Positions 1 to 64,000 of a DNA stretch of 64,000 nucleotides are shown in pieces. A model generated the notes under the pieces. The model had not been told where the DNA came from and searched no databases. It worked only from the letters and a program-made list of their open reading frames with translations. Position 1 is the stretch's first letter, and each line of letters begins with the position of its first letter. Origin of the DNA: Propionicicella superfundia DSM 22317 (GTDB lineage: Bacteria > Actinomycetota > Actinomycetes > Propionibacteriales > Propionibacteriaceae); NCBI RefSeq assembly GCF_000423465.1, contig NZ_KE384021.1:155290-219289 (forward strand), given 5' to 3'. The position numbers were made by a program, and so were the translations under genes.

Positions 1-1602
1 CTTGTCGCCGACCCGGGCCTGGTTGTACAGCCACTCGGCACCCGCCCAGTCGCGCAGATTCACGCAGCCGTGGCTCCCGCCGTTGTAGCCCTGGGCCGCG
101 AACCCGTAGCTGTAGTGCACGGCGCGACCGCCCTGGTAGTAGATCGAGAACGGCATCTTCGCGTTGTTGTACGTGCGCGAGTAGTCCAGGTACACCTTGC
201 GGTACACCTTGTACGAACCGGTCGGCGTCGCGTATCCGGGCATGGCGAACCGGGCGTCGAGGGTCTTCTGGATCCGGCCGTTGACGACCCAGTAGACCTT
301 GCGGGCGGTCTTGTCCACGCAGATGGCGCGGCCCGTCGTGCAGCGGCTGTCGAGGTAGACCCGGGTGCGGACGAGCGTCCGCACGCCGGTCGCGAACGTG
401 GCGCCGTTGCGCTGGGTGACGACCCGCCACCGATAGCTGCCGGCCGTCCCGGCACCGTAGGTGAGCGGGAGCTCGGCCTGTCCGCTCGCGTTGGTGGTAC
501 GGACCTGAGACGTGCTCCACCGGCCGTTGGCCCAGAACTGGGTCCAGACCCTGTACCCGGCGCCGACGCCCTCGATCTTGACCTTGACCGATGCCGCCGC
601 CCCCGTCATCGCGGTGGTGGGTGCCGACAGGATGACCGGGTTCGCGGTGAGGCGGGTCAGCGTGCGTGCCCCGGACGTGTACCACCGGCCGTTGCGGTAC
701 GCCGCCAGCCGCCAGACGTAGGACCCGGGAATCGTCTTCGCGTAGGTGAGCGGGATGCTGACCTGTCCGTTGGAGCCCACAGTGCGGACCTGGGAACCGC
801 TCCACTTCCCGTTGACCAGGAACTGCGTCCAGACCTGCTGGCCCGCGCGGGCCTGCTGGAGCCTGCCGGTGACCGTTCCCGGGGTGTTGGTCGTCACCCG
901 GCTGGGGGCGGACACCACCACCGGTGCCGCGGACACCCTCGTCAGGGTGCGTGCGGAGGTCGTCGACGTGAGCCCGTACGCGTTGGTGGACGTGATGCGC
1001 CAGGAGTAGGAGCCCGGCGTTCCCGACCCGTAGGTGAGGGAGAGCGTCGCGCGACCGGAGGCGTCCGTGGTCGCGGTGCGCGAGGTCGACCACCTGCCGC
1101 CGACCCAGAACTGAGTCGCCACCCGCGTCCCTGCGCCCACGTTCGGCACCTGGACCGTGACCGAGCCCGGCGTGTCCGTCGCGACCGTGGCCGGGGCCGA
1201 CACGATCTGCGGTGTGGTGGACAGGCGGGTGACCGTGAACGAGTCAGAGTACGCCGCGCCGGCCGCGGAATCGACGCGCAGCCGCCACGTCGAGGTCCCG
1301 GCCGAGTTCTGCCCGACGGTCAGGGGGAGCGAGAACGTCCCGCCTGCCAGGCTGCTCGTGACCTGGGACGTCGACCAGGTCCCGCCGAGCAGCACCTCCG
1401 TGGCCGCGGCGAGCGGGTCGGTCACGGTCGTGGTGCCCTGCGCGCTCATGGGCTGCCCCACGAGCCCGGTCAGCTCGCTGGTCGTGAGGACGACGGTGCC
1501 GTCCGGAGCCGGGTCCGCGACCGCCGTGCCGACCCCGGCCTGGACGGTGAGAGCCATCGCGACGAATGCCGCTGCGACAAGGCGGACAAATGGGCTGCGC
1601 AT
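1..1602 (-). CDS. L,D-transpeptidase with N-terminal Ig-like repeats (C-terminus cut off by window edge)
   Basis: Secreted peptidoglycan cross-linking enzyme of the YkuD (L,D-transpeptidase) family. It runs off the left edge, so about 534 codons are visible and the stop is missing. The N-terminus is a signal peptide (MRSPFVRLVAAAF, ending near VADP). It is followed by about four Ig-like modules of roughly 90 residues with the recurring core TQFWVNGRWSTSQVRT and SLTYGSGTPGSYSWR. The C-terminal part shows the YkuD domain with the catalytic motif SHGCVN at about positions 60-80. The start is the ATG at 1600-1602, which directly precedes the signal peptide. Its repeats resemble those of the secreted protein at 28841-30745. 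Substrate preference (3-3 cross-link or protein anchoring) cannot be read from sequence. Confidence 0.88.
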   Translation of the reverse strand, partial: MRSPFVRLVAAAFVAMALTVQAGVGTAVADPAPDGTVVLTTSELTGLVGQPMSAQGTTTVTDPLAAATEVLLGGTWSTSQVTSSLAGGTFSLPLTVGQNSAGTSTWRLRVDSAAGAAYSDSFTVTRLSTTPQIVSAPATVATDTPGSVTVQVPNVGAGTRVATQFWVGGRWSTSRTATTDASGRATLSLTYGSGTPGSYSWRITSTNAYGLTSTTSARTLTRVSAAPVVVSAPSRVTTNTPGTVTGRLQQARAGQQVWTQFLVNGKWSGSQVRTVGSNGQVSIPLTYAKTIPGSYVWRLAAYRNGRWYTSGARTLTRLTANPVILSAPTTAMTGAAASVKVKIEGVGAGYRVWTQFWANGRWSTSQVRTTNASGQAELPLTYGAGTAGSYRWRVVTQRNGATFATGVRTLVRTRVYLDSRCTTGRAICVDKTARKVYWVVNGRIQKTLDARFAMPGYATPTGSYKVYRKVYLDYSRTYNNAKMPFSIYYQGGRAVHYSYGFAAQGYNGGSHGCVNLRDWAGAEWLYNQARVGDK

Positions 1603-1802
1603 GCTGGATCCTGACGCTCGCGGGAGTCGACGACCAAATTGTGCAGCATCGAGGCGAGCGTGCACAGGGTGCCCGAGGAATCCGCTGTCGTGCATTTCCC
1701 GGCGTGTCCCGGGTCGCACCGCAGGAGGTTTCCCACGGTTCGCCCGGAGCTGTCGCCCCACGGGCTTCCTGCGGGGCTGCTACGCGTCGGCTGTGCGTGG
1801 CG

Positions 1803-3659
1803 TCAGGCCTTCGCCCGCGCGCGCTGCTTGGCACGTTCGGACGCGTTGAGCACGGTCTTGCGCATCCGGACCCCGTCGGGCGTCACTTCGAGGCACTCGT
1901 CGGAACGGCAGAACTCCAGCGCCTGCTCGAGGCTGTACCGCCGCGGCGGGATGAGCCGTTCCAACTCCTCGCCGGTGGACGACCGCACGTTGGTGAGCTT
2001 CTTCTCCTTCGTCGGGTTGACGTCCATGTCGTCGGCCCGGGAGTTCTCCCCGACGATCATCCCCTCGTAGACCTCCACGCCGGGCTCGACGAACAGCGTC
2101 CCGCGCTCCTGCAGGTTGAACAGCGCATAGCTGGACACGGTTCCCGTCCGGTCGGCCACCAGAGAACCCGTCGGGCGGGTCTTGATCTCGCCCGCCCACG
2201 GGGCGTAGCCGTCGAAGACGTGGTGCATGATCCCCGTGCCCCGGGTCTCGGTGAGGAACTGCGTGCGGAACCCGATCAGCCCGCGCGCCGGGACCTGGTA
2301 CTCCAGTCGGACCCAGCCGGTCCCATGGTTGATCATCTGGGTGAGCTGGCCGCGGCGCAGGCCCAGCAGTTGCGTGACGGTTCCGAGATGGTCCTCCGGG
2401 ACGTCGATGGTGAGGGCCTCGAACGGCTCGGACAGCGTGCCGTCGATCGTCCGCGTCAGCACTTCGGGCTTGCCGACGGTCAGCTCGAACCCCTCGCGCC
2501 GCATCATCTCCACCAGGACGGCGAGCTGCAGTTCCCCGCGTCCCTGCACCTCCCATGTGTCGGGGCGTTCGGTCGGCAGCACCCGGATCGACACGTTGCC
2601 GATGAGTTCGGTGTCGAGCCGGTTCCTCAGCAGCCGCGCGGTGAGCTTGTTGCCGGACCTGCCTGCGAGCGGCGAGGTGTTGATCCCGATCGTCATCGAG
2701 ATGGACGGCTCGTCGACGACGATCGGCGGGAGCGCGACGGGGTTGTCGGGATCGGACAGCGTGTCGCCGATCGTGATGTCGGGGATCCCGGCGATGGCGA
2801 CGATGTCGCCCGGCCCGGCCTGTTCGGCGGGGACGCGGTCCAGCGCCTGCGTCACCAGCAACTCGGACAGCTTCACGGTGCGCGTCGTGCCGTCGGCGGT
2901 GATCCACGCCACGCTCTGGCCGCGGGTGAGCGTCCCGGCGACGACCCGGCACAGGGCCAGCCGGCCGAGGTACGGGGACGCGTCGAGGTTCGTGACGTGC
3001 GCCTGCAGGGGAGCGCCCTCGACGTACGACGGGGCCGGGATGCGCTCCAGGATCGTGTCGAACAGGGGCTGCAGATCCTCCGAATCGGGCAGCGTGCCGT
3101 CGGCGGGGGCGGTGAGGGACGCCCGCCCGGCCTTCGCCGCGCAGTACACGATGGGGAACTCGATTGCGGAGGCGTCGTCCTCCACGAGGTCGAAGAACAG
3201 CTCGTACACCTCGTCCACGACCTCGGCGATGCGGGCGTCGGGCCGGTCGACCTTGTTGATGACGAGGATGATCGGCAGCTTCTTGGCCAGCGCCTTGCGA
3301 AGCACGAACCGGGTCTGCGGCAGCGGGCCCTCCGAGGCGTCCACGAGAAGCAGCACCCCGTCGACCATCTCCAGGCCGCGTTCGACCTCGCCGCCGAAGT
3401 CGGCGTGGCCGGGGGTGTCGACGATGTTGATGGTGATCGTCTCCCCGTCGGACATCGTGTGTCTGACGGCGGTGTTCTTGGCGAGGATCGTGATCCCCTT
3501 CTCGCGTTCGAGGTCCATGGAGTCCATGACCCTGGTCTCCACGTCCTGCCCGGCGCGGAAGGCGCCCGACTGCCACAGCATGGCGTCCACGAGAGTGGTC
3601 TTCCCGTGGTCGACGTGAGCGATGATGGCCACATTGCGCAGATCGGCGCGAGTCGGCAT
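1803..3659 (-). CDS. typA: GTP-binding protein TypA/BipA
   Basis: Ribosome-associated translational GTPase of the elongation-factor family, 618 aa, the usual length. The G1 motif [10 protein letters not shown] lies at the N-terminus, followed by [12 protein letters not shown] (G3) and NKVDR (G4). EF-G-like domains II, III and V and the TypA C-terminal domain follow. The ATG at 3657-3659 ([13 protein letters not shown]) is preferred over upstream in-frame starts because AGGAG lies about 6 bases upstream and because homologues begin here. The C-terminus is rich in Lys, Arg and Ala. It is divergent from the alcohol dehydrogenase gene and has no obvious operon partner. Confidence 0.95.
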
Positions 3660-3916
3660 GTCGTGCTCCTGATAGGGGAAAGTGCACGCAGATTGTAGTT
3701 GCCGCGCACAGGTTCCCTCGCATGGGGACCGCTCGCGGTCAGGCAGCGCCACGTCTGCGCATTCGTGCATCTGCGCGAACCGGGACCGGCGGAGAGCGTC
3801 GCCGCGTTAGCGTGAAGGGACGTCTGGGCATCGATGCCGCGACCGCCGGCATGGCCGGACGGCGAGCGGGCGCCCGGTGAGCAACCTCTCGGCGACCCGC
3901 GAGAGAGGAGTTCGAC

Positions 3917-5068
3917 ATGGTGCAGCGCATGATCTGGAACCAGACGGCGTACTTCGGGCCCGGTGCGATAACGGTGATCCCGGACGAGTTGGCCCGCCGT
4001 GGTTTCACCAAGGCATTCGTGGTCTCCGACAAGGTTCTCGTCGACTCGGGCGTGACCGGGCGCGTGACGTCCCTGCTGGACGGCGCGGGCTTCCCGTACG
4101 AGGTGTACAGCGACATCGTCCCGAACCCCCCGATCGAGAACGTCCAGACCGGGGTGAGGGCGTTCGCCGAGTCGGGCGCGGACGTCCTCATCGGGATCGG
4201 CGGCGGCTCGCCGCAGGACACCTGCAAGGCCATCGGCATCATCACGGCCAACCCCGAGTTCGCCGATGTCCGGTCGCTGGAGGGCGTCGCCGCGACGAAG
4301 AACCCGTCGGTGCCGATCGTGGCCGTCCCGACGACGGCGGGGACGGCGTCCGAGACGACCATCAACTACGTCATCACCGACGTGGCGGAGAAGCGGAAGT
4401 TCGTGTGCGTCGACCCGCACGACATCCCGGTCCTCGCCGTCGTGGACCCCGAGATGATGAGCTCGGCGCCGCGCTCGCTGAAGGTCGCGACCGGCCTGGA
4501 CGCCCTCACGCACGCGATCGAGGGCTACACGACGGCCGGAGCGTTCGAGCTGAGCGACATGTTCCACCTGAAGGCGATCCAGATGATCGCCAAGGCGCTG
4601 CCGAAGGCGGCCGACGGCGACCCGGAGGCGGCCGACGAGATGGCCATGGCGCAGTACATCGCGGGCATGGGCTACTCGAACGTGGGCCTCGGGCTCGTGC
4701 ACGGCATGGCCCATCCGCTCGGCGGGTTCTACTCCGCGCCGCACGGGGTCGCCAACGGCATCCTGCTGGCACCCGTCATGGCGTACAACGCCGCGTACAC
4801 GGGCGAGAAGCTGCGCGACATCGCGGCCGCGTTCGGCATCGCCGAGGCCTACACGATGAGCCTGGACGACGCCCGCAGGGCCGCGGTGGATGCGGTGGCG
4901 AAGCTGACGCGCGACCTCGGCAACCCGACGACGCTGCGCGAGGTCGGCGCCACGGAGGAGGACATCCCGGCGTTGGCCGCGGCGGCGCTCGCCGATGTCT
5001 GCACCGGCGGCAACCCGCGCACCGCCACCCTTGCCGAGATCGAGGAGCTGTACCGGTCGGTCTTCTGA
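3917..5068 (+). CDS. fucO: Iron-containing alcohol dehydrogenase, FucO (lactaldehyde reductase) type
   Basis: Cytoplasmic NAD-dependent group III dehydrogenase, 383 aa, close over its whole length to my recollection of E. coli FucO (lactaldehyde/1,2-propanediol oxidoreductase). The nucleotide-binding GGGSPQD motif is at residues 95-101. The iron ligands expected in FucO are present as Asp195, His199, His262 and His276 (GLDALTHAIEGY and HGMAHPLGGFYSAPHG). A GAGGAG ribosome binding site precedes the ATG. No fucose or rhamnose genes are adjacent, so the physiological substrate is not fixed by context. The strong resemblance to a proteobacterial enzyme could reflect transfer or simple conservation. 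A GC-rich hairpin follows. Confidence 0.93.
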   Translation: MVQRMIWNQTAYFGPGAITVIPDELARRGFTKAFVVSDKVLVDSGVTGRVTSLLDGAGFPYEVYSDIVPNPPIENVQTGVRAFAESGADVLIGIGGGSPQDTCKAIGIITANPEFADVRSLEGVAATKNPSVPIVAVPTTAGTASETTINYVITDVAEKRKFVCVDPHDIPVLAVVDPEMMSSAPRSLKVATGLDALTHAIEGYTTAGAFELSDMFHLKAIQMIAKALPKAADGDPEAADEMAMAQYIAGMGYSNVGLGLVHGMAHPLGGFYSAPHGVANGILLAPVMAYNAAYTGEKLRDIAAAFGIAEAYTMSLDDARRAAVDAVAKLTRDLGNPTTLREVGATEEDIPALAAAALADVCTGGNPRTATLAEIEELYRSVF

Positions 5069-5083
5069 TCGCCGCGTGCTGCA

Positions 5084-5127
5084 CCGGGCGCCGCGCGGGG
5101 GCCGGGACGCCGTTGCGCGGCGCCCGG
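5084..5127 (+). terminator. Hairpin after the alcohol dehydrogenase gene
   Basis: A perfect 13-bp inverted repeat (CCGGGCGCCGCGC and its complement) has an 18-base loop and begins 16 bases after the stop codon. There is no T-run, as is common for terminators in GC-rich actinobacteria. Confidence 0.6.
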
Positions 5128-5453
5128 CCTCCCGGGCGGCGTCACGGCTCACGGAAATATCCCACGCAACCGTGTAAATCGACCTGACGACCTCTCGGCG
5201 GACGCCGGCCGCCGCCATCGCTCGCACCTGGTGGGCGCGCCCGCCCGCCCGGCCGGTGGATCGGGGCTGGGCGTCCGCCCGGCCGACCTCCTGCCCGGCG
5301 CGAGGTCGACCGCGTGGTGATCGTCCGTGCCAACGCGTGTTTGCTCGGGTACTCTGCTGCAACCGCGGGGGACGCTCAACCACATCCGATCGACCGGCCA
5401 CAGGCCGGCTACCCAGCACATCTGAACAGGTGCCCCCGCCCGAGGAGCGATCC
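5128..5453. other. Intergenic region upstream of the exopolysaccharide operon
   Basis: About 325 bases without a supported gene. I looked for a cyclic-di-GMP or other riboswitch ahead of the glycan synthase and did not recognise one. A GAGGAG ribosome binding site ends the region. The promoter is not obvious. Confidence 0.5.
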
Positions 5454-7334
5454 ATGAAAATTCTTGGAACGCGCCGGGTCAAGTCGAGCATCGCATCCAC
5501 CAACCTCTCGGACCTGATCGAGGCGAACGACCTCCAATTGGTCGATGGGCTGGGGCCGGATCAACGCCGGCGGGCCACGCGCAACCCGTTCTCACCGATC
5601 GTGCTGATCGTCACCATCCTGGCCACCCTCGGCGTGTTCGCCTACGGTGCCTTCCTGCTCAACCCGTCCGCGCGCGGCGACCTGCTGCCCTGGCTGATCG
5701 TGATCGTGGCCGAGACGATCCTCGTCTTCCACGCACTCATGGCCGTGTGGACGATGCTGGTCGGCTACGGCCGGCGTCCCCCGTTCTCGTTCTTCGGCGC
5801 CCAGGCGCGCCTGTACGACGCCGAGCTCAACTGGAGCCTCGGCGTCCAGGATCTCCCGGAGCGGTGGCCCGTCCTCCTCGACGGACGTCAGGTGAGCGTG
5901 GCGGCGTTCGTCACCGTGTACGGCGAGCCGCTCGACGTGATCCGCCGGACGGTCGTGGCGGCGCAGCACATCCGCGGACTCCACACGACCTACATCCTCG
6001 ACGACGGCAGCTCGGACGTCGTGCGTGCGCTCGCGGCCGAGCTCGACTGCCGCTACCTGCGCCGCCTCAGCAACTCGGGCGCGAAGGCGGGGAACATCAA
6101 CAACGCCCTCACGGTCGCCAAGGAGGACTTCTTCCTGATCCTCGACGCGGATTTCGTGGCGCAGCCGGAGTTCCTGGAGGAGACGCTGCCGTACATGACC
6201 GACTCCAACGTCGCCTTCGTCCAGACACCCCAGACGTACGGGAACATGCACAACGTCATCTCTCGCGGCGCGGGATACATGCAGACGCTGTTCTACCGGT
6301 TCGTGCAGCCCGGGCGGAACGAGTTCAACGCGGCGTTCTGCGTGGGCACCAACGTCCTGTTCCGGCGCAAGGCGGTCGAGGACGTCGGCGGCATGTACAC
6401 GGCGTCGAAGTCCGAGGACGTGTGGACGTCCCTGATGCTGCACGAACGCGGCTGGCGCTCCGTGTTCGTCCCGCTGACGCTCGCGGTCGGCGACACACCC
6501 GACACGATCGAGGCGTACAGCAAGCAGCAGCTCCGCTGGGCGACCGGCGGATTCGAGATCCTGTTCACGCACAACCCGTTCGGGCGCCGGCGCCGGCTGA
6601 CGATGGACCAGCGGATCATGTACTTCGTCACCGCGACCCACTACCTCACCGGCATCGTCCCCGGGCTGCTCCTCTTCCTGCCCGCGCTGGAGATCTTCCT
6701 CGACCTCCGGCCGGTGAACCTCGACGTCGGCCCGGTGCAGTGGGCGCTGTTCTACAGCGGCTTCTACGTGCTGCAGATCGTGCTGGCGTCGGTCATCGTG
6801 GGGACGTTCCGGTGGGAGGTGCTGCTGCTCTCCGCCAACTCGTTCCCGATCTATCTGAAGGCGCTCAAGAACGCCCTTCTCGGCATCGACACGAAATGGT
6901 CGGTGACCGGCCGGACGGGCGGGCAGGCGTCCGCCTTCACCTTCATCGGCCCGCAGGTGCTCGTCTTCGTGTTCCTGGTGTGGACGTCGGTGGTCGGCGC
7001 GTGGCGCGACTGGAACATGCAGCAGGTGAACATCGCGACCCTGTGGTGCGTCACGAACTCGATCGTCATCGGCGGCTTCATCGCCACCGCGTTCGCGGAG
7101 GACGCCGCCGCCCGGCGCAGCCGCACCGAGCCGGGCGCGACCGTCGCGCCGCAGGCCGACACCCCTGTCCGCGAGGTCGTCGTCCTCGGTCGAGCCGAGC
7201 TTCTCGCGGCCCACGCCCTGCGCGAGGCCCTCGGGCCCGCCGTCCCGCAGCGCGCCTCGGGGAGCATCGTTCCCGACGGCGAGGCCGCACCGTCCCGCGC
7301 CATGCCCGACCCGACGAGGGAGGCACTGTCATGA
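5454..7334 (+). CDS. Processive family 2 glycosyltransferase (cellulose/curdlan synthase-like)
   Basis: Integral membrane beta-glycan synthase, 626 aa. Two N-terminal membrane segments (about residues 43-65 and 75-100) precede a cytoplasmic GT-A domain. That domain carries all processive GT2 marks: LDDGSS near 183, LDADF near 231, SEDVW near 320 and QQLRW near 357. At least four more membrane segments follow. The C-terminal tail of about 80 residues is hydrophilic and has no recognisable PilZ motif. The ATG at 5454 has GAGGAG upstream. The stop overlaps the start of the HlyD-like gene (ATGA), and a GH81 beta-1,3-glucanase follows. This context points to a beta-1,3- or mixed-linkage glucan rather than cellulose, by inference. 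Confidence 0.88.
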   Translation: MKILGTRRVKSSIASTNLSDLIEANDLQLVDGLGPDQRRRATRNPFSPIVLIVTILATLGVFAYGAFLLNPSARGDLLPWLIVIVAETILVFHALMAVWTMLVGYGRRPPFSFFGAQARLYDAELNWSLGVQDLPERWPVLLDGRQVSVAAFVTVYGEPLDVIRRTVVAAQHIRGLHTTYILDDGSSDVVRALAAELDCRYLRRLSNSGAKAGNINNALTVAKEDFFLILDADFVAQPEFLEETLPYMTDSNVAFVQTPQTYGNMHNVISRGAGYMQTLFYRFVQPGRNEFNAAFCVGTNVLFRRKAVEDVGGMYTASKSEDVWTSLMLHERGWRSVFVPLTLAVGDTPDTIEAYSKQQLRWATGGFEILFTHNPFGRRRRLTMDQRIMYFVTATHYLTGIVPGLLLFLPALEIFLDLRPVNLDVGPVQWALFYSGFYVLQIVLASVIVGTFRWEVLLLSANSFPIYLKALKNALLGIDTKWSVTGRTGGQASAFTFIGPQVLVFVFLVWTSVVGAWRDWNMQQVNIATLWCVTNSIVIGGFIATAFAEDAAARRSRTEPGATVAPQADTPVREVVVLGRAELLAAHALREALGPAVPQRASGSIVPDGEAAPSRAMPDPTREALS

Positions 7335-8068
7335 CCTGGTCCCACAGACTCAAGCTGTCCGGCGGAATCCTCGTGACCATCGTCGTCATGGCCGCCCTGA
7401 CCCTGCTGTTCAACCATCGCGAGGCGACCGTCACCAGCGTCACGGCGACGGTCGACGCCCCGGTGACCACCGTCGGCTCCGGCTACGGCGGCATGGTGAC
7501 CGCGTCGTTCGTCACCGAGGGGCAGGACGTCGTGGTCGGGACGAGGCTGTTCACGGTGTCGTCCCCATCGCTGCTCGAGGCGCTCGCGCTCGGCTTCCGG
7601 CCGCCGTCGACCGTCGCCTACGACCTGGACACGCGGCAGGGCACCGTGACCTACAAGGCCGTCACCGACGGAACGGTGACCGATGTCACCGCGCGGCCCG
7701 GGACGTTCGTGGCCGACGGGGCGTCGCTGGCGTCCATCGTCGCGAACGGGGAGCGCACGGTCGAGGCGGTCTATTCGCTCACGCCGTTCGACTACGGGCG
7801 GATCGAGCGGGGCGCGAGCGTGCAGATCCTGCTGCCCGACAACTCGACCGTCCAGGGTCGGGTGAGCGGGGTGTCCGTCACGACCGATGCGGGGGAGGCC
7901 GTCACGAAGGTGGTCGTGGACAGCGACGAGCTGATCTCTCCCGCCCGGGCCACGCTCACGCGACGCGGGACCCCGGTGGTGGCGATCCTGCAATTGCGGG
8001 ACGACGGCATCCTGGCGGGCCCCACCGACGCGTTTCTGCACTTCCTCACCAAGATCGGGTTGCGCTGA
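7331..8068 (+). CDS. HlyD-like membrane-fusion protein of the exopolysaccharide operon
   Basis: A 245-aa protein with one N-terminal membrane anchor (about residues 12-30) and an extracytoplasmic part. The latter resembles a short biotinyl-lipoyl/HlyD unit: paired beta-rich halves around GYGGMVTASFVTEGQDVVVG and VTDGTVTDVTARPGTFV. There is no long coiled coil. The start overlaps the synthase stop by four bases, implying translational coupling. In Sinorhizobium the mixed-linkage glucan synthase BgsA is paired with a membrane-fusion-like protein, BgsB, and this gene could play that part. The role is inferred from fold and context. Confidence 0.72.
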   Translation: MTWSHRLKLSGGILVTIVVMAALTLLFNHREATVTSVTATVDAPVTTVGSGYGGMVTASFVTEGQDVVVGTRLFTVSSPSLLEALALGFRPPSTVAYDLDTRQGTVTYKAVTDGTVTDVTARPGTFVADGASLASIVANGERTVEAVYSLTPFDYGRIERGASVQILLPDNSTVQGRVSGVSVTTDAGEAVTKVVVDSDELISPARATLTRRGTPVVAILQLRDDGILAGPTDAFLHFLTKIGLR

Positions 8069-8069
8069 C

Positions 8070-10097
8070 ATGGGCGGCCCGCGGCACGTTCTGGCTTTCG
8101 CCGTGGTGGGGGCGCTGCTCCTCGCGGGCTGCACGCCTGCTCCGGCCGCGCCGTCGGCGCCGACGACCCGGGAGGGAGGGACGGATCCGGTGCTGGACGA
8201 GGGCGAGATCTCGGCCGCACTCGACGGCATCGGCAGCGCGCCCGGCAAGGATCTCGATGCCGCGCGGCTCGCGTCCGGGCTGGTCCCGCCCACGAACCGC
8301 TGGTTCTCCGGGCTGGTGTTCGGAGCCACCGCCCAGCCGGTGTTCCCGCTGCCGTTGTCGTTCGGCCTCACGCCGAACGGCTTCGCCTTCGGGGTTCCCG
8401 ACGTCGTGACGAGCGAGAAGACGATCATGGGCGGGTACCGCCCGAGCGTGCAGGTGACCGTGCCCGGGCTGGCGACGTGGCAGGTCACCGCCTACGACGA
8501 GCTCAGCGTGACGCTCACTGCCCGCTCGGACACGGGCGTCCTCGGCACGCTCGTCATCGCCGAGGGGTCGCCGCTGGTCACGTACACCGCGGCGGCGGGG
8601 CAGACCCTCGGCGTCGCACCCGCCTTCGCGCAGTCCGGCGGTGTCTGGCGTGCCGAGGCGGAGGGGCGTGCCTATGCGGCCGTCGCCCGCAACGGCTCGG
8701 TCGCGAGCGGCTCGGTCGCGCTGCAGCCGGGTGGGCGGGTCACGTGGATCGCCGTGCCGGACGGGGCGGACGCGGCGGACGTGGTCGCGTCGGCCGCGGC
8801 GATCACCGGCACGTCGGTCGCCTATGCCGTGAGCGACAGGGCCACGACGACCCTCCGCTACGGCACCGACGGCGACGCCCCGACTCTCGTGGCCGCGCTC
8901 CCGCACCAGGCGGCGAACCTCGTGGGGTCCGCCTGCGACCTGGGGACGTACCCGAGCATCCTCGGCACCATGCGGCTGTGCGCGGGCACCGAGCTCGCCT
9001 GGACGTCGCCCGCCTGGCCGGCGCGGACGTCCCTCGACCTCGGCGACCTGACCGCCGACGAGACGGCCGAGCTGGAGCGTGCCCTGGCCGACGACCTCGC
9101 CGGGGCGGCGGCGTATCCGGCGGACACCTACTTCGGCGGCAAGGCCCTGTACCGCGACGCGCAGTCCTACACGATCGCCCGCCAGATCGGCGCCGACGAC
9201 ATCGCGGCCGACCTCCGGCAGAAGGTGACGGCCGAGCTCGAGACCTGGACGAACCCGGCGGGATGCCGGGCGGCGTCCGAGAAGTGCTTCTTCTACGACT
9301 CGACCACGTCGGGGATCGTCGGCAGGACGGCGTCCTTCGGGTCGGACGAGTTCAACGACCACCACTTCCACTACGGGTACTTCCTGTATGCGGCAGGGGT
9401 GATGGCGGCCGACGATCCGGCGCTGGCCGAGCGGATCGCGCCGGTGATGAACCTGCTCGCCGCGGACATCGCCGCGAGCCCGGCGTCGGAGCGGTTCCCG
9501 CAGCGCCGCGTCTTCGACGTGTACGCATCGCACTCGTGGGCGTCGGGGACCGCGCCGTTCGCCGACGGGAACAACCAGGAGTCGGCCTCCGAGGCCGTCA
9601 CCGCCTGGAGCGGGCTGACCCTGTGGGCGCGCGCGTCGGGGAACACGGCGCTGGAGACGGAGGCGATCTGGATGCACGCGCTCGAGGCGCAGGCCGCGAA
9701 CGCCTACTGGACGGACTTCGACACCGCCGACCCGGTGTACGACGGGTTCGGGCACACCGTGACGCCGCTCGTGTTCGGCGGGAAGCGGGACTACGCGACG
9801 TGGTTCTCGGCCGAGCCGGCGGCCGCGCTCGCGATCCTGGTGCTGCCGATGAGCCCGTCGTCGGACCATCTCGCCGTCGACCCCGGCCGCATCGCCGCCA
9901 ATGTGGCCGAAGCGGTGGGTGAGAAGGGGTTCCGGCAGCCCTACGGCGACTATCTGCTGATGTACTCGGCGCTGCAGGGGGAGCAGCAGCGCGTGGCCGC
10001 TCTCGCGGCGGCGCGGGAGCTGCCCGCCGACCTCATCGACGACGGCGTCTCGCGCACCTACCTGCTCGCCTGGCTGTTCGGCCTGCGACAGCGGTGA
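8070..10097 (+). CDS. Glycoside hydrolase family 81 lipoprotein (endo-beta-1,3-glucanase)
   Basis: A 675-aa secreted lipoprotein. The signal peptide ends in the lipobox LLAGC, so it should be anchored on the outer face of the membrane. GH81 hallmarks are visible: PPTNRWFSGLVFG with PLPLSFGL near the N-terminus, then FNDHHFHYGYFLYAAG, SHSWASGTAPFADG and NNQESASEAV carrying the expected catalytic acidic residues. It starts one base after the HlyD-like gene stop and is the last gene of the three-gene operon. By analogy with BcsZ in cellulose operons, it may trim or release the polymer made by the adjacent synthase, which would then contain beta-1,3 linkages. Confidence 0.9.
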   Translation: MGGPRHVLAFAVVGALLLAGCTPAPAAPSAPTTREGGTDPVLDEGEISAALDGIGSAPGKDLDAARLASGLVPPTNRWFSGLVFGATAQPVFPLPLSFGLTPNGFAFGVPDVVTSEKTIMGGYRPSVQVTVPGLATWQVTAYDELSVTLTARSDTGVLGTLVIAEGSPLVTYTAAAGQTLGVAPAFAQSGGVWRAEAEGRAYAAVARNGSVASGSVALQPGGRVTWIAVPDGADAADVVASAAAITGTSVAYAVSDRATTTLRYGTDGDAPTLVAALPHQAANLVGSACDLGTYPSILGTMRLCAGTELAWTSPAWPARTSLDLGDLTADETAELERALADDLAGAAAYPADTYFGGKALYRDAQSYTIARQIGADDIAADLRQKVTAELETWTNPAGCRAASEKCFFYDSTTSGIVGRTASFGSDEFNDHHFHYGYFLYAAGVMAADDPALAERIAPVMNLLAADIAASPASERFPQRRVFDVYASHSWASGTAPFADGNNQESASEAVTAWSGLTLWARASGNTALETEAIWMHALEAQAANAYWTDFDTADPVYDGFGHTVTPLVFGGKRDYATWFSAEPAAALAILVLPMSPSSDHLAVDPGRIAANVAEAVGEKGFRQPYGDYLLMYSALQGEQQRVAALAAARELPADLIDDGVSRTYLLAWLFGLRQR

Positions 10098-10233
10098 GCG
10101 GGGCCCGCGCCCGGATACAGGTGCGGTCGGGGGTCGGACGCCGCCGGGGGCCGACCCCGGGACGTCCCCGGACCTGCCATGAGGAGGGGCTCGCGGGCGT
10201 GAACCGGTCATGTGCGTCCCCTACCCTGGGCCC

Positions 10234-11367
10234 ATGACCCAGTGGTTCACCGAGTCGTTCCGGAGCGAGTTCGAGAAGCAGGCCAGTCAGCTCGGCCGCT
10301 TCAACCTGGCGCTCTTCGGCAAGACGGGCGTCGGCAAGTCCACGCTCGTCAACGCGGTGTTCGGCGCCGATGTGGCCGCGACCGGGGTCGGGGCGCCGGT
10401 GACGCTGACCAGCCACCTGTATCTGGACACGCGGGGCACGCTCGGTCTGGTCGACACACGCGGGCTGGAGATCGGCAAGGACGACAAGGAGCTCGTCGCC
10501 GAGCTGACCAAGGTCGTCAGGGACATGCGCAAGCAGCGGCTGGAGGATCAGATCCACGTCGCCTGGTACTGCGTGCGCGGGCTGGACCGCCGGTTCGAGG
10601 ACGCCGAGGCGGCCTTCATCCGCAAGCTCGACGAGCTGGGCATCCCCGTCATCCTCGTCATGACGCAGGTGCCGATGCGGGACGGGTTGTTCCATCCCGA
10701 TGCGCTGGAGCTGGCGCGCCAGATCGAGCAGCGGAACCTGCCGATCGTGGAGAACCGGGTGTTCATGACGTTCGCACGGAGGGACCAGTTCACCGGTCAG
10801 TCGCCGTACGGCTTGATGGAGCTGTTGCGCGCGACCTTTCTCGTTGCGCCGGACGCCGTCCACGGAGCCCTCGCCGCGGCGCAGACGATCGACATGGCCG
10901 CCAAGGCCCGGGCAGCGCGGGCGCACATCGGGGCGACGGTAGCCGGCGCGGGGGCGGCCGCGGCCTCGCCGATCCCGTTCTCGGCCGCGGCGATCCTCGT
11001 CCCGCTGCAGTTGGCGATGATGGGACGCATCGCGCAGCTCTACAACATCAAGTTCGAGAAGGCGGCCCTGCTGGCGATCGCGTCGACGTCGGCGGCGACG
11101 TCCCTCGGACGCACCACCGTGGCGAACCTCGTCAAGCTCGTTCCGGGCGCGGGGACGGTCGCGGGCGGGGTCATCAACGCCGGGGTGGCGAGCACCTTCA
11201 CCTATGCGATGGGCGAGGCGTGGCTGGCGGTCTGCCAGCGGGCGAGCGGCGGCAAGCTGCCGATGGTCAACGGGGTCGTCGACTCGAAGGCGGTGCGTGA
11301 CCTGTTCATGACGGAGTTCGGCAAGCGGCTGCCGTCCATCAAGCGTCCCGAGGACGCCCCGCGCTGA
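10234..11367 (+). CDS. GTPase with C-terminal DUF697-like membrane domain
   Basis: A 377-aa protein with an N-terminal TrmE/Era-like GTPase domain: GKTGVGKST Walker A at about residues 23-31, DTRG as G3 and MTQV in the G4 position. A C-terminal hydrophobic, Ala/Gly-rich region (AAAASPIPFSAAAILVP onward) fits DUF697/YcjF-type domains. The ATG at 10234 is chosen because TACCCT ends six bases before it, a typical leaderless -10 arrangement. An upstream in-frame start at 10210 would lie within that promoter. Function is unknown; the family is usually linked to membrane or stress processes. Confidence 0.82.
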   Translation: MTQWFTESFRSEFEKQASQLGRFNLALFGKTGVGKSTLVNAVFGADVAATGVGAPVTLTSHLYLDTRGTLGLVDTRGLEIGKDDKELVAELTKVVRDMRKQRLEDQIHVAWYCVRGLDRRFEDAEAAFIRKLDELGIPVILVMTQVPMRDGLFHPDALELARQIEQRNLPIVENRVFMTFARRDQFTGQSPYGLMELLRATFLVAPDAVHGALAAAQTIDMAAKARAARAHIGATVAGAGAAAASPIPFSAAAILVPLQLAMMGRIAQLYNIKFEKAALLAIASTSAATSLGRTTVANLVKLVPGAGTVAGGVINAGVASTFTYAMGEAWLAVCQRASGGKLPMVNGVVDSKAVRDLFMTEFGKRLPSIKRPEDAPR

Positions 11368-11373
11368 CCCCGC

Positions 11374-11441
11374 GCTCGCCGAGCGCTCCAGAACTGGCGG
11401 TTTCGGCCGGATTTCCGGCAGTTCGGGAGCGTTCGGCGAGC
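11374..11441. repeat. 27-bp imperfect inverted repeat
   Basis: The arms at 11374-11400 and 11415-11441 match at 24 of 27 positions (core GCTCGCCGA and CGCTCC) around a loop of about 14 bases. It sits seven bases after the GTPase stop. It could be a terminator or a dispersed palindromic element. No T-run follows. Confidence 0.6.
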
Positions 11442-11540
11442 CGCCTCGGCCGCGAGGGCCCGTTCCCCTCGCGTGCCCGGTCCCCTTACACTGCGAGGCG
11501 AGCGGGCCGGCGATGGGCTCGCCCGGCACCGGGAGACTCC

Positions 11541-12164
11541 ATGTCCGACACCAGCGAACTTCTCGACCTCATCCCGATCTCGCAGATCGCCGACCGACTC
11601 GGGGTGGACGCCGCGACGGCCGAGGCCGGCGTCGCCGCCGCCCTCCCCACCCTGCTCGGAGGGATGCAGGCGAACGCCCAGGATCCGGCCGGGGCCGCGT
11701 CCCTCGTGTCGGCGCTGGAGACCAAGGACTCCTCGCTCGTCGACGGCGGCGTCGACCTGGCCGCCGTGGACACGGCCGACGGCGAGAAGATCGTGCGGCA
11801 CGTCTTCGGCGACAACAAGGACCAGGTCATCGCGACGCTCGGCTCGGCGCCGGGCACGCAGAGCAGCGACCTGGTCGCCAAGCTGCTTCCGATCCTCGCT
11901 CCGATCGTCCTCAGCTACCTGGCCGGCAAGTTCCTCAACCAGGGCGGCGCAGCGCAGGCACAGACCACGGCGCAGGGCTCCGGCGGGATCGGCGACCTGC
12001 TGGGCGGGATCCTCGGCGGACTCGGCGGATCGTCGTCGGCCTCGACCGGCGGCGGGCTCGGCGGCCTGTTGGGCGGGCTGCTCGGCGGCGGAGCGAGTTC
12101 GGGTTCGGGATCCGATCCCCTCGGCGACCTGCTCGGCGGATTGCTGGGCGGCGGCACGCGCTGA
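11541..12164 (+). CDS. DUF937 family protein
   Basis: A 207-aa protein whose first about 140 residues fit DUF937/YidB: helical, SDTSELLDLIPISQIADRLG then AALPTLLGGMQ and LLPILAPIVLSYLAGK. The last about 70 residues are a low-complexity Gly/Leu/Ser tail made of repeated GGLLGGLLGGG units. The ATG has GGGAG nine bases upstream, and a TACACT box lies further upstream. Function of the family is unknown. Confidence 0.85.
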   Translation: MSDTSELLDLIPISQIADRLGVDAATAEAGVAAALPTLLGGMQANAQDPAGAASLVSALETKDSSLVDGGVDLAAVDTADGEKIVRHVFGDNKDQVIATLGSAPGTQSSDLVAKLLPILAPIVLSYLAGKFLNQGGAAQAQTTAQGSGGIGDLLGGILGGLGGSSSASTGGGLGGLLGGLLGGGASSGSGSDPLGDLLGGLLGGGTR

Positions 12165-12180
12165 CGAGGGCCCGGGTCGG

Positions 12181-12918
12181 TCACCCGCGGAGCCGGTGCG
12201 CGGCGAACGTCACCGCGTGCGGGACGCCCGCCGGCTCACCCTGCGCCGCGAGCGCGCCGGGAATGACCTCGGCCGGAGCGGGATGCCACGGCAGGTCGGC
12301 GAGATAGGCCGCATGGGCGGAGAGCGAGGCGACCGCCTTGTCCACCGCCTCGGGGGACACCTCCAGGAAGTGGGTCGGCCGCGTCGCGTACAGCAGCAGC
12401 CACGAGACGCCCCAGGGTGGAAGATCCTCCTCGCGGGCCAGGCCGGGGAACACCCAGCGGTTGTCGGCGTCGCGGACGGCGTCGATCGTCGCCAGGCCCG
12501 CCGCGCGATGGTCGGCGTGGTCGAGGCCCCATTCCACGAACACCTGCCCCGCGCCGCACACCACCGCGTCGGGACGGAACGTCCGGATCTCGCGGGCGAT
12601 GGCGCGCCGCAGGTCGAGCCCGTATTCGAGCGTGCCGTCGGGGAAGCCGAGGATCGTGAGCCGCTCGACCCCCACCACCTCGCAGGCGGCGCGCTGCTCA
12701 CGCGCCCGCAGGGGGCCCGCCGCCTCGGGGGCCCGCTGCATCCCCGCCTCGCCGGCGGTGAGGAGAAGATAGGCGACCTCGACGCCGCGCATCGTCCACA
12801 TGGACACGGCGGCGGAGAGCCCGTACTCGACGTCGTCGGGATGCGCGACGACGACCAGCACCCGCGAGAACGCGGCGTCGTCGAGCGGCTGGAGGACCGC
12901 CCCGGGAGTCTGCGTCAT
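12181..12918 (-). CDS. PIG-L family deacetylase (LmbE-like)
   Basis: A 245-aa zinc-dependent N-acetyl-sugar deacetylase family member. The metal-binding AHPDDVEYG motif lies near residue 25 and DHADHRAAG near residue 130, matching the AHPDD and HxxH pattern. Relatives include MshB and Mca of mycothiol metabolism, but the short length and lack of neighbours prevent a specific assignment. The ATG at 12916-12918 lies six bases after a TACCCT box. A second, identical box and ATG lie 24 bases upstream in frame (start 12942, MTATYPSR extension), so two starts are possible. Confidence 0.85.
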   Translation of the reverse strand: MTQTPGAVLQPLDDAAFSRVLVVVAHPDDVEYGLSAAVSMWTMRGVEVAYLLLTAGEAGMQRAPEAAGPLRAREQRAACEVVGVERLTILGFPDGTLEYGLDLRRAIAREIRTFRPDAVVCGAGQVFVEWGLDHADHRAAGLATIDAVRDADNRWVFPGLAREEDLPPWGVSWLLLYATRPTHFLEVSPEAVDKAVASLSAHAAYLADLPWHPAPAEVIPGALAAQGEPAGVPHAVTFAAHRLRG

Positions 12919-12961
12919 GCGGGAAGGGTAGGTCGCCGTCATGCGGGAAGGGTAGGTCGCC
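12914..12961 (-). repeat. Tandem 24-bp duplication carrying leaderless promoter and start codon
   Basis: Two perfect 24-bp copies, 12914-12937 and 12938-12961. On the minus strand each contains TACCCT, six bases, then ATG. The duplication is in frame, so the upstream copy adds eight codons to the deacetylase gene. Confidence 0.85.
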
Positions 12962-13091
12962 GCCGGACCGCGGTCCACCCGTCGACGACCGGAGGACGGT
13001 CGGCGCCGGGCCGCGTCCGGACCGGTGGGAGGATGGAGCGACGCGGCCCCATCGTCGGGGCCGGACGTGTCTGCATCCCAAGGAGTCGCCC

Positions 13092-14291
13092 ATGAGCTAC
13101 GACGTCGCCACGCTGCGCGCCCACTTCCCCTCGTTGACGTCGGGGATCGCTCACTTCGACGGCCCGGGCGGGACGCAGACGCCGCGGGAGGTCGGGGCGG
13201 CCGTGGCCGCGACGCTGACCGGCCCGCTGTCGAACCGCGGGACCGGCGGGCTCTCCGAACGGAACGCCGATGCGGCCGTGGCCGCGTTCCGGGCCGCCTA
13301 CGCCGACTTCCTCGGCGTCCCGGCCGAGGGCGTCGTCCACGGCCGGAGCGCGACGGCGCTGACCTACGACGTCTCGCGCGCGCTCGCGAAGCGCTGGGCA
13401 CCCGGCGACGAGATCGTGGTCTCGCGGCTCGACCACGACGCGAACGTCCGCCCGTGGACGCAGGCCGCGGAGGCCGTCGGCGCGACCGTGCGGTGGATCG
13501 ACTTCGATCCCGCCACGTCCGAGGTGGACCCGGCGAGTGTGGCCGCCGCGATCACGCCGCGGACGAGGCTCGTCGCGGTCACCGCGGCGTCGAACCTCCT
13601 GGGGACGAAGCCGCCGGTGCGCGCCATCGCCGACGCCGCGCACGCGGTGGGGGCGCTCGTGTACGTCGACGGCGTTCACTACGCCGCCCACGAGTTCGTG
13701 GACGTCCCGGCGCTCGGCGCCGACCTGTTCGTGTGCTCTCCGTACAAGTTCCTCGGGCCGCACTGCGGCGTGCTGGGCGCCGCGCCCGCGGTGCTGGAGG
13801 AGATCCGGCCCGACAAGCTGCTGCCGTCGACCGACGCCGTGCCCGAGCGGTTCGAGTTCGGGACGCTGCCGTACGAGATCCTCGCCGGCGCGACCGCCGC
13901 GGTGGACTTCCTCGCCGGGATCGCACCGGGCGGGGCGACCTCGCGACGGGACCGGCTGGCCACGGCCTTCGCGGCGATCGACGTCCACGAGACCCGGCTG
14001 CGGGCGGTGCTGGAGGGCGGTCTCGCCGCCCTCCCGGTCGTCGTGCATTCGCGGGCCGCCGAGCGCACCCCGACCCTGTTGCTCAGCCTTCCCGGGCGAC
14101 GCGCCTGGGACGCCTACGTCTTCCTGGCCGGCCGCGAGATCCTCGCTCCGGCGGGATCGTTCTACGCGTACGAGCCGTTCCGGCGGCTGGCGCTGGACGA
14201 CCCTCACGGATTGCGCCTCGGCCTGGCGCCCTACACCGACGAGTCCGACGTCGAGCGGGTGCTGACGGGACTGCGGGACTTCTTCTCCTGA
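13092..14291 (+). CDS. Cysteine desulfurase-like protein (class V aminotransferase fold)
   Basis: A 399-aa PLP enzyme matching the VC1184/TIGR01976-type subgroup of cysteine desulfurase-like proteins. Visible marks are HFDGPGGTQTP at the N-terminus, SRLDHDANVRPW, VDGVHYAAH with the PLP-contacting Asp and His, and the Schiff-base Lys in SPYKFLGPH near residue 219. AAGGAG precedes the ATG. No Fe-S scaffold genes are nearby, so it may act on another amino acid or selenocysteine. The substrate is unknown. Confidence 0.88.
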   Translation: MSYDVATLRAHFPSLTSGIAHFDGPGGTQTPREVGAAVAATLTGPLSNRGTGGLSERNADAAVAAFRAAYADFLGVPAEGVVHGRSATALTYDVSRALAKRWAPGDEIVVSRLDHDANVRPWTQAAEAVGATVRWIDFDPATSEVDPASVAAAITPRTRLVAVTAASNLLGTKPPVRAIADAAHAVGALVYVDGVHYAAHEFVDVPALGADLFVCSPYKFLGPHCGVLGAAPAVLEEIRPDKLLPSTDAVPERFEFGTLPYEILAGATAAVDFLAGIAPGGATSRRDRLATAFAAIDVHETRLRAVLEGGLAALPVVVHSRAAERTPTLLLSLPGRRAWDAYVFLAGREILAPAGSFYAYEPFRRLALDDPHGLRLGLAPYTDESDVERVLTGLRDFFS

Positions 14292-14308
14292 GGCCCGGCC
14301 CCACGACC

Positions 14309-15172
14309 TCAGCCCGCTCGGGGCGAGGACCGGGGGCACGCCACCTGCGTGACCGTCCCGTCGCGCGCGACCAGGATGCCGGCGTGGTCCGGAATCGTCG
14401 CCAGCCAGGGCAACGCCCGATCGCCCTTCACGAACGCGGCCGTGGCATACACGTCGGCCCAGGTGAGGTCGGGCCCGATGACGGTCGCCGACAGCATGGC
14501 GGTCGCCGGCCGGCCGGTCGCCGGGTCCACGATGTGCTCGCCCCGCGCCGCCGTGCCCGATGTGGCCACCGCCCCGGTCCGCAGCCGGAAGGCGCGCAGC
14601 GTCCTGTCGGGATCGCGGGGGTCCTCGACCGCGATCACCCAGTCGGGAGTGTCGACGCGGGACGAGACCACGGCGATGTCCCCGCCGGCGCAGATCAGGA
14701 CGTCATGGGCCCCCAGAGGGCGCAGACCCGCGTCCAGCGCGGTGAGGGCGTGGGCGACCGACCAGCCCTTGACCAGGCCGGTCGGATCGAACACGGACGA
14801 TCCCGCGCCGCCCGGACCGGCGGGCAGCCAGGCACGGAACGCGCCCTCGGTCCTGCGCTCGGCCTCGCGGCACAGGGCGGCCACGTGTCGGATGCGGGGA
14901 TGTGCGTCGGCCAGCCGGTCGCGTCCATCGCGGATCCTGGCCACAGGGCTGTCCGGCAGCCAGGTGCTGAACATCGCGTCGTCGGCCCGCAGGGCGTCGA
15001 ACGCGATGCCGGCCGCCAGGGCCGCCGCCTCGTCCCGCGCCGCGGGACCGCGGACGTGCACGCTGATGGGAATCCCCATGATCTGCTGGACGAAGGACCG
15101 GCGGGGGACGTCCGCGTCACCGTCCACGAGGCGCGGGCGTCCCCCGTCCCATCCCCCGTCCCCCCGGCTCAC
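14309..15172 (-). CDS. apbE: FAD:protein FMN transferase
   Basis: A 287-aa ApbE-family enzyme that covalently attaches FMN to a Thr of partner proteins. Motifs: FVQQIMGIPISVHV near the N-terminus, SSVFDPTGLVKGW, ICAGGDIAV, GEHIVDPATG and the metal-binding ADVYATAAF. No signal peptide or lipobox is evident, which suggests cytoplasmic action or a mis-set start. The GTG start overlaps the stop of the FMN-binding protein gene (GTGA), showing coupling. The immediate upstream gene carries the expected flavinylation motif. Confidence 0.92.
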   Translation of the reverse strand: MSRGDGGWDGGRPRLVDGDADVPRRSFVQQIMGIPISVHVRGPAARDEAAALAAGIAFDALRADDAMFSTWLPDSPVARIRDGRDRLADAHPRIRHVAALCREAERRTEGAFRAWLPAGPGGAGSSVFDPTGLVKGWSVAHALTALDAGLRPLGAHDVLICAGGDIAVVSSRVDTPDWVIAVEDPRDPDRTLRAFRLRTGAVATSGTAARGEHIVDPATGRPATAMLSATVIGPDLTWADVYATAAFVKGDRALPWLATIPDHAGILVARDGTVTQVACPRSSPRAG

Positions 15173-15675
15173 AGGTGCGCCTGGTCGAGAGCCGACTGCA
15201 GCGACCGGATGTAGGCGTCGCTGGTGATCGTCGCCCCCGAGACGGCGTCGATCCCGGCGCTCTGGGCGGCGACCGCCTCGGAGTTCAGGATCGGGATCGC
15301 GTAGGCGTTGATCTGCTGATCGTGATGATCCTGGTTCGGATACTCGACGGCCTCGGCGGCGGTGATCTCCCCGTTCTCGACGGTGATCCGCACCTGCACG
15401 TCGCCGTAGGGGGTCGAGGCCGCGTCGCCGGTGAAGGTGCCCGATGTCGCGGACGTTCCCTGCGAACCGGTGCCCGAGGCGGATGCCGAGGAGGTCGCGG
15501 TCGCCGACGGCGCGACGGATGCCGTCGCGGGCGTGTCGGCGGCCGATCCGCCGTCGGCGTCTGCCGATCCGCCGGTCGTGGTCTGCGCCGGCGTCGCATT
15601 CGTGCTGGTGTGATAGCTGAACAGCAGGACCAGTCCGCTGAGGGTGGCCATGGCGGCGGTGACGATTCTTCGCAT
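15169..15675 (-). CDS. Secreted or membrane-anchored FMN-binding domain protein
   Basis: A 168-aa protein with an N-terminal membrane segment (MRRIVTAAMATLSGLVLLF), a Ser/Thr/Ala-rich linker of about 60 residues and a C-terminal FMN_bind domain. The domain contains DAVSGATITSDAY; the Thr of SGAT is the expected ApbE flavinylation site. It lies in the operon reductase, FMN-binding protein, ApbE. It probably carries FMN outside the membrane and passes electrons from the membrane reductase; the electron acceptor is unknown. Confidence 0.9.
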   Translation of the reverse strand: MRRIVTAAMATLSGLVLLFSYHTSTNATPAQTTTGGSADADGGSAADTPATASVAPSATATSSASASGTGSQGTSATSGTFTGDAASTPYGDVQVRITVENGEITAAEAVEYPNQDHHDQQINAYAIPILNSEAVAAQSAGIDAVSGATITSDAYIRSLQSALDQAHL

Positions 15676-15713
15676 ACGGGACTCCGATTCGCGTGGTCTC
15701 AAGAGGGGACGGG

Positions 15714-17141
15714 TCACCAGGCGAAGCGTTCCTGGTGGATGTGCGCCGTGGGTACGCCGGCGGCGGCGACGGCCCGCCGCGCGGCCTCCATCCAGGCGTC
15801 CGCGCCGCACAGGTAGACGTCGTGGTCGGCGATGTCGGGGACGAGCCGACGCAGCCCGTCGACCTCCGACAGCCCGGCCGCCGATGCCGGCAGCCAGGTC
15901 GGCCGGCCGGGCAGGCGGGGGCCGACGAGGTAGAACACCCGAGCGCCGGTGCGCTGCGCGAGCGCGTCGAGTTCGTGACGGAGCACCAGATCGGCGGTCG
16001 AGCGGGCCCTGTACAGCAGGGTCACGTCGCCGGGGGCCTGCGCGAGGTCCTCCAGCAGTGCCCGGAGCGGGCTGATGCCGATGCCGGCGGCCATGAGAGT
16101 GACCTTCCGGCGCGTGCGGACACCGGCGGTGAGACGGCCGTAGGGCCCCTCGACGAGGACGCGGGTGCCGGGCTTGACCGCGGCGAGGGCGCGGCTGCCG
16201 TCGCCCAGGTCCTTCACGGTGATGCGGAGGGTGTCGCCGGTCGGGGCGGCGGACAGCGAGTACGGATGGCCCCGGGTCCACCCCGGTCCGGACAGGAAAC
16301 GCCAGGTGAGGAACTGCCCGGCGGCCACGGGCAGCCTGTCGAGCCGGCGGCCCTGCATCCAGACCGACACGACGTCGGGGGACTCGTGGACGACCGCGCT
16401 CACCCGCAGGTCGTGGACGAGGGAGCGATACACCGGCAGCCCGACGCGGAAGACGAGGAGGCATCCCGCCGCGGCCGCCCACAGCGTCCACCAGTAGACG
16501 GTGGCGATCGGATCGGCGAGGAAGTCCTGCCCCGTCCACAGTTGGTGCGGGATCGCGAGCCCGACCCCGAGGTACGCGTACAGGTGCAGCAGGTGCCACG
16601 ACTCGTAGCGCAGCCGTCGTCGGGCCGCCCGGACACTGAGGACGACGACCATCACCAGCAGCAGCGTCCCGGCCAGCGCGAGGAGCATGCCCGGCGCGTC
16701 GACGACGAGACCCCAGAACTCCCCGAAGACGTCGGTCCGGAAGGTCAGCGCGTACCCGATGACGACGAGCACCAGGTGCGCGAGCATGAGGTGGAACGAC
16801 GCGAATCCGACGAGGCGGTGGCGGCGGGCGAGGTCGTCTTGACCGTAGACACGCTCCACGACGGGGATGCGCGCCATCAGCAGCACCTGGACGAGCAGCA
16901 GGTCGGCCGCCACGAGACCGGTCAGCCGGCCCAGGCTGGTGAGGGCGCCCGCGGGCGTCCCCATCGCCTGGATGCCTCCGCCGGAGATCCACAGCGCCAC
17001 GACGACGAGCATGGTGAGCCAGGTCACCGCCCCGACCGCGTCCCGCCACCAGCGGGGCGCGCGGACCGGAGGCCGCCGCACCGGAAGGGAGGTCAATCCA
17101 TCGGTGCCGGTCGCGGCCGAGGCAGTGACTGCTGCGCTCAT
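15714..17141 (-). CDS. Ferric reductase-like membrane domain fused to ferredoxin-NADP reductase domain
   Basis: A 475-aa protein. The N-terminal half has about six membrane segments with several His (RRHRLVGFASFHLMLAHL, YESWHLLHLYAYLGVGLA) fitting a heme-binding ferric-reductase-like domain. The C-terminal half has FAD- and NAD(P)-binding motifs: GHPYSLSAAPTG, KDLGDGSRAL, VEGPYGRLT, MAAGIGISPLRALL and VYLCGADAWMEA. No 2Fe-2S domain is visible. The ATG at 17141 follows GGTGGAG very closely. As first gene of the operon with FMN-binding protein and ApbE, it likely moves electrons from NAD(P)H across the membrane to the flavinylated protein. Confidence 0.88.
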   Translation of the reverse strand: MSAAVTASAATGTDGLTSLPVRRPPVRAPRWWRDAVGAVTWLTMLVVVALWISGGGIQAMGTPAGALTSLGRLTGLVAADLLLVQVLLMARIPVVERVYGQDDLARRHRLVGFASFHLMLAHLVLVVIGYALTFRTDVFGEFWGLVVDAPGMLLALAGTLLLVMVVVLSVRAARRRLRYESWHLLHLYAYLGVGLAIPHQLWTGQDFLADPIATVYWWTLWAAAAGCLLVFRVGLPVYRSLVHDLRVSAVVHESPDVVSVWMQGRRLDRLPVAAGQFLTWRFLSGPGWTRGHPYSLSAAPTGDTLRITVKDLGDGSRALAAVKPGTRVLVEGPYGRLTAGVRTRRKVTLMAAGIGISPLRALLEDLAQAPGDVTLLYRARSTADLVLRHELDALAQRTGARVFYLVGPRLPGRPTWLPASAAGLSEVDGLRRLVPDIADHDVYLCGADAWMEAARRAVAAAGVPTAHIHQERFAW

Positions 17142-17353
17142 CTCCACCCCCTGTCTTCCCTCGGATGGCCCCCAGCGTGGGTCGCGGTGCTGTGGGGTAC
17201 GCACAGGGTCGCTGTGCGGTGACTGTGAGTCGACCGCCCCGCATCGACGGTGCGGACGACGCTCGCCGGACCACGCCGGGACGAGGGCGGGGGCGTCGCC
17301 CGGGACGCTGGACTCGCGACCGGGCGATGGGCCCGCGACGCTAGCCTGAGGCC

Positions 17354-18325
17354 GTGCATCCACCTCGCCGGCGTTCGGCCATCCTCGTGGCCGCGTCGGG
17401 TGTCCTCTTCGGCACGACGGGGACGGCGCAGGCGCTCGGCCCCGGCTCGGCCGACCCGCTGAGCGTCGGCGCGATGCGCCTCACCGCCGGCGGGGTGCTG
17501 CTGGCCGTGTTCGGGCTGGTCCGCTATGTCCGTCGCGCCGGGTGGACGTTGCCGCGTCCGACACGGGCGCTGGGCTGGGTCGTCCTCGGAGCCGCCTGCA
17601 TCCTGCTCTTCCAGGTCACCTTCTTCGCCGGGACGCGTGCCAACGGCGTCGCTGTCGGGACGGTCGTCGCGCTCGGCTCGAGCCCGTTGTTCGCGGGGCT
17701 GTTCGAGTCGCTGGTGTTCCGCCGGCTGCCCACGCGTCGCTGGCTGATCGCCACGCTGCTGGCCGTCGCCGGCATCGTGGCGGTGTCGGGTGTCGTCGGG
17801 GCCGGCCCGATCCGGCTGAACCCGTGGGGCCTGCTCGGATCGCTCGCCGCGGGTGCCGGGTACGCCGGCTACACGATCGCGGCCCGTGCCCTGCTGCAGC
17901 GAGGCTGGGACCCGGTGGACAACGCCGCGTCCATGTTCGCCGTCGGTGCGGTGCTGGGCGGGATCATCCTGCTGGGCACCGACAACGCCTGGGTCGTCGC
18001 CCCGGGCGGGTGGGCGCTCGTCGCATGGCTGGCCGTCGCCACGGTCTTCTGCTCGTACCTGCTGCTGGTGTTCGGACTTCGGGGCCTCTCGGCCGCGACC
18101 ACCACGACCGTCGCGCTCACCGAGCCGGCGACCGCGACGCTGCTCGGCGTGCTCGTGCTCGGCGAGGCGCTCGGCTGGGTGCAGGCGCTCGGGCTCGCCG
18201 GCCTCGTGGGCGGGGTGGTCGTGGCGGGCACCGGTGGCGACGCCGACCAGCGTCCGGCGCGGGTTCCGCCGGAGGGGGTGCGGCTCACGGACCAGATGGG
18301 TGCGGCTCAAGGACCCGGCGGTTGA
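17354..18325 (+). CDS. EamA/DMT family transporter
   Basis: A 323-aa membrane protein of the drug/metabolite transporter superfamily. It has two EamA repeats and about ten membrane helices, with the typical SAATTTTVALTEPATATLLGV-like end of the second repeat. The GTG start is six bases after TAGCCT, a leaderless pattern. The last about 12 codons (TDQMGAAQGPGG) are contributed by the 87-bp repeat that begins at 18289, so the C-terminus was altered by repeat insertion or expansion. Substrate unknown. Confidence 0.88.
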   Translation: MHPPRRRSAILVAASGVLFGTTGTAQALGPGSADPLSVGAMRLTAGGVLLAVFGLVRYVRRAGWTLPRPTRALGWVVLGAACILLFQVTFFAGTRANGVAVGTVVALGSSPLFAGLFESLVFRRLPTRRWLIATLLAVAGIVAVSGVVGAGPIRLNPWGLLGSLAAGAGYAGYTIAARALLQRGWDPVDNAASMFAVGAVLGGIILLGTDNAWVVAPGGWALVAWLAVATVFCSYLLLVFGLRGLSAATTTTVALTEPATATLLGVLVLGEALGWVQALGLAGLVGGVVVAGTGGDADQRPARVPPEGVRLTDQMGAAQGPGG

Positions 18326-18513
18326 GCCTGTCGAAACCATCGCACGAAATCACGAGGTCCTTTCGACAAGCTCAAGGACCAGATGGGTGCGGCTCAAGGA
18401 CCCGGCGGTTGAGCCTGTCGAAACCATCGCACGAAATCACGAGGTCCTTTCGACAAGCTCAAGGACCAGGTCGGTGCGGATCAAGGACCAGGTCGGTGCG
18501 GATCAAGGACCAG
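18289..18513. repeat. 87-bp perfect tandem repeats plus 22-bp repeats (REP-like)
   Basis: Two identical 87-bp units (18289-18375 and 18376-18462) are followed by two identical 22-bp units (18463-18484, 18485-18506) and a partial copy. Each 87-bp unit holds an inverted repeat, TTGAGCCTGTCGAAA against TTTCGACAAGCTCAA (one mismatch), separated by about 26 bases. This palindrome type is widespread in GC-rich genomes as a dispersed intergenic element. The first unit covers the end of the EamA gene. Confidence 0.92.
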
Positions 18514-18539
18514 ATGGCCCCGGCGGGCTGACGGTCGGG

Positions 18540-19721
18540 TCAGGCCGACGTGCGTGTCGCGTCGAGTGCTTCGGCCGTGCGCTCCAGCATCTGCCGCAGC
18601 ACGGGCCGCGGAGTGGCGAAGTTGAGGCGGACGAAGCCGCGGCCGGCCTCTCCGCACAGCGCGCCGTCGGTGACGTTGAGACCCGCGGCGGTCAGCAGGA
18701 ACCGCCGCGGATCCGGCTCCAGGGACAGGGCGCGGAGGTCGAGGAAGGCGAGGTAGGTCGCATCGGGGACCCGGAACCCGACCTCAGGCAGCGACGCGGC
18801 GGTGATCTCGGCGAGGAGGCGGCGGTTGCCGTCGAGGTAGTCGAGGATCTCCGCGCGCCACGCGCCGCCGTCCCGGTAGGCCGCGATGCTCGCCACCATC
18901 CCGGGCGTCGACGGATGGCTGGAGACCCGTGCGACCCCGCGGGACCACGTCGCCGCGTCGGCGGGGTTGGAGAAGATGAGCTGGGCGCACTTGAGCCCGG
19001 CGAGATTCCACATCTTCGACGCGGAGACGGCCGTGATCGCCTGGGATGCCGCCTCGTCGTTCACGCTCGCGTACGGCACATGCCGGCCACCGGGGTAGAG
19101 GACGGGGGCGTGGATCTCGTCGGAGAAGACCCGCACGCCGGGGTGCCGGGCCACGATCTCGACGACGGCCTCGGTCTCCTCCCGGGTGTACGTCTTGCCG
19201 AGCGGGTTGTGCGGATTGACCCACACCAGCGCCCCGGCCCCGTCGAGGGCTCGGTCGAGCCGGTCGAGGTCGAGGTGCCAGCCGTCGTCGTCCCGCGCGA
19301 GCGGCACCTGGCGCAGTTCGCGGCCCAGTGCCCCGGGCAGGTCGAGGAACGGCATGTAGGCGGGCGTCGGCAGCACGATCGCCGAGCCGGCCGCCGTGTA
19401 GTGGGAGATGACCAGCGACAGGGCGTGGATCACGTCCGACACCCCGGCGACCTGCCGTGCGTCGATCCGCCACCCGGTCGTGTCGCCGACGAACGCGGCG
19501 GTGACCTCGCGCAGTTCCCGCCACAGGGACGTGGGCGGGTACCCGTAGAAGGCCCGTGCGGCGACATCGTCCATCGCGGCGGCGATCTCGGGGGCGAGCC
19601 CGAAGTCCATCTCGGCGATCCAGGCGCCCATCGCCCCGAACGAATCCGCCCACTTCTGGCTTCCCCGCGCCTGGAGGTCGGAGACGGTGGTGGCGTCGAT
19701 GCGTTCGCTGAGGCTCGTCAT
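18540..19721 (-). CDS. MalY/PatB-type PLP-dependent C-S lyase or aminotransferase
   Basis: A 393-aa fold-type I PLP enzyme like MalY/PatB cystathionine beta-lyases. Motifs: WIAEMDFGLAPEI near residue 33, FYGYPP, PTPAYMPF, VNPHNPLGKTYTREE, SDEIHAPV and the PLP Lys in SASKMWNLAGLK. The ATG at 19721 is preferred because the protein then aligns with family N-termini and a purine-rich GAAGATGGA stretch precedes it. It stands alone, downstream of the repeat region. Activity may be beta-elimination of cystathionine or cysteine conjugates. Confidence 0.88.
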   Translation of the reverse strand: MTSLSERIDATTVSDLQARGSQKWADSFGAMGAWIAEMDFGLAPEIAAAMDDVAARAFYGYPPTSLWRELREVTAAFVGDTTGWRIDARQVAGVSDVIHALSLVISHYTAAGSAIVLPTPAYMPFLDLPGALGRELRQVPLARDDDGWHLDLDRLDRALDGAGALVWVNPHNPLGKTYTREETEAVVEIVARHPGVRVFSDEIHAPVLYPGGRHVPYASVNDEAASQAITAVSASKMWNLAGLKCAQLIFSNPADAATWSRGVARVSSHPSTPGMVASIAAYRDGGAWRAEILDYLDGNRRLLAEITAASLPEVGFRVPDATYLAFLDLRALSLEPDPRRFLLTAAGLNVTDGALCGEAGRGFVRLNFATPRPVLRQMLERTAEALDATRTSA

Positions 19722-19946
19722 GGATCCATCTTCGAGGTAGGAGACCCGACGTGCGGGGCCGGTCTCGGAACTGGGGCCGTGCCGGCACGGTGACCGGCCG
19801 ACGGGTAGACGGTCGGTGACGCGCGCCGCCGCGGGTTGTTGCCCCGCGTCGGCGGGTGTTGCACACCGCAGCCGTGGTGCTGGCGCGGTGTCGCCCGGGC
19901 ACCGACGCGCCTTCTTCCCTGCGGCGGCGAGGCTTTGACTGGACCT

Positions 19947-20456
19947 ATGCCGCACACCACTCCGAGGGCGACCGTCGACGTGCTGGCCGATCCCCGCCCG
20001 GCCGGTCACCGGCTCGTCGCCGCGTACGACGACCCCTGTGCCTTCCAGCCTGCGCTTCCGGCGACCCCGGTCGACGCACCTCGTGTGAGGATCCTGTCGC
20101 GCATCGACCCGGTCGACCGTCAGGCGATCCTCTCCCTCACCCAGGCGGTCATCGAGGCGCTGCAGGGACGGCGGCCGACGTCCCAGCTCGAACGCTGGGC
20201 GCACCCCGACATCGCCGCGACGATAGGTCACCTGCAGCGGGCCGGACGTGAGTCCGTGCTCGTGTTCCGATCGGTGCGGCTGCAGCCCGTGTCGTCCACG
20301 GTGGTGGAGGTCGCCGCACACCTGGTCGCCGGGGGACGTTCGCGCGCGGTCGCGCTGCGCCTGGCCCGTGGCAGGGTTCCCGGCCGGTGGCTGTGCACGC
20401 GGTTCGAGACCGCGCTGTGGACGGCCACGGTCACGCGGGCGGGGGAGAGCGCGTGA
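19947..20456 (+). CDS. Rv3235 family protein (DUF6459-like)
   Basis: A 169-aa protein resembling the actinobacterial Rv3235 family: IDPVDRQAILSLTQAVIEAL, GRRPTSQLERWAHPDI, and a basic C-terminal half with VEVAAHLVAGGRSRAVALRL and RWLCTRFE. In many actinobacteria this gene lies near secA; here it lies alone between a lyase and HAD phosphatases. The ATG at 19947 is chosen over an in-frame upstream start because the upstream extension is low-quality. Function unknown. Confidence 0.72.
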   Translation: MPHTTPRATVDVLADPRPAGHRLVAAYDDPCAFQPALPATPVDAPRVRILSRIDPVDRQAILSLTQAVIEALQGRRPTSQLERWAHPDIAATIGHLQRAGRESVLVFRSVRLQPVSSTVVEVAAHLVAGGRSRAVALRLARGRVPGRWLCTRFETALWTATVTRAGESA

Positions 20457-20489
20457 CCGCCACGGTGCGGACGGGCGCGTCCGGTGGTG

Positions 20490-21155
20490 TCAGCGCACGG
20501 CGACGCTGGTCAGCAGATCCTCGAAGTCGTCGATGACGTAGGTGGGGCTTTCTGCGCGGAGGCTCTGCTCGCTTCCGTACCCGTAGGTGACGGCGCAGGC
20601 GACGACGCCGGCGGCCGAGGCGGCCTGGAGGTCGCTGGCGGTGTCGCCCACGAAGATCGCGTCGGCGGCCGTGGAACCGAGCCCGGTGAGCACCTTCACC
20701 ACCGGCTCGGGGTGCGGTTTGCGGTGGGTCACCGATTCGGGCCCGACGAGGTGCTTCACGTACGAGCCGACGCCCAGGGCGTCCAGGATCTTGTGCGCGA
20801 GGGCTTCGGGCTTCTGGGTGCAGATCCCGATGAGACCGCCCCGGTCGGAGATCGTGCGGATCGTGTCGAGCACGCCGGGGTACAGGGTCGACAGCGCGGC
20901 GGGCTCCGCGTCGTACAGGCTCATGAACAGCGGGACCGCCTGCTTCATGTACTGATCGGCCCGCTCGGCGAGGCAGCGTTCCATGAGCTTGGGCACCCCG
21001 CCGCCGATGTAGGAGGCGACCGTCTCGTAGGGCAGTTGCGGCAGGCCGAGCTCGGCAAGCGTCCGGTTGGCCGATCGGGCGATGTCGGGCGCGGTGTCGA
21101 CGACCGTCCCGTCCATGTCCAGGACGAAGCAGTGGAAGGCGGGCAGTTCGGTCAC
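20490..21155 (-). CDS. HAD-family phosphatase, tandem paralogue 1 (phosphoglycolate phosphatase-like)
   Basis: A 221-aa haloacid dehalogenase hydrolase: nucleophile motif FVLDMDGTVVDTA near residue 13, cap domain YIGGGVPKLMERC, motif II ICTQKP, Lys in THRKPHPEP and acidic motif FVGDTASDLQAA. GTG at 21155 is chosen because it gives exactly the same length as the paralogue upstream at 21286-21951 and the same N-terminus (MTELPAF against MTDLPAY). A GTG 12 bases upstream (21167) is possible. The two proteins agree at roughly half of positions by eye. The substrate is probably a small phosphorylated metabolite. Confidence 0.86.
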   Translation of the reverse strand: MTELPAFHCFVLDMDGTVVDTAPDIARSANRTLAELGLPQLPYETVASYIGGGVPKLMERCLAERADQYMKQAVPLFMSLYDAEPAALSTLYPGVLDTIRTISDRGGLIGICTQKPEALAHKILDALGVGSYVKHLVGPESVTHRKPHPEPVVKVLTGLGSTAADAIFVGDTASDLQAASAAGVVACAVTYGYGSEQSLRAESPTYVIDDFEDLLTSVAVR

Positions 21156-21285
21156 AGTGATCACCACGTCGTGTCTCAGGCCCCGTCGTCGATCGGCGGG
21201 GCTGGCTGAGTCCTCACGCTACCCGCGTGGGCCGGGGTGCGGACGGCGCTCGTGGTGAACACCAGCAAATGTGCGTGGCGGGAGG

Positions 21286-21951
21286 TCAGCCCACCCGTAC
21301 ACGTCGGAGCAGATCGGGGAAGGTGGCGATCTCGAAGGCGGGGTCCTCGGCGCGGAGGGAGGCGGTCGTCCCGTACCCGTAGGTCGCGGCGCACGCGGTC
21401 ACGCCGGCGGCGCGCGCCGCCTGCAGGTCGGAGGCCGCGTCGCCGGTCAGCACCGCCGCCTCGGGGCCGGAGCCCAGTTCGGCCAGGACGCGCAGCACGG
21501 GCTCGGGGTGGGGCTTGCGGTGGGTGACGGATTCGGGCCCGACCACGACGCCGATGAACCGCGCCAGCCCGGTGCCCGCGAGGATGTCGTGGGCGAGATG
21601 GTCGGGCGTCTGGGTGCAGATCCCGATGCGGCCCCCCTCGGCGGTGATCCGGGTGAGGGTCTCGACCACGCCCGGGTAGGGGCGCGACAGGCTCACGGGA
21701 TCGGCTTCGTAGTGACGCATGAACGCCGCCACCGCGTCGTCGAGCCGGTCCTCGGCGAGGTCGCCGAGGCACCGTTGCATGATCCGAGGCACTCCGCCGC
21801 CGATGAAGGAGCGGACGGTCTCGGCCGGCAGCGGCTCCAGGCCCAGGTCGACGAGCGCCTCGTTGGCGGCGCGCGCGTTGTCGAGTGCCGTGTCCACGAT
21901 CGTCCCGTCCATGTCGAGGACGAAGCAGGAGTAGGCGGGAAGGTCCGTCAC
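21286..21951 (-). CDS. HAD-family phosphatase, tandem paralogue 2
   Basis: A 221-aa paralogue of the downstream HAD protein with the same motif order: FVLDMDGTIVDTA, FIGGGVPRIMQRC, ICTQTP, THRKPHPEP and LTGDAASDLQAA. The Asp of the acidic motif is preserved. The GTG start has GGAGG eight bases upstream. A gap of about 130 bases separates it from paralogue 1. This looks like an in-place duplication followed by divergence, perhaps in substrate range. Confidence 0.86.
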   Translation of the reverse strand: MTDLPAYSCFVLDMDGTIVDTALDNARAANEALVDLGLEPLPAETVRSFIGGGVPRIMQRCLGDLAEDRLDDAVAAFMRHYEADPVSLSRPYPGVVETLTRITAEGGRIGICTQTPDHLAHDILAGTGLARFIGVVVGPESVTHRKPHPEPVLRVLAELGSGPEAAVLTGDAASDLQAARAAGVTACAATYGYGTTASLRAEDPAFEIATFPDLLRRVRVG

Positions 21952-21990
21952 GGTGTCAGCCTCCAGGTCGTGGCGGTTCCGGTGGCGGGG

Positions 21991-22263
21991 TCACGCCCCG
22001 CAGGTGCAGCCCTCGCAGCCGTTGGCGCCGCCGCAGGTGCTCATCGCGAGGGTCGGCGTGCGGTACGGCATGGTGTCGAAGTCGGCGAACGCGTACGCCG
22101 GGCAGCGCCCCGCCGCGGCGGTCGCGCCCAGCAGTCCGGCGACCGTGAGCAGGACGACTCTCCATCCGGTGCGGGACGACCTGAGTCCCAGCGCCGTGAG
22201 CGCGACGGCCAGTCCGCCGCGGATCGACCGATCCGCGGTGCCCATGTTTCGCTCGATGTGCAC
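21991..22263 (-). CDS. DUF2892-like small membrane protein with Cys-rich tail
   Basis: A 90-aa protein beginning HIERNMGTADRSIRGGLAVA, which fits the DUF2892/YgaP membrane module, with two membrane helices. The C-terminus is STCGGANGCEGCTCGA, four Cys within 16 residues, which could bind metal or take part in thiol chemistry. The GTG start has AAGGAGG closely upstream. The gene ends 39 bases before HAD paralogue 2 and may be co-transcribed with the HAD pair. Confidence 0.78.
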   Translation of the reverse strand: MHIERNMGTADRSIRGGLAVALTALGLRSSRTGWRVVLLTVAGLLGATAAAGRCPAYAFADFDTMPYRTPTLAMSTCGGANGCEGCTCGA

Positions 22264-22780
22264 ACCCGCCTCCTTGCCCGGTCCCGCGGCCGCCGTCGGC
22301 CCGGGTCTGCGCCCACCCTCCCGAGTAGGCCGCGAATGGGCCTCAGCCTACGTCGCCGGCTCGCGGCGTGCGGCGCGGGCCGTGCGATCGCACCTGTTCC
22401 TCGTCGTCACCGCGAAGGCGTCGCATCCGTGCTGCGGGCCGGCCTCTGGCTGCTGGATGTGCTCGGCTTGTCCCGTCGCGACCTCGGCGAGGGGCCCGTC
22501 CCGGCCACCGCCCGGGAGGGCGAAAAGGCGACGTGGCTACGCTCCGGCCGGGAAGCTACCGGGGGACCGGTAGCGTCGCGGCCTTGGCGTAGCGTCCCGA
22601 CCCGACCCAGGCGCCGCCGGTGCGGACTACCGCTGAGTCAGACCCCCCGCGGTCGCCAGATCGTCTTATGCTGTGGCCGTTGGGTCTCTCCACCGCGCAC
22701 CGGGACGTCCGGACGGCGACAGCGTGGAGCGCCGCGGGCGCGGACGCCGGTGACGCCATGGCCCGGGTGAAGGAGACGCG
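22264..22780. other. Intergenic region with a short perfect hairpin
   Basis: About 517 bases without a supported gene; open frames here look like GC-driven shadows. One perfect 8-bp stem with 4-base loop (GCTACCGG/CCGGTAGC) lies at 22555-22574. A TATGCT box near 22667 may serve the small gene at 22781. Confidence 0.5.
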
Positions 22781-22990
22781 ATGAAGAACCTCGGTGTGGC
22801 GATCACCCTGCTCGTGGCGGCCGTGGTGGCGTTCGTACTTTCGGGCGGGGCGAACGCCCCGGCGCGAGGCCCGGTCCTCGCCGACACGGGCGCCGACATC
22901 TCGATGGCGCTCGCTCTCTTCGCCGCTCTGGTCATCGCGGCCGGTGGCGCCTTCCTCATCATGTGGTTCCGCTCCGGCCGCAAGAAGTGA
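22781..22990 (+). CDS. Minimal LADTG-motif surface protein
   Basis: A 69-aa protein with an AAGGAG ribosome binding site. It has a short N-terminal signal-like helix (to about residue 27), only about six residues of spacer (PARGPV), then LADTG, a hydrophobic helix and a basic tail (RSGRKK). LAXTG followed by helix and basic tail is the sorting signal of class E sortase substrates in actinobacteria. The almost absent mature domain is odd. Alternatively it is a plain two-helix membrane protein in which LADTG is accidental; the LADTG protein at 32108-33559 argues against accident. Confidence 0.7.
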   Translation: MKNLGVAITLLVAAVVAFVLSGGANAPARGPVLADTGADISMALALFAALVIAAGGAFLIMWFRSGRKK

Positions 22991-23124
22991 CGCCGGAGGC
23001 CGGTTGAGCCGAACGCCGCCGTCGTTCTGCAGCACATCGTCGGGCAGCGCCCGGTCCTTTCCGCGGACGGTAGCGCGGCCTCGGCGGCGCGCCGACCGGT
23101 GGGAGTTCACGGTCGCGATCAGCC

Positions 23125-26100
23125 TCAGCAGGGGTCCTGGCGAGGCACTCCAGGCAGGAAGCGCTCCGACTCCTCGTCGGTCAGGGGTTCGCCGCGTGTC
23201 TGGCACAGGCTGGTCTTCGCCAATGTCTCGCTCGCCAGGTAGAACTTGACTCCTTGCACTCCGGTCACGACGAAATGGCCATCGGCGAGATAGCGGGCAT
23301 CCCAGGGCCGGCCGATCCCGGGATCGATGATGTACTCCGGGGAGGACGCGTCGGCGTCGGTGTTCCAGATCCACACGCGATCGTCTCCGGTCGCGGCGAT
23401 GACACGTCGGTCGTCGAGGCTGAACGACAGTCCGTACACGGTGGCATGCGGCGAGGTGTAGGTGTGCGTCAGCCGTGGGACGGCCGGGTCGCTGACGTCC
23501 CAGATCGTCACCGTGCCGGAGTCCTCGCCGATCGCGATGAGAGGACTGTCGTGTCCCGCCGAGGTGAACATCGGAACGTTCAGTCCCTCGATGGTCCCTG
23601 CGACCCGCGGGTCGGTGGGGTCATCGAGCGAGAACAGTTGGACCTTTCCCGCGCTGAGAGGAATCGCGAGAAGACTGTCGCTCACGAAGCAGGGAGCCTG
23701 GGGCCGGGTCGTGTCGAGCGTGGCCAGTCTGGTCATTCCGCCGTCGTCCTCCAGCCGCAGCAGAGTCGATTTCGTGCCGTTGTATTCGATCGCGACGACC
23801 ATGGAGCCGTCCGGTGAGAGGGCGAGGTTGCCGATCGTCCCGATACCGGTCTCGGTGATTCGAGGTTCGACCGCGCCTTGATCGGTGAGCTTCCAGGAGA
23901 CGAGCTTGCCGTCGGTGGTTCCTCCGAGGAGGCGCGTGCCGTCGGGCGTGAGAGCGACAGCGTAGGAGGGCGTGTCACCGGCGGCGGTCTTCGGAGACGG
24001 CATGACCCGGCGCTGATGGGCGAGGTCCAGCAGGTAGATGCCGTCCCGGCCGGTCCCGACTGCGACCCAGCGATCGCTCACGGCGAGGTTGTAGCCCGAG
24101 CTGGGCAGGATCACCCCCGGGCTGACAGTGCTCCAGACGCGCAGGGTGCCGTCGGTTCCGACTCCCACGGGACGCCCGCCGACGATGACGACGCCCGTCA
24201 TGATCGCGGGGTTGGCGATCGTGCGGCGGGCCTGTCCGGAGTCGGCGTCGAAGACCGAGAGCGTCTGGTCGGAGCTGGCCACGGCCAGTTGGCTGTTGTC
24301 GGCGGAGAAGGCCAGCGCGTTGATGTAGCTGGTGAACGACGTCAGGGATGTCTCTTCGGTCAAGCCGCCGGGTTCGAGCGTCCAGCGAAGAACGGCTGGG
24401 CCGGTGCCCCCGGCCGCGAGCCGTCGTCCGTCGGGACTGACCGCGATCGCCTGGACGAGCAGGGGCCGCTCGGAGCCCGTGGCGTCTCGGGAGATCGTCG
24501 GCAGATCCGCCAGGCGTTCGGGTGTGGGGCTGATGCGCCACCGGGCGAGCGATCCGGTGACGCCGCCCGCGTAGAGGACACCGTCGCGGTCGATGGCGAG
24601 CGCTCCGATGGACGGCTGCACGGGTTCGGCGGCGGGGTCGGACGAGGCAGTGGCGAGCGTCAACCGGTGCGCGACCGCCGGATGCTGCGGGTTCGCCAGG
24701 TCGTACATGGTCACGACGCCGTCCTCGCCCCCGAACGCGACGGCGTCCCCCGCGGGAGTGAACGCGACGGACCGCGTGATGGTCTCGGTGTGAAGGTCGG
24801 CCAGGCGGGTCGGCTCGTCCGTGACGTCCCAGAGCTGACGGATCCCCGTTCCGCCGACGGCGAGCACTGTGCGTCCGCCGACCACGGCGAGGGCAACGGT
24901 GAAGATCGGATCGGCCGAGTCGGACACCTTCGTGGTCGTGCCCGGTGTGGTGGTGAGCTCCTCGCCGTGCCAGATGGTGATCTGCCCGGCTCCGTCGCCT
25001 CGGGCGACCGTGGCGCCGTCGGGACTGGCGGCGACGACCGCCGACGGCCGACCCGTCCAGCGGATTGGCGCATCGCTCGCGGTGGCGGTGAGCAGCGCCG
25101 ATCGCGCCTCGGTGGTGTCGGCGATGCCTCGGGCGATGATCGACATCTGCGCCTGCAGGTTCGGATCCTTGGCGCGTAGCGAGCTGGCCGTCAGAGCCAC
25201 CTGCCGGGACAGTGCTTCGTTGCGTGCCTGCGTGGCCTCGGTTTCGAGGTGACTCCCGCGGATCCACAGGAGCCCGGTGATCAGTGCCAGGATCGTCGCC
25301 AGTGACGCGAGCGTGATTGCGAGTTGCTGGCGGAAGCGCAGCTTCATGTTCGTTTGCTTCGCAGTGGCCAACTCGTTGGAGAAGCGCTCCTCGCTGGCGA
25401 TGAGGTACTCGACCTCCGGAGCTGTGAGGAGGGCGCGTTTGGCGGGGTCATCGAGCCAGGTGCTGAAGATCCCGAGCCGGTGGACCGGGATCAGGGCGTC
25501 CGGGTCGCGGTCGCTGTCCTCCCACACCTGCGCTGCCCGGCGCAGCGTCACGGCCGTGTTCAGGTCGGCCCTGCCCACCTCGACCCAGCCGCGCAGCCGG
25601 CTCCAGTGTTCGAGCAGGGCGTCGTGGCTGATCGACGCGGCGTCTTCGCTGACAGTGATCATGCGGGCCGCCACGAACGTCTCCAACGGTGTGCGGATCT
25701 CCTCGCTGATGCCCGAGAGGCGCACGGTCCGCCGGGTCGGGGTGCCGTTTGTGATCGCGACAAGGCGGAGGAAGAGGGTCTGTGCGATGCCCTGGTCGGC
25801 GACGCTGAGCGAGAGGAAGGCACGTTCGGCCAGCGTGTCGACGGCGGCGGCGACACCGCCGGCGGCCTCGTAGTCCGCCAGAGTCATGGCACGTCCGCTG
25901 CCGGCGGCCCACGTGGCCAGCAAGGCGCTGGAGAGGAGCGGCAGCACATCGGGGGTGACAGTGTCGCCCGAGCGAGGGGCGAGTTCGGCCACGAGGATGC
26001 GGACGAGAGCATCCTCGACCTCCACCCCGTCGAGCTGCGCGGGAGTCACGATGACCTCGCGCAGTTCCTCGCGGGTGAGCGGCGAGATGAGCACCGGTCT

Positions 26101-26802
26101 GGACAAGGCATCGCGGAGTGCGGCCTCGTGCATGGCTCGGGGGAACGCATCGGCTCTGATCCCGAGGACCACCACGGTCTTCGCCGCGACGGACGACAGC
26201 CTGGCCATGGCGTCGAAGTCGTCGATGAGGTCTTCAGCCTGGTCCACGACCACAAGGTCGGTGGGGGCGTCGGCTGCATTCGGTGCGTCGGCACGGCGAA
26301 TGACCGCCGACGTGCCGGCCAGCGCACCGGTTGTGCATTCGCCGGCGACCAGGCCCGCCGCCAGCAGCGATGACTTTCCGGATCCCGACGGACCGACCAG
26401 CACCACAACGCCGTGCCCCTCCGCCTCGCGCAGCCGGGATACGGCCAGGGCCAAGCGGGCGGAGTCGGCCCGCCTGCCGTGGAAGTAGGCGCTGTCGTCG
26501 ACAGTGAAGGATCTGAGTCCGAGGTAGGGCGTGTGCTCATTGCGCAGCGCCGGCTCCAGTGCCTCCCAGCTCTCGTCCCACAACTCGTCGCTCAACTCGG
26601 ACGTGAGGTCGAAGTGCTCCACCGCGCGGAGGAAGTTGGGGCGCAGCGCCGGGGTGGGGAAGTGCTTGCCGCTGAGCCAGCCTTGCGCGGTGGCCGGAGG
26701 GACGTCTGCAATTCGTGCGAATGCCCGGACCGACACATGCTGGCTCGTTCGCGCGGCATCGAGTCGTCGCGCAAACTCGGTCCGAATAGAGGATGCGGCC
26801 AC
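23125..26802 (-). CDS. HTH-nSTAND NTPase with WD40-type beta-propeller
   Basis: A large signalling-type ATPase, 1225 aa from the GTG at 26802. Residues 1-70 form a helix-turn-helix-like domain (SVRAFARIADVPPATAQGWL). PYLGLRSF and YFHGR open an nSTAND1 domain with Walker [10 protein letters not shown] near 137-145 and Walker B-like VVVDQAEDLI. A single membrane helix lies near 490-515 (LAITLASLATILALITGLLW). The remaining about 650 residues are WD40-like repeats, ending with FAKTSLCQTRGEPLTDEE. The GTG sits six bases after CACCCT; in-frame ATGs at 26832 and 26838 are alternatives. Such proteins sense unknown ligands. No partner effector gene is adjacent. Confidence 0.86.
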   Translation of the reverse strand: MAASSIRTEFARRLDAARTSQHVSVRAFARIADVPPATAQGWLSGKHFPTPALRPNFLRAVEHFDLTSELSDELWDESWEALEPALRNEHTPYLGLRSFTVDDSAYFHGRRADSARLALAVSRLREAEGHGVVVLVGPSGSGKSSLLAAGLVAGECTTGALAGTSAVIRRADAPNAADAPTDLVVVDQAEDLIDDFDAMARLSSVAAKTVVVLGIRADAFPRAMHEAALRDALSRPVLISPLTREELREVIVTPAQLDGVEVEDALVRILVAELAPRSGDTVTPDVLPLLSSALLATWAAGSGRAMTLADYEAAGGVAAAVDTLAERAFLSLSVADQGIAQTLFLRLVAITNGTPTRRTVRLSGISEEIRTPLETFVAARMITVSEDAASISHDALLEHWSRLRGWVEVGRADLNTAVTLRRAAQVWEDSDRDPDALIPVHRLGIFSTWLDDPAKRALLTAPEVEYLIASEERFSNELATAKQTNMKLRFRQQLAITLASLATILALITGLLWIRGSHLETEATQARNEALSRQVALTASSLRAKDPNLQAQMSIIARGIADTTEARSALLTATASDAPIRWTGRPSAVVAASPDGATVARGDGAGQITIWHGEELTTTPGTTTKVSDSADPIFTVALAVVGGRTVLAVGGTGIRQLWDVTDEPTRLADLHTETITRSVAFTPAGDAVAFGGEDGVVTMYDLANPQHPAVAHRLTLATASSDPAAEPVQPSIGALAIDRDGVLYAGGVTGSLARWRISPTPERLADLPTISRDATGSERPLLVQAIAVSPDGRRLAAGGTGPAVLRWTLEPGGLTEETSLTSFTSYINALAFSADNSQLAVASSDQTLSVFDADSGQARRTIANPAIMTGVVIVGGRPVGVGTDGTLRVWSTVSPGVILPSSGYNLAVSDRWVAVGTGRDGIYLLDLAHQRRVMPSPKTAAGDTPSYAVALTPDGTRLLGGTTDGKLVSWKLTDQGAVEPRITETGIGTIGNLALSPDGSMVVAIEYNGTKSTLLRLEDDGGMTRLATLDTTRPQAPCFVSDSLLAIPLSAGKVQLFSLDDPTDPRVAGTIEGLNVPMFTSAGHDSPLIAIGEDSGTVTIWDVSDPAVPRLTHTYTSPHATVYGLSFSLDDRRVIAATGDDRVWIWNTDADASSPEYIIDPGIGRPWDARYLADGHFVVTGVQGVKFYLASETLAKTSLCQTRGEPLTDEESERFLPGVPRQDPC

Positions 26803-27771
26803 AGGAGAAGGGTGGCAGATCGGGTGCCGCATGTCCATGAAATCGGGAACATAGAGGACAGCGCGTCCATTGTTGACTATTGTCGGAACATGGGTGGATC
26901 GTGGGTTCCGAGTCGCGAGCCACGAGGGTGAATAACTCTGCTGAAATGTTGGTGGCGCACAACAGCGGCCCGCGAGCATTCTCAGCCACTCGCTCTGCTC
27001 GTGTTCGGGCATGAAGAACGGACTGGACGCAGAAGCGGGCGTGCGTACTCCCGATCGTAGAGGCGTGAGGGTCGCTGCCGCCGTACGAGGGTGTATGAAC
27101 CTGCTCGCGGCCTTGCCGGGCCCGGGAGGTGGTGCCTGCGCACTGGCGGGGCGGCTGGTCGGCTCCCCGTCGGTGACCCACAGGTCTCAACGACTGCGAG
27201 CGGATCGATCAGTGCCGGGCCAGTGTCCGAGCCGCGGGCGTATGGGTTCGTATGGTCTCGGTGGGACGCATGAGGAGGACAGGGCGACACCTGTAGAACG
27301 ATCCCGTGGCCATCTTCGACGGGTGGAAGTCGCTGCTCGCGCCAGTGCTTCTGATTGCTGCCTTCACCATCGTCTCGAACGGGGGCGGGCGGGTTCTCGG
27401 GGGCATCCGGTCGGCGTGCACGAGGTGTACGCCTATCGGCGGCGAGAGACGCCGGATGGAATCGCGAAGTCCCGTAACGGCCTCTTATGGGTGCCTCCTC
27501 AGTATCGGGGCGCGCCCATGACCGCCTTGGGTGTGGGTGCCGAATTCCTGGCACGCCGCTGGCGGCACCTGGGTGCGGCGGTTCCTCGCCCTATGTGAGC
27601 GGTCGAGACAAAGACCGGATTACGACGGACTTCGACTTGAAAAAGGTGTGCAGCGAAGACAAAGAGGGAACAATGAAGGCACCTGCACCAAGGATCGCAG
27701 CGGCAGGTACATACGCCTATGCGGAGCAGTGACGGCATGGTGACCCGAAGATTCAGCAGGAGGAGGCGCGC
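26803..27771. other. Gap of lower GC with no convincing gene
   Basis: About 970 bases. Local composition is more AT-rich than the surroundings, notably 26820-26960 and 27620-27690. No frame shows a recognisable domain. A 19-codon frame at 27673-27732 (MKAPAPRIAAAG) has an AGAGGGAA ribosome-binding-like stretch and could be a tiny peptide, but I cannot support it further. The promoter of the LCP gene probably lies here. Confidence 0.5.
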
Positions 27772-28728
27772 GTGGCGGTGAATCTCCCTCCGACGTCACG
27801 TCGGCGTCACCGAAGGCCCGTTCGATGGTGGGTGTGGGCCGTCGCCGGACTCGTGATCGCGGCGGCCGTCACCGCCATTGCGTTTCCCCTGTGCCTCACC
27901 CAGCGCCTTCAGCGCCTCTCCGTTCCGGACACCAACCCGAACGCGGGGACCACGTGGCTCGTGATCGGCAGCGACTCGCGGGAGCGTACCCCGCAGGGCG
28001 TGGGCCAGGCGGAGTTCGATCCGCGAGGCGACATCCGCGGGGCTCGGGCCGATGTCGTGCTTCTCATCCGCCGGTCAGAAGGCGGCCAGACATACACGGT
28101 GTCGGTGCCGCGCGACCTGGTGGTGACAGCGTCAGGCGTCCCGGTGCGTTTGACGTCGACCCTTTCGAACGGGCCTGCGGTCACCGTCCGGGCGCTCTGC
28201 GAGACGCTGCAGGTCGGTGTGGACCATGTCGTCATCGTGGACGGCGCAGCCTTCGTGAACGTCGTGAACGCCCTGGGCGGCGTCGGTGTCTCCCTGGAGC
28301 GTCCGGTGCGTGACGTCGACCTGGGCCTTGATCTGCCCGCCGGGGCGCAGCTCCTGGATGGAGCGGACGCGCTCCGGCTCGTTCGTACGCGGCATCCGGA
28401 GCAACTCGTCGGCGGGCGCTGGACGTCGGGTGACGATGCCGCGGGCGCGGCCTGGCGTGCGCAATGGTCCGCGATGGTGTTCACGGCAGTTCAGGAGCAG
28501 GTCAAGGCCGCCGACCCTGTGACTCTCGCGCGCGTGGCGTGGACGGTCTCGGGCGACATCACTGTGGACGACCGCGCCGGCCTGACAGATCTGATGGCGC
28601 TCGCCCGATCCGTCGCGGCTCCCACGACCCTTCCTGTGACCCGTGTGAACGCCTTGGCGGCCGCAGCCGACGAGGACACCGTGCGATCGCTCGCCCGGGC
28701 GGATCTCAACACCGGATGCCGTGCATGA
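27772..28728 (+). CDS. LytR-CpsA-Psr (LCP) family protein, copy 1
   Basis: A 318-aa membrane protein with a basic N-terminus, one membrane helix (about residues 20-42) and an extracytoplasmic LCP domain. Motifs: LVIGSDSRERTP with the catalytic Asp/Arg region, GARADVVLLIRR, YTVSVPRDLVV, VDHVVIVDGAAF and DALRLVRTRHP. LCP enzymes transfer glycopolymers from lipid carriers to peptidoglycan or, in Actinomyces, to surface proteins. GTG start with AGGAGGAGG upstream. It is followed by a secreted repeat protein and then a second LCP gene. The two LCP proteins are clear paralogues. Confidence 0.9.
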   Translation: MAVNLPPTSRRRHRRPVRWWVWAVAGLVIAAAVTAIAFPLCLTQRLQRLSVPDTNPNAGTTWLVIGSDSRERTPQGVGQAEFDPRGDIRGARADVVLLIRRSEGGQTYTVSVPRDLVVTASGVPVRLTSTLSNGPAVTVRALCETLQVGVDHVVIVDGAAFVNVVNALGGVGVSLERPVRDVDLGLDLPAGAQLLDGADALRLVRTRHPEQLVGGRWTSGDDAAGAAWRAQWSAMVFTAVQEQVKAADPVTLARVAWTVSGDITVDDRAGLTDLMALARSVAAPTTLPVTRVNALAAAADEDTVRSLARADLNTGCRA

Positions 28729-28840
28729 CCGGACGCCTGTACGGGGGTGTATGAGCTTCCGGTGGCCCCGGTGCGAGGGCGGAAGCCGCTGCTTCGCTGT
28801 GTTCTGGGAGCCCTGCTGGTGCGGGGTCGAGAGGAGAAGG

Positions 28841-30745
28841 ATGAAACAGACACAGACACAGAAAGCGTCCTGGGTGAGACCCTTGCGCACGGCCGCAGTC
28901 GCGGTCACGACGGCTGCTCTCATCGGGTCGGCATTCACCGGCGCCGCGCACGCCGATGACTTCTTTCAGATCACGCCGCACGTTGGAACGGTGAGTTCCG
29001 GCGAGATCATCACCGTCGCTGGGACGGGATGCGCCACACAACCAGGAGACCAGGAGTACGGGGACGGTCTGTACCGAGAGGTTCTCCTCCAGGTCAGCGT
29101 GGGCGACTCCACGCCGGTCGCCTACCAGGCTATTCCCGCTGCGGACGGGTCGTGGAGCACCGAAGTCACAGTCCCCGCGAGGTACTCCATCTTCGTCGAT
29201 GTGTACGCGTCCTGTGTCAACTACTCCGGCGAGACAGGCGCGGCGTACACCGAGATCGTCATGGGTCCTTCGGCGAACAGCGTGACCCTTGACAAGCAGA
29301 CGGTGGCCGCGGGCGAACAGTTCACTGTCGAGGGGGCGGGCTGCGATGTCGCCGACCCGCACGTGTACGTGCGGGTCGACGCGAGCGCCGGTTTCGAGAC
29401 TTCTCAATCAGCGCGTGCCGTATCCACCGCTGTCGACGGTGACTGGGCCGTCCAGACCTCGGCGGATGCCTGGCTGGTGGGAACCGCATACGTGAACGTT
29501 GCGTGCTATTCGGGAACATACGAGGCGGGCCAGGCCGCCTGGACCTACCAGCCCGTAGCGATCACGGTCACTGGGACGGCGCCGAAGGTGTCCGTGAGCA
29601 AGACGACCGTGCGTCTTGGCGAGTCGTTCACTGTGAGCGGCGACCACTGCACCATTCCGGACGCCGAGGTGATCGGCAGCATCGAGGCGTACAACGCCGA
29701 AGGATGGGAGGGCTTCTCCGCCCAGCCTGACGCGAACGGACAGTGGGTCGCCACTCTCACTCCGTCGACCGAGTGGGGACTGAGCGCGGCCGGGGGCGTC
29801 GAGTTGGTGGTTCTGGCACGTTGCTCCGCCTACTCCCACGGCGGAGACAGTCAGACCTACCGGTCGTACCCGATCGTCGTTGTCCCCTACTCGTTGTCCG
29901 TGTCATCCGCGCCGTCGAAGGCGTCGGTCGGGCAGGTTGCGAATGTGCAGGCGTCGATCGCCGGTGCGGGGGCCGGTCAGTCGGTGTCGACGCAGTTCCT
30001 GGTGAATGGGAAGTGGTCGACGTCGCAGTCGCGAACGACGGATTCGAAGGGCGCAGTGTCGATTCCGCTGACGTATGGTCAGGGCTCGGTCGGGACGTAC
30101 ACGTATCGTGTCGTGACGGGCTCGAAGGAACTGACCACGGTGTCGGGTACGTACTCGATCACGCGGACGCCCACGTCGGTGAAGGTCGTGTCGGCACCGG
30201 GGGCGGCGAAGGTGGGCCAGTCGGTTTCGATTCGCGCCACGGTGCCTGGTGCCGGTTCCGGGGTGAAGGTGTCGACGCAGTTCCTGGTGAACGGCAAGTG
30301 GTCGACGTCGCAGTCGCGAACGACGGATTCGAAGGGCGCCGTGTCGATTCCGTTGACCTATGGTCAGGGTTCGGTCGGCAAGCACACGTGGCGTGTGGTG
30401 GCGTCCTACGGTGGCGTGACGGTGGCCTCGTCCAGCACGACGATCACCCGAGTGCCGTCCGAGGTGAAGGTGGTGTCGGCGCCGTCGTCGGCGAAGGTCG
30501 GAAAGGCTGTGTCCGCGAAGCTGTCCCTGTCGGGGATCGGTTCGGGGCAGTCGGTGTCGACGCAGTTCCTGGTGAAGGGGAAGTGGTCGACGTCGCGGTC
30601 GGGTAAGACGGATTCGAAGGGCACTGTGTCGATTCCGTTGACCTATGGTCAGGGTTCGGTTGGAAAGTACACCTGGCGTGCGGTCGCGACGGTGTCCGGT
30701 GTCACTGTCACGAGCCGGTCGGTGACGATCACCCGCACCCGCTGA
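28841..30745 (+). CDS. Secreted surface protein with three C-terminal Ig-like repeats
   Basis: A 634-aa secreted protein. The signal peptide ends near GAAHADDFF. The first about 340 residues form three or four beta-rich Ig-like segments with paired Cys. The last about 270 residues are three closely similar repeats of about 88 residues containing VSTQFLVNGKWSTSQSRT and SIPLTYGQGSVG. The repeats are nearly identical even as DNA (around 29980, 30270 and 30550). No LPXTG-type signal or membrane anchor is visible, so it is released or held non-covalently or through glycan. GAGGAGAAGG precedes the ATG. It lies between two LCP genes. Confidence 0.85.
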   Translation: MKQTQTQKASWVRPLRTAAVAVTTAALIGSAFTGAAHADDFFQITPHVGTVSSGEIITVAGTGCATQPGDQEYGDGLYREVLLQVSVGDSTPVAYQAIPAADGSWSTEVTVPARYSIFVDVYASCVNYSGETGAAYTEIVMGPSANSVTLDKQTVAAGEQFTVEGAGCDVADPHVYVRVDASAGFETSQSARAVSTAVDGDWAVQTSADAWLVGTAYVNVACYSGTYEAGQAAWTYQPVAITVTGTAPKVSVSKTTVRLGESFTVSGDHCTIPDAEVIGSIEAYNAEGWEGFSAQPDANGQWVATLTPSTEWGLSAAGGVELVVLARCSAYSHGGDSQTYRSYPIVVVPYSLSVSSAPSKASVGQVANVQASIAGAGAGQSVSTQFLVNGKWSTSQSRTTDSKGAVSIPLTYGQGSVGTYTYRVVTGSKELTTVSGTYSITRTPTSVKVVSAPGAAKVGQSVSIRATVPGAGSGVKVSTQFLVNGKWSTSQSRTTDSKGAVSIPLTYGQGSVGKHTWRVVASYGGVTVASSSTTITRVPSEVKVVSAPSSAKVGKAVSAKLSLSGIGSGQSVSTQFLVKGKWSTSRSGKTDSKGTVSIPLTYGQGSVGKYTWRAVATVSGVTVTSRSVTITRTR

Positions 30746-30763
30746 CGTAGCCTGACCCGACGG

Positions 30764-30808
30764 CTGCGGACTGCCCGGGGTGTTCCACCGGGGGCGGGCA
30801 GTCCGCAG
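30764..30808 (+). terminator. Hairpin after the surface protein gene
   Basis: A perfect 13-bp inverted repeat (CTGCGGACTGCCC and its complement) with a 19-base loop lies 18 bases after the stop. No T-run is present. Confidence 0.65.
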
Positions 30809-30867
30809 GCCTGGCCGAGGGGTCCGGTCATGGTTCGCGCGTCGCACACGGAGGCAGAAGGAGGATC

Positions 30868-31860
30868 ATGGCGCCGAAGGCAGACACGTCGTCGGCGGTC
30901 GCCCCGTCGTCCGCCTCTGGGCACGAGGGAGGGAACGTCAGGCGCAGGCGCCGTCGCCGCATCGTCGTCCTCGGCGCTGTGCTGTTGGTGGTGGTCATCG
31001 GCCTCGTCGCCTGCACAGCCATCGTGATGACGCGACTCTCCCGCGTCGATATTCGGGCCACCGACACCTCCGCGGGCGTGACCTACCTTGTCATCGGTAG
31101 CGACTCCCGTGAGCGAACACCCAGCGGACTCGGCAACTTCGGCGACAAGCAGAAGTTCGCCGGGGCACGCGCCGACGTCATCCTGCTGGTCCACCGGTCG
31201 CCGAACGGTGAGACCCACACGGTCTCGGTGCCGCGGGACATCATCGTCCAGCGCGACGATCTGTCGCCGACACGTCTGGCACTGACGCTCCTGGACGGGC
31301 CGCAGCAGACCGTGAACGCCCTGTGCCGCACTCTCAAGATCGGCGTCGACCACGTCGTCGTCATCGACGGTGCGGGAGTGACGGACACCGTCAATGCCCT
31401 CGGCGGGGTCACGGTCACGCTTGAGCACCCGGTCAGGGATGCCAAGGCGTTCCTGGATCTGCCTGCGGGTGAGTTGCGGCTCGATGGAACCCAGGCGCTC
31501 GCGCTCGTCCGGGCCCGGCATCCTGAGCAGAAGATCGGCGGGTCGTGGCAGAAGGCCGACGAGGCGACCGGCGCCGCGTGGCGGTCGGCCTGGTCGGCCA
31601 CGGTCTTCACCGCCCTGCAGGAGCAGTTCGGGTCCGCCGACCCCCTCACGCAGGGAAAGGTCGCGTGGACACTGTCGGAGAACGTCGCGGTCGACGAGGC
31701 GACAGGTCCGGGTGAACTCGTCGAACTTGCCCGATCGGTCTCCTCGCCAGCAACCCTGCCGGTTCAGCACCTCGGCGGGCTGGCCGTGTCTGCCGACTCC
31801 TCCACGCGGGAGGCCATCCGCGCCGCCGGCCTGGACACCGGCTGCCGTCTCCCGGGGTGA
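30868..31860 (+). CDS. LytR-CpsA-Psr (LCP) family protein, copy 2
   Basis: A 330-aa paralogue of the LCP protein at 27772-28728. It has a longer basic N-terminus (NVRRRRRRRIVVLG), one membrane helix and an LCP domain with LVIGSDSRERTPSG, GARADVILLVHR, HTVSVPRDIIV, VDHVVVIDGAGV and ALALVRARHP. The ATG has AAGGAGG immediately upstream. It lies between a secreted Ig-like protein and an LADTG-anchored protein. It may attach a glycan to one of them or to the wall. Confidence 0.9.
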   Translation: MAPKADTSSAVAPSSASGHEGGNVRRRRRRRIVVLGAVLLVVVIGLVACTAIVMTRLSRVDIRATDTSAGVTYLVIGSDSRERTPSGLGNFGDKQKFAGARADVILLVHRSPNGETHTVSVPRDIIVQRDDLSPTRLALTLLDGPQQTVNALCRTLKIGVDHVVVIDGAGVTDTVNALGGVTVTLEHPVRDAKAFLDLPAGELRLDGTQALALVRARHPEQKIGGSWQKADEATGAAWRSAWSATVFTALQEQFGSADPLTQGKVAWTLSENVAVDEATGPGELVELARSVSSPATLPVQHLGGLAVSADSSTREAIRAAGLDTGCRLPG

Positions 31861-31896
31861 CGTTGCGGCCCTCGGGCCACCGGTACGGCCGCAACG
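31861..31896 (+). terminator. Hairpin directly after LCP copy 2
   Basis: A perfect 10-bp inverted repeat (CGTTGCGGCC and its complement) with a 16-base loop begins at the base after the stop codon. It is a probable terminator without a T-run. Confidence 0.6.
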
Positions 31897-32107
31897 GCGG
31901 GTGGCCGCCTCGTCCGGGGAGCCGGCGTCGCTTTTCCCGTCGTTCGTGGGTCCCGGACGGGTGTCCTCTGTTTGCCGGTCATCGGCACTTCGGCCGTGAC
32001 GCGTGGCCCCACGCGATACTTTCGGTTCGAGGTCCACAGCGCCGGAACACCGCTGCAGATGGCCTTGAGGCTCGTCGAGGAGCCGGATACGTGGAGGAGG
32101 GACCGTC

Positions 32108-33559
32108 GTGGCGGGTCAACGCGGATGGCGTCGGACGATGCGGACGGGCGCGATGATCCTCGCGGCGGGACTCGCGAGTCTTTCGATCATGCCGCGCGAC
32201 GCCCAGGCGGTTGGCCTGACGTTCGCCCTCAGCGACACGACGGCCGCGGCCGGGGCCACGATCACCGCATCGGGCCACTGCAATCCCGGCTGGGCGGAGG
32301 ACTCCGCCGAGGTGCTGGTCTGGTTCGAAAGCGACCCGGTGGACAGCGTCAGGTCGACCGTGACGCAGGGGCATTGGACCGGCCCGGCCGACCCGGTCCA
32401 CACCGCTGACTGGGGTGACTGGTCCGTCGAGTTGACAGTGCCGAGCCTTCCGGCCGGCGACACCGGGATCCGCGCCACATGCAATTCCTACAATGGCAGC
32501 GACCCCCAGGCGTACGACCCGGTCACCTTCACCGTCGAAGCAGCGCCCGCCAGCATCAGCCTGTCCTCCGCGTGGACCGGTGCCGGCGGGTCGAACACGG
32601 TCACGGGCAGCGGGTTCGCACCCGGTGAGACGGTCAGGATCGTGCTGCAATCCGATCCGGTGGAGGTGGGTGTCCTCACGGCCAACGGATCCGGAGCCAT
32701 CTCCGGCTCCTTCGTCGTGCCTCGCACCACGGAGCCCGGCGCGCACACGGTGGTCGTGACCGGCGCGACCAGCGCCCGTGCGGCTTCGTCGTCCCTGTCC
32801 GTCCGTGCCGCGGCCAGCATCGGTACCATCACGCGGGTCGGGTGCACGGCCCTCATTCCCGTCGCGACGAGCGGCGGGGGGTCGTCCTTCTCGTTCGAGG
32901 TGTGGGACGACGGTACGGAGCTGAGCTCCGTGTCCTGGGTCGGACCGGTGGACGAGGTGCTGACGTGGACCATGACCCAGCCCATCGCGCAGAGTGCCCC
33001 GGGCGTCGGCTTCTATGTGGAGAGCGGCGGTGTGACACTGGCTGAGGTCGGCAACTGGGATCTCCCTGCCGAGGTGGCGGCCCTCTGCACGTCGACGCCG
33101 CCGGTGACGCTGGCGCTGCCCGGCTACCCGGGCGCGACGGTCGCCGGCGAGACCGTCGCCGTGTCGGGTTCCGGATACCTGCCCGGTGAAGAGGTCGTGC
33201 TCACCATCGGCGGGGTCGTCGTCGGCACGGCCCTCGTCAGCGACGAGGGCACCTTCTCCGGGTCCTTCACGGTGCCGTCCGGCACCGATCCCGGGGCCCA
33301 GACCCTGACGGCGACGGGCGCGTTCACGGGTCGCAGCGCGCAGGTCACCCTCACAGTTCTCTCCCCGCCGGCCAGGACCACCCCCGCGTCGGCCGGGACT
33401 CCTGCCGCGACGCCCACGTCGGACGACACCCCCGCGCCGGCCACGACCGCCTCGCTCGCCGACACCGGCACCGGAGCCGGGCCCGCGTTGCTCGTCGGCG
33501 CGGGCATGACGCTACTCGCGGGAGTATGGCTCGTCGGACGTCGTCGACGTACCACCTGA
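32108..33559 (+). CDS. LADTG-anchored surface protein with Ig-like domains
   Basis: A 483-aa secreted protein. The signal peptide ends near PRDAQAVG. Several Ig-like beta-sandwich segments follow, two of them with the recurring GSGFAPGETV/GSGYLPGEEV and DPGAQTLTATG pattern seen in bacterial surface proteins. A Pro/Thr/Ala-rich stalk then leads to LADTG, a hydrophobic helix and the basic tail GRRRRTT. LAXTG suggests a class E sortase; none is encoded in the window. The GTG start has GGAGGAGGGA upstream. It probably closes the surface cluster that starts at 27772. Confidence 0.87.
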   Translation: MAGQRGWRRTMRTGAMILAAGLASLSIMPRDAQAVGLTFALSDTTAAAGATITASGHCNPGWAEDSAEVLVWFESDPVDSVRSTVTQGHWTGPADPVHTADWGDWSVELTVPSLPAGDTGIRATCNSYNGSDPQAYDPVTFTVEAAPASISLSSAWTGAGGSNTVTGSGFAPGETVRIVLQSDPVEVGVLTANGSGAISGSFVVPRTTEPGAHTVVVTGATSARAASSSLSVRAAASIGTITRVGCTALIPVATSGGGSSFSFEVWDDGTELSSVSWVGPVDEVLTWTMTQPIAQSAPGVGFYVESGGVTLAEVGNWDLPAEVAALCTSTPPVTLALPGYPGATVAGETVAVSGSGYLPGEEVVLTIGGVVVGTALVSDEGTFSGSFTVPSGTDPGAQTLTATGAFTGRSAQVTLTVLSPPARTTPASAGTPAATPTSDDTPAPATTASLADTGTGAGPALLVGAGMTLLAGVWLVGRRRRTT

Positions 33560-33610
33560 TCGCAACCGGTCGCGTCCCCGAGCGTCGGCGGCGGAACTGC
33601 AGGCGTCGTT

Positions 33611-33639
33611 TGGGCCGGTTCGGACACCCGCGTATAATC
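33611..33639 (+). promoter_or_regulatory. Promoter of the ileS T-box transcript
   Basis: TTGGGC at 33611-33616 and TATAAT at 33634-33639 are spaced by 17 bases. This is a near-consensus vegetative promoter and unusually strong for this GC-rich sequence. Transcription should begin near 33646. Confidence 0.85.
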
Positions 33640-33644
33640 CCGTG

Positions 33645-33826
33645 CGTCCGCAAGGCGACGATGGGGCCATCACCCCGGAGCTGCCGGAAGAACGGCTGCC
33701 CGATCCCGGGCGCTCACTAGAACCGGCTGCGGCGAGCGCGAGAGGGCCGTCCCGTCGGACGGCCAAGAAGGGTGGTACCGCGGGGCCCGCGCCTCGTCCC
33801 TTCGTCCCGATCCATCGACGAAGGAA
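33645..33826 (+). promoter_or_regulatory. ileS T-box riboswitch, translational type
   Basis: Leader RNA that senses uncharged tRNA-Ile. The T-box sequence AAGGGTGGTACCGCG is at 33768-33782 and contains the TGG that pairs with the tRNA CCA end. A short stem I with a likely ATC specifier lies in GGGGCCATCACCCC near 33663-33676. A hairpin GGCCGTCC/GGACGGCC precedes the T-box. Downstream, CCTTCGTC (33799-33806) pairs with GACGAAGG (33817-33824), hiding the AAGGA ribosome binding site of ileS. No terminator with a T-run is present, so control is at translation initiation, as known for actinobacterial ileS T-boxes. Confidence 0.93.
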
Positions 33827-33830
33827 CGCC

Positions 33831-36800
33831 ATGAGCGCGGCTGAGTACCGGCCCGTCCCACCGCAGATCGACCTGCCTGCGATGGAACACGACATCCTCG
33901 ACCTGTGGGACACCAACGGCACGTTCGCGAAGTCCCTGGCCCGGACGGAGGGCGGCCCGGCGTGGACCTTCTACGAGGGCCCGCCGACGGCCAACGGCAT
34001 GCCCGGTACCCACCACATCGAGGCGCGCGTCTTCAAGGACGTCTTCCCGCGGTTCAAGACCATGCAGGGCTACCACGTCGAGCGGAAGGCCGGCTGGGAC
34101 TGCCACGGACTGCCCGTGGAACTCGCCGTCGAGCAGGAGTTGGGCTTCAACGGCAAGCCCGACATCGAGGCGTACGGTGTGGAGGCGTTCAACGCGAAGT
34201 GTCGCGCGTCGGTGTCGCGGCACGTCGACGCGTTCACCGAGCTCACCAAGCGCATGGGCTACTGGGTCAACCTCGACGAGGCGTACTGGACGATGTCGCC
34301 CGACTATGTCGAATCGGTGTGGTGGGCGTTGAAGCAGATCCACTCCAAGGGCCTGCTGGTCGAGGACTACCGCGTCGCGCCCTACTGTCCCCGCTGCGGC
34401 ACGACCCTGTCCGACCATGAGCTCGCACAGGGCTACGAGGACGTCACCGACCCGTCGGTGTACGTCCGCTTCCCCGTCACGTCGGGTCCTCTGGCCGGCA
34501 CCGCCGACCTCCTCGTCTGGACGACCACCCCGTGGACGCTCGTCAGCAACACGGCCGTCGCGGTGCACCCCGACGTGACCTACGTCGTCGCGACGAAGGA
34601 CGAGCCGGGCGGGGAGACGCTCGTCCTCGCCGAGCCGCTGGCCGAGAAGGTGCTCGGAGACGGCTGGGCGCTGGGGCGGACGTTCACCGGCAGCGAGATG
34701 GAGCTGTGGACGTACCGACGTCCCTTCGACCTCGTCGACTTCCCCGATGTCGTGGGCGGGACGCACTATGTCGTCCTCGCCGAGTACGTCACCACCGAGG
34801 ACGGCACCGGTCTGGTCCATCAGGCACCGGCGTTCGGCGCCGACGACCTCGCGGTGTGCCGCGCGTACGGGCTGCCGCTGGTCAACCCGATCCGTCCCGA
34901 CGGGACGTTCGAGGCCGAGGTCCCGCTCGTCGGCGGACTGTTCTTCAAGTCGGCCGACCGCGTGCTCGTCGAGGACCTGGCGGGCCGCGGCCTCCTGTTC
35001 CGCGAGCTGAGCTACGAGCACAGCTACCCCCACTGCTGGCGCTGCGGCACCCCGCTGCTGTACTACGCGCAGCCGTCCTGGTACATCCGCACGACGGCGA
35101 TCAAGGACGCCCTGCTGCGCGAGAACGAGGCGACCAACTGGTACCCCGACCACATCAAGCACGGTCGCTACGGCGACTGGCTGAACAACAACATCGACTG
35201 GGCGCTGTCCCGTTCCCGCTATTGGGGGACGCCGCTGCCGATCTGGCGGTGCAGCGAGTCGCACCAGACCTGCGTCGGGTCGCTGGCCGAGCTGTCGCAG
35301 CTCACCGGCGCCGACCAGTCCGGCCTCGACCCGCACCGGCCGTTCGTGGACGATGTGACGTTCGCCTGCCCGACCTGCGGCAGGCTCGCGCGTCGGGTGC
35401 CCGAGGTGATCGACGCCTGGTTCGACTCGGGGTCCATGCCCTTCGCCCAGTGGGGCCACCCGTACGCACCCGGCTCGGAGGAGAGGCTCCGCTCCGCGTA
35501 CCCGGCCGACTTCATCTGCGAGGCGATCGACCAGACGCGCGGCTGGTTCTATTCCCTGATGGCGGTCGGCACGCTCGTGTTCGACGAGAGCAGCTATCGC
35601 AACGTCTTGTGCCTCGGGCACATCCTGGCCGAGGACGGCCGCAAGATGTCGAAGCATCTCGGCAACATCCTGGAGCCGATCCCGCTCATGGATACCCATG
35701 GCGCCGACGCCGTCCGATGGTTCATGGCGGCCGGCGGGTCGCCGTGGGCGTCACGTCGCGTCGGCCACACCACGATCCAGGAGACGGTCCGCAAGGTGTT
35801 CCTCACGTTCTGGAACACTGTGGCGTTCCAGGCGCTGTACGCACGGGCGAACGCCTGGACACCGGCGGGGCAGGCTCCCGCGGTGGCCGGGCGTCACGTC
35901 CTCGACCGGTGGCTCGTGTCGACCCGCAACGTCCTCGTCCGTGAGGTGACCGCCGCCCTGGAGGTGTTCGACACCCAGCGGACCGGCGCGCTCATCGCGC
36001 AGTTCGTCGATGATCTGTCGAACTGGTATGTCCGGCGGTCGCGGCGGCGCTTCTGGGACGGCGACCCGTCGGCTCTGTGGACGCTGCACGAGACGCTGGA
36101 CGTCGTCGCGCGGCTCATGGCCCCGATGGCGCCGTTCATCGCGGAGCGGGTCTGGCAGGATCTCGTGGCGGCGGTCGATCCGGCCGCACCCGAGTCGGTG
36201 CACCTGGCGTCGTGGCCGGTCTACGACGATTCCCTGGTCGACGCCGAGGGCGACGTGGCGATGGACCTGACACGGCGGCTGGTGGAGCTGGGCCGGTCCG
36301 CGCGGTCGGAGGCGAAGGTGAAGACGCGCCAGCCGCTGCGTCGGATGCTTATCGGCTCCGGGTCGCTGTCCCGGCTGACGCCCGAGCTGGTGGCCGAGGT
36401 CGAGGCCGAGCTGAACGTGCAGGCGATCGAGTCGTTCTCCTCGGCCGGCGATCTGGTCGATCACTTCGCGAAGGGCAACTTCCGGGCACTCGGCAAGCGG
36501 TTCGGGAAGGCGACGCCGCTCGTGGCGAAAGCCATCGCCGACGCGGATGCGAGCGCGTTGGCCGCGTCGCTCGCCGCGACCGGGACGGCGACCGTCGCGT
36601 ACGAGGGAGGCACGGAGGTGTCCGCCGACGAGGTGATCGTGTCCGAGCGGCCGCGGGAGGGCTGGTCGGTCGTCAACGAGCAGGGCGAGACGGTCGCGCT
36701 GGATCTGGAGCTGACCCCCGACCTGGTGCGTGCCGGGCTGGCGCGCGAGGTGATCCGTGTGGTGCAGGAGACCCGCAAGGCGTCGGGTCTGGAGGTCACC

Positions 36801-36971
36801 GACCGGATCGCCCTGCGCTGGGCGGGAGACGGCGACGTGGCCGAGGCGTTGCGCTCGGAGGGCGAGCTCATCGCCCGCGAGGTCCTGGCCGTGTCCGTCG
36901 AGCAGGCCGAGCCCGCCGCCGACTGGACCGCGACCGACCTCGGGCTGCGGTTCTCCATCGCGAAGGCCTGA
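33831..36971 (+). CDS. ileS: Isoleucyl-tRNA synthetase (IleRS2-like, altered HIGH motif)
   Basis: A 1046-aa cytoplasmic class I synthetase charging tRNA-Ile. The catalytic signature region reads NGMPGTHHIEARVFKD; the expected HxGH is replaced by GTHH at residues 59-62. KMSKH lies near 605-609. The editing domain (VWTTTPWTLVSNTAV) and an anticodon-binding domain with Cys pairs are present. Length and the APYCPRCGTTLSDHEL region fit the eukaryote-like IleRS2 branch. IleRS2 enzymes with GXHH are reported to be extremely resistant to mupirocin. The ATG is 4 bases after the T-box-controlled AAGGA. Monocistronic. Confidence 0.95.
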   Translation: MSAAEYRPVPPQIDLPAMEHDILDLWDTNGTFAKSLARTEGGPAWTFYEGPPTANGMPGTHHIEARVFKDVFPRFKTMQGYHVERKAGWDCHGLPVELAVEQELGFNGKPDIEAYGVEAFNAKCRASVSRHVDAFTELTKRMGYWVNLDEAYWTMSPDYVESVWWALKQIHSKGLLVEDYRVAPYCPRCGTTLSDHELAQGYEDVTDPSVYVRFPVTSGPLAGTADLLVWTTTPWTLVSNTAVAVHPDVTYVVATKDEPGGETLVLAEPLAEKVLGDGWALGRTFTGSEMELWTYRRPFDLVDFPDVVGGTHYVVLAEYVTTEDGTGLVHQAPAFGADDLAVCRAYGLPLVNPIRPDGTFEAEVPLVGGLFFKSADRVLVEDLAGRGLLFRELSYEHSYPHCWRCGTPLLYYAQPSWYIRTTAIKDALLRENEATNWYPDHIKHGRYGDWLNNNIDWALSRSRYWGTPLPIWRCSESHQTCVGSLAELSQLTGADQSGLDPHRPFVDDVTFACPTCGRLARRVPEVIDAWFDSGSMPFAQWGHPYAPGSEERLRSAYPADFICEAIDQTRGWFYSLMAVGTLVFDESSYRNVLCLGHILAEDGRKMSKHLGNILEPIPLMDTHGADAVRWFMAAGGSPWASRRVGHTTIQETVRKVFLTFWNTVAFQALYARANAWTPAGQAPAVAGRHVLDRWLVSTRNVLVREVTAALEVFDTQRTGALIAQFVDDLSNWYVRRSRRRFWDGDPSALWTLHETLDVVARLMAPMAPFIAERVWQDLVAAVDPAAPESVHLASWPVYDDSLVDAEGDVAMDLTRRLVELGRSARSEAKVKTRQPLRRMLIGSGSLSRLTPELVAEVEAELNVQAIESFSSAGDLVDHFAKGNFRALGKRFGKATPLVAKAIADADASALAASLAATGTATVAYEGGTEVSADEVIVSERPREGWSVVNEQGETVALDLELTPDLVRAGLAREVIRVVQETRKASGLEVTDRIALRWAGDGDVAEALRSEGELIAREVLAVSVEQAEPAADWTATDLGLRFSIAKA

Positions 36972-36982
36972 GCTTCGGGCTT

Positions 36983-37026
36983 ACGTGGAGGGTTGATGTT
37001 GGTAGTCCAACATCAACCCTCCACGT
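36983..37026. terminator. Perfect 20-bp inverted repeat between convergent ileS and eis-like genes
   Basis: The arms at 36983-37002 and 37007-37026 are perfectly complementary (left arm begins ACGTGGAGGG) with a 4-base loop TAGT. It lies 11 bases after the ileS stop and 12 bases after the stop of the convergent acetyltransferase gene, so it can terminate both. Its GC content is lower than that of the flanking genes. Confidence 0.8.
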
Positions 37027-37038
37027 TATGAGGGTCGT

Positions 37039-38307
37039 TCAGAAGATCCAGGTGCAGACCGGCGCCTGGTGCCAGCCGAACGCGGCGGAGGCGACGGCGA
37101 GGGCCCCCGGGGTCGTCTCGGCGACGAGCCCTGCGGCCTCCAGCGCACCGAGTGCCGGGCCGCCGAGGTAGGCCGCGCCGAGGTCGCGGACGTCCAGGGC
37201 GATGTCGGCGGGGTCTCCGGTCCGGGAGACCTCCGCTCCGCGCGGTCCGCCGCTGAGTCGCCAGCGCCCGGCGTTGGCCGGGAACACCTCGTCGGTCACG
37301 TCGAGGACGATGTCGACCGGCGCGGCGTAGCGACGTCCCGCGAGCGCTGCGGGGACATCGACGATACGCACCCACAGGTTGTCGCCGAGCCGCAGACGTG
37401 GCGCCCGCATGTTCACCAGCAGCGTGAACAACGGGTCGTCGGGGGCCAGGATCGGTGTGGAGACCGTGGCCATCAGGTCGAGGTCTGTGAGGGTGGCCCA
37501 CAGCACGCGTGCCGCGGCGGCGGAGAGGGTCACCGCGTGCGCGACCTTCACGGTTCCGGCGGGCCCGGCATCGTCCCACTTCTCCACGCGGTGGAAGACC
37601 GCGAAGGCGAGCGGGTCACCGGTCTCGTCGCGCACCACGGCGATGCGGCCGGGTTCGGCGCCCTTGGGCCGGTCGTCGAGATCGGTGAGCTGATTGGCGA
37701 TGAGTGCCTCGGACGAAGGGACGACGCGACCGGGCCGGACCGACCGGGCCTGGACGCCGACGACGACGTCGCGGTGGCGCGTCGGGTCGAGCCGTTCGAG
37801 TGTGCACACGAGGTCGTCGGTGCCCGGCACGGGACGCAACGCGGCGCGGCGGGGCACGTCCGCGGCGACCTGTGTGGCGGCCTGTCCGTAGCCGTAGCGC
37901 CCGTGGATCTCGGGCTCGGCGGCGAACAACGCCGACAGCGGCTCGCCGCGACCGGCCGTGCGCCGCAGATGCGCGTGCAGCATCGCCGTGGCGAGTCCGC
38001 GGCGCCGGTGGCCGGGGTGGACTCCGACCCAGGTCAGCCCGGCGGTCGGCACCTCACCTCCGGGGACGGCCATCGTGAACGCATACGACGAGTGGACCGC
38101 GACGAGGTCACCGGTCGGAACATGCCGGATGCCGAGTGTCCGGCCGGCCTCGGGTGTGAACGCCCGGCGTTCGAGGTCCTCGGGGGTGTTGTGCAGGGCG
38201 AACGCCCACTCGTCCACGTCGATGATGGCGGCCTTGTCGGCCTCGACATCGAGTTCGACCTGGCGATAGTCGCGGGCGGAGGGCTGGGGGATCGAGGCGT
38301 CGGTCAT
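37039..38307 (-). CDS. eis: Eis-family GNAT acetyltransferase
   Basis: A 422-aa protein with tandem GNAT folds and a C-terminal sterol-carrier-like domain as in Eis. The acetyl-CoA-binding VGVHPGHRRRGLATAML lies near residue 100, followed by RYGYGQA, and the protein ends in CTWIF. In mycobacterial Eis the C-terminal Phe carboxylate is the general base, and it is preserved here. Eis enzymes acetylate aminoglycosides and other polyamines at several positions. The ATG at 38307 is six bases after TGGGAT, a possible leaderless promoter. Whether it confers drug resistance cannot be told. Confidence 0.88.
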   Translation of the reverse strand: MTDASIPQPSARDYRQVELDVEADKAAIIDVDEWAFALHNTPEDLERRAFTPEAGRTLGIRHVPTGDLVAVHSSYAFTMAVPGGEVPTAGLTWVGVHPGHRRRGLATAMLHAHLRRTAGRGEPLSALFAAEPEIHGRYGYGQAATQVAADVPRRAALRPVPGTDDLVCTLERLDPTRHRDVVVGVQARSVRPGRVVPSSEALIANQLTDLDDRPKGAEPGRIAVVRDETGDPLAFAVFHRVEKWDDAGPAGTVKVAHAVTLSAAAARVLWATLTDLDLMATVSTPILAPDDPLFTLLVNMRAPRLRLGDNLWVRIVDVPAALAGRRYAAPVDIVLDVTDEVFPANAGRWRLSGGPRGAEVSRTGDPADIALDVRDLGAAYLGGPALGALEAAGLVAETTPGALAVASAAFGWHQAPVCTWIF

Positions 38308-38525
38308 GCGTCCATCCCAACAGGCCGCTGCCGCGCTGTCGATCGATTTCCCGTGTCCGGCCCGGGAACGGACCCGCGACCTCGGCGTCGCAGACGCGGG
38401 ACCGGCCGCCCCGTCCGGGTGAGGACGGGACGGCCGGTCGAAGGGGGTCGGCAGGTGCGGCAGGAATGTGGCCGGGACATCGCCATGACATCCGCCGTAC
38501 CGAACGAACCGCGTCGGGGGCTGCG

Positions 38526-38690
38526 TCAGCTTCCGGTGTTGCCGACGTACGAACCGGGATCCCGGACGAAGGCGTCGCGGCAGATCGTCGAGCAGAAGTG
38601 GTACGTCTGCGCGTCGTGGACGGTCGTCGCGGGTGCGTCCTTCGGGGTGATGCCCATCCCACAGGCAGGGCAGGTGAGCGTCTCGATCAT
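38526..38690 (-). CDS. Small YHS-domain (TRASH-like) metal-binding protein
   Basis: A 54-aa protein: MIETLTCPACGMGITPKD, then HDAQTYHFCSTICRDAFV and DPGSYVG. The CPACGM and YHFCS..C pattern is the YHS domain, a small metal-binding module often near copper or other metal handling genes. GAGAGGGG precedes the ATG at 38690. No metal transporter is adjacent. Assignment rests on the four Cys and the YHF motif. Confidence 0.85.
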   Translation of the reverse strand: MIETLTCPACGMGITPKDAPATTVHDAQTYHFCSTICRDAFVRDPGSYVGNTGS

Positions 38691-38852
38691 GGGTACCCCT
38701 CTCTGAAGCGCGGTTCGCCCAAACGCTACCGCGGAGCGCGCCGGGAAAAAACAGGCAGTGCCGGCGGGCAGGGCGCCAATCTCATGCAGGCTCCCTTGTC
38801 GTAAGGGATAGGTGCATTTTCAAGAAGTTTCCTGGAGTCCGGGAAAAAGGTG

Positions 38853-39332
38853 TCAGCCGAGCCAGTGGCCCGGGCCGCCGCCCGGCCCGCGACGGTGATG
38901 GCGCGGCGGCCGGCGAAAGAAGAAGAACATACCCGGGAACAGGAGGAGCACGAACGGCGACATCATCATGCCGCCGCCCATGACCACCGCGCCCACGACC
39001 ATGGCGACGATCATGACGGCGGCGGACATCGCGAGGACGCGGGCGGGTGAGGCCGCGCTGCCAGGGAAGGACGGGACCTGCCGCGGTGTCCGCGGCGGGT
39101 CGGAGACTATCGGCGGTGAGTCGCGCCGGAAGTCGGGCTGCTCCCATCTCGGTGCCGGTGCCGGTGCCGGTGCCGGCGCCGGTGCGGACGCGGCGACAGG
39201 CGCGCCTTCCCCGCCCGCCTCGGCGGGTTCCTGTCCGGGCAGCGGCTCCCAGTCGGACGCCTCCCAGGCGGACTCCCCTGGGTGGCTCTCCTGTTCGTCG
39301 CCGCGGGACGGCGTGCCGCCGGTGATGTTCAT
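38853..39332 (-). CDS. Hypothetical membrane protein with Ala-Pro repeat
   Basis: A 159-aa protein of unknown function. An acidic, Pro/Gly/Glu-rich N-terminal half contains the dipeptide run APAPAPAPAP. A hydrophobic, Met/Gly-rich pair of membrane helices (AMSAAVMIVAMVVGAVVMGG, then FVLLLFPGMFFFF) follows, ending in a basic His/Gly tail. The ATG at 39332 is seven bases after CATACT, suggesting a leaderless transcript; a GTG at 39350 is an alternative. Confidence 0.65.
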   Translation of the reverse strand: MNITGGTPSRGDEQESHPGESAWEASDWEPLPGQEPAEAGGEGAPVAASAPAPAPAPAPAPRWEQPDFRRDSPPIVSDPPRTPRQVPSFPGSAASPARVLAMSAAVMIVAMVVGAVVMGGGMMMSPFVLLLFPGMFFFFRRPPRHHRRGPGGGPGHWLG

Positions 39333-39384
39333 GGGTTCCAGTATGGACACCGGGCGAAATGGGTCCGGTCCGGCTCCGGGACGA

Positions 39385-40554
39385 CTACTGGATGTCCTCG
39401 CTGCGAATCCCGAGCATGAACAGGACGCTGTCGAGCTGCGGAACCGAGACGGTCGCGTCGGCGCGCTCCCGGACCACGGCCTTGGCGTTGAACGCGATCC
39501 CGAGGCCGGCCAGCGACAGCATGTCGATGTCGTTCGCGCCGTCGCCGATCGCGACGGTCTGACTCAGCGGGATCGCCTGCATGGCGGCGATCGTGCCGAG
39601 CAGTTCGGCCTTCCGCGCCCGGTCGACGATCGGCCCGACGACGCGGCCGGTGAGCCGCCCGTCCACGATCTCCAGCTCGTTCGCGAACGCGTGGTCGAGC
39701 CTCAGCTCCGACTGCAGCCAATCGGTGAAGTAGCTGAAGCCGCCGCTGAAGATCGCCACCTGGCAGCCCATCCGCTGGAGCGTACGGACGAAGGTCCGTG
39801 CCCCCGGCGTGAGCTTGATCCGCTCGCGCGCCCGCTCCAGCGCGGCCAGGTCCAGTCCTTCGAGCAGGGCCACCCGCTCGTGCAGGGTCGCGGCGAAGTC
39901 GAGTTCCCCGGCCATGGCCCGGGCCGTGATCGCGGCGACCTGCTGCTCGCAGCCGGCCTCGGCGGCGAGCAGTTCGATGACCTCGTTCTGGATGAACGTC
40001 GAGTCCACGTCCATCGCGACGAGGCGTTTCGAACGGCGCTCGATGCCCGCTTGCTGGACGGCGACGTCCACGCCGTTGCGCTGCGCGACCGTCAGCAGTC
40101 GCTGTCGCAGTTCGATCTGCCGCCAGGCGGGCGTCCCGATGACCTGCAGGTCGTACGCGACGACCGGCTTCGTCGCGAGGCGGACGATGCGGTCGAGGTT
40201 CCCCCCGCAGGCGGCGATCTCGCGCGTGACCTCGGCGAGCGCCTTGGATGCCACGGCGGGCGCCATCACCGTGATGGCCTGACGGTCGAGCGTGGCCCTC
40301 TTGGAGTGCGGCTCGACCCACTCGAACTCGACGCCGAAGCCGTTCAGGTGGCCCCAGTAGAGGACGTCCTTCACCAGGGATTCCGACGCTCCCTCCAGCC
40401 CCAGCAGGATGTCGAGGGTGAGGCGTTCGCGGACGACGACCTGCTCGAGGTCCTGTACCTGGGCGTCGGCGTTGGCGGCGAGCGCGAGGAGTTCGGTGGT
40501 GACGCCCCGGCGGTCCGCGCCGGTGAGCCGGATGAGCAGCGGGTTTTCGGCCAC
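39385..40554 (-). CDS. serB: Phosphoserine phosphatase with N-terminal ACT domains
   Basis: A 389-aa enzyme for the last step of serine synthesis. The N-terminal about 170 residues hold ACT-type regulatory domains (LLIRLTGADRRGVTTELL), as in mycobacterial SerB2. The HAD catalytic domain shows VAMDVDSTFIQNE (nucleophile Asp), FSGGFSYF and AIGDGANDIDML. The GTG at 40554 is six bases after TACCAT, consistent with a leaderless start. It is divergent from aspartokinase. Serine feedback through the ACT domains is known in the family. Confidence 0.93.
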   Translation of the reverse strand: MAENPLLIRLTGADRRGVTTELLALAANADAQVQDLEQVVVRERLTLDILLGLEGASESLVKDVLYWGHLNGFGVEFEWVEPHSKRATLDRQAITVMAPAVASKALAEVTREIAACGGNLDRIVRLATKPVVAYDLQVIGTPAWRQIELRQRLLTVAQRNGVDVAVQQAGIERRSKRLVAMDVDSTFIQNEVIELLAAEAGCEQQVAAITARAMAGELDFAATLHERVALLEGLDLAALERARERIKLTPGARTFVRTLQRMGCQVAIFSGGFSYFTDWLQSELRLDHAFANELEIVDGRLTGRVVGPIVDRARKAELLGTIAAMQAIPLSQTVAIGDGANDIDMLSLAGLGIAFNAKAVVRERADATVSVPQLDSVLFMLGIRSEDIQ

Positions 40555-40693
40555 GTGGGCATGGTAGGGGAGCCGGACGTCGTGGCCGGGCAGGTCTCGC
40601 AGGTCCCGGGGGCAGCCTCCCGCAGACTGATCCCGTGCCGAGTGGCCCGGGCGTTCTGGCAAGCTGGACGACGGTTGTCCGGAGGAGGAGTCG

Positions 40694-41959
40694 GTGCGTG
40701 TAGTCCAGAAGTTCGGTGGGTCGTCGGTCGCCGATGCCGCGAGCATCAAGCGCGTGGCGCGGCGGATCGTCGCGACCCAGTCCGAGGGGAACGAGGTGGT
40801 GGTTGTCATCTCGGCCATGGGCGACACCACCGACGAGCTGATGGACCTCGCCCAGCAGGTCTCTCCCGATCCGCCGCCACGTGAGCTCGACATGCTGCTG
40901 ACGGCGGGGGAGCGCATGTCCGCCGCGCTGCTGTCCATGGCGATCGCCGACATCGGGAGTTCGGCCCGGTCGTTCACCGGATCGCAGGCCGGGATCATCA
41001 CGACGGGCACGCACGGCGATGCCCGCATCATCGACATCACGCCCGGACGCATCGTCTCGGCCCTCGACGAGGGCGACATCGTCATCGTGGCCGGCTTCCA
41101 GGGCGTCTCGCAGACGAGCAAGGACGTCACGACGCTCGGTCGTGGCGCCTCCGACACGACCGCGGTCGCCCTGGCCGCGGCGCTCGGCGCCGACTACTGC
41201 GAGATCTACACGGACGTGGACGGCGTCTTCACCGCCGATCCGCGCATCGTCCCGACCGCCCGCCGCATCCCCGAGATCCGGTACGACGAGATGCTCGAGA
41301 TGGCCGCCTGCGGCGCCAAGATCCTGCATCTGCGCTGCGTGGAGTACGCCCGGCGCGAGAACGTGCCCGTCCATGTGCGGTCGTCCTTCTCCCATCGTCC
41401 GGGCACCTGGGTCCGCGACGCCGAACCGTCCGAAGGGGAACCGATGGAGCAAGCCCTGATTTCCGGAATCGCTCATGACCGCGGTGAGGCGAAGATCACC
41501 GTCGTCGGCGTGCCCGACCGGGTCGGGGTCGCGGCGCGGCTGTTCCGCACCGTCGCCGACGCCGAGATCAACGTCGACATGATCGTCCAGAACGTGTCGC
41601 ACACGCTGGGCCGCACCGACATCTCGTTCACGATCCCGCAGAGTGCGGGCTCGCGGACGATCGAGATCCTCAAGGCGATCCAGGCCGAGCTGGGCTTCGA
41701 GCGGCTGCTGTACGACGACCAGATCGGCAAGGTGTCGGTCATCGGCGTCGGGATGCGGACACACCCGGGGGTGACGGCGACGTTCTTCGGCGCCCTCGCC
41801 GACGCAGAGGTCAACATCGAGATGATCTCGACGTCCGAGATCCGGATCTCCGTCGTCGTCCATTCCGACGATGTCGATCGCGCGGTGAAGGCCGCACACA
41901 CGGCGTTCAGCCTCGACGCCGAGGGTGAGGCGGTCGTGTACGCCGGCACCGGGAGGTAG
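40694..41959 (+). CDS. lysC: Aspartokinase
   Basis: A 421-aa aspartate kinase, first step of Lys/Thr/Met and diaminopimelate synthesis. [11 protein letters not shown] is at the N-terminus, [19 protein letters not shown] and [13 protein letters not shown] follow, and two C-terminal ACT domains ([36 protein letters not shown]) bind feedback amino acids. GTG start with GGAGGAGGAG. In many actinobacteria an internal start gives a separate regulatory subunit, and asd follows. Here an ABC ATPase gene follows instead, 11 bases on, and asd is absent. Confidence 0.95.
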
Positions 41960-41970
41960 TCTCGGCGAAC

Positions 41971-42975
41971 ATGTGCGACGGTCTCCGCGTCCGCGGCCTC
42001 CACGTCTCCTACGGTCCGGTGCGGGCCGTGTCGGCGCTCGATCTCGACGTCGCGCGCGGTGAGATCGTCGCCGTCCTCGGTCGCTCCGGGTCGGGCAAGT
42101 CCTCGCTGCTGCGGGCTGTCGCAGGGCTGGTGAAGCCCTCCGCGGGCACGGTCTCCTGGGACGGTGCCGACGTCACCCGGCGCAGGACGCCCAAGCGGGA
42201 CTTCGGTCTTCTCGCGTCCGCGCCCAGCCTGTTCCCGAAGTACGACGTGGCCGGCAACGTCGCCTATGGTCTCGGCTCCTGGGCGCGCGGCGACAGGGAA
42301 CGTCGCGTCGCGGAACTGCTGGGTCGTCTCGGGCTGGCCGAGTTCGCGGACGCTCGCGTGGACGCTCTCACCGACGAGCAGGGCAGACGGGTCGCGCTGG
42401 CCCGGTCGGTCGCGCCCCGGCCGCGGCTGCTGCTGCTCGACGAGCCTCTCGGCGGGATGGGCGGCCGGGAGCGGGCGAATCTCGGGTCCGAGCTCGTCGC
42501 GCTCCTGCGTGCCGAGGGGGTTCCGGCGCTCTACGTGACGCATGCGGTGGACGAGGCCTTCGCGGTGGCCGATCGGGTGCTGTTCCTGCAGGACGGCTGC
42601 GTCGTCCAGTCCGGCACCCCGCGCGACCTGCGTGAACACCCCGCGTCGAGGACCGTGGCCGAGCATCTGGGTTTCGCGCCGTTCCTCGCGGGCTCCGCCG
42701 ACGGCGAGACCGTCACGACCGCGCTGGGCACCGTTCCCGGCCCGGGATTGACCGGTCCCGTCCTCGTGGGCCTCGGGCCGGAGGGTCTGCGGCTCGCCGC
42801 TGCCGGGCAGCCGCTGCGGGTGCGCTCCGAGTCCGCCCGGCCGGGCTTCGTCGAGGTCGCCGTGCGGTTGCCCGACGGCCAGACCGGGTACCTTCGCGTC
42901 CCGGCCAAACAAGGACGTCCGGAGGTGGGCGTGATGCTCGATGCCGCGGGGTGCGTGGTCGTCCCGGCGGAGTGA
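41971..42975 (+). CDS. Lone ABC-transporter ATPase with degenerate signature motif
   Basis: A 334-aa ABC ATPase of the spermidine/iron/molybdate importer shape: nucleotide-binding domain plus a C-terminal TOBE-like extension. Walker A GRSGSGKSS and Walker B LLLLDEPLG are intact. The signature LSGGQ is replaced by LTDEQ (LTDEQGRRVALARSV) and the D-loop SALD by GGMGG. No permease or binding protein adjoins. TAGTCT lies eight bases before the ATG, so it may be a separate leaderless transcript. It could serve a distant permease or have lost transport activity. Confidence 0.82.
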   Translation: MCDGLRVRGLHVSYGPVRAVSALDLDVARGEIVAVLGRSGSGKSSLLRAVAGLVKPSAGTVSWDGADVTRRRTPKRDFGLLASAPSLFPKYDVAGNVAYGLGSWARGDRERRVAELLGRLGLAEFADARVDALTDEQGRRVALARSVAPRPRLLLLDEPLGGMGGRERANLGSELVALLRAEGVPALYVTHAVDEAFAVADRVLFLQDGCVVQSGTPRDLREHPASRTVAEHLGFAPFLAGSADGETVTTALGTVPGPGLTGPVLVGLGPEGLRLAAAGQPLRVRSESARPGFVEVAVRLPDGQTGYLRVPAKQGRPEVGVMLDAAGCVVVPAE

Positions 42976-42991
42976 GGCCGTTGTGGTGCGG

Positions 42992-44314
42992 TCAGCGGTG
43001 TCCGCCCGGGTCCGGGTCGTCCAGCCCGAGGCTCCCTCGCACCGCGTCGTAGTGGAAGAGCTCCCCGTACCGGCCCCAGTCGATGGCGATGTCGAGCTGT
43101 TCCTCGGTGTCGGCGGCCGAGTACCCGCGCCGCAGGAGATCGCGGAAGAACCCTTCGCGGATCACCCCGCCCGGGGTCGCACGCAGTGCCGTCACGATCG
43201 TGCGCACCAGGGGGGCGCGGTTCTCGGCGAGCGTCGCGAAGGCCGCTTTCCGGTCGAGGATCCCGGCCCGCTGCCAGCTCGCGCCGGTCTCGGTCACGCG
43301 GACGGCGGCCCCGTCCGTGGCAAGCAGGCCGAGCATCCCGGCCGCGTCGACGAGCGGGAGCAGGTCGTCCACCTCGAACAGGAGGCTCTCGGCCAGGTCG
43401 GGCAGTTCGACGGAGTCGCCGGCGCCGTGGACGAGTTCCACCAGGCCCGCCATCCCGTCGACGCCGGCGGCGGGCAGCGGGGTGTTCAGCGGCCCGGCGG
43501 AGGGCACGGGCAGCGATTCCTGTCGCGGCTCGCGGCCCGTGAGGATCGCGTACAGGCGATCCACGAGGGCTTCGAAGGCGGGGTCATGGCGGTCGCGCGG
43601 GCGGGACAGCCCGATCGTGACCTCGTCTTTGATGCGTCCCGGGTTGGCCCCGAGGACGAGCACGCGATCGGCGAGGAGCACGGCCTCCTCGATGTTGTGC
43701 GTCACGATGCAGATGCTGCTGGTCGGGAAGTCGGGGCTGCCCCACAGGTCGGTGAGCTCACCGCGCAGGTTCTCGCTCGTGAGGACGTCCAACGCCGAGA
43801 AGGGCTCGTCCATCAGCAGGAGGTCGGGTTGGGTGACGAAGGCCCGGGCGAAGCCGACCCGCTGCCGCATGCCGCCGGACAGCTCCCGCGGGTAGGCGGT
43901 CTCGAAGCCGTCCAGTCCGATGGCGTCGATTGCGGCGAGGGCGCGTTCGCGGCACTCCTCGGCGGGGAGCCCGGCGGCGCGCAACCCGAGTTCCACGTTG
44001 CCCTGGACGGTGAGCCACGGCAGGAGTGCGAACGACTGGAACACCATGGACGCCCCGGGGTTGGCGCCGGTCAGCGGGGCGCCGCGGTAGCGGACTTCGC
44101 CGGACGTCGGGGCGATGAGTCCGGCGATGGTGCGCAGCAGCGTCGACTTGCCCGAGCCCGACTTGCCGAGGAGCGCGACGATCTCGCCGTCGCGGATGGT
44201 CACGGTGATGTCGTCCAGCACGGTCAGCGCCGAGCCGTCCGCGCCGGGGAAGGAGCGGGAGATCCGGTCGACCTCGAGCAGCGGTGCGTGCCGGGTGGGT
44301 GCGAGAACGGTCAT
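42992..44314 (-). CDS. ABC importer ATPase with C-terminal AAA-associated domain (nitrate/sulfonate type)
   Basis: A 440-aa ATPase of the SsuB/NrtD/TauB class: Walker A GKSGSGKST, signature LSGGMRQRVGFARA and Walker B LLLMDEPFSALD. An extra about 170-residue C-terminal domain (VELPDLAESLLFEVDDLLPL to DIAIDWGRYGELFHYDAVRG) matches AAA_assoc_C. The ATG at 44314 has AAAGGA about nine bases upstream; a GTG at 44323 is too close to it. It is 61 bases downstream of the double-permease gene on the same strand. No substrate-binding protein is adjacent, so substrate is unknown. Confidence 0.9.
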   Translation of the reverse strand: MTVLAPTRHAPLLEVDRISRSFPGADGSALTVLDDITVTIRDGEIVALLGKSGSGKSTLLRTIAGLIAPTSGEVRYRGAPLTGANPGASMVFQSFALLPWLTVQGNVELGLRAAGLPAEECRERALAAIDAIGLDGFETAYPRELSGGMRQRVGFARAFVTQPDLLLMDEPFSALDVLTSENLRGELTDLWGSPDFPTSSICIVTHNIEEAVLLADRVLVLGANPGRIKDEVTIGLSRPRDRHDPAFEALVDRLYAILTGREPRQESLPVPSAGPLNTPLPAAGVDGMAGLVELVHGAGDSVELPDLAESLLFEVDDLLPLVDAAGMLGLLATDGAAVRVTETGASWQRAGILDRKAAFATLAENRAPLVRTIVTALRATPGGVIREGFFRDLLRRGYSAADTEEQLDIAIDWGRYGELFHYDAVRGSLGLDDPDPGGHR

Positions 44315-44375
44315 GGGTGTCACGTCCTTTCGGAGTGTGTCGGTCCTTGCCTGCGGACCGGTGGAGGGGAACGGG

Positions 44376-46116
44376 TCAGGTGAGGGAGAAGCGGGACGCG
44401 GCGAGCGCGTAGAGGCGGTGCCAGAACACGCGGTTCAGGCCGACGACGAACAGGCTCATGACGGCCACCCCGACGAGGGTGCGGGCGGCGTCGCCGGTCT
44501 CGGTCGCCCGGGCGATGTACGCGCCCAGTCCGGTCGCTTCGAGCGTGTGGCCGCCGTAGCTCACGATCTCGGCGACGATCGAGGCGTTCCATGCGCCGCC
44601 CGCGGCGGTGACGGCCCCCGTCACCCACGAGCCGAACACGGCCGGCAGGTACAGGGTGCGCCACCGCTGCCGACGTCCGAGGCGAAGCATGGTCGCCGCC
44701 TCGCGCAGGTCGTCGGGGATCGCCGAGGCGCCGGCGATGACGTTGAAGAGGATGTACCACTGCGAGCCGAGGGCCATGAGGACGATGCCGCCGGCGTCGA
44801 TGCCGATGCCGGTGTGCAGGAGCAGGAGGGTCACGAACGGGAAGAGGAAGTTGGCCGGGAAGCTCGCCAGGACCTGCACGACCGGCTGCGCGATCCGGGT
44901 CACCGTGGGGTCGAGCCCGATCCACAGCCCCACGGGCACCCAGACGATGCTCGCGACGACGAGCAGAATGACCACGCGCCCGAACGTGACAAGCCCGAGG
45001 CCGGTCGCGACCACGACCTCCCCGAGCCCGGTGCGCATCTCGATGTACAGCAGCATCTCGACCAGGCCCCACGCCAGGAGCGCGAGGACGACGACCGTGA
45101 ACACGGTGTCGCCGATCCTGCGGCGCGCCGCGTCGACGTGGAGTGGGCGATCGGTCACGCCGAACACCCGGGTGATCCGGTCGAGGAGCCATCCGGCCGG
45201 GCGGAGCGCGCGACCCAGCAGCCGCGGCAGGTTCGAGCGCCGCAGGAGGTCGAGCACGATGCTGCGCTGCGGCTCGGCGGGCCCGGTGTCGCCGCCGCGG
45301 AAGCGTTCCATCCAGGCGGTCAGCGGCCGCCAGAAGACGACGTCGACGACGAGGATCATGCAGATCATCGTCACGATCGCGAGCAGGAGGCGTCCGATCT
45401 GCTCCTGCTCGGAGGCGGCCGCGACGTACGCCCCGATGCCCGGGAGCGCGAAGGTCTCGTTGTTGACGCTGATGACCTCGGAGGCGACGAGGAAGAACCA
45501 GCCGCCGCCGAAGCTCATCATGCCGTTCCAGGTGAGCGGGATGACGCCGTGGGGGACGTCGAGACGCCAGAAGCGCTGCCAGCGGGTGAGTCGCAGGAGC
45601 CGGGCGACCTCGTCGAGGTCGCGTGGCTGGGTCACGAGGGACTGGTAGAAGGCGAACGTCATGTTCCAGACCTGGCTTGTGAAGATCGCGAAGACCGACG
45701 CGAGCTCGATGCCCAGTTCGGTCGTCGGGAACAACGCGAGCCAGATGGTCATGGTGACCGACAGGAAGCCCAGCACGGGGACGGACTGGAGGACGTCCAG
45801 GAGCGGGATGAGCACCTTCGCGGCGCGTCGGCTGCGCGCGGCCGCGGTGGCGTAGCCGAGGCTGAAGACGACCGAGGCCGCCAGCGCCGCGAACGCGCAG
45901 CAGCGAGCGGGCGGCGTAGTAGGGGAGGAGGTGCGGGTCTGTGGGGACCGACGACGGTGCGGTGGCGCGGTCGAACGGTGCGAGGACGTGCCCGGAAAGG
46001 TCGAGGACGGCCCAGATGAGGACGGTCACGCCGAGGAGGACGGCGAGGTCGGCACCGAGCGACCGGCGTGTGTGCAGGACGACGTCGCGTGCGGAAAAGG
46101 GAGGCAGGACGGCCAT
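44376..46116 (-). pseudogene. Double-domain ABC permease, frameshifted near its N-terminus
   Basis: Tandem-permease subunit (two BPD_transp_1 domains, each with its EAA-like loop, e.g. LREAATMLRLGRRQRWRTLYLP) that partners the downstream ATPase. The true N-terminus (MAVLPPFSARDVVLHTRRSL, ATG at 46116 with GGAGA upstream) is read in one frame to PYYAARSLLR. The rest (FAALAASVVFSLGYATAAAR, then KVLIPLLDVLQ) continues in another frame from about 45900 to the stop at 44376. The two parts join at about 45893-45905. A two-base loss or one-base gain would explain it. Either the gene is broken, or there is a sequencing error, or frameshifting occurs. Total about 580 aa if joined. Confidence 0.85.
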
Positions 46117-46158
46117 GGGATTCTCCAGGGATGTGAATCCTCGACCGCACGGCCGGGC

Positions 46159-46192
46159 GTCAGTGCACGGGTGTCGTCAGTGCACGGGTGTC
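46159..46192. repeat. Tandem 17-bp duplication
   Basis: Two perfect adjacent copies of GTCAGTGCACGGGTGTC, about 45 bases upstream of the frameshifted permease gene. It could be an operator duplication or simple slippage. Confidence 0.8.
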
Positions 46193-46728
46193 ACCCGAGC
46201 CCGGCGGCGGTTCGAGGGGGGACGGTCGATCGAGGCCTACTGTCGTCGGGACTCATGACCGATCACCTCCTCGGGCCGCGGGTCGTGGGACCCGGCCGTC
46301 TCGTCTGCGTGGCTACCTTAGACGGATGGGCCGGGACCGCCAAACGCGCCGGGCCCCGGCGGGGAGGCGTCGAGGTCATCTCAATAACAGAACGACCATG
46401 TTGCGAAATATGGCTGCGTTGGGTATACCTAGTGGTGCAGGTTCAACCTGACCGAGGAAAACGGAGTCGGCAACGTCCCCAAATCTCTGGGTGGGACGTC
46501 GGTCACAACGGCTCCGTGCCTCGACGGGTCGACCTGGCCCGATCCGGTCGTCCGCAGTCGCCACTGTGGTCCCGCCCGCAGGCTTTTCCGGATTAGCGCG
46601 GTACTCGCCACACCGCCCAGGGCCGGTCGACCCGTTTCTCTTTTCCGCATCGCCTCTCTCCCGCCGCCTCGGCCCGGAGCGGAGCGTGCGGGTGGCCCGG
46701 GCCGCGGTCACGGCTTTATCACGGTGCG

Positions 46729-46750
46729 GTCTCAGAGAACGCTCTGAGAC
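46729..46750 (+). promoter_or_regulatory. Perfect inverted repeat upstream of the amino-acid transporter operon
   Basis: GTCTCAGA and TCTGAGAC are separated by six bases, 58 bases before the start codon of the binding protein. It may be an operator for a dimeric regulator or a hairpin in the leader. Confidence 0.5.
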
Positions 46751-46808
46751 ATACCTGCAACAAACCGGTGGCAGGATGCTCCCAGTCAGTTCAAGAAAGG
46801 ACTTCTCC

Positions 46809-47627
46809 ATGAAGCGACTGCTCGGGATCGCAGCTGCCGCCTCGGCGCTCGTCCTGGCCGTGTCAGGCTGTGCCAACTATTCCGACACCGGCTCCGGGTC
46901 CCAGACGACCGCCTCCGGTGACACACCCGTCCTCGTGCAAAGCGGCAAGTTGACGGTGTGCACGCACCTGGCATACAAGCCGTTCCAGTTCAAGGACAGC
47001 GACAACAAGACCGTCGGATTCGACGTCGATCTGATGGACCTCGTGGCGACGAAGCTCGGGGTGACACAGGAGATCGTCGACATCGAGTTCGAGCAGATCA
47101 CCTCGGGTGCCGTGTTCGCCGCCAAGAAGTGCGACGTCGGCGCGGCCGCCATCACGATCCGCGCTGAGCGCGAGGAGGCCGCGGCCTTCTCCGACCCGTA
47201 CTTCGCCGCGACGCAGGCGCTGCTGGTGAAGCAGGGTTCGAGCATCAAGAGCCTCACCGACCTCAAGGGCAAGGTCCTCGCCGTCCAGTCCGGCACCACC
47301 GGCCAGGACTACGCGAACGAGAACAAGGACCAGTACGGCTACGAGGTCAAGGTGTTCGACGACATGCCGAGCGGCGCCAACGCCGTCCTGGCGGGCACGG
47401 CGGACGCCAATGTCAACGACAACGGCGTTCTGTTCGCCTTCGCGAAGGACAACCCGACTTCGACGGTCGTGACCGAGTTCTCGACCGGTGAGGAGTACGG
47501 CTTCAACATGTCCAAGGACAACACCGCGATGCTGAAGACCGTCAACGAGGTCCTGAAGACCGCCAAGGAGGATGGGACCTACAACACCATCTACAAGAAG
47601 TGGTTCGGGGTCGACGCCCCCCAGTGA
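46809..47627 (+). CDS. Polar amino-acid ABC transporter substrate-binding lipoprotein
   Basis: A 272-aa family 3 solute-binding protein. The signal peptide ends in the lipobox VSGC. Family marks: GKLTVCTHLAYKPFQF, GFDVDLMDLVATKLG, the binding-site Arg in TIRAEREEAAAFSDPYF, and DLKGKVLAVQSGTTGQ. AAAGGA lies about nine bases before the ATG. It is first in an operon with permease and ATPase. Likely ligands are polar amino acids (Glu, Gln, Cys or Arg type); the exact one cannot be told. Confidence 0.92.
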   Translation: MKRLLGIAAAASALVLAVSGCANYSDTGSGSQTTASGDTPVLVQSGKLTVCTHLAYKPFQFKDSDNKTVGFDVDLMDLVATKLGVTQEIVDIEFEQITSGAVFAAKKCDVGAAAITIRAEREEAAAFSDPYFAATQALLVKQGSSIKSLTDLKGKVLAVQSGTTGQDYANENKDQYGYEVKVFDDMPSGANAVLAGTADANVNDNGVLFAFAKDNPTSTVVTEFSTGEEYGFNMSKDNTAMLKTVNEVLKTAKEDGTYNTIYKKWFGVDAPQ

Positions 47628-47638
47628 TCCACTGACGC

Positions 47639-47672
47639 GCTGGCCGCCTGCCGCTGTTCGCAGGCGGCCAGC
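47639..47672 (+). terminator. Intercistronic hairpin between binding-protein and permease genes
   Basis: A perfect 13-bp stem (GCTGGCCGCCTGC and complement) with an 8-base loop, 11 bases after the stop. Such hairpins typically give partial termination or stabilise the upstream mRNA, producing excess binding protein. Confidence 0.7.
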
Positions 47673-47692
47673 GGTCGCATAAGGAGACGTGC

Positions 47693-48520
47693 ATGACGAC
47701 AGCGACCGCGGCACCCGCCCCGCAGAAGAAGAAGATGTCACCGCGCAAGCGGGCGAAGATCATCCGCATCATCCAGTACACGGTGCTCGCCCTGGCCCTG
47801 GTCGCGGTGATCGCGTTCTCGGACGGTCAGCAGATCATGCGGACGTTCTTCCGTCCCGACCTGATGCAGCAGACCATCGGGGTGGGCCTGCTGAACGCCC
47901 TCAAGAACACCATTCTGTATACCGCCGGCGCCTTCGTCTTCGGCCTGCTCCTGGGCACGATGCTGGCGCTCATGAAGCTCTCCCAGGTCGCGCCGTACCG
48001 CTGGATCGCGACGGTGTACACGGAGTTCTTCCGCGGTGTCCCCGCCATCATCGTTCTGCTGGTGTTCAGCTTGCTGCCGCTGGCTCTCCCAGGCCTGCGG
48101 ATCCCGCTGGATCCGTACGGCACGGTCTGGACGGCGCTCGGCCTCGTCTCTGCGGCGTACATGTCGGAGACGATTCGCGCGGGCATCGAAGCGGTCCCGA
48201 AGGGTCAGATGGAGGCGGCCAGATCGCTGGGCATGCCCTCGGGGATGGCGATGAGCCGCATCATCCTGCCGCAGGCCTTCCGCATCGTCACTCCGCCCCT
48301 GACCAACGAGCTCGTGCTGCTGACGAAGGACTCGTCGCTGGTCTACGTCCTCGGCCTGACGGGCGAGGCGTTCGAGCTCACGAAATACGGTCGTGACCTG
48401 GCGAACACCCATGCCAACGTCACGCCGCTGGTCATCGCGGGGTTGTCGTACCTGATCATCACCCTGCCGCTGACGTTCCTCGTGCGACGTATGGAAGCCC
48501 GGCAGAAGAAGGCGAAGTGA
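47693..48520 (+). CDS. Polar amino-acid ABC transporter permease
   Basis: A 275-aa inner-membrane permease of the HisM/GlnP class. A charged N-terminus is followed by about five membrane helices. The EAA-type loop [26 protein letters not shown] contacts the ATPase, and [18 protein letters not shown] is family-typical. AAGGAG precedes the ATG. The stop overlaps the ATPase gene start by four bases (GTGA), implying coupled translation. As the only permease gene, it should work as a homodimer. Confidence 0.93.
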
Positions 48521-49386
48521 GTGCCATGACCGAGACGACACAGCCGCGACGGGTCCCCACGGGCGACCGTGAGGACGAGATCCAGGTCTACGGCCTGCAC
48601 AAGTCCTTCGGCGAGCTGGAGGTGCTCAAGGGCATCGACCTCACCGTTCACCGGGGCGAGGTGGTGTGCGTGATCGGCCCGTCCGGGTCGGGCAAGTCCA
48701 CCCTGCTGCGGTGCGTGAACATGCTGGAGCAGCCCACCCAGGGGCAGGTCTTCATCATGAACGAGGAGATCACCGACCCCGACGCCGACATCGACCGGCT
48801 GCGGACCATGATGGGCATGGTGTTCCAGCAGTTCAACCTGTTCCCGCACCTGACCGCGACGGAGAACTGCACGATCGCGCTCACCCGGGTGCTGAAGAAG
48901 AGCTCCGCCGATGCGCGCCGGATCGCGCAGGAGAACCTCGCCAAGGTCGGGCTGGGGGACCGGGGCGATTCCTACCCGGCCAAGCTGTCCGGCGGGCAGC
49001 AGCAGCGGGTGGCGATCGCCCGTGCACTGTCGATGGACCCCGAGATGATGCTGTTCGACGAGCCGACCTCGGCCCTCGACCCGGAACTCGTCGGCGACGT
49101 CCTTTCGGTCATGCGCGACCTCGCCAACGGCGGCATGACGATGATGGTCGTCACACACGAGATGGCGTTCGCGAGGGACGTCGCCGATCGGGTCATCTTC
49201 ATGGACGGCGGCGTGATCGTGGAGGAGGGGCCGCCCGACGAGGTCATCGGCAACCCCAAGGAGGAGCGGACCCGCCTGTTCCTGAAGCGGGTGCTGGATC
49301 CGACCCACGTCAACGCCGGGGCCGAGGATGCCGCCTACGCCGAACGGCACAAGGCTGCTCGCGTCCACCACCATCAGGAGGACTGA
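48517..49386 (+). CDS. Polar amino-acid ABC transporter ATPase
   Basis: A 289-aa ATPase of the GlnQ/HisP class: Walker [11 protein letters not shown]-loop [12 protein letters not shown], signature [15 protein letters not shown], Walker [15 protein letters not shown] and VVTHEM with the switch His. The GTG at 48517 overlaps the permease stop; an ATG at 48526 is an alternative. The C-terminal tail is His-rich ([11 protein letters not shown]). It completes the binding protein, permease, ATPase operon. Confidence 0.94.
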
Positions 49387-49397
49387 GGCTCCGCGCC

Positions 49398-49769
49398 CTA
49401 CCCGTCTTCCGGCTCGCGTTGCGACGCCGGTGGTGCAGGTCGTCTTCGCGGCGTCTCCGGCAGGAGCTTGAGGCCGGTCACGGCGAGGACGATCCCCGTC
49501 AGGAAGAGGATCCGCCAGACCGTGGCCTCCTCGGTACCCGTGGCCATCGCGAACCCGACGGTCAGTGCCGCGCCGACGCCTGTCCAGACGGCGTAGGCGG
49601 TGCCGATGGGGATGTGCTTGGCCGCCCACCCGAGCCCGGCCATGCTGACGACGAGGCCGATCGCGAACACGAGCGACGGGACAGGACGGGTGAGTCCGTG
49701 CGATGCGCCGAGGGCGGTCGCCCATACGGCTTCGCACACGGCGCTGACGAGAAGGACGATCCAGGCCAC
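49398..49769 (-). CDS. Small multidrug resistance protein, SugE/Gdx type, subunit 2
   Basis: A 123-aa, four-helix SMR transporter with the conserved membrane-embedded Glu of the first helix (VSAVCEAVWATALGAS) and GTAYAVWTGVG. The WATALGASHG-type first helix is typical of the SugE/Gdx branch, which exports guanidinium. The C-terminus has an extra Pro/Arg-rich tail of about 20 residues. Its GTG start is one base after the stop of the paired SMR gene, so the two are cotranslated and could form a heterodimer. The operon lies behind a guanidine-III riboswitch. Confidence 0.9.
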   Translation of the reverse strand: MAWIVLLVSAVCEAVWATALGASHGLTRPVPSLVFAIGLVVSMAGLGWAAKHIPIGTAYAVWTGVGAALTVGFAMATGTEEATVWRILFLTGIVLAVTGLKLLPETPRRRPAPPASQREPEDG

Positions 49770-49770
49770 G

Positions 49771-50085
49771 TCAGCTCACCACCTTGAGGCCGACGACGCT
49801 CCCGACGAGGAGCGCCAGCAGCAGGACGCGCGCGACGGTGACGCGCTCGGCACCCGTCACGATTCCCCAGACCACCGTCAACGTGGCTCCGATCCCCACC
49901 CAGACGGCGTAGGCCGTGCCGGTGGGCAGGTCGGTCATCGCGTAGGCGAGGCCCGCCATGCTGACGCCGCAGGCGAGGGTGAAGACGAGCGTCGGTATGA
50001 GGCGCCGAAATCCGTGGGAGGCGGCGAGCGCGGCGGCCCAGACGGCCTCCAGCACCCCCGAGACGACGAGGACGATCCACGACAT
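49771..50085 (-). CDS. Small multidrug resistance protein, SugE/Gdx type, subunit 1
   Basis: A 104-aa SMR transporter with four helices: VSGVLEAVWAAALAASHG carrying the essential Glu, LVFTLACGVSMAGLAYAM, and GTAYAVWVGIGATLTVVWG. It is first gene after the guanidine-III riboswitch; its ATG lies right after the riboswitch expression platform. With the downstream SMR gene it likely exports guanidinium. It differs from its partner mainly in lacking the long C-terminal tail. Confidence 0.92.
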   Translation of the reverse strand: MSWIVLVVSGVLEAVWAAALAASHGFRRLIPTLVFTLACGVSMAGLAYAMTDLPTGTAYAVWVGIGATLTVVWGIVTGAERVTVARVLLLALLVGSVVGLKVVS

Positions 50086-50141
50086 GACTCACCCTTCCGA
50101 GTCAGTCTTGTCCTGAGCGGGTACTGCTCCCTCGTCCGCCG
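50086..50141 (-). promoter_or_regulatory. Guanidine-III (ykkC-III) riboswitch
   Basis: On the minus strand the leader contains, in order, GGACGAGG (50137-50130), GTACCCG (50124-50118) and TCAGGACAAGAC (50116-50105), which are the conserved segments of the ykkC-III class. A short stem GACTC/GAGTC (50103-50099 with 50090-50086) then encloses the ribosome binding site GGAAGG directly before the SMR start codon, so control is likely translational. A TAGAAT box at 50170-50165 is a probable -10 element. Confidence 0.93.
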
Positions 50142-50357
50142 AGCCGATCCGGCCCGCGTGTCGGATTCTACCCCGAACGTGAGCCGGTCCGCCCCACAGC
50201 ACGGCTCGGCCCGAGAACGCGCTCCGGCTCATCGACGCGTCCCCGCGTGACCACCGTCACAGGGTCGGCCGGGGCTGTGCGCGCCCCTCGACCACGCGGT
50301 ACCCGCGGGCGACCGCGGGCACCGATCCGCGGATCGAGGAACGGGCGGATCGGAGGA

Positions 50358-50525
50358 GACCGCCAGGTTGCGCGGCATACCAGCGGGGCCGTCCGTCCGA
50401 CGCGAGCCGACCGCCAGGTTGCACGGGTTATGATCCCGGATCGGAAGATCGTATGCCTTGCAAGGTGGCGGTCATCGCTCGTCGTCCGTCCCCACCGGCC
50501 CGGTATGCCGCACAACCTGGCGGCC
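50358..50525. repeat. 168-bp imperfect palindrome with four copies of a 24-bp element
   Basis: Two direct copies (50358-50381 and 50409-50432) and two inverted copies (50451-50473 and 50502-50525) of an element starting GACCGCCAGGTTGC and ending GGCATACC. The outer pair differs at only two of 24 positions; the inner pair is more diverged. The spacers between copies also show weak inverted similarity, so the whole block is one large palindrome centred near 50441. It lies in the gap between the divergent SMR operon and the hydrolase gene. No gene is inside it. Confidence 0.85.
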
Positions 50526-50669
50526 AACTCCGGACGACGGCTCCAGACCTCTCATCCAGCCGTTCTCGGCGACGTTTCCGGTTTGCGGCACCGTCCTCGC
50601 TCAACCGGGGTAGCGTCTCTCTGAGTGCCGGGTCAACGGCGATCCGGCACGTCTCTGATGGAGGTGACG

Positions 50670-51479
50670 GTGTCCGTTTTCACGACGAACGATGGCGTCG
50701 AGGTCTACTACGACGTGCGCGGCGAGGGGAAGCCGCTTCTGATGATCCCCGGTTGGACCTGCACGACGGAGTTCTGGTCGAAGAACGTGGACAGCCTGGC
50801 GGCGTCCTGCTCCGTCATCCGCATGGACTTCCGCGGGCATGGACGGTCGGAGAAGGTGTCTCACGGCCATCGGATCTCACGGTACGCGGCGGACGTCCGC
50901 GACCTGCTCGACCACCTCGACGTGGACGGTGTCACCGCCCTGGGCTGGTCGATGGGCGCCTCGATCCTCTGGAGCTACCTGGAGCTCTACGGCACCGAGC
51001 GGCTCGCCGGTCTCGTGTGCGTCGACCAGTCTCCGGCCCAGTACACGGGGCCCGACTGGGTGTGGGGGCAGAACGGCTGCTACGACGTCGAGATGTTCAT
51101 CCGGCTGTGCGCGCAGATCACGTATGACCCGCGCGGGTCGGCCGAGGGCCTCGCGTATGCCTGCCTGCACAATCCGCCGACGCCCGAGGATGTCGCGTTC
51201 ATCGCCGACGAGATCTCGCTGTGCCCGCCGCAGACCCGCATCGACATCATGCGCGACCACACGAACCTCGACTGGCGCGACTTCCTGCCCGTCATCGACC
51301 TGCCGACGCTCGTCCTCGTGGCGCGCCACAGCCAGGTGTTCGACTGGCAGGGCAGCGCGTATGTGGGCGAGCAGGTCCCCGGTGCGAAGACCGAGTTCTT
51401 CGAGAACTCCGGGCACATGCTGTTCTGGGAGGAGCCGGAGAAGTTCAACCGGGTCGTCTCCGACTTCGTCAATCGCTGA
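50670..51479 (+). CDS. Alpha/beta-hydrolase
   Basis: A 269-aa serine hydrolase fold resembling non-heme haloperoxidase/esterase members. Oxyanion region IPGWTCTTEFW, RMDFRGHGRSEK, nucleophile elbow GWSMGAS with Ser near residue 96, an acidic residue in LVLVARHSQVFDW and the final His in FFENSGHMLFWEEP. The GTG at 50670 is chosen because GGAGG lies six bases upstream; an upstream in-frame ATG adds residues without similarity. Substrate unknown. Confidence 0.87.
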   Translation: MSVFTTNDGVEVYYDVRGEGKPLLMIPGWTCTTEFWSKNVDSLAASCSVIRMDFRGHGRSEKVSHGHRISRYAADVRDLLDHLDVDGVTALGWSMGASILWSYLELYGTERLAGLVCVDQSPAQYTGPDWVWGQNGCYDVEMFIRLCAQITYDPRGSAEGLAYACLHNPPTPEDVAFIADEISLCPPQTRIDIMRDHTNLDWRDFLPVIDLPTLVLVARHSQVFDWQGSAYVGEQVPGAKTEFFENSGHMLFWEEPEKFNRVVSDFVNR

Positions 51480-51526
51480 GCGTCGCGTCGGCCCCTGCGT
51501 TCCGTCAGGCCCCTAGCATGTCCTCC

Positions 51527-52939
51527 ATGCGGACCTTGATCCTGGCGGCCGGCGTGGGCTCGGGCCATAACAGCGCCGCGCAGGCGGTCGAGACGGCCTT
51601 GGCGGAGGATGCGGGCGCGGAGGTGCGCCGGATCGACATCCTGGACACCACCAACGAGGTGTTCTCCAAGCTGTACGACGACGCCTACTTCACGCTGGTG
51701 GCGCAGGTGCCGTGGCTGGTCGGCTGGGGATACGACAATCAGGATCCGCCGTTCAAGCTGGCGCCGGTGATGCGCTGGTGGGATCAGGCCAACACGGTCC
51801 CGGTGATGCGGGAGATCCGGGATTTCGACCCCGATCTGGTGATTGCCACGCACTTCCTGCCCGCTCGGCTCGTCTCGCTGATGCTGGCCCGCGGTCAGGT
51901 GTCGACGTCGCTCAGCGTCGTCACGACCGACTTCGACTTCCAGGGCCTGTGGCTCACCACGCCCGTGACGCGCCTGTTCGTGGCGAGGGAGGAGACCCGG
52001 CAGCACCTGCTGCGCCTCGGCCTGCCGCCCGAGCGGGTCGTGGCGTCCGGCATCCCGGTACGCCCGGAGTTCTCCGCTCCGTTCGATCCGGCCGCCGTCC
52101 GCGCCCGGCACGGGCTGCGGGCCGACGTCCCGGTCGTGCTGATCTCCGCGGGTGCGGCGGGCGGGCCGAAGGCGCTCCAGGTGGTGCGGCAGTGCCTCGA
52201 CCTGCCGCAGGAGTTCCAGGCGGTCGTGGTCTGCGGCCGCAACGAGGATCTCCGCGCGCAGATGGAGTCCCTGGTCGCCGGGCATCCCGATGTCCACGTG
52301 CTCGGCTTCACCCAGGAGATGCCCGACCTGATGCGGATCTCATCCTTGTTCGTCGGCAAACCCGGCGGTCTGTCGAGTTCGGAGTGCATGGCGGCGGGGC
52401 TGCCGATGGTGCTCGTGGACCCGATCCCCGGGCAGGAGGAGCGGAACGCGGACTTCCTGCTCGAATCCGGTGCCGCTGTCCGGTGCAACTATGCGACGAC
52501 CATCGGGTACAAGATCGGCACGCTCCTGGACGACCCTGCGCGTCTCGCAGGGATGAGAGACAGCGCCCGGCGCATCGGACGGCCCGACGCGGCGCGGGTC
52601 GTGGCCGGGGCATCGTCCGACTCGAGCCTGCCGCCCTTGTGGATCAGCAGGGACGCGCAGCGGATCATGCAGCGGGCGTCCACTGCGGCCGACGATGTGT
52701 CGGTCCAGGCGGCATCCGAGCCGCTCCGGACACTGACCGATCCCGACACCGGGTCCTCGCTGGCTCTGGTCGCGGAGAGCGAACTGGCGACGCTCGGGGC
52801 CACGCCCGGCATGTCGCTGTTGGAGCTCGGCCGCATCCGGTTGCGTGCGCTGCGCTGGCAGCCCGAGCATTTCGCTCTGGCGGCGGCCGGGACGTGGCTG
52901 CTCGGCGATGCAGGCTCCCGCACCGTCGGCATCCGCTGA
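51527..52939 (+). CDS. GT28-type glycosyltransferase (MGDG synthase/MurG-like fold)
   Basis: A 470-aa GT-B fold glycosyltransferase. The N-terminal motif AAGVGSGHNSAAQAV is typical of monogalactosyldiacylglycerol synthase-like enzymes. The C-terminal nucleotide-sugar part has SAGAAGGPKAL, FVGKPGGLSSSECMAAGLP and PIPGQEERNADFL. An extra region of about 85 residues (SRDAQRIMQRAS to the end) follows and is not part of the usual fold. The ATG is seven bases after TAGCAT, a leaderless pattern. It probably glycosylates a membrane lipid; donor and acceptor are unknown. Confidence 0.85.
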   Translation: MRTLILAAGVGSGHNSAAQAVETALAEDAGAEVRRIDILDTTNEVFSKLYDDAYFTLVAQVPWLVGWGYDNQDPPFKLAPVMRWWDQANTVPVMREIRDFDPDLVIATHFLPARLVSLMLARGQVSTSLSVVTTDFDFQGLWLTTPVTRLFVAREETRQHLLRLGLPPERVVASGIPVRPEFSAPFDPAAVRARHGLRADVPVVLISAGAAGGPKALQVVRQCLDLPQEFQAVVVCGRNEDLRAQMESLVAGHPDVHVLGFTQEMPDLMRISSLFVGKPGGLSSSECMAAGLPMVLVDPIPGQEERNADFLLESGAAVRCNYATTIGYKIGTLLDDPARLAGMRDSARRIGRPDAARVVAGASSDSSLPPLWISRDAQRIMQRASTAADDVSVQAASEPLRTLTDPDTGSSLALVAESELATLGATPGMSLLELGRIRLRALRWQPEHFALAAAGTWLLGDAGSRTVGIR

Positions 52940-53023
52940 CGTCGCTGGCGCGGCCGATGGGTCGACAGGCTTGTGAGGCCGGGCTCGGACGTGCCAGGCA
53001 GTGCCCGGTCCGAACGGCCGACC

Positions 53024-53992
53024 TCAGCCGCCAGGGCGGCTCGGCCGCGTCGCCGGGCCGGGCCTCTCGGTGCGCCGCAGCCGTGTGCGATGGTCGGCGG
53101 CGGTCGTTCCCCGGACTCTGAGGAAGTGGCGGCGCAGCAGGTCCGTGCTGGTGAACCCTGACAGGTCGGCGACGGTGACGAGGGGCAGGCCGGGCTCGGC
53201 CTCCAGGAGCGCCGCGGCCGTGGCGACACGGTGATCCGCGATCCGGGTCGCGACGTCGACCCCGTGCTGGGAGAGAAGACGGTACAGGTGCCGAACGCTC
53301 AGGTTCAGCGCCTGCGCGATGGTCGTCACGCCGAAGCCGCTGTCCTTGTGCCCGGCGGCGATCAACCGGTCGATCCTCGCGCCGAGGTCGTCGTCGCGCG
53401 GCCGAGGATCAGGCCCAGCGGGTGTCATTCGGGCAGTGACGGAGCCGGTGGCCAGGTCGAGGGCGACGCGTTCCTCCAGGTCTCGCAGCGGCTCGCCGGA
53501 CATGGAGGCGGCGCGGACCAGTTCGTGGAGGGCGCGTTCGACGGGTGTCGACCGCCCGAGCGGGTCGATCGTCGTGCGGAGCGCGCCGGATGTGGCGGTG
53601 TCGATGCGATCCAGGGGGACGATCAGCACGGAGAGGTCGGCACCACGGCGGGCTTCGATGCGGAGGGGACGCGAGGTCGTGACCAGCGCCAGCGCTCCGG
53701 GGTGAACCGCCATCGTGCCGTGGGGATCCTGTCGGAGGTCGAGTGTTCCGGCCGCGCAGGCGAGTGCGACGAAGGCCGTCTTGGTGCCCGGCCCGTAGTC
53801 GAGCGTCATGGGTGTGCAGGACACTCGGGCGATGCGCAGCAGGCGGGAGTGGTTGGTCCGGGACCGGACGATCGGACGCGCGGGGTCCGTCGCGGCGAGG
53901 CTCGCTCCTGTGAAGAGCCGGGACATCTGCGCGAGAGCCTCGCGGCCGTGGTGGACCTGACCGAAGAGTGGAATGTCGCAAGGGTGGGGCAT
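53024..53992 (-). CDS. AraC-family transcription regulator
   Basis: A 322-aa regulator with an N-terminal AraC-binding-like domain (ARVSCTPMTLDYGPGTKTAFV) and a C-terminal pair of helix-turn-helix motifs (GVTTIAQALNLSVRHLYRLL; VTVADLSGFTSTDLLRRHFLR). The start is uncertain. The ATG at 53992 (MPHPCDIPLFG) lies downstream of a TAGAGT box near 54040 and is preferred; in-frame ATGs at 54058 and 54073 exist. It is adjacent to the ABC/peptide operon on the same strand and might control it; no direct evidence is visible. Confidence 0.78.
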   Translation of the reverse strand: MPHPCDIPLFGQVHHGREALAQMSRLFTGASLAATDPARPIVRSRTNHSRLLRIARVSCTPMTLDYGPGTKTAFVALACAAGTLDLRQDPHGTMAVHPGALALVTTSRPLRIEARRGADLSVLIVPLDRIDTATSGALRTTIDPLGRSTPVERALHELVRAASMSGEPLRDLEERVALDLATGSVTARMTPAGPDPRPRDDDLGARIDRLIAAGHKDSGFGVTTIAQALNLSVRHLYRLLSQHGVDVATRIADHRVATAAALLEAEPGLPLVTVADLSGFTSTDLLRRHFLRVRGTTAADHRTRLRRTERPGPATRPSRPGG

Positions 53993-54148
53993 GAGGTGAG
54001 GGGTTGTCGAGGTGCGGGCGCCGGGGCGTGGCAGAACTCTAGCGTGGCGGCGGTTCATCGTCCCGACCGCCAACCGCAGCGTCGCCGGCGCCGGACCTCC
54101 GTGAGCCGCGACGTCCGCCCAGCACGTACCGCGAGACCCAGGTGGCCC

Positions 54149-54271
54149 TCATTCGTCGGGTCTGCGGCCCTGCCTCCACTGCCCCACGGCCTCAACCCCC
54201 GCGAAGAAGGCCAGGCAGGCGACCGTCGGCCACTCGAAGAGATGCTCGTGGGCGCGCAGGTCAGAGTTCAC
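54149..54271 (-). pseudogene. Truncated relative of the 60-aa two-helix membrane proteins
   Basis: A 40-codon frame from a GTG inside the end of the permease gene (VNSDLRAHEHLFEWPTVACL, then FFAGVEAVGQWRQGRRPDE). It matches the C-terminal two-thirds of the proteins at 59944-60126 and 61131-61313 (WPAVAF..FFAGAEAARQWRQ) but lacks their first membrane helix. It is either a decayed copy or a shortened functional version at the end of the ABC operon. Confidence 0.75.
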
Positions 54272-55448
54272 GGATCGCGTCGTCGGGGGGACGGCCGGCG
54301 ACGGCGAGAACCGCGCGCAACCCGCCGACGATCGCTCCGGCCGGCACTCCGACGACGGTCAGGACGACGTGGCTCCAGCCCGGTGAGGGGGTCGCCGGGA
54401 TGGTCACCCCGGCCCATTCCCGGCCCGCCGCGAGCCACGATGTCGCCCAGCACGCACCGAGGCCCAGGGCGACCGCGGTGATTGCCACGGCGGCGGCGAC
54501 GCAGGTCAGCTCGCACAGGTAGAGGCGCACGATGCGCGCTCGCTGCCAGCCGAGTGCGCGCAGCACGCCGACCTCGGATGCTCGTTCCGCCCGTAGGCCG
54601 GATCCGAGGACCGTCCCCGACATCAGGGCGACGATCGCCACGATCACCACGAGCACCGGGCTGGACCAGGAGAGGACGGACAGCCCGGCGGACAGGGACG
54701 GCGCCGCGCCGGCCACGCTCTCGGTCGCGTAGCCGCGCGCCCGGAGCGCTTCCTCCACCGTGGCGACATCGGCGACGGAGGCGACTCTCACGAAGGCCGC
54801 GTCGTAGCCGAGGGCGTCCGGGTCGGTGCCGGCGGGCGACCGCGCGGTGAGCACGGCGCTGACCAGGCCGTTGGTCGTGTACACGGCCTCCGCTCCGGCA
54901 TAGCCGGGCAGGCTGTTGTCGAAGGTGCCGACCACCGTGACGCGGAAGGCCGTCGGATCGCGGCCGGCGGCCGTGACCCGGAACTCGTGGACGGTCCCCA
55001 GCGGGAGCGATCCCGCCGCGGCGTCGGGAACGAGGATCTCGTCGTCGCGGATCGGAGCGACGCCGGCGACGATGTCGGGGTCGAGCGCGGCCACCTGCGG
55101 GGTGAGCCACATCCGCCGGGCGGGCTCACCGATGTCGATCCGGATCTGCGCGAACGGGGTCACGTCGGCGACGGCGGGGATGCCCCGGAGCGCAGGGAGA
55201 TCCCCCGCGACGACCGGACGGCCCGCTCCGTTGCTGCCCGACCCGACCCGGATGGTCGTCAGCCCCGGATCGTGGTTCAACCGGCGGGCCTCGTCCGACA
55301 GGGAAGATGCCAGGAGCGACCCGACAAGGATCGACGCGGCACTCAGCAGCGCCGTGGCCACGGCCCATGCGGCGTGTCGTCGCAGGGTGCGGGGCATCAC
55401 GGCTCGGATCATCGTCAGGTCGATGGGCAGCGTCCCGGCCGGTGCCAC
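54261..55448 (-). CDS. FtsX-like ABC permease, second in operon
   Basis: A 395-aa MacB/FtsX-type permease: one N-terminal membrane helix (AWAVATALLSAASILVGSLL), an extracytoplasmic domain of about 220 residues, then three membrane helices containing RASEVGVLRALGWQRARIVR, the cytoplasmic coupling loop of the family. It ends PPDDAIREL, nearly the same as the adjacent permease. The start is uncertain: GTG at 55448 aligns with the start of its partner; an ATG at 55412 is possible. It works with the ATPase at 56722-57369, probably as a heterodimer. Confidence 0.85.
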   Translation of the reverse strand: MAPAGTLPIDLTMIRAVMPRTLRRHAAWAVATALLSAASILVGSLLASSLSDEARRLNHDPGLTTIRVGSGSNGAGRPVVAGDLPALRGIPAVADVTPFAQIRIDIGEPARRMWLTPQVAALDPDIVAGVAPIRDDEILVPDAAAGSLPLGTVHEFRVTAAGRDPTAFRVTVVGTFDNSLPGYAGAEAVYTTNGLVSAVLTARSPAGTDPDALGYDAAFVRVASVADVATVEEALRARGYATESVAGAAPSLSAGLSVLSWSSPVLVVIVAIVALMSGTVLGSGLRAERASEVGVLRALGWQRARIVRLYLCELTCVAAAVAITAVALGLGACWATSWLAAGREWAGVTIPATPSPGWSHVVLTVVGVPAGAIVGGLRAVLAVAGRPPDDAIREL

Positions 55449-55504
55449 GTGCTGGCGGGGAATGGCCCGGCGAGGGCGGGGCCGCCCTCGACCCGGCCCA
55501 TGCC

Positions 55505-56725
55505 TCACAGTTCTCGCAACGCGTCGTCGGGGGGTAGCGAGACGAGTCGTCGCACCGCCGGGGCGGCGCCGAGGCACAGGCTCGCGGGGATCCCGGCGAG
55601 CACGCCGACAAGCCAGGGCCAGGGCGGGAGCGGGAAGGTGGTCAGCCGAACGCCGAGCGTCTCGGCGCCGTCCTTCCAGAACCACGCGACGGCGCCGACG
55701 CCGAGGGCGATCACGATCGCACCCAGCGCGCAGCCGAGGCCCACGATGGCCAGTTCACCGAGGAGCAGTCTGGTCGTGCGGCCGCGCGACCAGCCGACGG
55801 CCCGCAGCGTGCCGATCTCCGCGGCCCGCTCGGCGACGGCCGCCGATCCGACCATGGAGCCCAGGCCGATGGCGACCACGCCGGCGACCAGGACCAGCGC
55901 CCAGATGAGCACGTTCAGCAAGGTCATCGCACGCGGTGCCTCGTCGGCCATCGAGGCCAGGCTGGTGGCCGCGTAGCCCATGCTCGTCAGCCGCGACGTG
56001 AGCTCGGGCACGGCGTCGACCGAGCTGGCCTCCACGAACGCCTCGGGGTACTCGTAGGCGTCGCTGTCGAAGTCGTCCGGTTCGCTCCCGGTCGCGGCGG
56101 CGGCGAGGATCTCGAGCAGCGCGCTCGTGCCGTAGGCCGGGGCATTGACCTCGAACGGCGACGGCGCGATGTCGAAGACGCCCACCACCGTGACGCTGCG
56201 TTCTCGTGGCTCGCCGGTTCCCGGCCCCGTCATGAACGTGTACTGGATCTCCATCCTCGTGCCGACCAGCGGGGTGTAGTCGGTGCCGTCCAGCTCCGCC
56301 GGGATCAGGACTTCGTCGGCGGCCACCGGCTCTCGGCCCACGGTGACCTCCGGCTGGATCGCCGGCAGGCGAAGGGACAGGAACCACGGAACGCAGCCGG
56401 TGTCCGCCGGGCACAGCGACTCGTCCACAGAGGTGAACCCGTACCGGCCCGAAGGGCGTACAGCCGCCACCCCGGGCTCCGAGGCGAGCATGGCGAGATC
56501 CCGTCCCCGCAGGGGCCGCTCCTCGCCGCGCGGCGAGGCTGGAAGCAGGTAGATCAGCTTCAGCGCATCCTCGCCCGAGCTCACGGTCTGCCGGGTGACC
56601 ACCTGGGCGGCCAGCCCGCCCAGCCCGGCGAGCAGCCCCGCCACCACCGTCAGGACGACCACCGCGGCGAACCGGCGCGTGCGCAGCAGGGCGGCGCCGC
56701 GCAGCACCATGGTGAGGTCGATCAC
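55505..56725 (-). CDS. FtsX-like ABC permease, first in operon
   Basis: A 406-aa MacB/FtsX-type permease with the same layout as its neighbour: N-terminal helix (FAAVVVLTVVAGLLAGLGGL), a large extracytoplasmic domain with a Cys pair (SLCPADTGCVPWF), then three helices with RAAEIGTLRAVGWSRGRTTR. The GTG start overlaps the ATPase stop (GTGA) and has GGGAG six bases upstream. Such permeases do not usually import; they extrude or extract substrates from the membrane or periphery. A decayed copy of its 3' end lies at 59876-59943. Confidence 0.88.
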   Translation of the reverse strand: MIDLTMVLRGAALLRTRRFAAVVVLTVVAGLLAGLGGLAAQVVTRQTVSSGEDALKLIYLLPASPRGEERPLRGRDLAMLASEPGVAAVRPSGRYGFTSVDESLCPADTGCVPWFLSLRLPAIQPEVTVGREPVAADEVLIPAELDGTDYTPLVGTRMEIQYTFMTGPGTGEPRERSVTVVGVFDIAPSPFEVNAPAYGTSALLEILAAAATGSEPDDFDSDAYEYPEAFVEASSVDAVPELTSRLTSMGYAATSLASMADEAPRAMTLLNVLIWALVLVAGVVAIGLGSMVGSAAVAERAAEIGTLRAVGWSRGRTTRLLLGELAIVGLGCALGAIVIALGVGAVAWFWKDGAETLGVRLTTFPLPPWPWLVGVLAGIPASLCLGAAPAVRRLVSLPPDDALREL

Positions 56726-57369
56726 GCCAGGCTCCCTTCGGTCACCAGCAGGCGACGGGTCGCGATGCGCTCGACCCGCGGGTCGTGCGAGGCGATGATC
56801 ACGGCTGCGCCCTCGGCGGCCGCCTCGGCGAGCCTGTCGAGGATCGCCTCGGCGTTCGGCCCGTCCAGGCCGGAGACCGGCTCGTCGGCCAGCACCAGGC
56901 CGGGCTTGTTCACCAGGGCCCGCAGCGCGGCGACGCGTTGCTGCTGGCCGCCGGAGAGCAGCTTGGCGCGGTCGCGGAGATGCTCGCCGAGCCCGAAGGA
57001 GACCAGGCCCGCCGCGATCGCCTCACGATCGTCGACCAGCGCCGCGACGCGGAGGTTCTCGACGGAGGTGAGCTCGGGCAGCAGCCGGTGCGACTGGAAC
57101 ACCATCCCGATCCTCCGCGCGCGGAGCCGGGTGCGTTCCCGGTCACCCAGCGCGGTGGTGTCCACGCCATCCACCAGCACTCGGCCCTCCGTGGGCTGTG
57201 TGAGCAGCCCGCAGAGGTTGATCAGGGTGCTCTTGCCGGCGCCGGAGGCGCCGTCCAGATGCACGATCTCGCCGCCGCCGACCGAGACGGAGGCGTCGTG
57301 GATGACCTCGCGCTCCCCGGCCGCCGTCGGATACGCCTTGCGGACCCCGACCAGTTCGATCATGCTCAT
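56722..57369 (-). CDS. MacB/LolD-like ABC ATPase
   Basis: A 215-aa ATPase: Walker A GASGAGKST, Q-loop MVFQSHRLLPELTS, signature [15 protein letters not shown], Walker B LVLADEPVSGLD and switch His in IASHDPR. This length and the SHRLLPELT segment fit the LolD/MacB subclass that pairs with FtsX-like permeases. The ATG at 57369 has GAGAGG upstream and overlaps the lipoprotein gene stop by four bases (ATGA). It is the third gene of a five-gene operon. Confidence 0.92.
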   Translation of the reverse strand: MSMIELVGVRKAYPTAAGEREVIHDASVSVGGGEIVHLDGASGAGKSTLINLCGLLTQPTEGRVLVDGVDTTALGDRERTRLRARRIGMVFQSHRLLPELTSVENLRVAALVDDREAIAAGLVSFGLGEHLRDRAKLLSGGQQQRVAALRALVNKPGLVLADEPVSGLDGPNAEAILDRLAEAAAEGAAVIIASHDPRVERIATRRLLVTEGSLA

Positions 57370-58895
57370 ATGGGCCTCTCGAAGCTCGAGTGTCTGGCCA
57401 GCAGGCTTGCCTGGAAGCTGCAGCGCGAACCGCCATCGCCGGTGCTGATGCGATACACGTAGTCGGACAATCCGCACCCACGCAGCCCGGCGAGCCCCTC
57501 CTCGATGCGAATCTGATCGGTGTCGGCGATCGTGACGGCGTGCACGGAGGGAAGAGCCGCGACCGCACGGTAGTAGCCGATCGTCGCCTCCGGCCGGAGC
57601 GCCTGTTCGACCGCCCGGTGCTGTGCGTTCGGCAGGGCGGCGGCGATGGCGTCGTCGTTCGCGAACCGCTCGGAGACCGTGAGGAGGAAGATCGCCGCGT
57701 CGGGGTCGAGGTCGTCCTCCCTGGGCAGCTCCAGGGTGGGGAGCTCGATGACGCCCGACAGGAGCCGAAGGGCGGCGACACGATCTGCGAGCCACGGCGC
57801 GTCGGCGACGGGATGCGTGCCCGCGAGCCCAGCGCGCGCGTGTGCGATCTCGTCGCCGAACTCGTCCGTCCCGACGCCCGAGAGCTTCAGGATCGCCAGA
57901 GTCTGCAGTCGCGTCGTCCGGTTCTCCTCGGTGGGCTCGTCGGCGTGGAGCTCGCTCTTCAACCGATCGAGGACGTCCCGCTCCACCAGGCCGGCGGCAT
58001 TCGGATCGAGCAGATAGCTGACGGTGAAGGTGGTGGCCACCGAGCCCAAGGCGACCGGGCGTTGCAGGACGAATCCCTTCTCGCCGGCACCGGCAAGGCA
58101 CCGCTCCCGGGCTTCGGCTCCCATTCGGTCCTGTTTCAGGAGCGACAGGGCATCGATCGCCGCCATCGTCTCCACCGTGCAGCCCGGTGCGGCGAGCGTC
58201 GAGGCCAGGATCGCTCCAAGGCGGGCGACCTCGTCGCCCGACTCGGGCCGCGTCAACGCTACGTAGCCGAGCGTCTCGAAGGCCGGATCGGCCGTATCGG
58301 CGGTGGGCGGCGAGAGCCGCACCTCGGACGGCGGCAGGTCGAGGAGACCGCGTGCCAGGCCCAGCCGCCATGCCGAGTACCACGAGGACGTCTCGGTGAT
58401 CGACGCCACGAGCCGCGTGCCCGCGGCGAGTTCGGGTTGGCCGGCGGCGGTGGTCCGGCTGGCCGCGTCCGCCCAGGCCCAGAGCATGACCGCGTCGGCA
58501 TTCGCGTCGTCGGTGCGCTCCGGCGGCGAGGGGAGGACGTGCCCAGCGGGAAGGGCGGCCTTGGCGGACGGAGTCGCACCCGCCACCCGGAGCAACGACC
58601 AGGTGAACCACGGCTCTGACAGCGTGCCTCGCGCCACGTCCAGATCGACCTCGTCGGGGATCGGTCGTGGTGCCGACAGCGCGAGCATGTCGATCGCGAC
58701 CGCGGTGAGATACAGGTCGGGGGACTGCGGGGTGTCGGCCTCGGGGGCGCGTACCAGCCCGTCGGCGCCGATGAGGGAGCTCGCCGCCGTGCGAATCGAT
58801 TCGTCTGCGGACTGTGGCCGGGTGGAGCACCCGGCCACAGTCATCGCGACGACCATCGCGATGGCGACGGCCGTGCAGCCGAGATCTCGTGCCAT
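57366..58895 (-). CDS. Lipoprotein of unknown function in the ABC/peptide operon
   Basis: A 509-aa lipoprotein; the signal peptide ends in VAGC. The mature part is almost wholly helical by composition, with repeated Leu/Ala-rich segments such as ALSLLKQDRMGAEARERC and TLAILKLSGVGTDEF. That would suit an alpha/alpha-toroid or similar repeat fold, but I recognise no family. Few Cys occur, several in the C-terminal half. It starts nine bases after the secreted 155-aa protein gene and overlaps the ATPase start. It may bind the secreted product at the outer face of the membrane, for export, maturation or self-protection. Confidence 0.75.
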   Translation of the reverse strand: MARDLGCTAVAIAMVVAMTVAGCSTRPQSADESIRTAASSLIGADGLVRAPEADTPQSPDLYLTAVAIDMLALSAPRPIPDEVDLDVARGTLSEPWFTWSLLRVAGATPSAKAALPAGHVLPSPPERTDDANADAVMLWAWADAASRTTAAGQPELAAGTRLVASITETSSWYSAWRLGLARGLLDLPPSEVRLSPPTADTADPAFETLGYVALTRPESGDEVARLGAILASTLAAPGCTVETMAAIDALSLLKQDRMGAEARERCLAGAGEKGFVLQRPVALGSVATTFTVSYLLDPNAAGLVERDVLDRLKSELHADEPTEENRTTRLQTLAILKLSGVGTDEFGDEIAHARAGLAGTHPVADAPWLADRVAALRLLSGVIELPTLELPREDDLDPDAAIFLLTVSERFANDDAIAAALPNAQHRAVEQALRPEATIGYYRAVAALPSVHAVTIADTDQIRIEEGLAGLRGCGLSDYVYRISTGDGGSRCSFQASLLARHSSFERPI

Positions 58896-58904
58896 CGGAG
58901 CAGG

Positions 58905-59372
58905 TCAGACCGAGACGCTGGCGCTACGCATCTGCCCGTTGTACATCGCTGTCCCCGAGACGGTCATGCCCAGATAGATCGTGGACCAGCTCATGCACAC
59001 GTTTCCGGCCAGGTAGGAATTCTTCTGCCCCTTCGTGTTGCGCAGCGACAAGGACTTGTAGCTGGAGCTGCCGCTCGCGCTCGCGCTGGCGCCGCCCACG
59101 CTGACGCTCGCGCCCAGGCCGATCGCCGAGAAGGCCGTGTAGTTCTCCAGCCACTTCGGCTTCTTGGTGATGGTCGCGAGGCTGTCCCACTTCCCACAGC
59201 CATGGATGTCGGAGAAGTAGGGAAGACCGAGCCTTGCCTTCAGGGTGGCTCCGTCCCAACTCACCTTCCCGCTCCACTTGTTGCGCGCCTCCGCCGATGG
59301 GGCCACGCCGAGCGCCAGGGCGCTGGCGAGCAGCACGGACGCGAGGATCCTGGTCGGATGGGTGATCTTCAT
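58905..59372 (-). CDS. Secreted 155-aa protein, payload 1 of the cassette family
   Basis: A 155-aa protein with a Sec signal peptide (MKITHPTRILASVLLASALA, cleavage near SAEARNKW). The mature part of about 125 residues has an aromatic, basic N-terminal half (KWSGKVSWDG, GLPYFSDIHGCGKWDS), a Gly/Ala/Ser stretch (SVSVGGASASASGSSS) and a C-terminal half with VCMSWSTIYLGM. It has two Cys. I do not recognise the family. The first residues are nearly identical to those of the precursor at 60123-60461, and its leader matches two others. AAGGAG precedes the ATG. It heads the ABC operon. A bacteriocin-like role is inferred. Confidence 0.78.
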   Translation of the reverse strand: MKITHPTRILASVLLASALALGVAPSAEARNKWSGKVSWDGATLKARLGLPYFSDIHGCGKWDSLATITKKPKWLENYTAFSAIGLGASVSVGGASASASGSSSYKSLSLRNTKGQKNSYLAGNVCMSWSTIYLGMTVSGTAMYNGQMRSASVSV

Positions 59373-59760
59373 CGGTCTCCTTGGATCGAGGATGGATGTT
59401 CGTAACGGCCGTCGGCGGCAGCCAAACAGGCTTTCGCCGGGCGGGCAACCGGTCCCCGGCCGCCGGAATCGCCCGTTCGGTCGCGAATCGTGTTACCGGC
59501 CGGCCAAGCGATGGGCGCGGTCGCCCGGCGGCCCGTATCCCTTGGAGGGTGGGGATGTCCGCCGTCGGCGACGCCCGCGTCCCGGTGACAAGGGGACTTG
59601 CTCCGAGCGGATCGTGCGCCGACCCGCCGGGCCGGACGACCCGGGCCGACATGGCCCGAGCGGGGCCACGGTGACCGCCGGGCCGGCCCGGTGACCGGCC
59701 CGCGCCGCAAACTCGTCACAAAATGACGTCCCGATGTCACAAGACGACGTGCGACCCCGA
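59373..59760 (-). promoter_or_regulatory. Conserved leader, copy 1
   Basis: Upstream region of the 155-aa protein gene, alike in order to the leaders at 60462-60845 and 61493-61880. It has a 28-bp motif at 59715-59742 (two TTGTGAC elements on the minus strand), 343 bases from the start codon. It also has a conserved block around 59400-59460 (CCAAACAGGC, GCCGGGCGGGCAACCGG on the plus strand) just before the ribosome binding site. It probably contains promoter and long leader. Confidence 0.75.
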
Positions 59761-59875
59761 CGGTTCCCGAGACACTCGATGCCTCCGAGGCAGGGAGTTG
59801 CTGCGCGAGCCGGTCCGGGTGGACGCAAGCACCGGATCATCGCCAGGCGGATGGCAGCCTTGCGGCTCTCGCAGG

Positions 59876-59943
59876 GCATCGCCGGGCCACGGGACGAGTC
59901 GTCGCACCACTGCGGCCGCGCCCAGGCAGAGACTCGCGCCCCC
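59876..59943 (-). pseudogene. Remnant of an FtsX-like permease 3' end
   Basis: On the minus strand the sequence reads roughly SLCLGAAAVVRRLV followed by DALRE, matching the last about 25 codons of the permease at 55505-56725 (SLCLGAAPAVRRLV, DDALREL). It lies directly after the stop of the 60-aa membrane protein gene. The rest of the permease gene is gone. Confidence 0.7.
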
Positions 59944-60126
59944 TCACTCGTCCCGCTTGCGGTCCTGTCTCCATTGCCGCGCGGCCTCAGCGCCGGCGAA
60001 AAAGGCCATGAACGCGACCGCCGGCCACTCGACGAGGCGCTCGTAGAGGTCCATCGACATGAACATCCCGACGGCGAGTCCGGTCGTCGCGGAAGCGGCA
60101 AGCCGCCCGAGCGCCCGGCCGGTCAT
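59944..60126 (-). CDS. 60-aa two-helix membrane protein, candidate immunity protein A
   Basis: A 60-aa protein (MTGRALGRLAAS) with two short membrane helices (ASATTGLAVGMFMSM and WPAVAFMAFFAGAEA) and a strongly basic, charged C-terminus (RQWRQDRKRDE). The ATG overlaps the stop of the secreted-precursor gene (ATGA), so its translation is coupled to the precursor. It aligns over its whole length with the protein at 61131-61313. Small two-helix proteins cotranslated with a secreted peptide are often self-protection proteins; that role is inferred. Confidence 0.8.
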   Translation of the reverse strand: MTGRALGRLAASATTGLAVGMFMSMDLYERLVEWPAVAFMAFFAGAEAARQWRQDRKRDE

Positions 60127-60461
60127 CGACAGGCCACCTGCGTGGACCCCATGAACAACGCCATGGTGATGAGAGCGGTGAGCACCGGATGGGGGCAGGC
60201 ATCTCTCACGCATTGTCCGGCGGCCGCCGTGGGCGTCGATGCGTCTTTCAGGGCCGTTGCCGAGCGGACGCCTGTCTCGGTTGCCTCGACGACGACGCTC
60301 GTGTCGGCACGCGCCCCGTGCACCTCCGAGGTGGAGCGATCGGCCTGACTCGACTCGTCCGCAAGGGCGAGTTGCGCACTTCCGCCGACGCCGACGCCGA
60401 GCGCCAGGGCGCAGGCGGGTGGCGCGGACGCGAGGATTCTGATCGGTCGGGTGATCTTCAT
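60123..60461 (-). CDS. Secreted peptide precursor, payload 2 (112 aa)
   Basis: A 112-aa precursor. Its signal peptide (MKITRPIRILAS) is nearly the same as that of the 155-aa protein. A hydrophilic spacer of about 50 residues follows, then a C-terminal segment AAAGQCVRDACPHPVLTALI, TMALFMGSTQVACR. That segment matches the whole mature part of the precursor at 61310-61492. The conserved pattern is CVR near its start, PHPV, TMALFM and a final CR, so a two-Cys, hydrophobic peptide of about 32-34 residues may be the active product. The ATG has AAGGAG upstream. Confidence 0.78.
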   Translation of the reverse strand: MKITRPIRILASAPPACALALGVGVGGSAQLALADESSQADRSTSEVHGARADTSVVVEATETGVRSATALKDASTPTAAAGQCVRDACPHPVLTALITMALFMGSTQVACR

Positions 60462-60845
60462 TGGGCTCCTTGGGGCTTGAGGATGGGTGTTCGTCGAACG
60501 GCCGTTGGCGGCAGCCAAACAGGCTTTTGCCGGGCGGGCAACCGGCCCCCGGCCGCCGGAATCGCCCGTTGGGCCTCAGATCGTGTTGCCGGCGGCGAAG
60601 CCAGGTGCGCCGTCGCGCGGCGGTCCGTATCCCTTGGATTGTGGAAACGTCGTCAGTGTCGGCCACCTCATCCGGGTGACAAGGGGACTCGTCTCGGCCG
60701 GCCCGGCCACCGGTTCGTCGGCCGGTTGGGCCTCGGTAGAGACAAGGCGCTGCGGCTGCGGTGACCGCCTCGACCGCTGGAGGAACGGCGCGCGCTGGAA
60801 ACTTGTCACAAAGTGACGCGTCGATGTCACAAATCGCGTGCGAGT
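60462..60845 (-). promoter_or_regulatory. Conserved leader, copy 2
   Basis: Upstream region of the 112-aa precursor gene. The 28-bp motif is at 60805-60832, 344 bases from the start codon. The gene-proximal block (60495-60545) is almost identical to copy 1. A further shared stretch is GTATCCCTTGGA near 60629. Confidence 0.75.
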
Positions 60846-60859
60846 CCCACAGCCCGAGA

Positions 60860-60942
60860 GTATGCGGCTCTCCGCGGTCGACGGGACTATTCCGCAGAGC
60901 AGGCCGATGGCCGCGGAGACGGCAAGCCGCTCGTCGATCGCA
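60860..60942 (-). pseudogene. Remnant of a two-helix membrane protein N-terminal part
   Basis: On the minus strand a segment reads AAIGLLCGIVPSTAESRIL. It matches AAIGLLCGMVPSTTIYHTL of the protein at 61131-61313 and then loses similarity. No start codon or C-terminal half is preserved. Confidence 0.7.
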
Positions 60943-61076
60943 GTCTGGCGGACGTCACCGTTGATGCCTGCGTGGCTGTGCCCTTCCTCCAGCCAGACCG
61001 GATACTCGGGGCCCCCGGACCGACCGCAGAACTCCGTCGATGCCGTCCGGGCCTGCGTAACGGTCATGTCGAGAAG

Positions 61077-61114
61077 GCGCTCAGCAGGGCTGTGGCCACG
61101 GCCCTGCTGAGCGC
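61077..61114. terminator. Perfect hairpin after the second small cassette
   Basis: The arms 61077-61090 and 61101-61114 are perfectly complementary (14 bp, GCGCTCAGCAGGGC), and the 10-base loop itself contains the palindrome GTGGCCAC. It lies 17 bases beyond the stop of the minus-strand membrane protein gene. No T-run. Confidence 0.7.
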
Positions 61115-61130
61115 CCTGGCTCGCCGTCCT

Positions 61131-61313
61131 TCACTCGTCCGGGTTGCGGGCCTTCTTGCGCTGCCGGAGCGCCTCGAGCCCAGCGAAAAAGACCGGAAAG
61201 GCGACTGTAGGCCACGCGACAAGGGTGTGGTAAATGGTGGTCGACGGGACCATGCCGCAAAGCAGGCCGATAGCCGCGTAGATGGCAATCCGTCCGGGAT
61301 TCCAGCCGGTCAT
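61131..61313 (-). CDS. 60-aa two-helix membrane protein, candidate immunity protein B
   Basis: A 60-aa paralogue of the protein at 59944-60126 (MTGWNPGRIAIYAAIGLLCG; WPTVAFPVFFAGLEALRQ; KKARNPDE). Same length, two helices and basic tail. The ATG overlaps the stop of the precursor gene by four bases, the same coupling as in the other cassette. Differences concentrate in the first helix and the loop (PSTTIYHTL against SMDLYERL), as expected if each protein is matched to its own peptide. Confidence 0.8.
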   Translation of the reverse strand: MTGWNPGRIAIYAAIGLLCGMVPSTTIYHTLVAWPTVAFPVFFAGLEALRQRKKARNPDE

Positions 61314-61492
61314 CGGCAGGTCACCGTCGTGTAGCGCATGAATAGTGCCATGGTGACGAGGTTGGTGATCACCGGGTGGGGGAAGGTGATCCTCACGCAT
61401 TTCCCCGCAGCCGCCGCGCTGCCGAATAGCTTGTCGATCGCGACGGCCAGCAGTGTGGACGCGAGGGCTCCGATGAAATGTGTAGCCTTCAT
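61310..61492 (-). CDS. Secreted peptide precursor, payload 3 (60 aa)
   Basis: A 60-aa precursor: a signal-like N-terminus (MKATHFIGALASTLLAVAI), then AAAAGKCVRITFPHPVITNL and VTMALFMRYTTVTCR. It is the shortest member and consists of little more than signal and peptide, which marks the C-terminal about 32 residues as the conserved unit. Two Cys flank that unit (CVR near its start, CR at the end). It has a purine-rich AAGGAGA ribosome binding site. The downstream membrane protein gene is coupled. Confidence 0.78.
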   Translation of the reverse strand: MKATHFIGALASTLLAVAIDKLFGSAAAAGKCVRITFPHPVITNLVTMALFMRYTTVTCR

Positions 61493-61880
61493 CGGTCTCT
61501 CCTTGCCTTGAGGATGGGTGTTCGTCAACGGCCGTTGGCGGCAGCAAAACAGACCGTCGCTCACCGTGCAACCCCCATGTGGCCGCCAGGATTGGCCTTT
61601 CGGATCGCGAAACAGGTTACCGACCGCGCGACATGAGAGCGGTCGTCGCGCAGCCGGCCCGCGTCCTTCGGCCGAAGGGAGTTCTCCGACCTGGTTCCCG
61701 TGACCGCCCTGGCAAGGCGGCGCGCGGCTCGCGGGTGAAGCGCCGGCACGCCGGGTGAGGGGATCCAGATCGAGCGAAGGCGATGCCGCCGCGGTGACCG
61801 CCTCGCTCGCGGGGCGAACGACGCGCGCCGGAAACGTGTCACAAGATGACGTGTCGATGTCACAAAACCGCGTGAGATCC
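61493..61880 (-). promoter_or_regulatory. Conserved leader, copy 3
   Basis: Upstream region of the 60-aa precursor gene. The 28-bp motif is at 61838-61865, 346 bases from the start codon. The gene-proximal block is conserved (AACGGCCGTTGGCGGCAGC near 61530). The middle part is more diverged than between copies 1 and 2. Confidence 0.75.
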
Positions 61881-61898
61881 CCACCGTTCCGGCCCTCC

Positions 61899-61994
61899 CG
61901 AGTCTCTCCGCGCGCAGGGACGGAGCCCCGCCTTTGGGGAGATGGGAGATGCTTCCGACCCTCGGCCGAGTCTCTCCGCGCGCAGGGACGGAGC
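61899..61994. repeat. Perfect 28-bp direct repeat
   Basis: Two identical 28-bp copies, 61899-61926 and 61967-61994 (beginning CGAGTCTCTCCGCGCGCAGG), 68 bases apart, just upstream of the third leader. It may mark a duplication or rearrangement boundary. Confidence 0.8.
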
Positions 61995-62080
61995 ATGGGT
62001 GGGTCCAGGTGCAGGCCGGATCGATACCCCGGTCGCGGCGGACGGCCCGGAGCCGGATCCCGTCCCGCCGCGTGGCACAG

Positions 62081-62515
62081 CTACGCCGGGGTCGCCCCGC
62101 CCTCCCGGGCGCGCAAGCCATAGGTGCCGGCGGTCAGGGTGCGATACGAGGCTGACACGATCTCCTCCAGCACGTCGAGATCGATCCGCTCGAGGTCGGT
62201 GATGTAGAGACATCCGACTCCGGTCCTGTGCGGCCCGAGACGCGCGAGAGCCTTCGCGTGTGCGCCAACGCCGTCGACCAGATAGACCACGGTCGCAGCC
62301 TTGCGTGGCGCGAAGCCGGCGGCGCTCGCATCGCCCCGGCGTCCCGAGGCGTACTCGTAGTGGTAGGAGCCGAAGCCCACGATCGTGCCCCAGAGCGTGG
62401 GCTCCCGTCCGGTCGCCCTGCGCATCAGGGCGACGAGTGTCTCCGCGTCGCGCCGACGGACGGCCGGGACGACCCTGTCGAGGAATGCGGCGACATCGCC
62501 GCCCGTGGGCTCCAT
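62081..62515 (-). CDS. DUF1801 domain protein
   Basis: A 144-aa protein fitting the YdhG-like DUF1801 domain: FLDRVVPAVRRRDAETLVALM, LWGTIVGFGSYHYEYASGRRG, PRKAATVVYLVDG and GCLYITDLERIDLDVLEEIV. It is cytoplasmic. AGGAGG lies seven bases before the ATG. Function of the family is unclear. Confidence 0.87.
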   Translation of the reverse strand: MEPTGGDVAAFLDRVVPAVRRRDAETLVALMRRATGREPTLWGTIVGFGSYHYEYASGRRGDASAAGFAPRKAATVVYLVDGVGAHAKALARLGPHRTGVGCLYITDLERIDLDVLEEIVSASYRTLTAGTYGLRAREGGATPA

Positions 62516-62547
62516 GGTGCACCTCCTGATCATGGTGGGCCTGTGCG

Positions 62548-63252
62548 TCACCTCGAAGACGACGAGGCGCGCTGCGGCAGCGACCGCGTGAGCCTGTGCA
62601 GCCCACGTCCGAGCCCGATCGCCAGGTAGGCGATCACGAGGAAGAACACGACCAGCCCCGCGACGTTGAGCAGCACCTGCGGCGCTCCGTAGCGGTCGAC
62701 GTCGAGGAAGAAATAGGGATACCGGCTGTCGGGGAGGATCGGGCCGCCGACCTCGGCTCGGACCATGGCGAAGACGACGTAGGCCAGTGGAATGGCGGCC
62801 CATGTGAAGGGAGCCCACCAGCGCAGGTCCTCCGTGTCGGCGAAGAACAGCCAGTCCGCGAACACCAGCGCGGGGGTGACCAGGTGCACGAGGAGGTTGC
62901 CCAGCGGGTCGACGCCGTGGGCGGAGAGATCCGGCAGACCCGGGGCGAGGATCAGGTTGTAGACCAGCCCGGTCACCAGGATCGCCAGCATGACGGCGCC
63001 CATCGCGAGTGCGGGCGGATCGCCGGCGAGGGCGATCCGGCGCTGCGAGATCCACAGGAACACCGTGCGAATCAGGATGGCGAGGTAGCAGGCGAACACG
63101 AGGATGTTGCTCTGGATCGTGTAGAACGCCAGTTGGGAGACCGCGAGGCCGCCACTCGCGACGCCGAGCATGAGGGCCAGGCCCAGCCCGGCGCCGGCCA
63201 CGATCGCTGCTCGCAATCCGAACCGCACAGCGCTGACGGAGGCGGGAGACAC
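62548..63252 (-). CDS. Pr6Pr-family membrane protein
   Basis: A 234-aa protein with six predicted membrane helices. It fits the Pr6Pr (FAR-17a/AIG1-like) family: FYTIQSNILVFACYL, YNLILAPGLPDLS, LLVHLVTPALVFADWLFF and YPYFFLDVDRYGAPQVLLNV. The GTG at 63252 lies six bases after TACGCT, a leaderless pattern. Function unknown. It ends 32 bases before the DUF1801 gene on the same strand. Confidence 0.87.
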   Translation of the reverse strand: MSPASVSAVRFGLRAAIVAGAGLGLALMLGVASGGLAVSQLAFYTIQSNILVFACYLAILIRTVFLWISQRRIALAGDPPALAMGAVMLAILVTGLVYNLILAPGLPDLSAHGVDPLGNLLVHLVTPALVFADWLFFADTEDLRWWAPFTWAAIPLAYVVFAMVRAEVGGPILPDSRYPYFFLDVDRYGAPQVLLNVAGLVVFFLVIAYLAIGLGRGLHRLTRSLPQRASSSSR

Positions 63253-63387
63253 GCGTGGAGCGTACCCCGACGCGGGGCCGCGCGATGGCCGGTCATCGGC
63301 GTGAGCGTTGGTGCAGGGCCCCATGCCGTCTCACACCTTTGTCTCTTCTCTGTGAACTGCTGCGGGATCGGTTCGCCGGCCCTAGAG

Positions 63388-63406
63388 TGAGGGGAGCCTA
63401 ACCTAA
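63388..63406 (+). promoter_or_regulatory. DtxR/IdeR iron box
   Basis: Read on the minus strand, the 19-bp site is TTAGGTTAGGCTCCCCTCA, matching the iron-regulator consensus TTAGGTTAGGCTAACCTAA at 16 of 19 positions. It overlaps or follows a TAGAGT -10 box at 63383-63388, so iron-loaded repressor should block transcription of the gene at 63426. Confidence 0.88.
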
Positions 63407-63425
63407 TTGACCGAGGTGGAGTAGC

Positions 63426-64000
63426 GTGCGCGTACGACGGATCCTGACGTGGCTCGGCGCTCTGGCGCTGGCAGCGGCGGTCGTGTGGGGATCCACCGGC
63501 ACCGCGGCCGCACAGGACGACTGGCAGGACGTCACCGAATCGATCACCTCCCTCCTCGACGAGGTTCCCACGCTCTACGCGGACGGCGACCTCAAGGGCG
63601 TCGAGGCCAACGTCCGAAAGGCCTATTACGAGGAGTACCAGGCCAGCGGACTCGAGGACGAGGTCAAGCACCGCCTGGGCGCCGACCGGGCGACCGCCTT
63701 CCAGACCGGCGTCGTCGAGCTCCGGAACCTCACCCGGGACGGCGCCCCGCAGGCCGACGTGAAAGCGGCGGTCGCCCAGCTCACGACGCAGCTCACGACC
63801 GACGTCGAAGAGGTGCGGACGGCCCCCGAGGTCAGCGACCGATGGGGAAGGGTCGCGCAGAGCATCGTCGAGACGAGCAACGAGGCGCTGCGACTGTACG
63901 AGGCGGGCGACCACGACGCCGCATTCACCGAGGCCAGCCGCGCCTACCTGGAGCACTACGAGGCCGACGGGCTGGAGAAGGCGACCCTGTCGTACCTCAG
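63426..64000 (+). CDS. FTR1-family iron permease with extracytoplasmic N-terminal domain (cut by window edge)
   Basis: The first 191 codons of a protein that continues past the window. A signal peptide (MRVRRILTWLGALALAAAVV, to about TAAAQDD) precedes two related helical modules: ITSLLDEVPTLYADGDLKGV with KAYYEEYQASGLEDEV, and ALRLYEAGDHDAAFTEASRA with YLEHYEADGLE. This layout is that of FTR1/EfeU proteins with a periplasmic-type N-terminal domain; the membrane permease part would lie outside the window. The GTG start has GAGGTGGAG upstream. The iron box upstream supports a role in iron uptake. Confidence 0.87.
   Translation, partial: MRVRRILTWLGALALAAAVVWGSTGTAAAQDDWQDVTESITSLLDEVPTLYADGDLKGVEANVRKAYYEEYQASGLEDEVKHRLGADRATAFQTGVVELRNLTRDGAPQADVKAAVAQLTTQLTTDVEEVRTAPEVSDRWGRVAQSIVETSNEALRLYEAGDHDAAFTEASRAYLEHYEADGLEKATLSYL

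Follow-up and report, generated by a model that had tools for sequence, protein, structure and literature searches.

Within the window, by which is meant the whole 64,000-nt stretch of Propionicicella superfundia DNA analysed, positions 54149-61940 hold three tandem cassettes with all genes on the minus strand (Table 1). Cassettes A and B each pair a gene for a small precursor (P60 or P112) with one for a 60-residue protein (H2 or H1, respectively), and cassette C consists of a secreted protein, P155, and an ABC operon. An account made earlier from the letters alone, the sequence-only reading, had proposed that two precursors are coupled by ATGA overlap to 60-aa proteins and that the third heads an operon with a lipoprotein, an ATPase and two FtsX permeases. 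Both proposals were confirmed: the starts of H2 and H1 overlap the stops of P60 and P112, respectively, in ATGA, and P155 is followed by genes running from 57366-58895 to 54261-55508, in which ATGA or GTGA overlaps join lipoprotein, ATPase, permease 1 and permease 2. That reading had overlooked H3, the decayed H fragment, the permease scrap and the 40-nt inverted repeat. H3 begins with GTG and overlaps the end of permease 2, where the ABC operon ends, and together with the scraps it indicates ongoing decay at the locus. A further candidate, repeat D17, taken for a remnant of permease 2 behind H2, was rejected as an inverted-repeat coincidence.

Table 1. Genes and other features of the three cassettes, in window positions
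Feature	Position	Strand	Remarks
28-bp element TTGTGACATCGnnnCGTCAnnTTGTGAC upstream of P60	61838..61865	-	exact copy
P60 short precursor	61310..61492	-	60 aa; tail AGKCVRITF...TVTCR
H2, 60-aa two-helix basic membrane protein	61131..61313	-	ATGA-coupled to P60
Near-perfect 40-nt inverted repeat after H2	61076..61115	.	possible terminator
Decayed H-gene fragment, between cassettes A and B	60876..60961	-	75.6% over 90 nt to first half of H2
28-bp element TTGTGACATCGnnnCGTCAnnTTGTGAC upstream of P112	60805..60832	-	exact copy
P112 precursor	60123..60461	-	112 aa; P155-like leader, variable middle, P60-like tail
H1, 60-aa protein	59944..60126	-	ATGA-coupled to P112
Permease C-terminus scrap, directly after H1	59866..59937	-	76% over 25 aa to permease 1 residues 381-405, E 7e-5
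Conserved upstream module (~430 bp), cassette C	59373..59800	-	copies at 60462-60900, 61493-61940
28-bp element TTGTGACATCGnnnCGTCAnnTTGTGAC upstream of P155	59715..59742	-	exact copy
P155 secreted all-beta protein, family P	58905..59372	-	155 aa; heads ABC operon
Lipoprotein, lipobox VAGC	57366..58895	-	mostly helical (predicted); follows P155
LolD/MacB-type ABC ATPase	56722..57369	-	PF00005 100.8 bits
FtsX-type permease 1	55505..56725	-	PF02687 43.4 bits
FtsX-type permease 2	54261..55508	-	PF02687 35.9 bits; 33% identical to permease 1
H3, partial H copy, second helix only	54149..54271	-	40 aa; 64% identical to H1 over 33 aa, E 3e-12

Alignment of the repeat units extends across 1546 nt (61.6% identity, E 9e-98), which is more than chance. 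In the available assembly, which is 98% complete, the 28-bp element has only three genome sites at up to three mismatches, all of them exact and one per cassette; as a common operator, it would unite the three cassettes as one regulon. A gene for an AraC-like regulator lies close by (53024-54073). What stands under this one promoter type is two systems, cassettes A and B on one side and cassette C on the other, instead of the single triple cassette of one kind that had been proposed, P155 lying in a separate conserved operon.

A leader common to all three precursors, another feature of the sequence-only reading, held up well for P155 and P112 (60% over 30 aa, E 3e-5) and weakly for P60 (58% over 19 aa of the shared leader, E 0.03). 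The hydrophobic stretch at the N-terminus of P60 may be a signal peptide; export is uncertain, since this leader makes a poor signal peptide and is partly covered by the tail profile described below. The tails of P60 and P112 are 66% identical over 35 aa (55% over 44-45 aa), as the claim of one tail ending two precursors would have it, but P112 has three Cys in place of the two supposed. Homology of the P155 C-terminus to these tails was plausible by eye and was dropped after a profile comparison found no link, a weak test in which one side held two sequences. Tails and H genes are under purifying selection: silent changes are in excess between the P60 and P112 tails (dN/dS 0.31, p 0.009), between H1 and H2 (0.55, p 0.034) and between H1 and H3 (0.26, p 0.005), and no such excess is seen in the leaders (0.98).

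Beyond this locus, secreted precursors whose tails are bounded by Cys form a widespread group in actinobacteria. Against a profile of 14 of these tails, the P60 tail scores 18.4 bits, a value reached by none of 2000 shuffles, and is the best of 782 window frames (E 6e-4); the profile was built without P60, yet its members were hand-picked for P60-like ends (10 of 24 parsed loci and four others read), a choice that favours P60. The P112 tail alone does not match (3.6 bits, with 431 of 2000 shuffles as good). Two loci that end near a Cys (L107 and L108) were excluded from the profile, the remaining parsed loci end differently, and of the 30 group loci six are unparsed. Other matches to P60 are weak, coming from four further genomes (E 0.03-0.1) and, in one case, from elsewhere in its own genome (E 0.01).

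A small membrane protein follows the precursor in 13 of the 14 tail-bearing loci, against a background of 129 in 2534 random positions (5%) and 3 in 124 long-ORF ends, by distance and hydrophobicity limits that were fixed after the group loci had been viewed and a hydrophobicity scan that only roughly replaces a membrane predictor. Tail homologues lacking a partner, which the sequence-only reading had named as evidence against itself, amount to the one remaining locus (L085), where the closest ORF for a small membrane protein begins 96 nt downstream, outside the tested range. The pairs P60-H2 and P112-H1 are arranged like the group loci, with the partner gene directly downstream; by the two-helix threshold applied to the 14 loci, H2 qualifies, and H1, which is less hydrophobic, does not. 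From the 13 partnered members, the 60-aa two-helix proteins are predicted to be immunity proteins. No homology was detected between H1 or H2 and the 14 group partners tried (best E 0.03), and an H profile gave matches in 19 other genomes (E 0.002-0.09), mostly in frames of more than 200 aa.

The N-terminal region of the group (W.KDA.G ... YPVVADP) also precedes other C-terminal domains. In the wider group, four of five tails tested contain DUF2599 (three above the cut-off) and the fifth is EndoU-like, below the cut-off; a plasmid protein annotated TNT matches the region weakly (E 2e-3). The window's genome holds no match to it at E<=0.01. Class II-type bacteriocin loci combine a gene for a small cationic two-Cys peptide with one for a small membrane immunity protein, and cassettes A and B recall them in both respects; they differ in that no double-glycine leader, peptidase-containing ABC exporter or family match was seen here. 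Polymorphic toxins, as presented in the available part of PMC3482391, combine a shared N-terminal part with C-terminal ends that vary, with an immunity gene directly downstream and tandem immunity genes, and the immunity families given there include the two-TM Imm-CdiI and Imm17. The systems found here resemble that description in these respects, whereas their tails are roughly 30-90 residues long, are membrane-partnered and have no Pfam family in those tested, and P60 and P112 have no N-terminal part.

In Arthrobacter, small two-helix proteins (S47) occur in modules just upstream of the family P operon at some loci and are constrained (dN/dS 0.34-0.36). In Arthrobacter cupressi, the gene directly after a tail-type precursor gene encodes an S47 homologue (E 5e-11); the precursor gene there is split over two frames. 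Short leader-like ORFs ahead of the small membrane proteins in Arthrobacter look decayed by eye; the ratio computed for them was discarded, as the two ORFs were one codon different and had been paired gapless. No homology was found between H1 or H2 and S47.

By a rival reading, cassettes A and B would be remnants in decay, in which only the membrane proteins still serve, as orphan immunity to the toxins of other strains, and P60 and P112 are dead precursors. The H and permease scraps, the missing N-terminal region and the Arthrobacter pattern of a constrained S47 behind decayed-looking ORFs all fit this account, and polyimmunity loci are known (in the available part of PMC3482391). On the other hand, the P60 and P112 tails themselves show the excess of silent changes given above, both ORFs are intact and the ATGA overlap is kept, and we regard the leftover account as unlikely.

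Cassette C can be followed further. The order P, lipoprotein or anchored homologue, LolD-like ATPase and FtsX permease is found in the window and in 12 of 15 relative loci, from Propionibacteriaceae, Arthrobacter, Pseudarthrobacter, Kocuria and Acidimicrobiales, with a patchy spread across genera. Five relatives of P155 come from its own taxonomic family and 11 loci from named genomes, with one common to both sets; in the family, 7 of 198 genomes match at E<=0.01, with five convincing besides the window. Weaker matches came from 22 other genomes (E 0.002-0.1), and a two-sequence P profile added G443 (E 0.001) and G262 (E 0.004); a P-type operon was not found in the stretch of G443 read. Lipoprotein homologues are present in A11, and absence in the lipoprotein-relative search means little, as only three candidates per genome were scored. 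Neither P nor the lipoprotein reaches any Pfam or NCBIfam cut-off. Viral contigs yielded no relative of P (8 stretches), H1 (71) or the tails (71). Plasmids yielded no match for the lipoprotein, P155, H1, the P60 tail or the L029 lipoprotein, and only two weak Caballeronia matches (E 0.09) for the L029 P protein. Transposase-like genes, recognised by eye, adjoin some P copies, and a degenerate tandem P copy was also seen.

The AlphaFold2 model of P155 is all-beta with nine strands (mean pLDDT 75), and that of the lipoprotein is of low confidence (pLDDT 50). In a VIA-align comparison, where unmatched models typically reach a best Z of 7-8, haemolysin/leukocidin-type toxins rank first for P155 (Z up to 10.4, rmsd 2.5-7.5 among the matches listed), and other look-alikes are adhesin domains (ClfA/FnBPA, Z 8-9) and a porin rim. 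A small pore-former was considered for P155 and set aside as speculation, as adhesins and porin rim score 8-9.3 overall and the strand alternation of the middle hairpin is not special. The ATPase scores 157.5 bits with TIGR02211 and 137.7 bits with TIGR03608, both under cut-off. The MacAB, LolCDE and FtsEX systems have in common with cassette C a LolD-like ATPase and an FtsX-like permease (PF02687); cassette C differs in its dedicated lipoprotein and secreted protein and in an ATPase that falls under the cut-offs of the 25 NCBIfam models listed.

A comparison of two Arthrobacter strains gives a dN/dS of 0.07 for P and 0.22 for the lipoprotein, and the strong constraint on P argues somewhat against a fast-evolving toxin. 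These ratios would fit P155, lipoprotein, ATPase and FtsX forming an envelope or an adhesion/signalling system, in which a MacB/FtsX-type machine would release or sense the secreted beta-protein and whose promoter the small cassettes merely use, as would an ATPase nearest to LolD, DevA and FtsE models and the adhesin domains among the structural look-alikes. A system of this kind seems improbable in view of the patchy spread, the transposase-like neighbours, the degenerate tandem copy and the toxin-immunity-like modules that adjoin.

In the available portions of PMC11796350 and PMC4055356, the ABC transporter genes of lactococcin 972 and streptococcin B loci (scbABC, lcn972-orf2-orf3) are assumed to give immunity, and PMC11796350, in its portion, describes the B and C gene products as experimentally unverified in any lactococcin 972-type locus. 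Judged by these portions, cassette C is similar in its short, Sec-type, beta-rich secreted protein followed by ABC transporter genes, with an ATPase of the same broad type (the TIGR03608 cut-off being 254.85). It differs in its permeases, which are of the ~400-aa FtsX type rather than a ~700-aa protein, in the extra lipoprotein gene and in P155, which is longer (155 aa) and without PF09683 similarity. This model has no match to P155 at E<=1, in the 11 P proteins or in the window's genome. Three true PF09683 loci were found in 168 genomes of the phylum: two encode a protein of 703 aa (L074) or 697 aa (L075) and no lipoprotein, with only the ATPase alike, and in the third no ABC genes were seen along the part read. 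Among the matches listed for the P155 model, the solved lactococcin 972 structure does not occur, which proves nothing. That the locus belongs broadly to the lactococcin 972 class, with P a far-diverged homologue, is very unlikely on these differences, for all the likeness of a Sec-type all-beta protein ahead of an ABC transporter.

The reading that we favour, with a probability of roughly 0.6, is an antagonism locus, of bacteriocin or toxin-immunity type, that arose by tandem duplication and combines tail peptides and H proteins with P155 and its ABC machine. Of the earlier alternatives of bacteriocin or signalling with self-protection, the former gained from the P60 tail and its partnered relatives and from the other C-terminal domains borne by the wider group, and no evidence for signalling was found. 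The recurrent, patchily spread P operon, the S47 modules of Arthrobacter, the selection on tails and H genes and the cassette-specific 28-bp element also speak for this reading; against it stand the P112 tail, the missing N-terminal region, the lack of homology of H1 and H2 to S47 and the group partners, the H1 helix result, the constraint on P, the weak P60 leader, the split A. cupressi gene and the signs of decay. P60 and P112 would be very short members of the actinobacterial precursor group that have lost the usual N-terminal region. In cassettes A and B, each precursor would be exported by Sec and matured so that its C-terminal ~32 residues act as the killing part, and the coupled two-helix membrane protein would protect the producer. 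Cassette C would contribute a second, unrelated secreted all-beta protein, P155, on which the lipoprotein and the LolD/FtsX-type ABC machine would most probably act on the outside of the membrane, providing self-protection by removal or release, as is assumed for lactococcin 972-type operons. It is a more daring and rather doubtful proposition that family P is a new all-beta antibacterial class with lipoprotein-FtsX self-protection and that, with the co-regulated tail peptides and their own immunity proteins, it makes up a multi-component weapon, in which a single promoter type would launch the all-beta protein together with several membrane-active peptides.

If the antagonism reading is true, two actinobacterial antagonism groups would stand unmodelled in the family libraries searched here: the P-lipoprotein-FtsX operon, a parallel to lactococcin 972 loci, and the widespread secreted precursors whose short tails go with coupled small membrane proteins. 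Both groups could then join the libraries used for bacteriocin and immunity mining.

Three tandem cassettes lie near the end of the window, and reading of the genes bears out the layout proposed from the sequence-only reading, in which two secreted-type precursor genes, P60 and P112 (numbered by length in aa), are each coupled through ATGA to a gene for a 60-aa small membrane protein, H2 and H1 respectively. The inventory offered there overlooked two decayed scraps and H3, a 40-aa copy of the H second helix whose gene starts within the permease 2 end. An alignment of the repeat units spans 1546 nt (61.6%, E 9e-98), and the modules upstream of the three cassettes are mutually alignable. Allowing up to three mismatches, a 28-bp element, TTGTGACATCGnnnCGTCAnnTTGTGAC, has exactly three sites in the available assembly (98% complete), one before each cassette, while the reversed element used as a control has none. 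From the H3 copy and the decayed H and permease scraps it follows that duplication and pruning of the locus are under way. Directly downstream of cassette C lies a putative AraC-type regulator gene (recognized by eye), whose product is a candidate binder of the 28-bp element. Elsewhere in the window, a Guanidine-III riboswitch scores 42 bits against an Rfam gathering score of 36.

Features of the window and of loci from other genomes and plasmids
Record	Feature	Content or remark	Coordinates	Strand
Window	Three tandem cassettes		54149-61940	minus
Window	Cassette A	P60 + H2, ATGA overlap		minus
Window	Cassette B	P112 + H1, ATGA overlap		minus
Window	Cassette C	P155 + lipoprotein + ATPase + two FtsX permeases		minus
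Window	H3	partial H copy	54149-54271	minus
Window	Decayed H gene part		60876-60961	
Window	Decayed permease end		59866-59937	
Window	Putative AraC-type regulator gene		53024-54073	minus
Window	Guanidine-III riboswitch		50096-50159	minus
L043 (G562)	P copy	start codon out of frame	6040-6480	
L052 (Arthrobacter cupressi)	Degenerate tandem P copy		7483-7749	
L083 (Arthrobacter cupressi)	Tail-type precursor	split over two frames	3200-4361	
L085 (Streptomyces sp. NBC_00069 plasmid)	Tail-type precursor and ABC operon		1958-5405	

The small genes carry signs of selection, modest because the genes are short, though consistent. Silent changes exceed replacement changes between the P60 and P112 tails (dN/dS 0.31 over 33 codons, Fisher p 0.009), and likewise for H1/H2 (0.55, p 0.034), H1/H3 (0.26, p 0.005) and H2/H3 (0.28, p 0.003). 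The P155/P112 leader shows no such excess (dN/dS 0.98).

P155 has no noteworthy relative in Pfam, NCBIfam, PADLOC, PHROG or PDB sequences, and a search of 146 related genomes turned up, apart from P155 itself, a single convincing relative (L029, E 1e-9). A profile built from two sequences reached E<=0.01 in 7 of 198 genomes of the window's taxonomic family: the window's own, five convincing ones and G085, where a match at E 0.004 is accompanied by no P-type operon. A pattern scan of a species-genome collection matched 51 stretches, which yielded 11 loci, seven from Arthrobacter, one from Pseudarthrobacter and one each from MAGs of Kocuria, Propionibacteriaceae and Acidimicrobiales; the Propionibacteriaceae sequence (L051) is that of L042, whose genome is in the window's taxonomic family. 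Fifteen distinct relative loci were compared (L029, L041, L043, L044 and L047-L057), and the order P, lipoprotein homologue, ATPase, FtsX permease is present in 12. Among these 12 is L051, although its lipoprotein gene is fragmented. Of the remaining three, the contig of L049 ends 36 bases past P, L056 has nothing left but the P end and a portion of the lipoprotein gene, and L057 has a P without a clear start, then a short lipoprotein-like ORF and an ORF on the opposite strand. There are two FtsX permease genes in the window versus one in the relatives read. A lipobox is present in the lipoproteins of the window, L043, L047 and L055; that of L029 has a Cys at the equivalent position in an unusual box, and the L044 homologue lacks a lipobox and is apparently membrane-anchored.

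P has two Cys that are invariant in an alignment of 11 sequences. A model of P155, built with 11 sequences, is an all-beta protein of nine strands (mean pLDDT 75). Structure comparison with Foldseek and VIA-align gave middling matches only, to several beta-sandwich groups; the lipoprotein model was too poor for use. In L043, the start codon beside the P leader sits in a different frame, which may point to a broken copy or to an assembly error. L052 carries, just upstream of the P operon, a degenerate tandem P copy with a different C-terminus.

A known plan of this sort is that of lactococcin 972, whose Pfam family (PF09683) was found in 3 of 168 genomes of the phylum. Two of these loci encode a precursor, a ~700-aa protein and an ATPase, without a lipoprotein; in the third, no ABC genes lie within the stretch read. 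In the first two loci the ATPase alone resembles that of the P operon, which has a lipoprotein and FtsX permease instead of the ~700-aa protein, and family P is thus similar in plan to lactococcin 972 yet, judged by sequence, a separate family. For lactococcin 972 itself, the B and C gene functions are described as unverified in every locus (PMC11796350). In the titles and abstract openings listed for lactococcin 972, actinobacterial bacteriocins and polymorphic toxins, no description of the P-lipoprotein-ATPase-FtsX operon was found, and one may still have been published.

A second, widespread group consists of actinobacterial precursors in which a shared region, W.KDA.G...YPVVADP, is followed by a tail that differs from member to member and in many cases carries two Cys, of which one is terminal or next to the end. 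The L083 precursor belongs to it; 17 plasmid records matched its frame, each over less than 80% of the length. A four-sequence precursor profile matched 25 of 186 related genomes and found nothing in the window's own at E<=0.01. Thirty precursor loci were taken and 24 parsed; ten of these have a Cys-type tail, which with four read separately makes 14. In 13 of the 14, an ORF of 50-130 aa with two hydrophobic stretches starts -30 to +40 nt from the precursor stop, compared with 129 of 2534 random positions in those loci and 3 of 124 long-ORF ends in the window, under distance and hydrophobicity limits chosen after the parsed loci had been viewed. Four tail members hit no Pfam model, and the one run against NCBIfam hit none there. 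Five other group members end differently: one in an EndoU-like tail (below cut-off) and four in DUF2599 (PF10783; L101, L103, L114 and, just below cut-off, L106). The position of DUF2599 behind the shared precursor region suggests that it serves as an effector domain. A Rhodococcus record matching the group weakly (E 2e-3) is annotated TNT. In L085, a tail-type precursor lies ~1.1 kb upstream of another bacteriocin-like ABC operon, in which the gene for a 119-aa protein that begins much like a signal peptide precedes those for an ATPase and a ~710-aa protein.

In Arthrobacter, two modules in L047, two in L049 and one in L050 stand directly upstream of the P operon. Each combines a promoter-like repeat with a short leader-like ORF and the gene for a small membrane protein, the two-helix S47 except in the second L049 module, which has the 110-aa S48. 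The two S47 copies of L047 are 51% identical, and both S47 and S48 are under purifying selection (dN/dS 0.27-0.36, four comparisons). S47 occurs in four of nine genomes, and four of its five matches adjoin a P operon; the fifth, in L083 (E 5e-11), starts 3 nt past the stop of the tail-type precursor gene. That precursor may be broken or misassembled, since its N-terminal part and its tail read in different frames.

Most likely, P60 belongs with the tail group as a short relative. Scored with a profile made from the 14 tails, its frame comes first among 782 window frames (E 6e-4), and its tail scores 18.4 bits against 11.4 for the best of 2000 shuffles. The P112 tail reaches 3.6 bits, as do 431 of 2000 shuffles, and P112 is therefore placed in the group through P60 only. 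H1 and H2 have no sequence likeness to any of the 14 downstream partners, as might be expected if such partners change fast, though this stays a negative result.

Killing, export and immunity are predictions from these sequences. In the most likely mechanism, the tails would be secreted, disulphide-bonded, membrane-active peptides, from which H1 and H2 are predicted to protect the producer; P155 would be a second secreted effector, with the lipoprotein and ABC machine predicted to protect against it.
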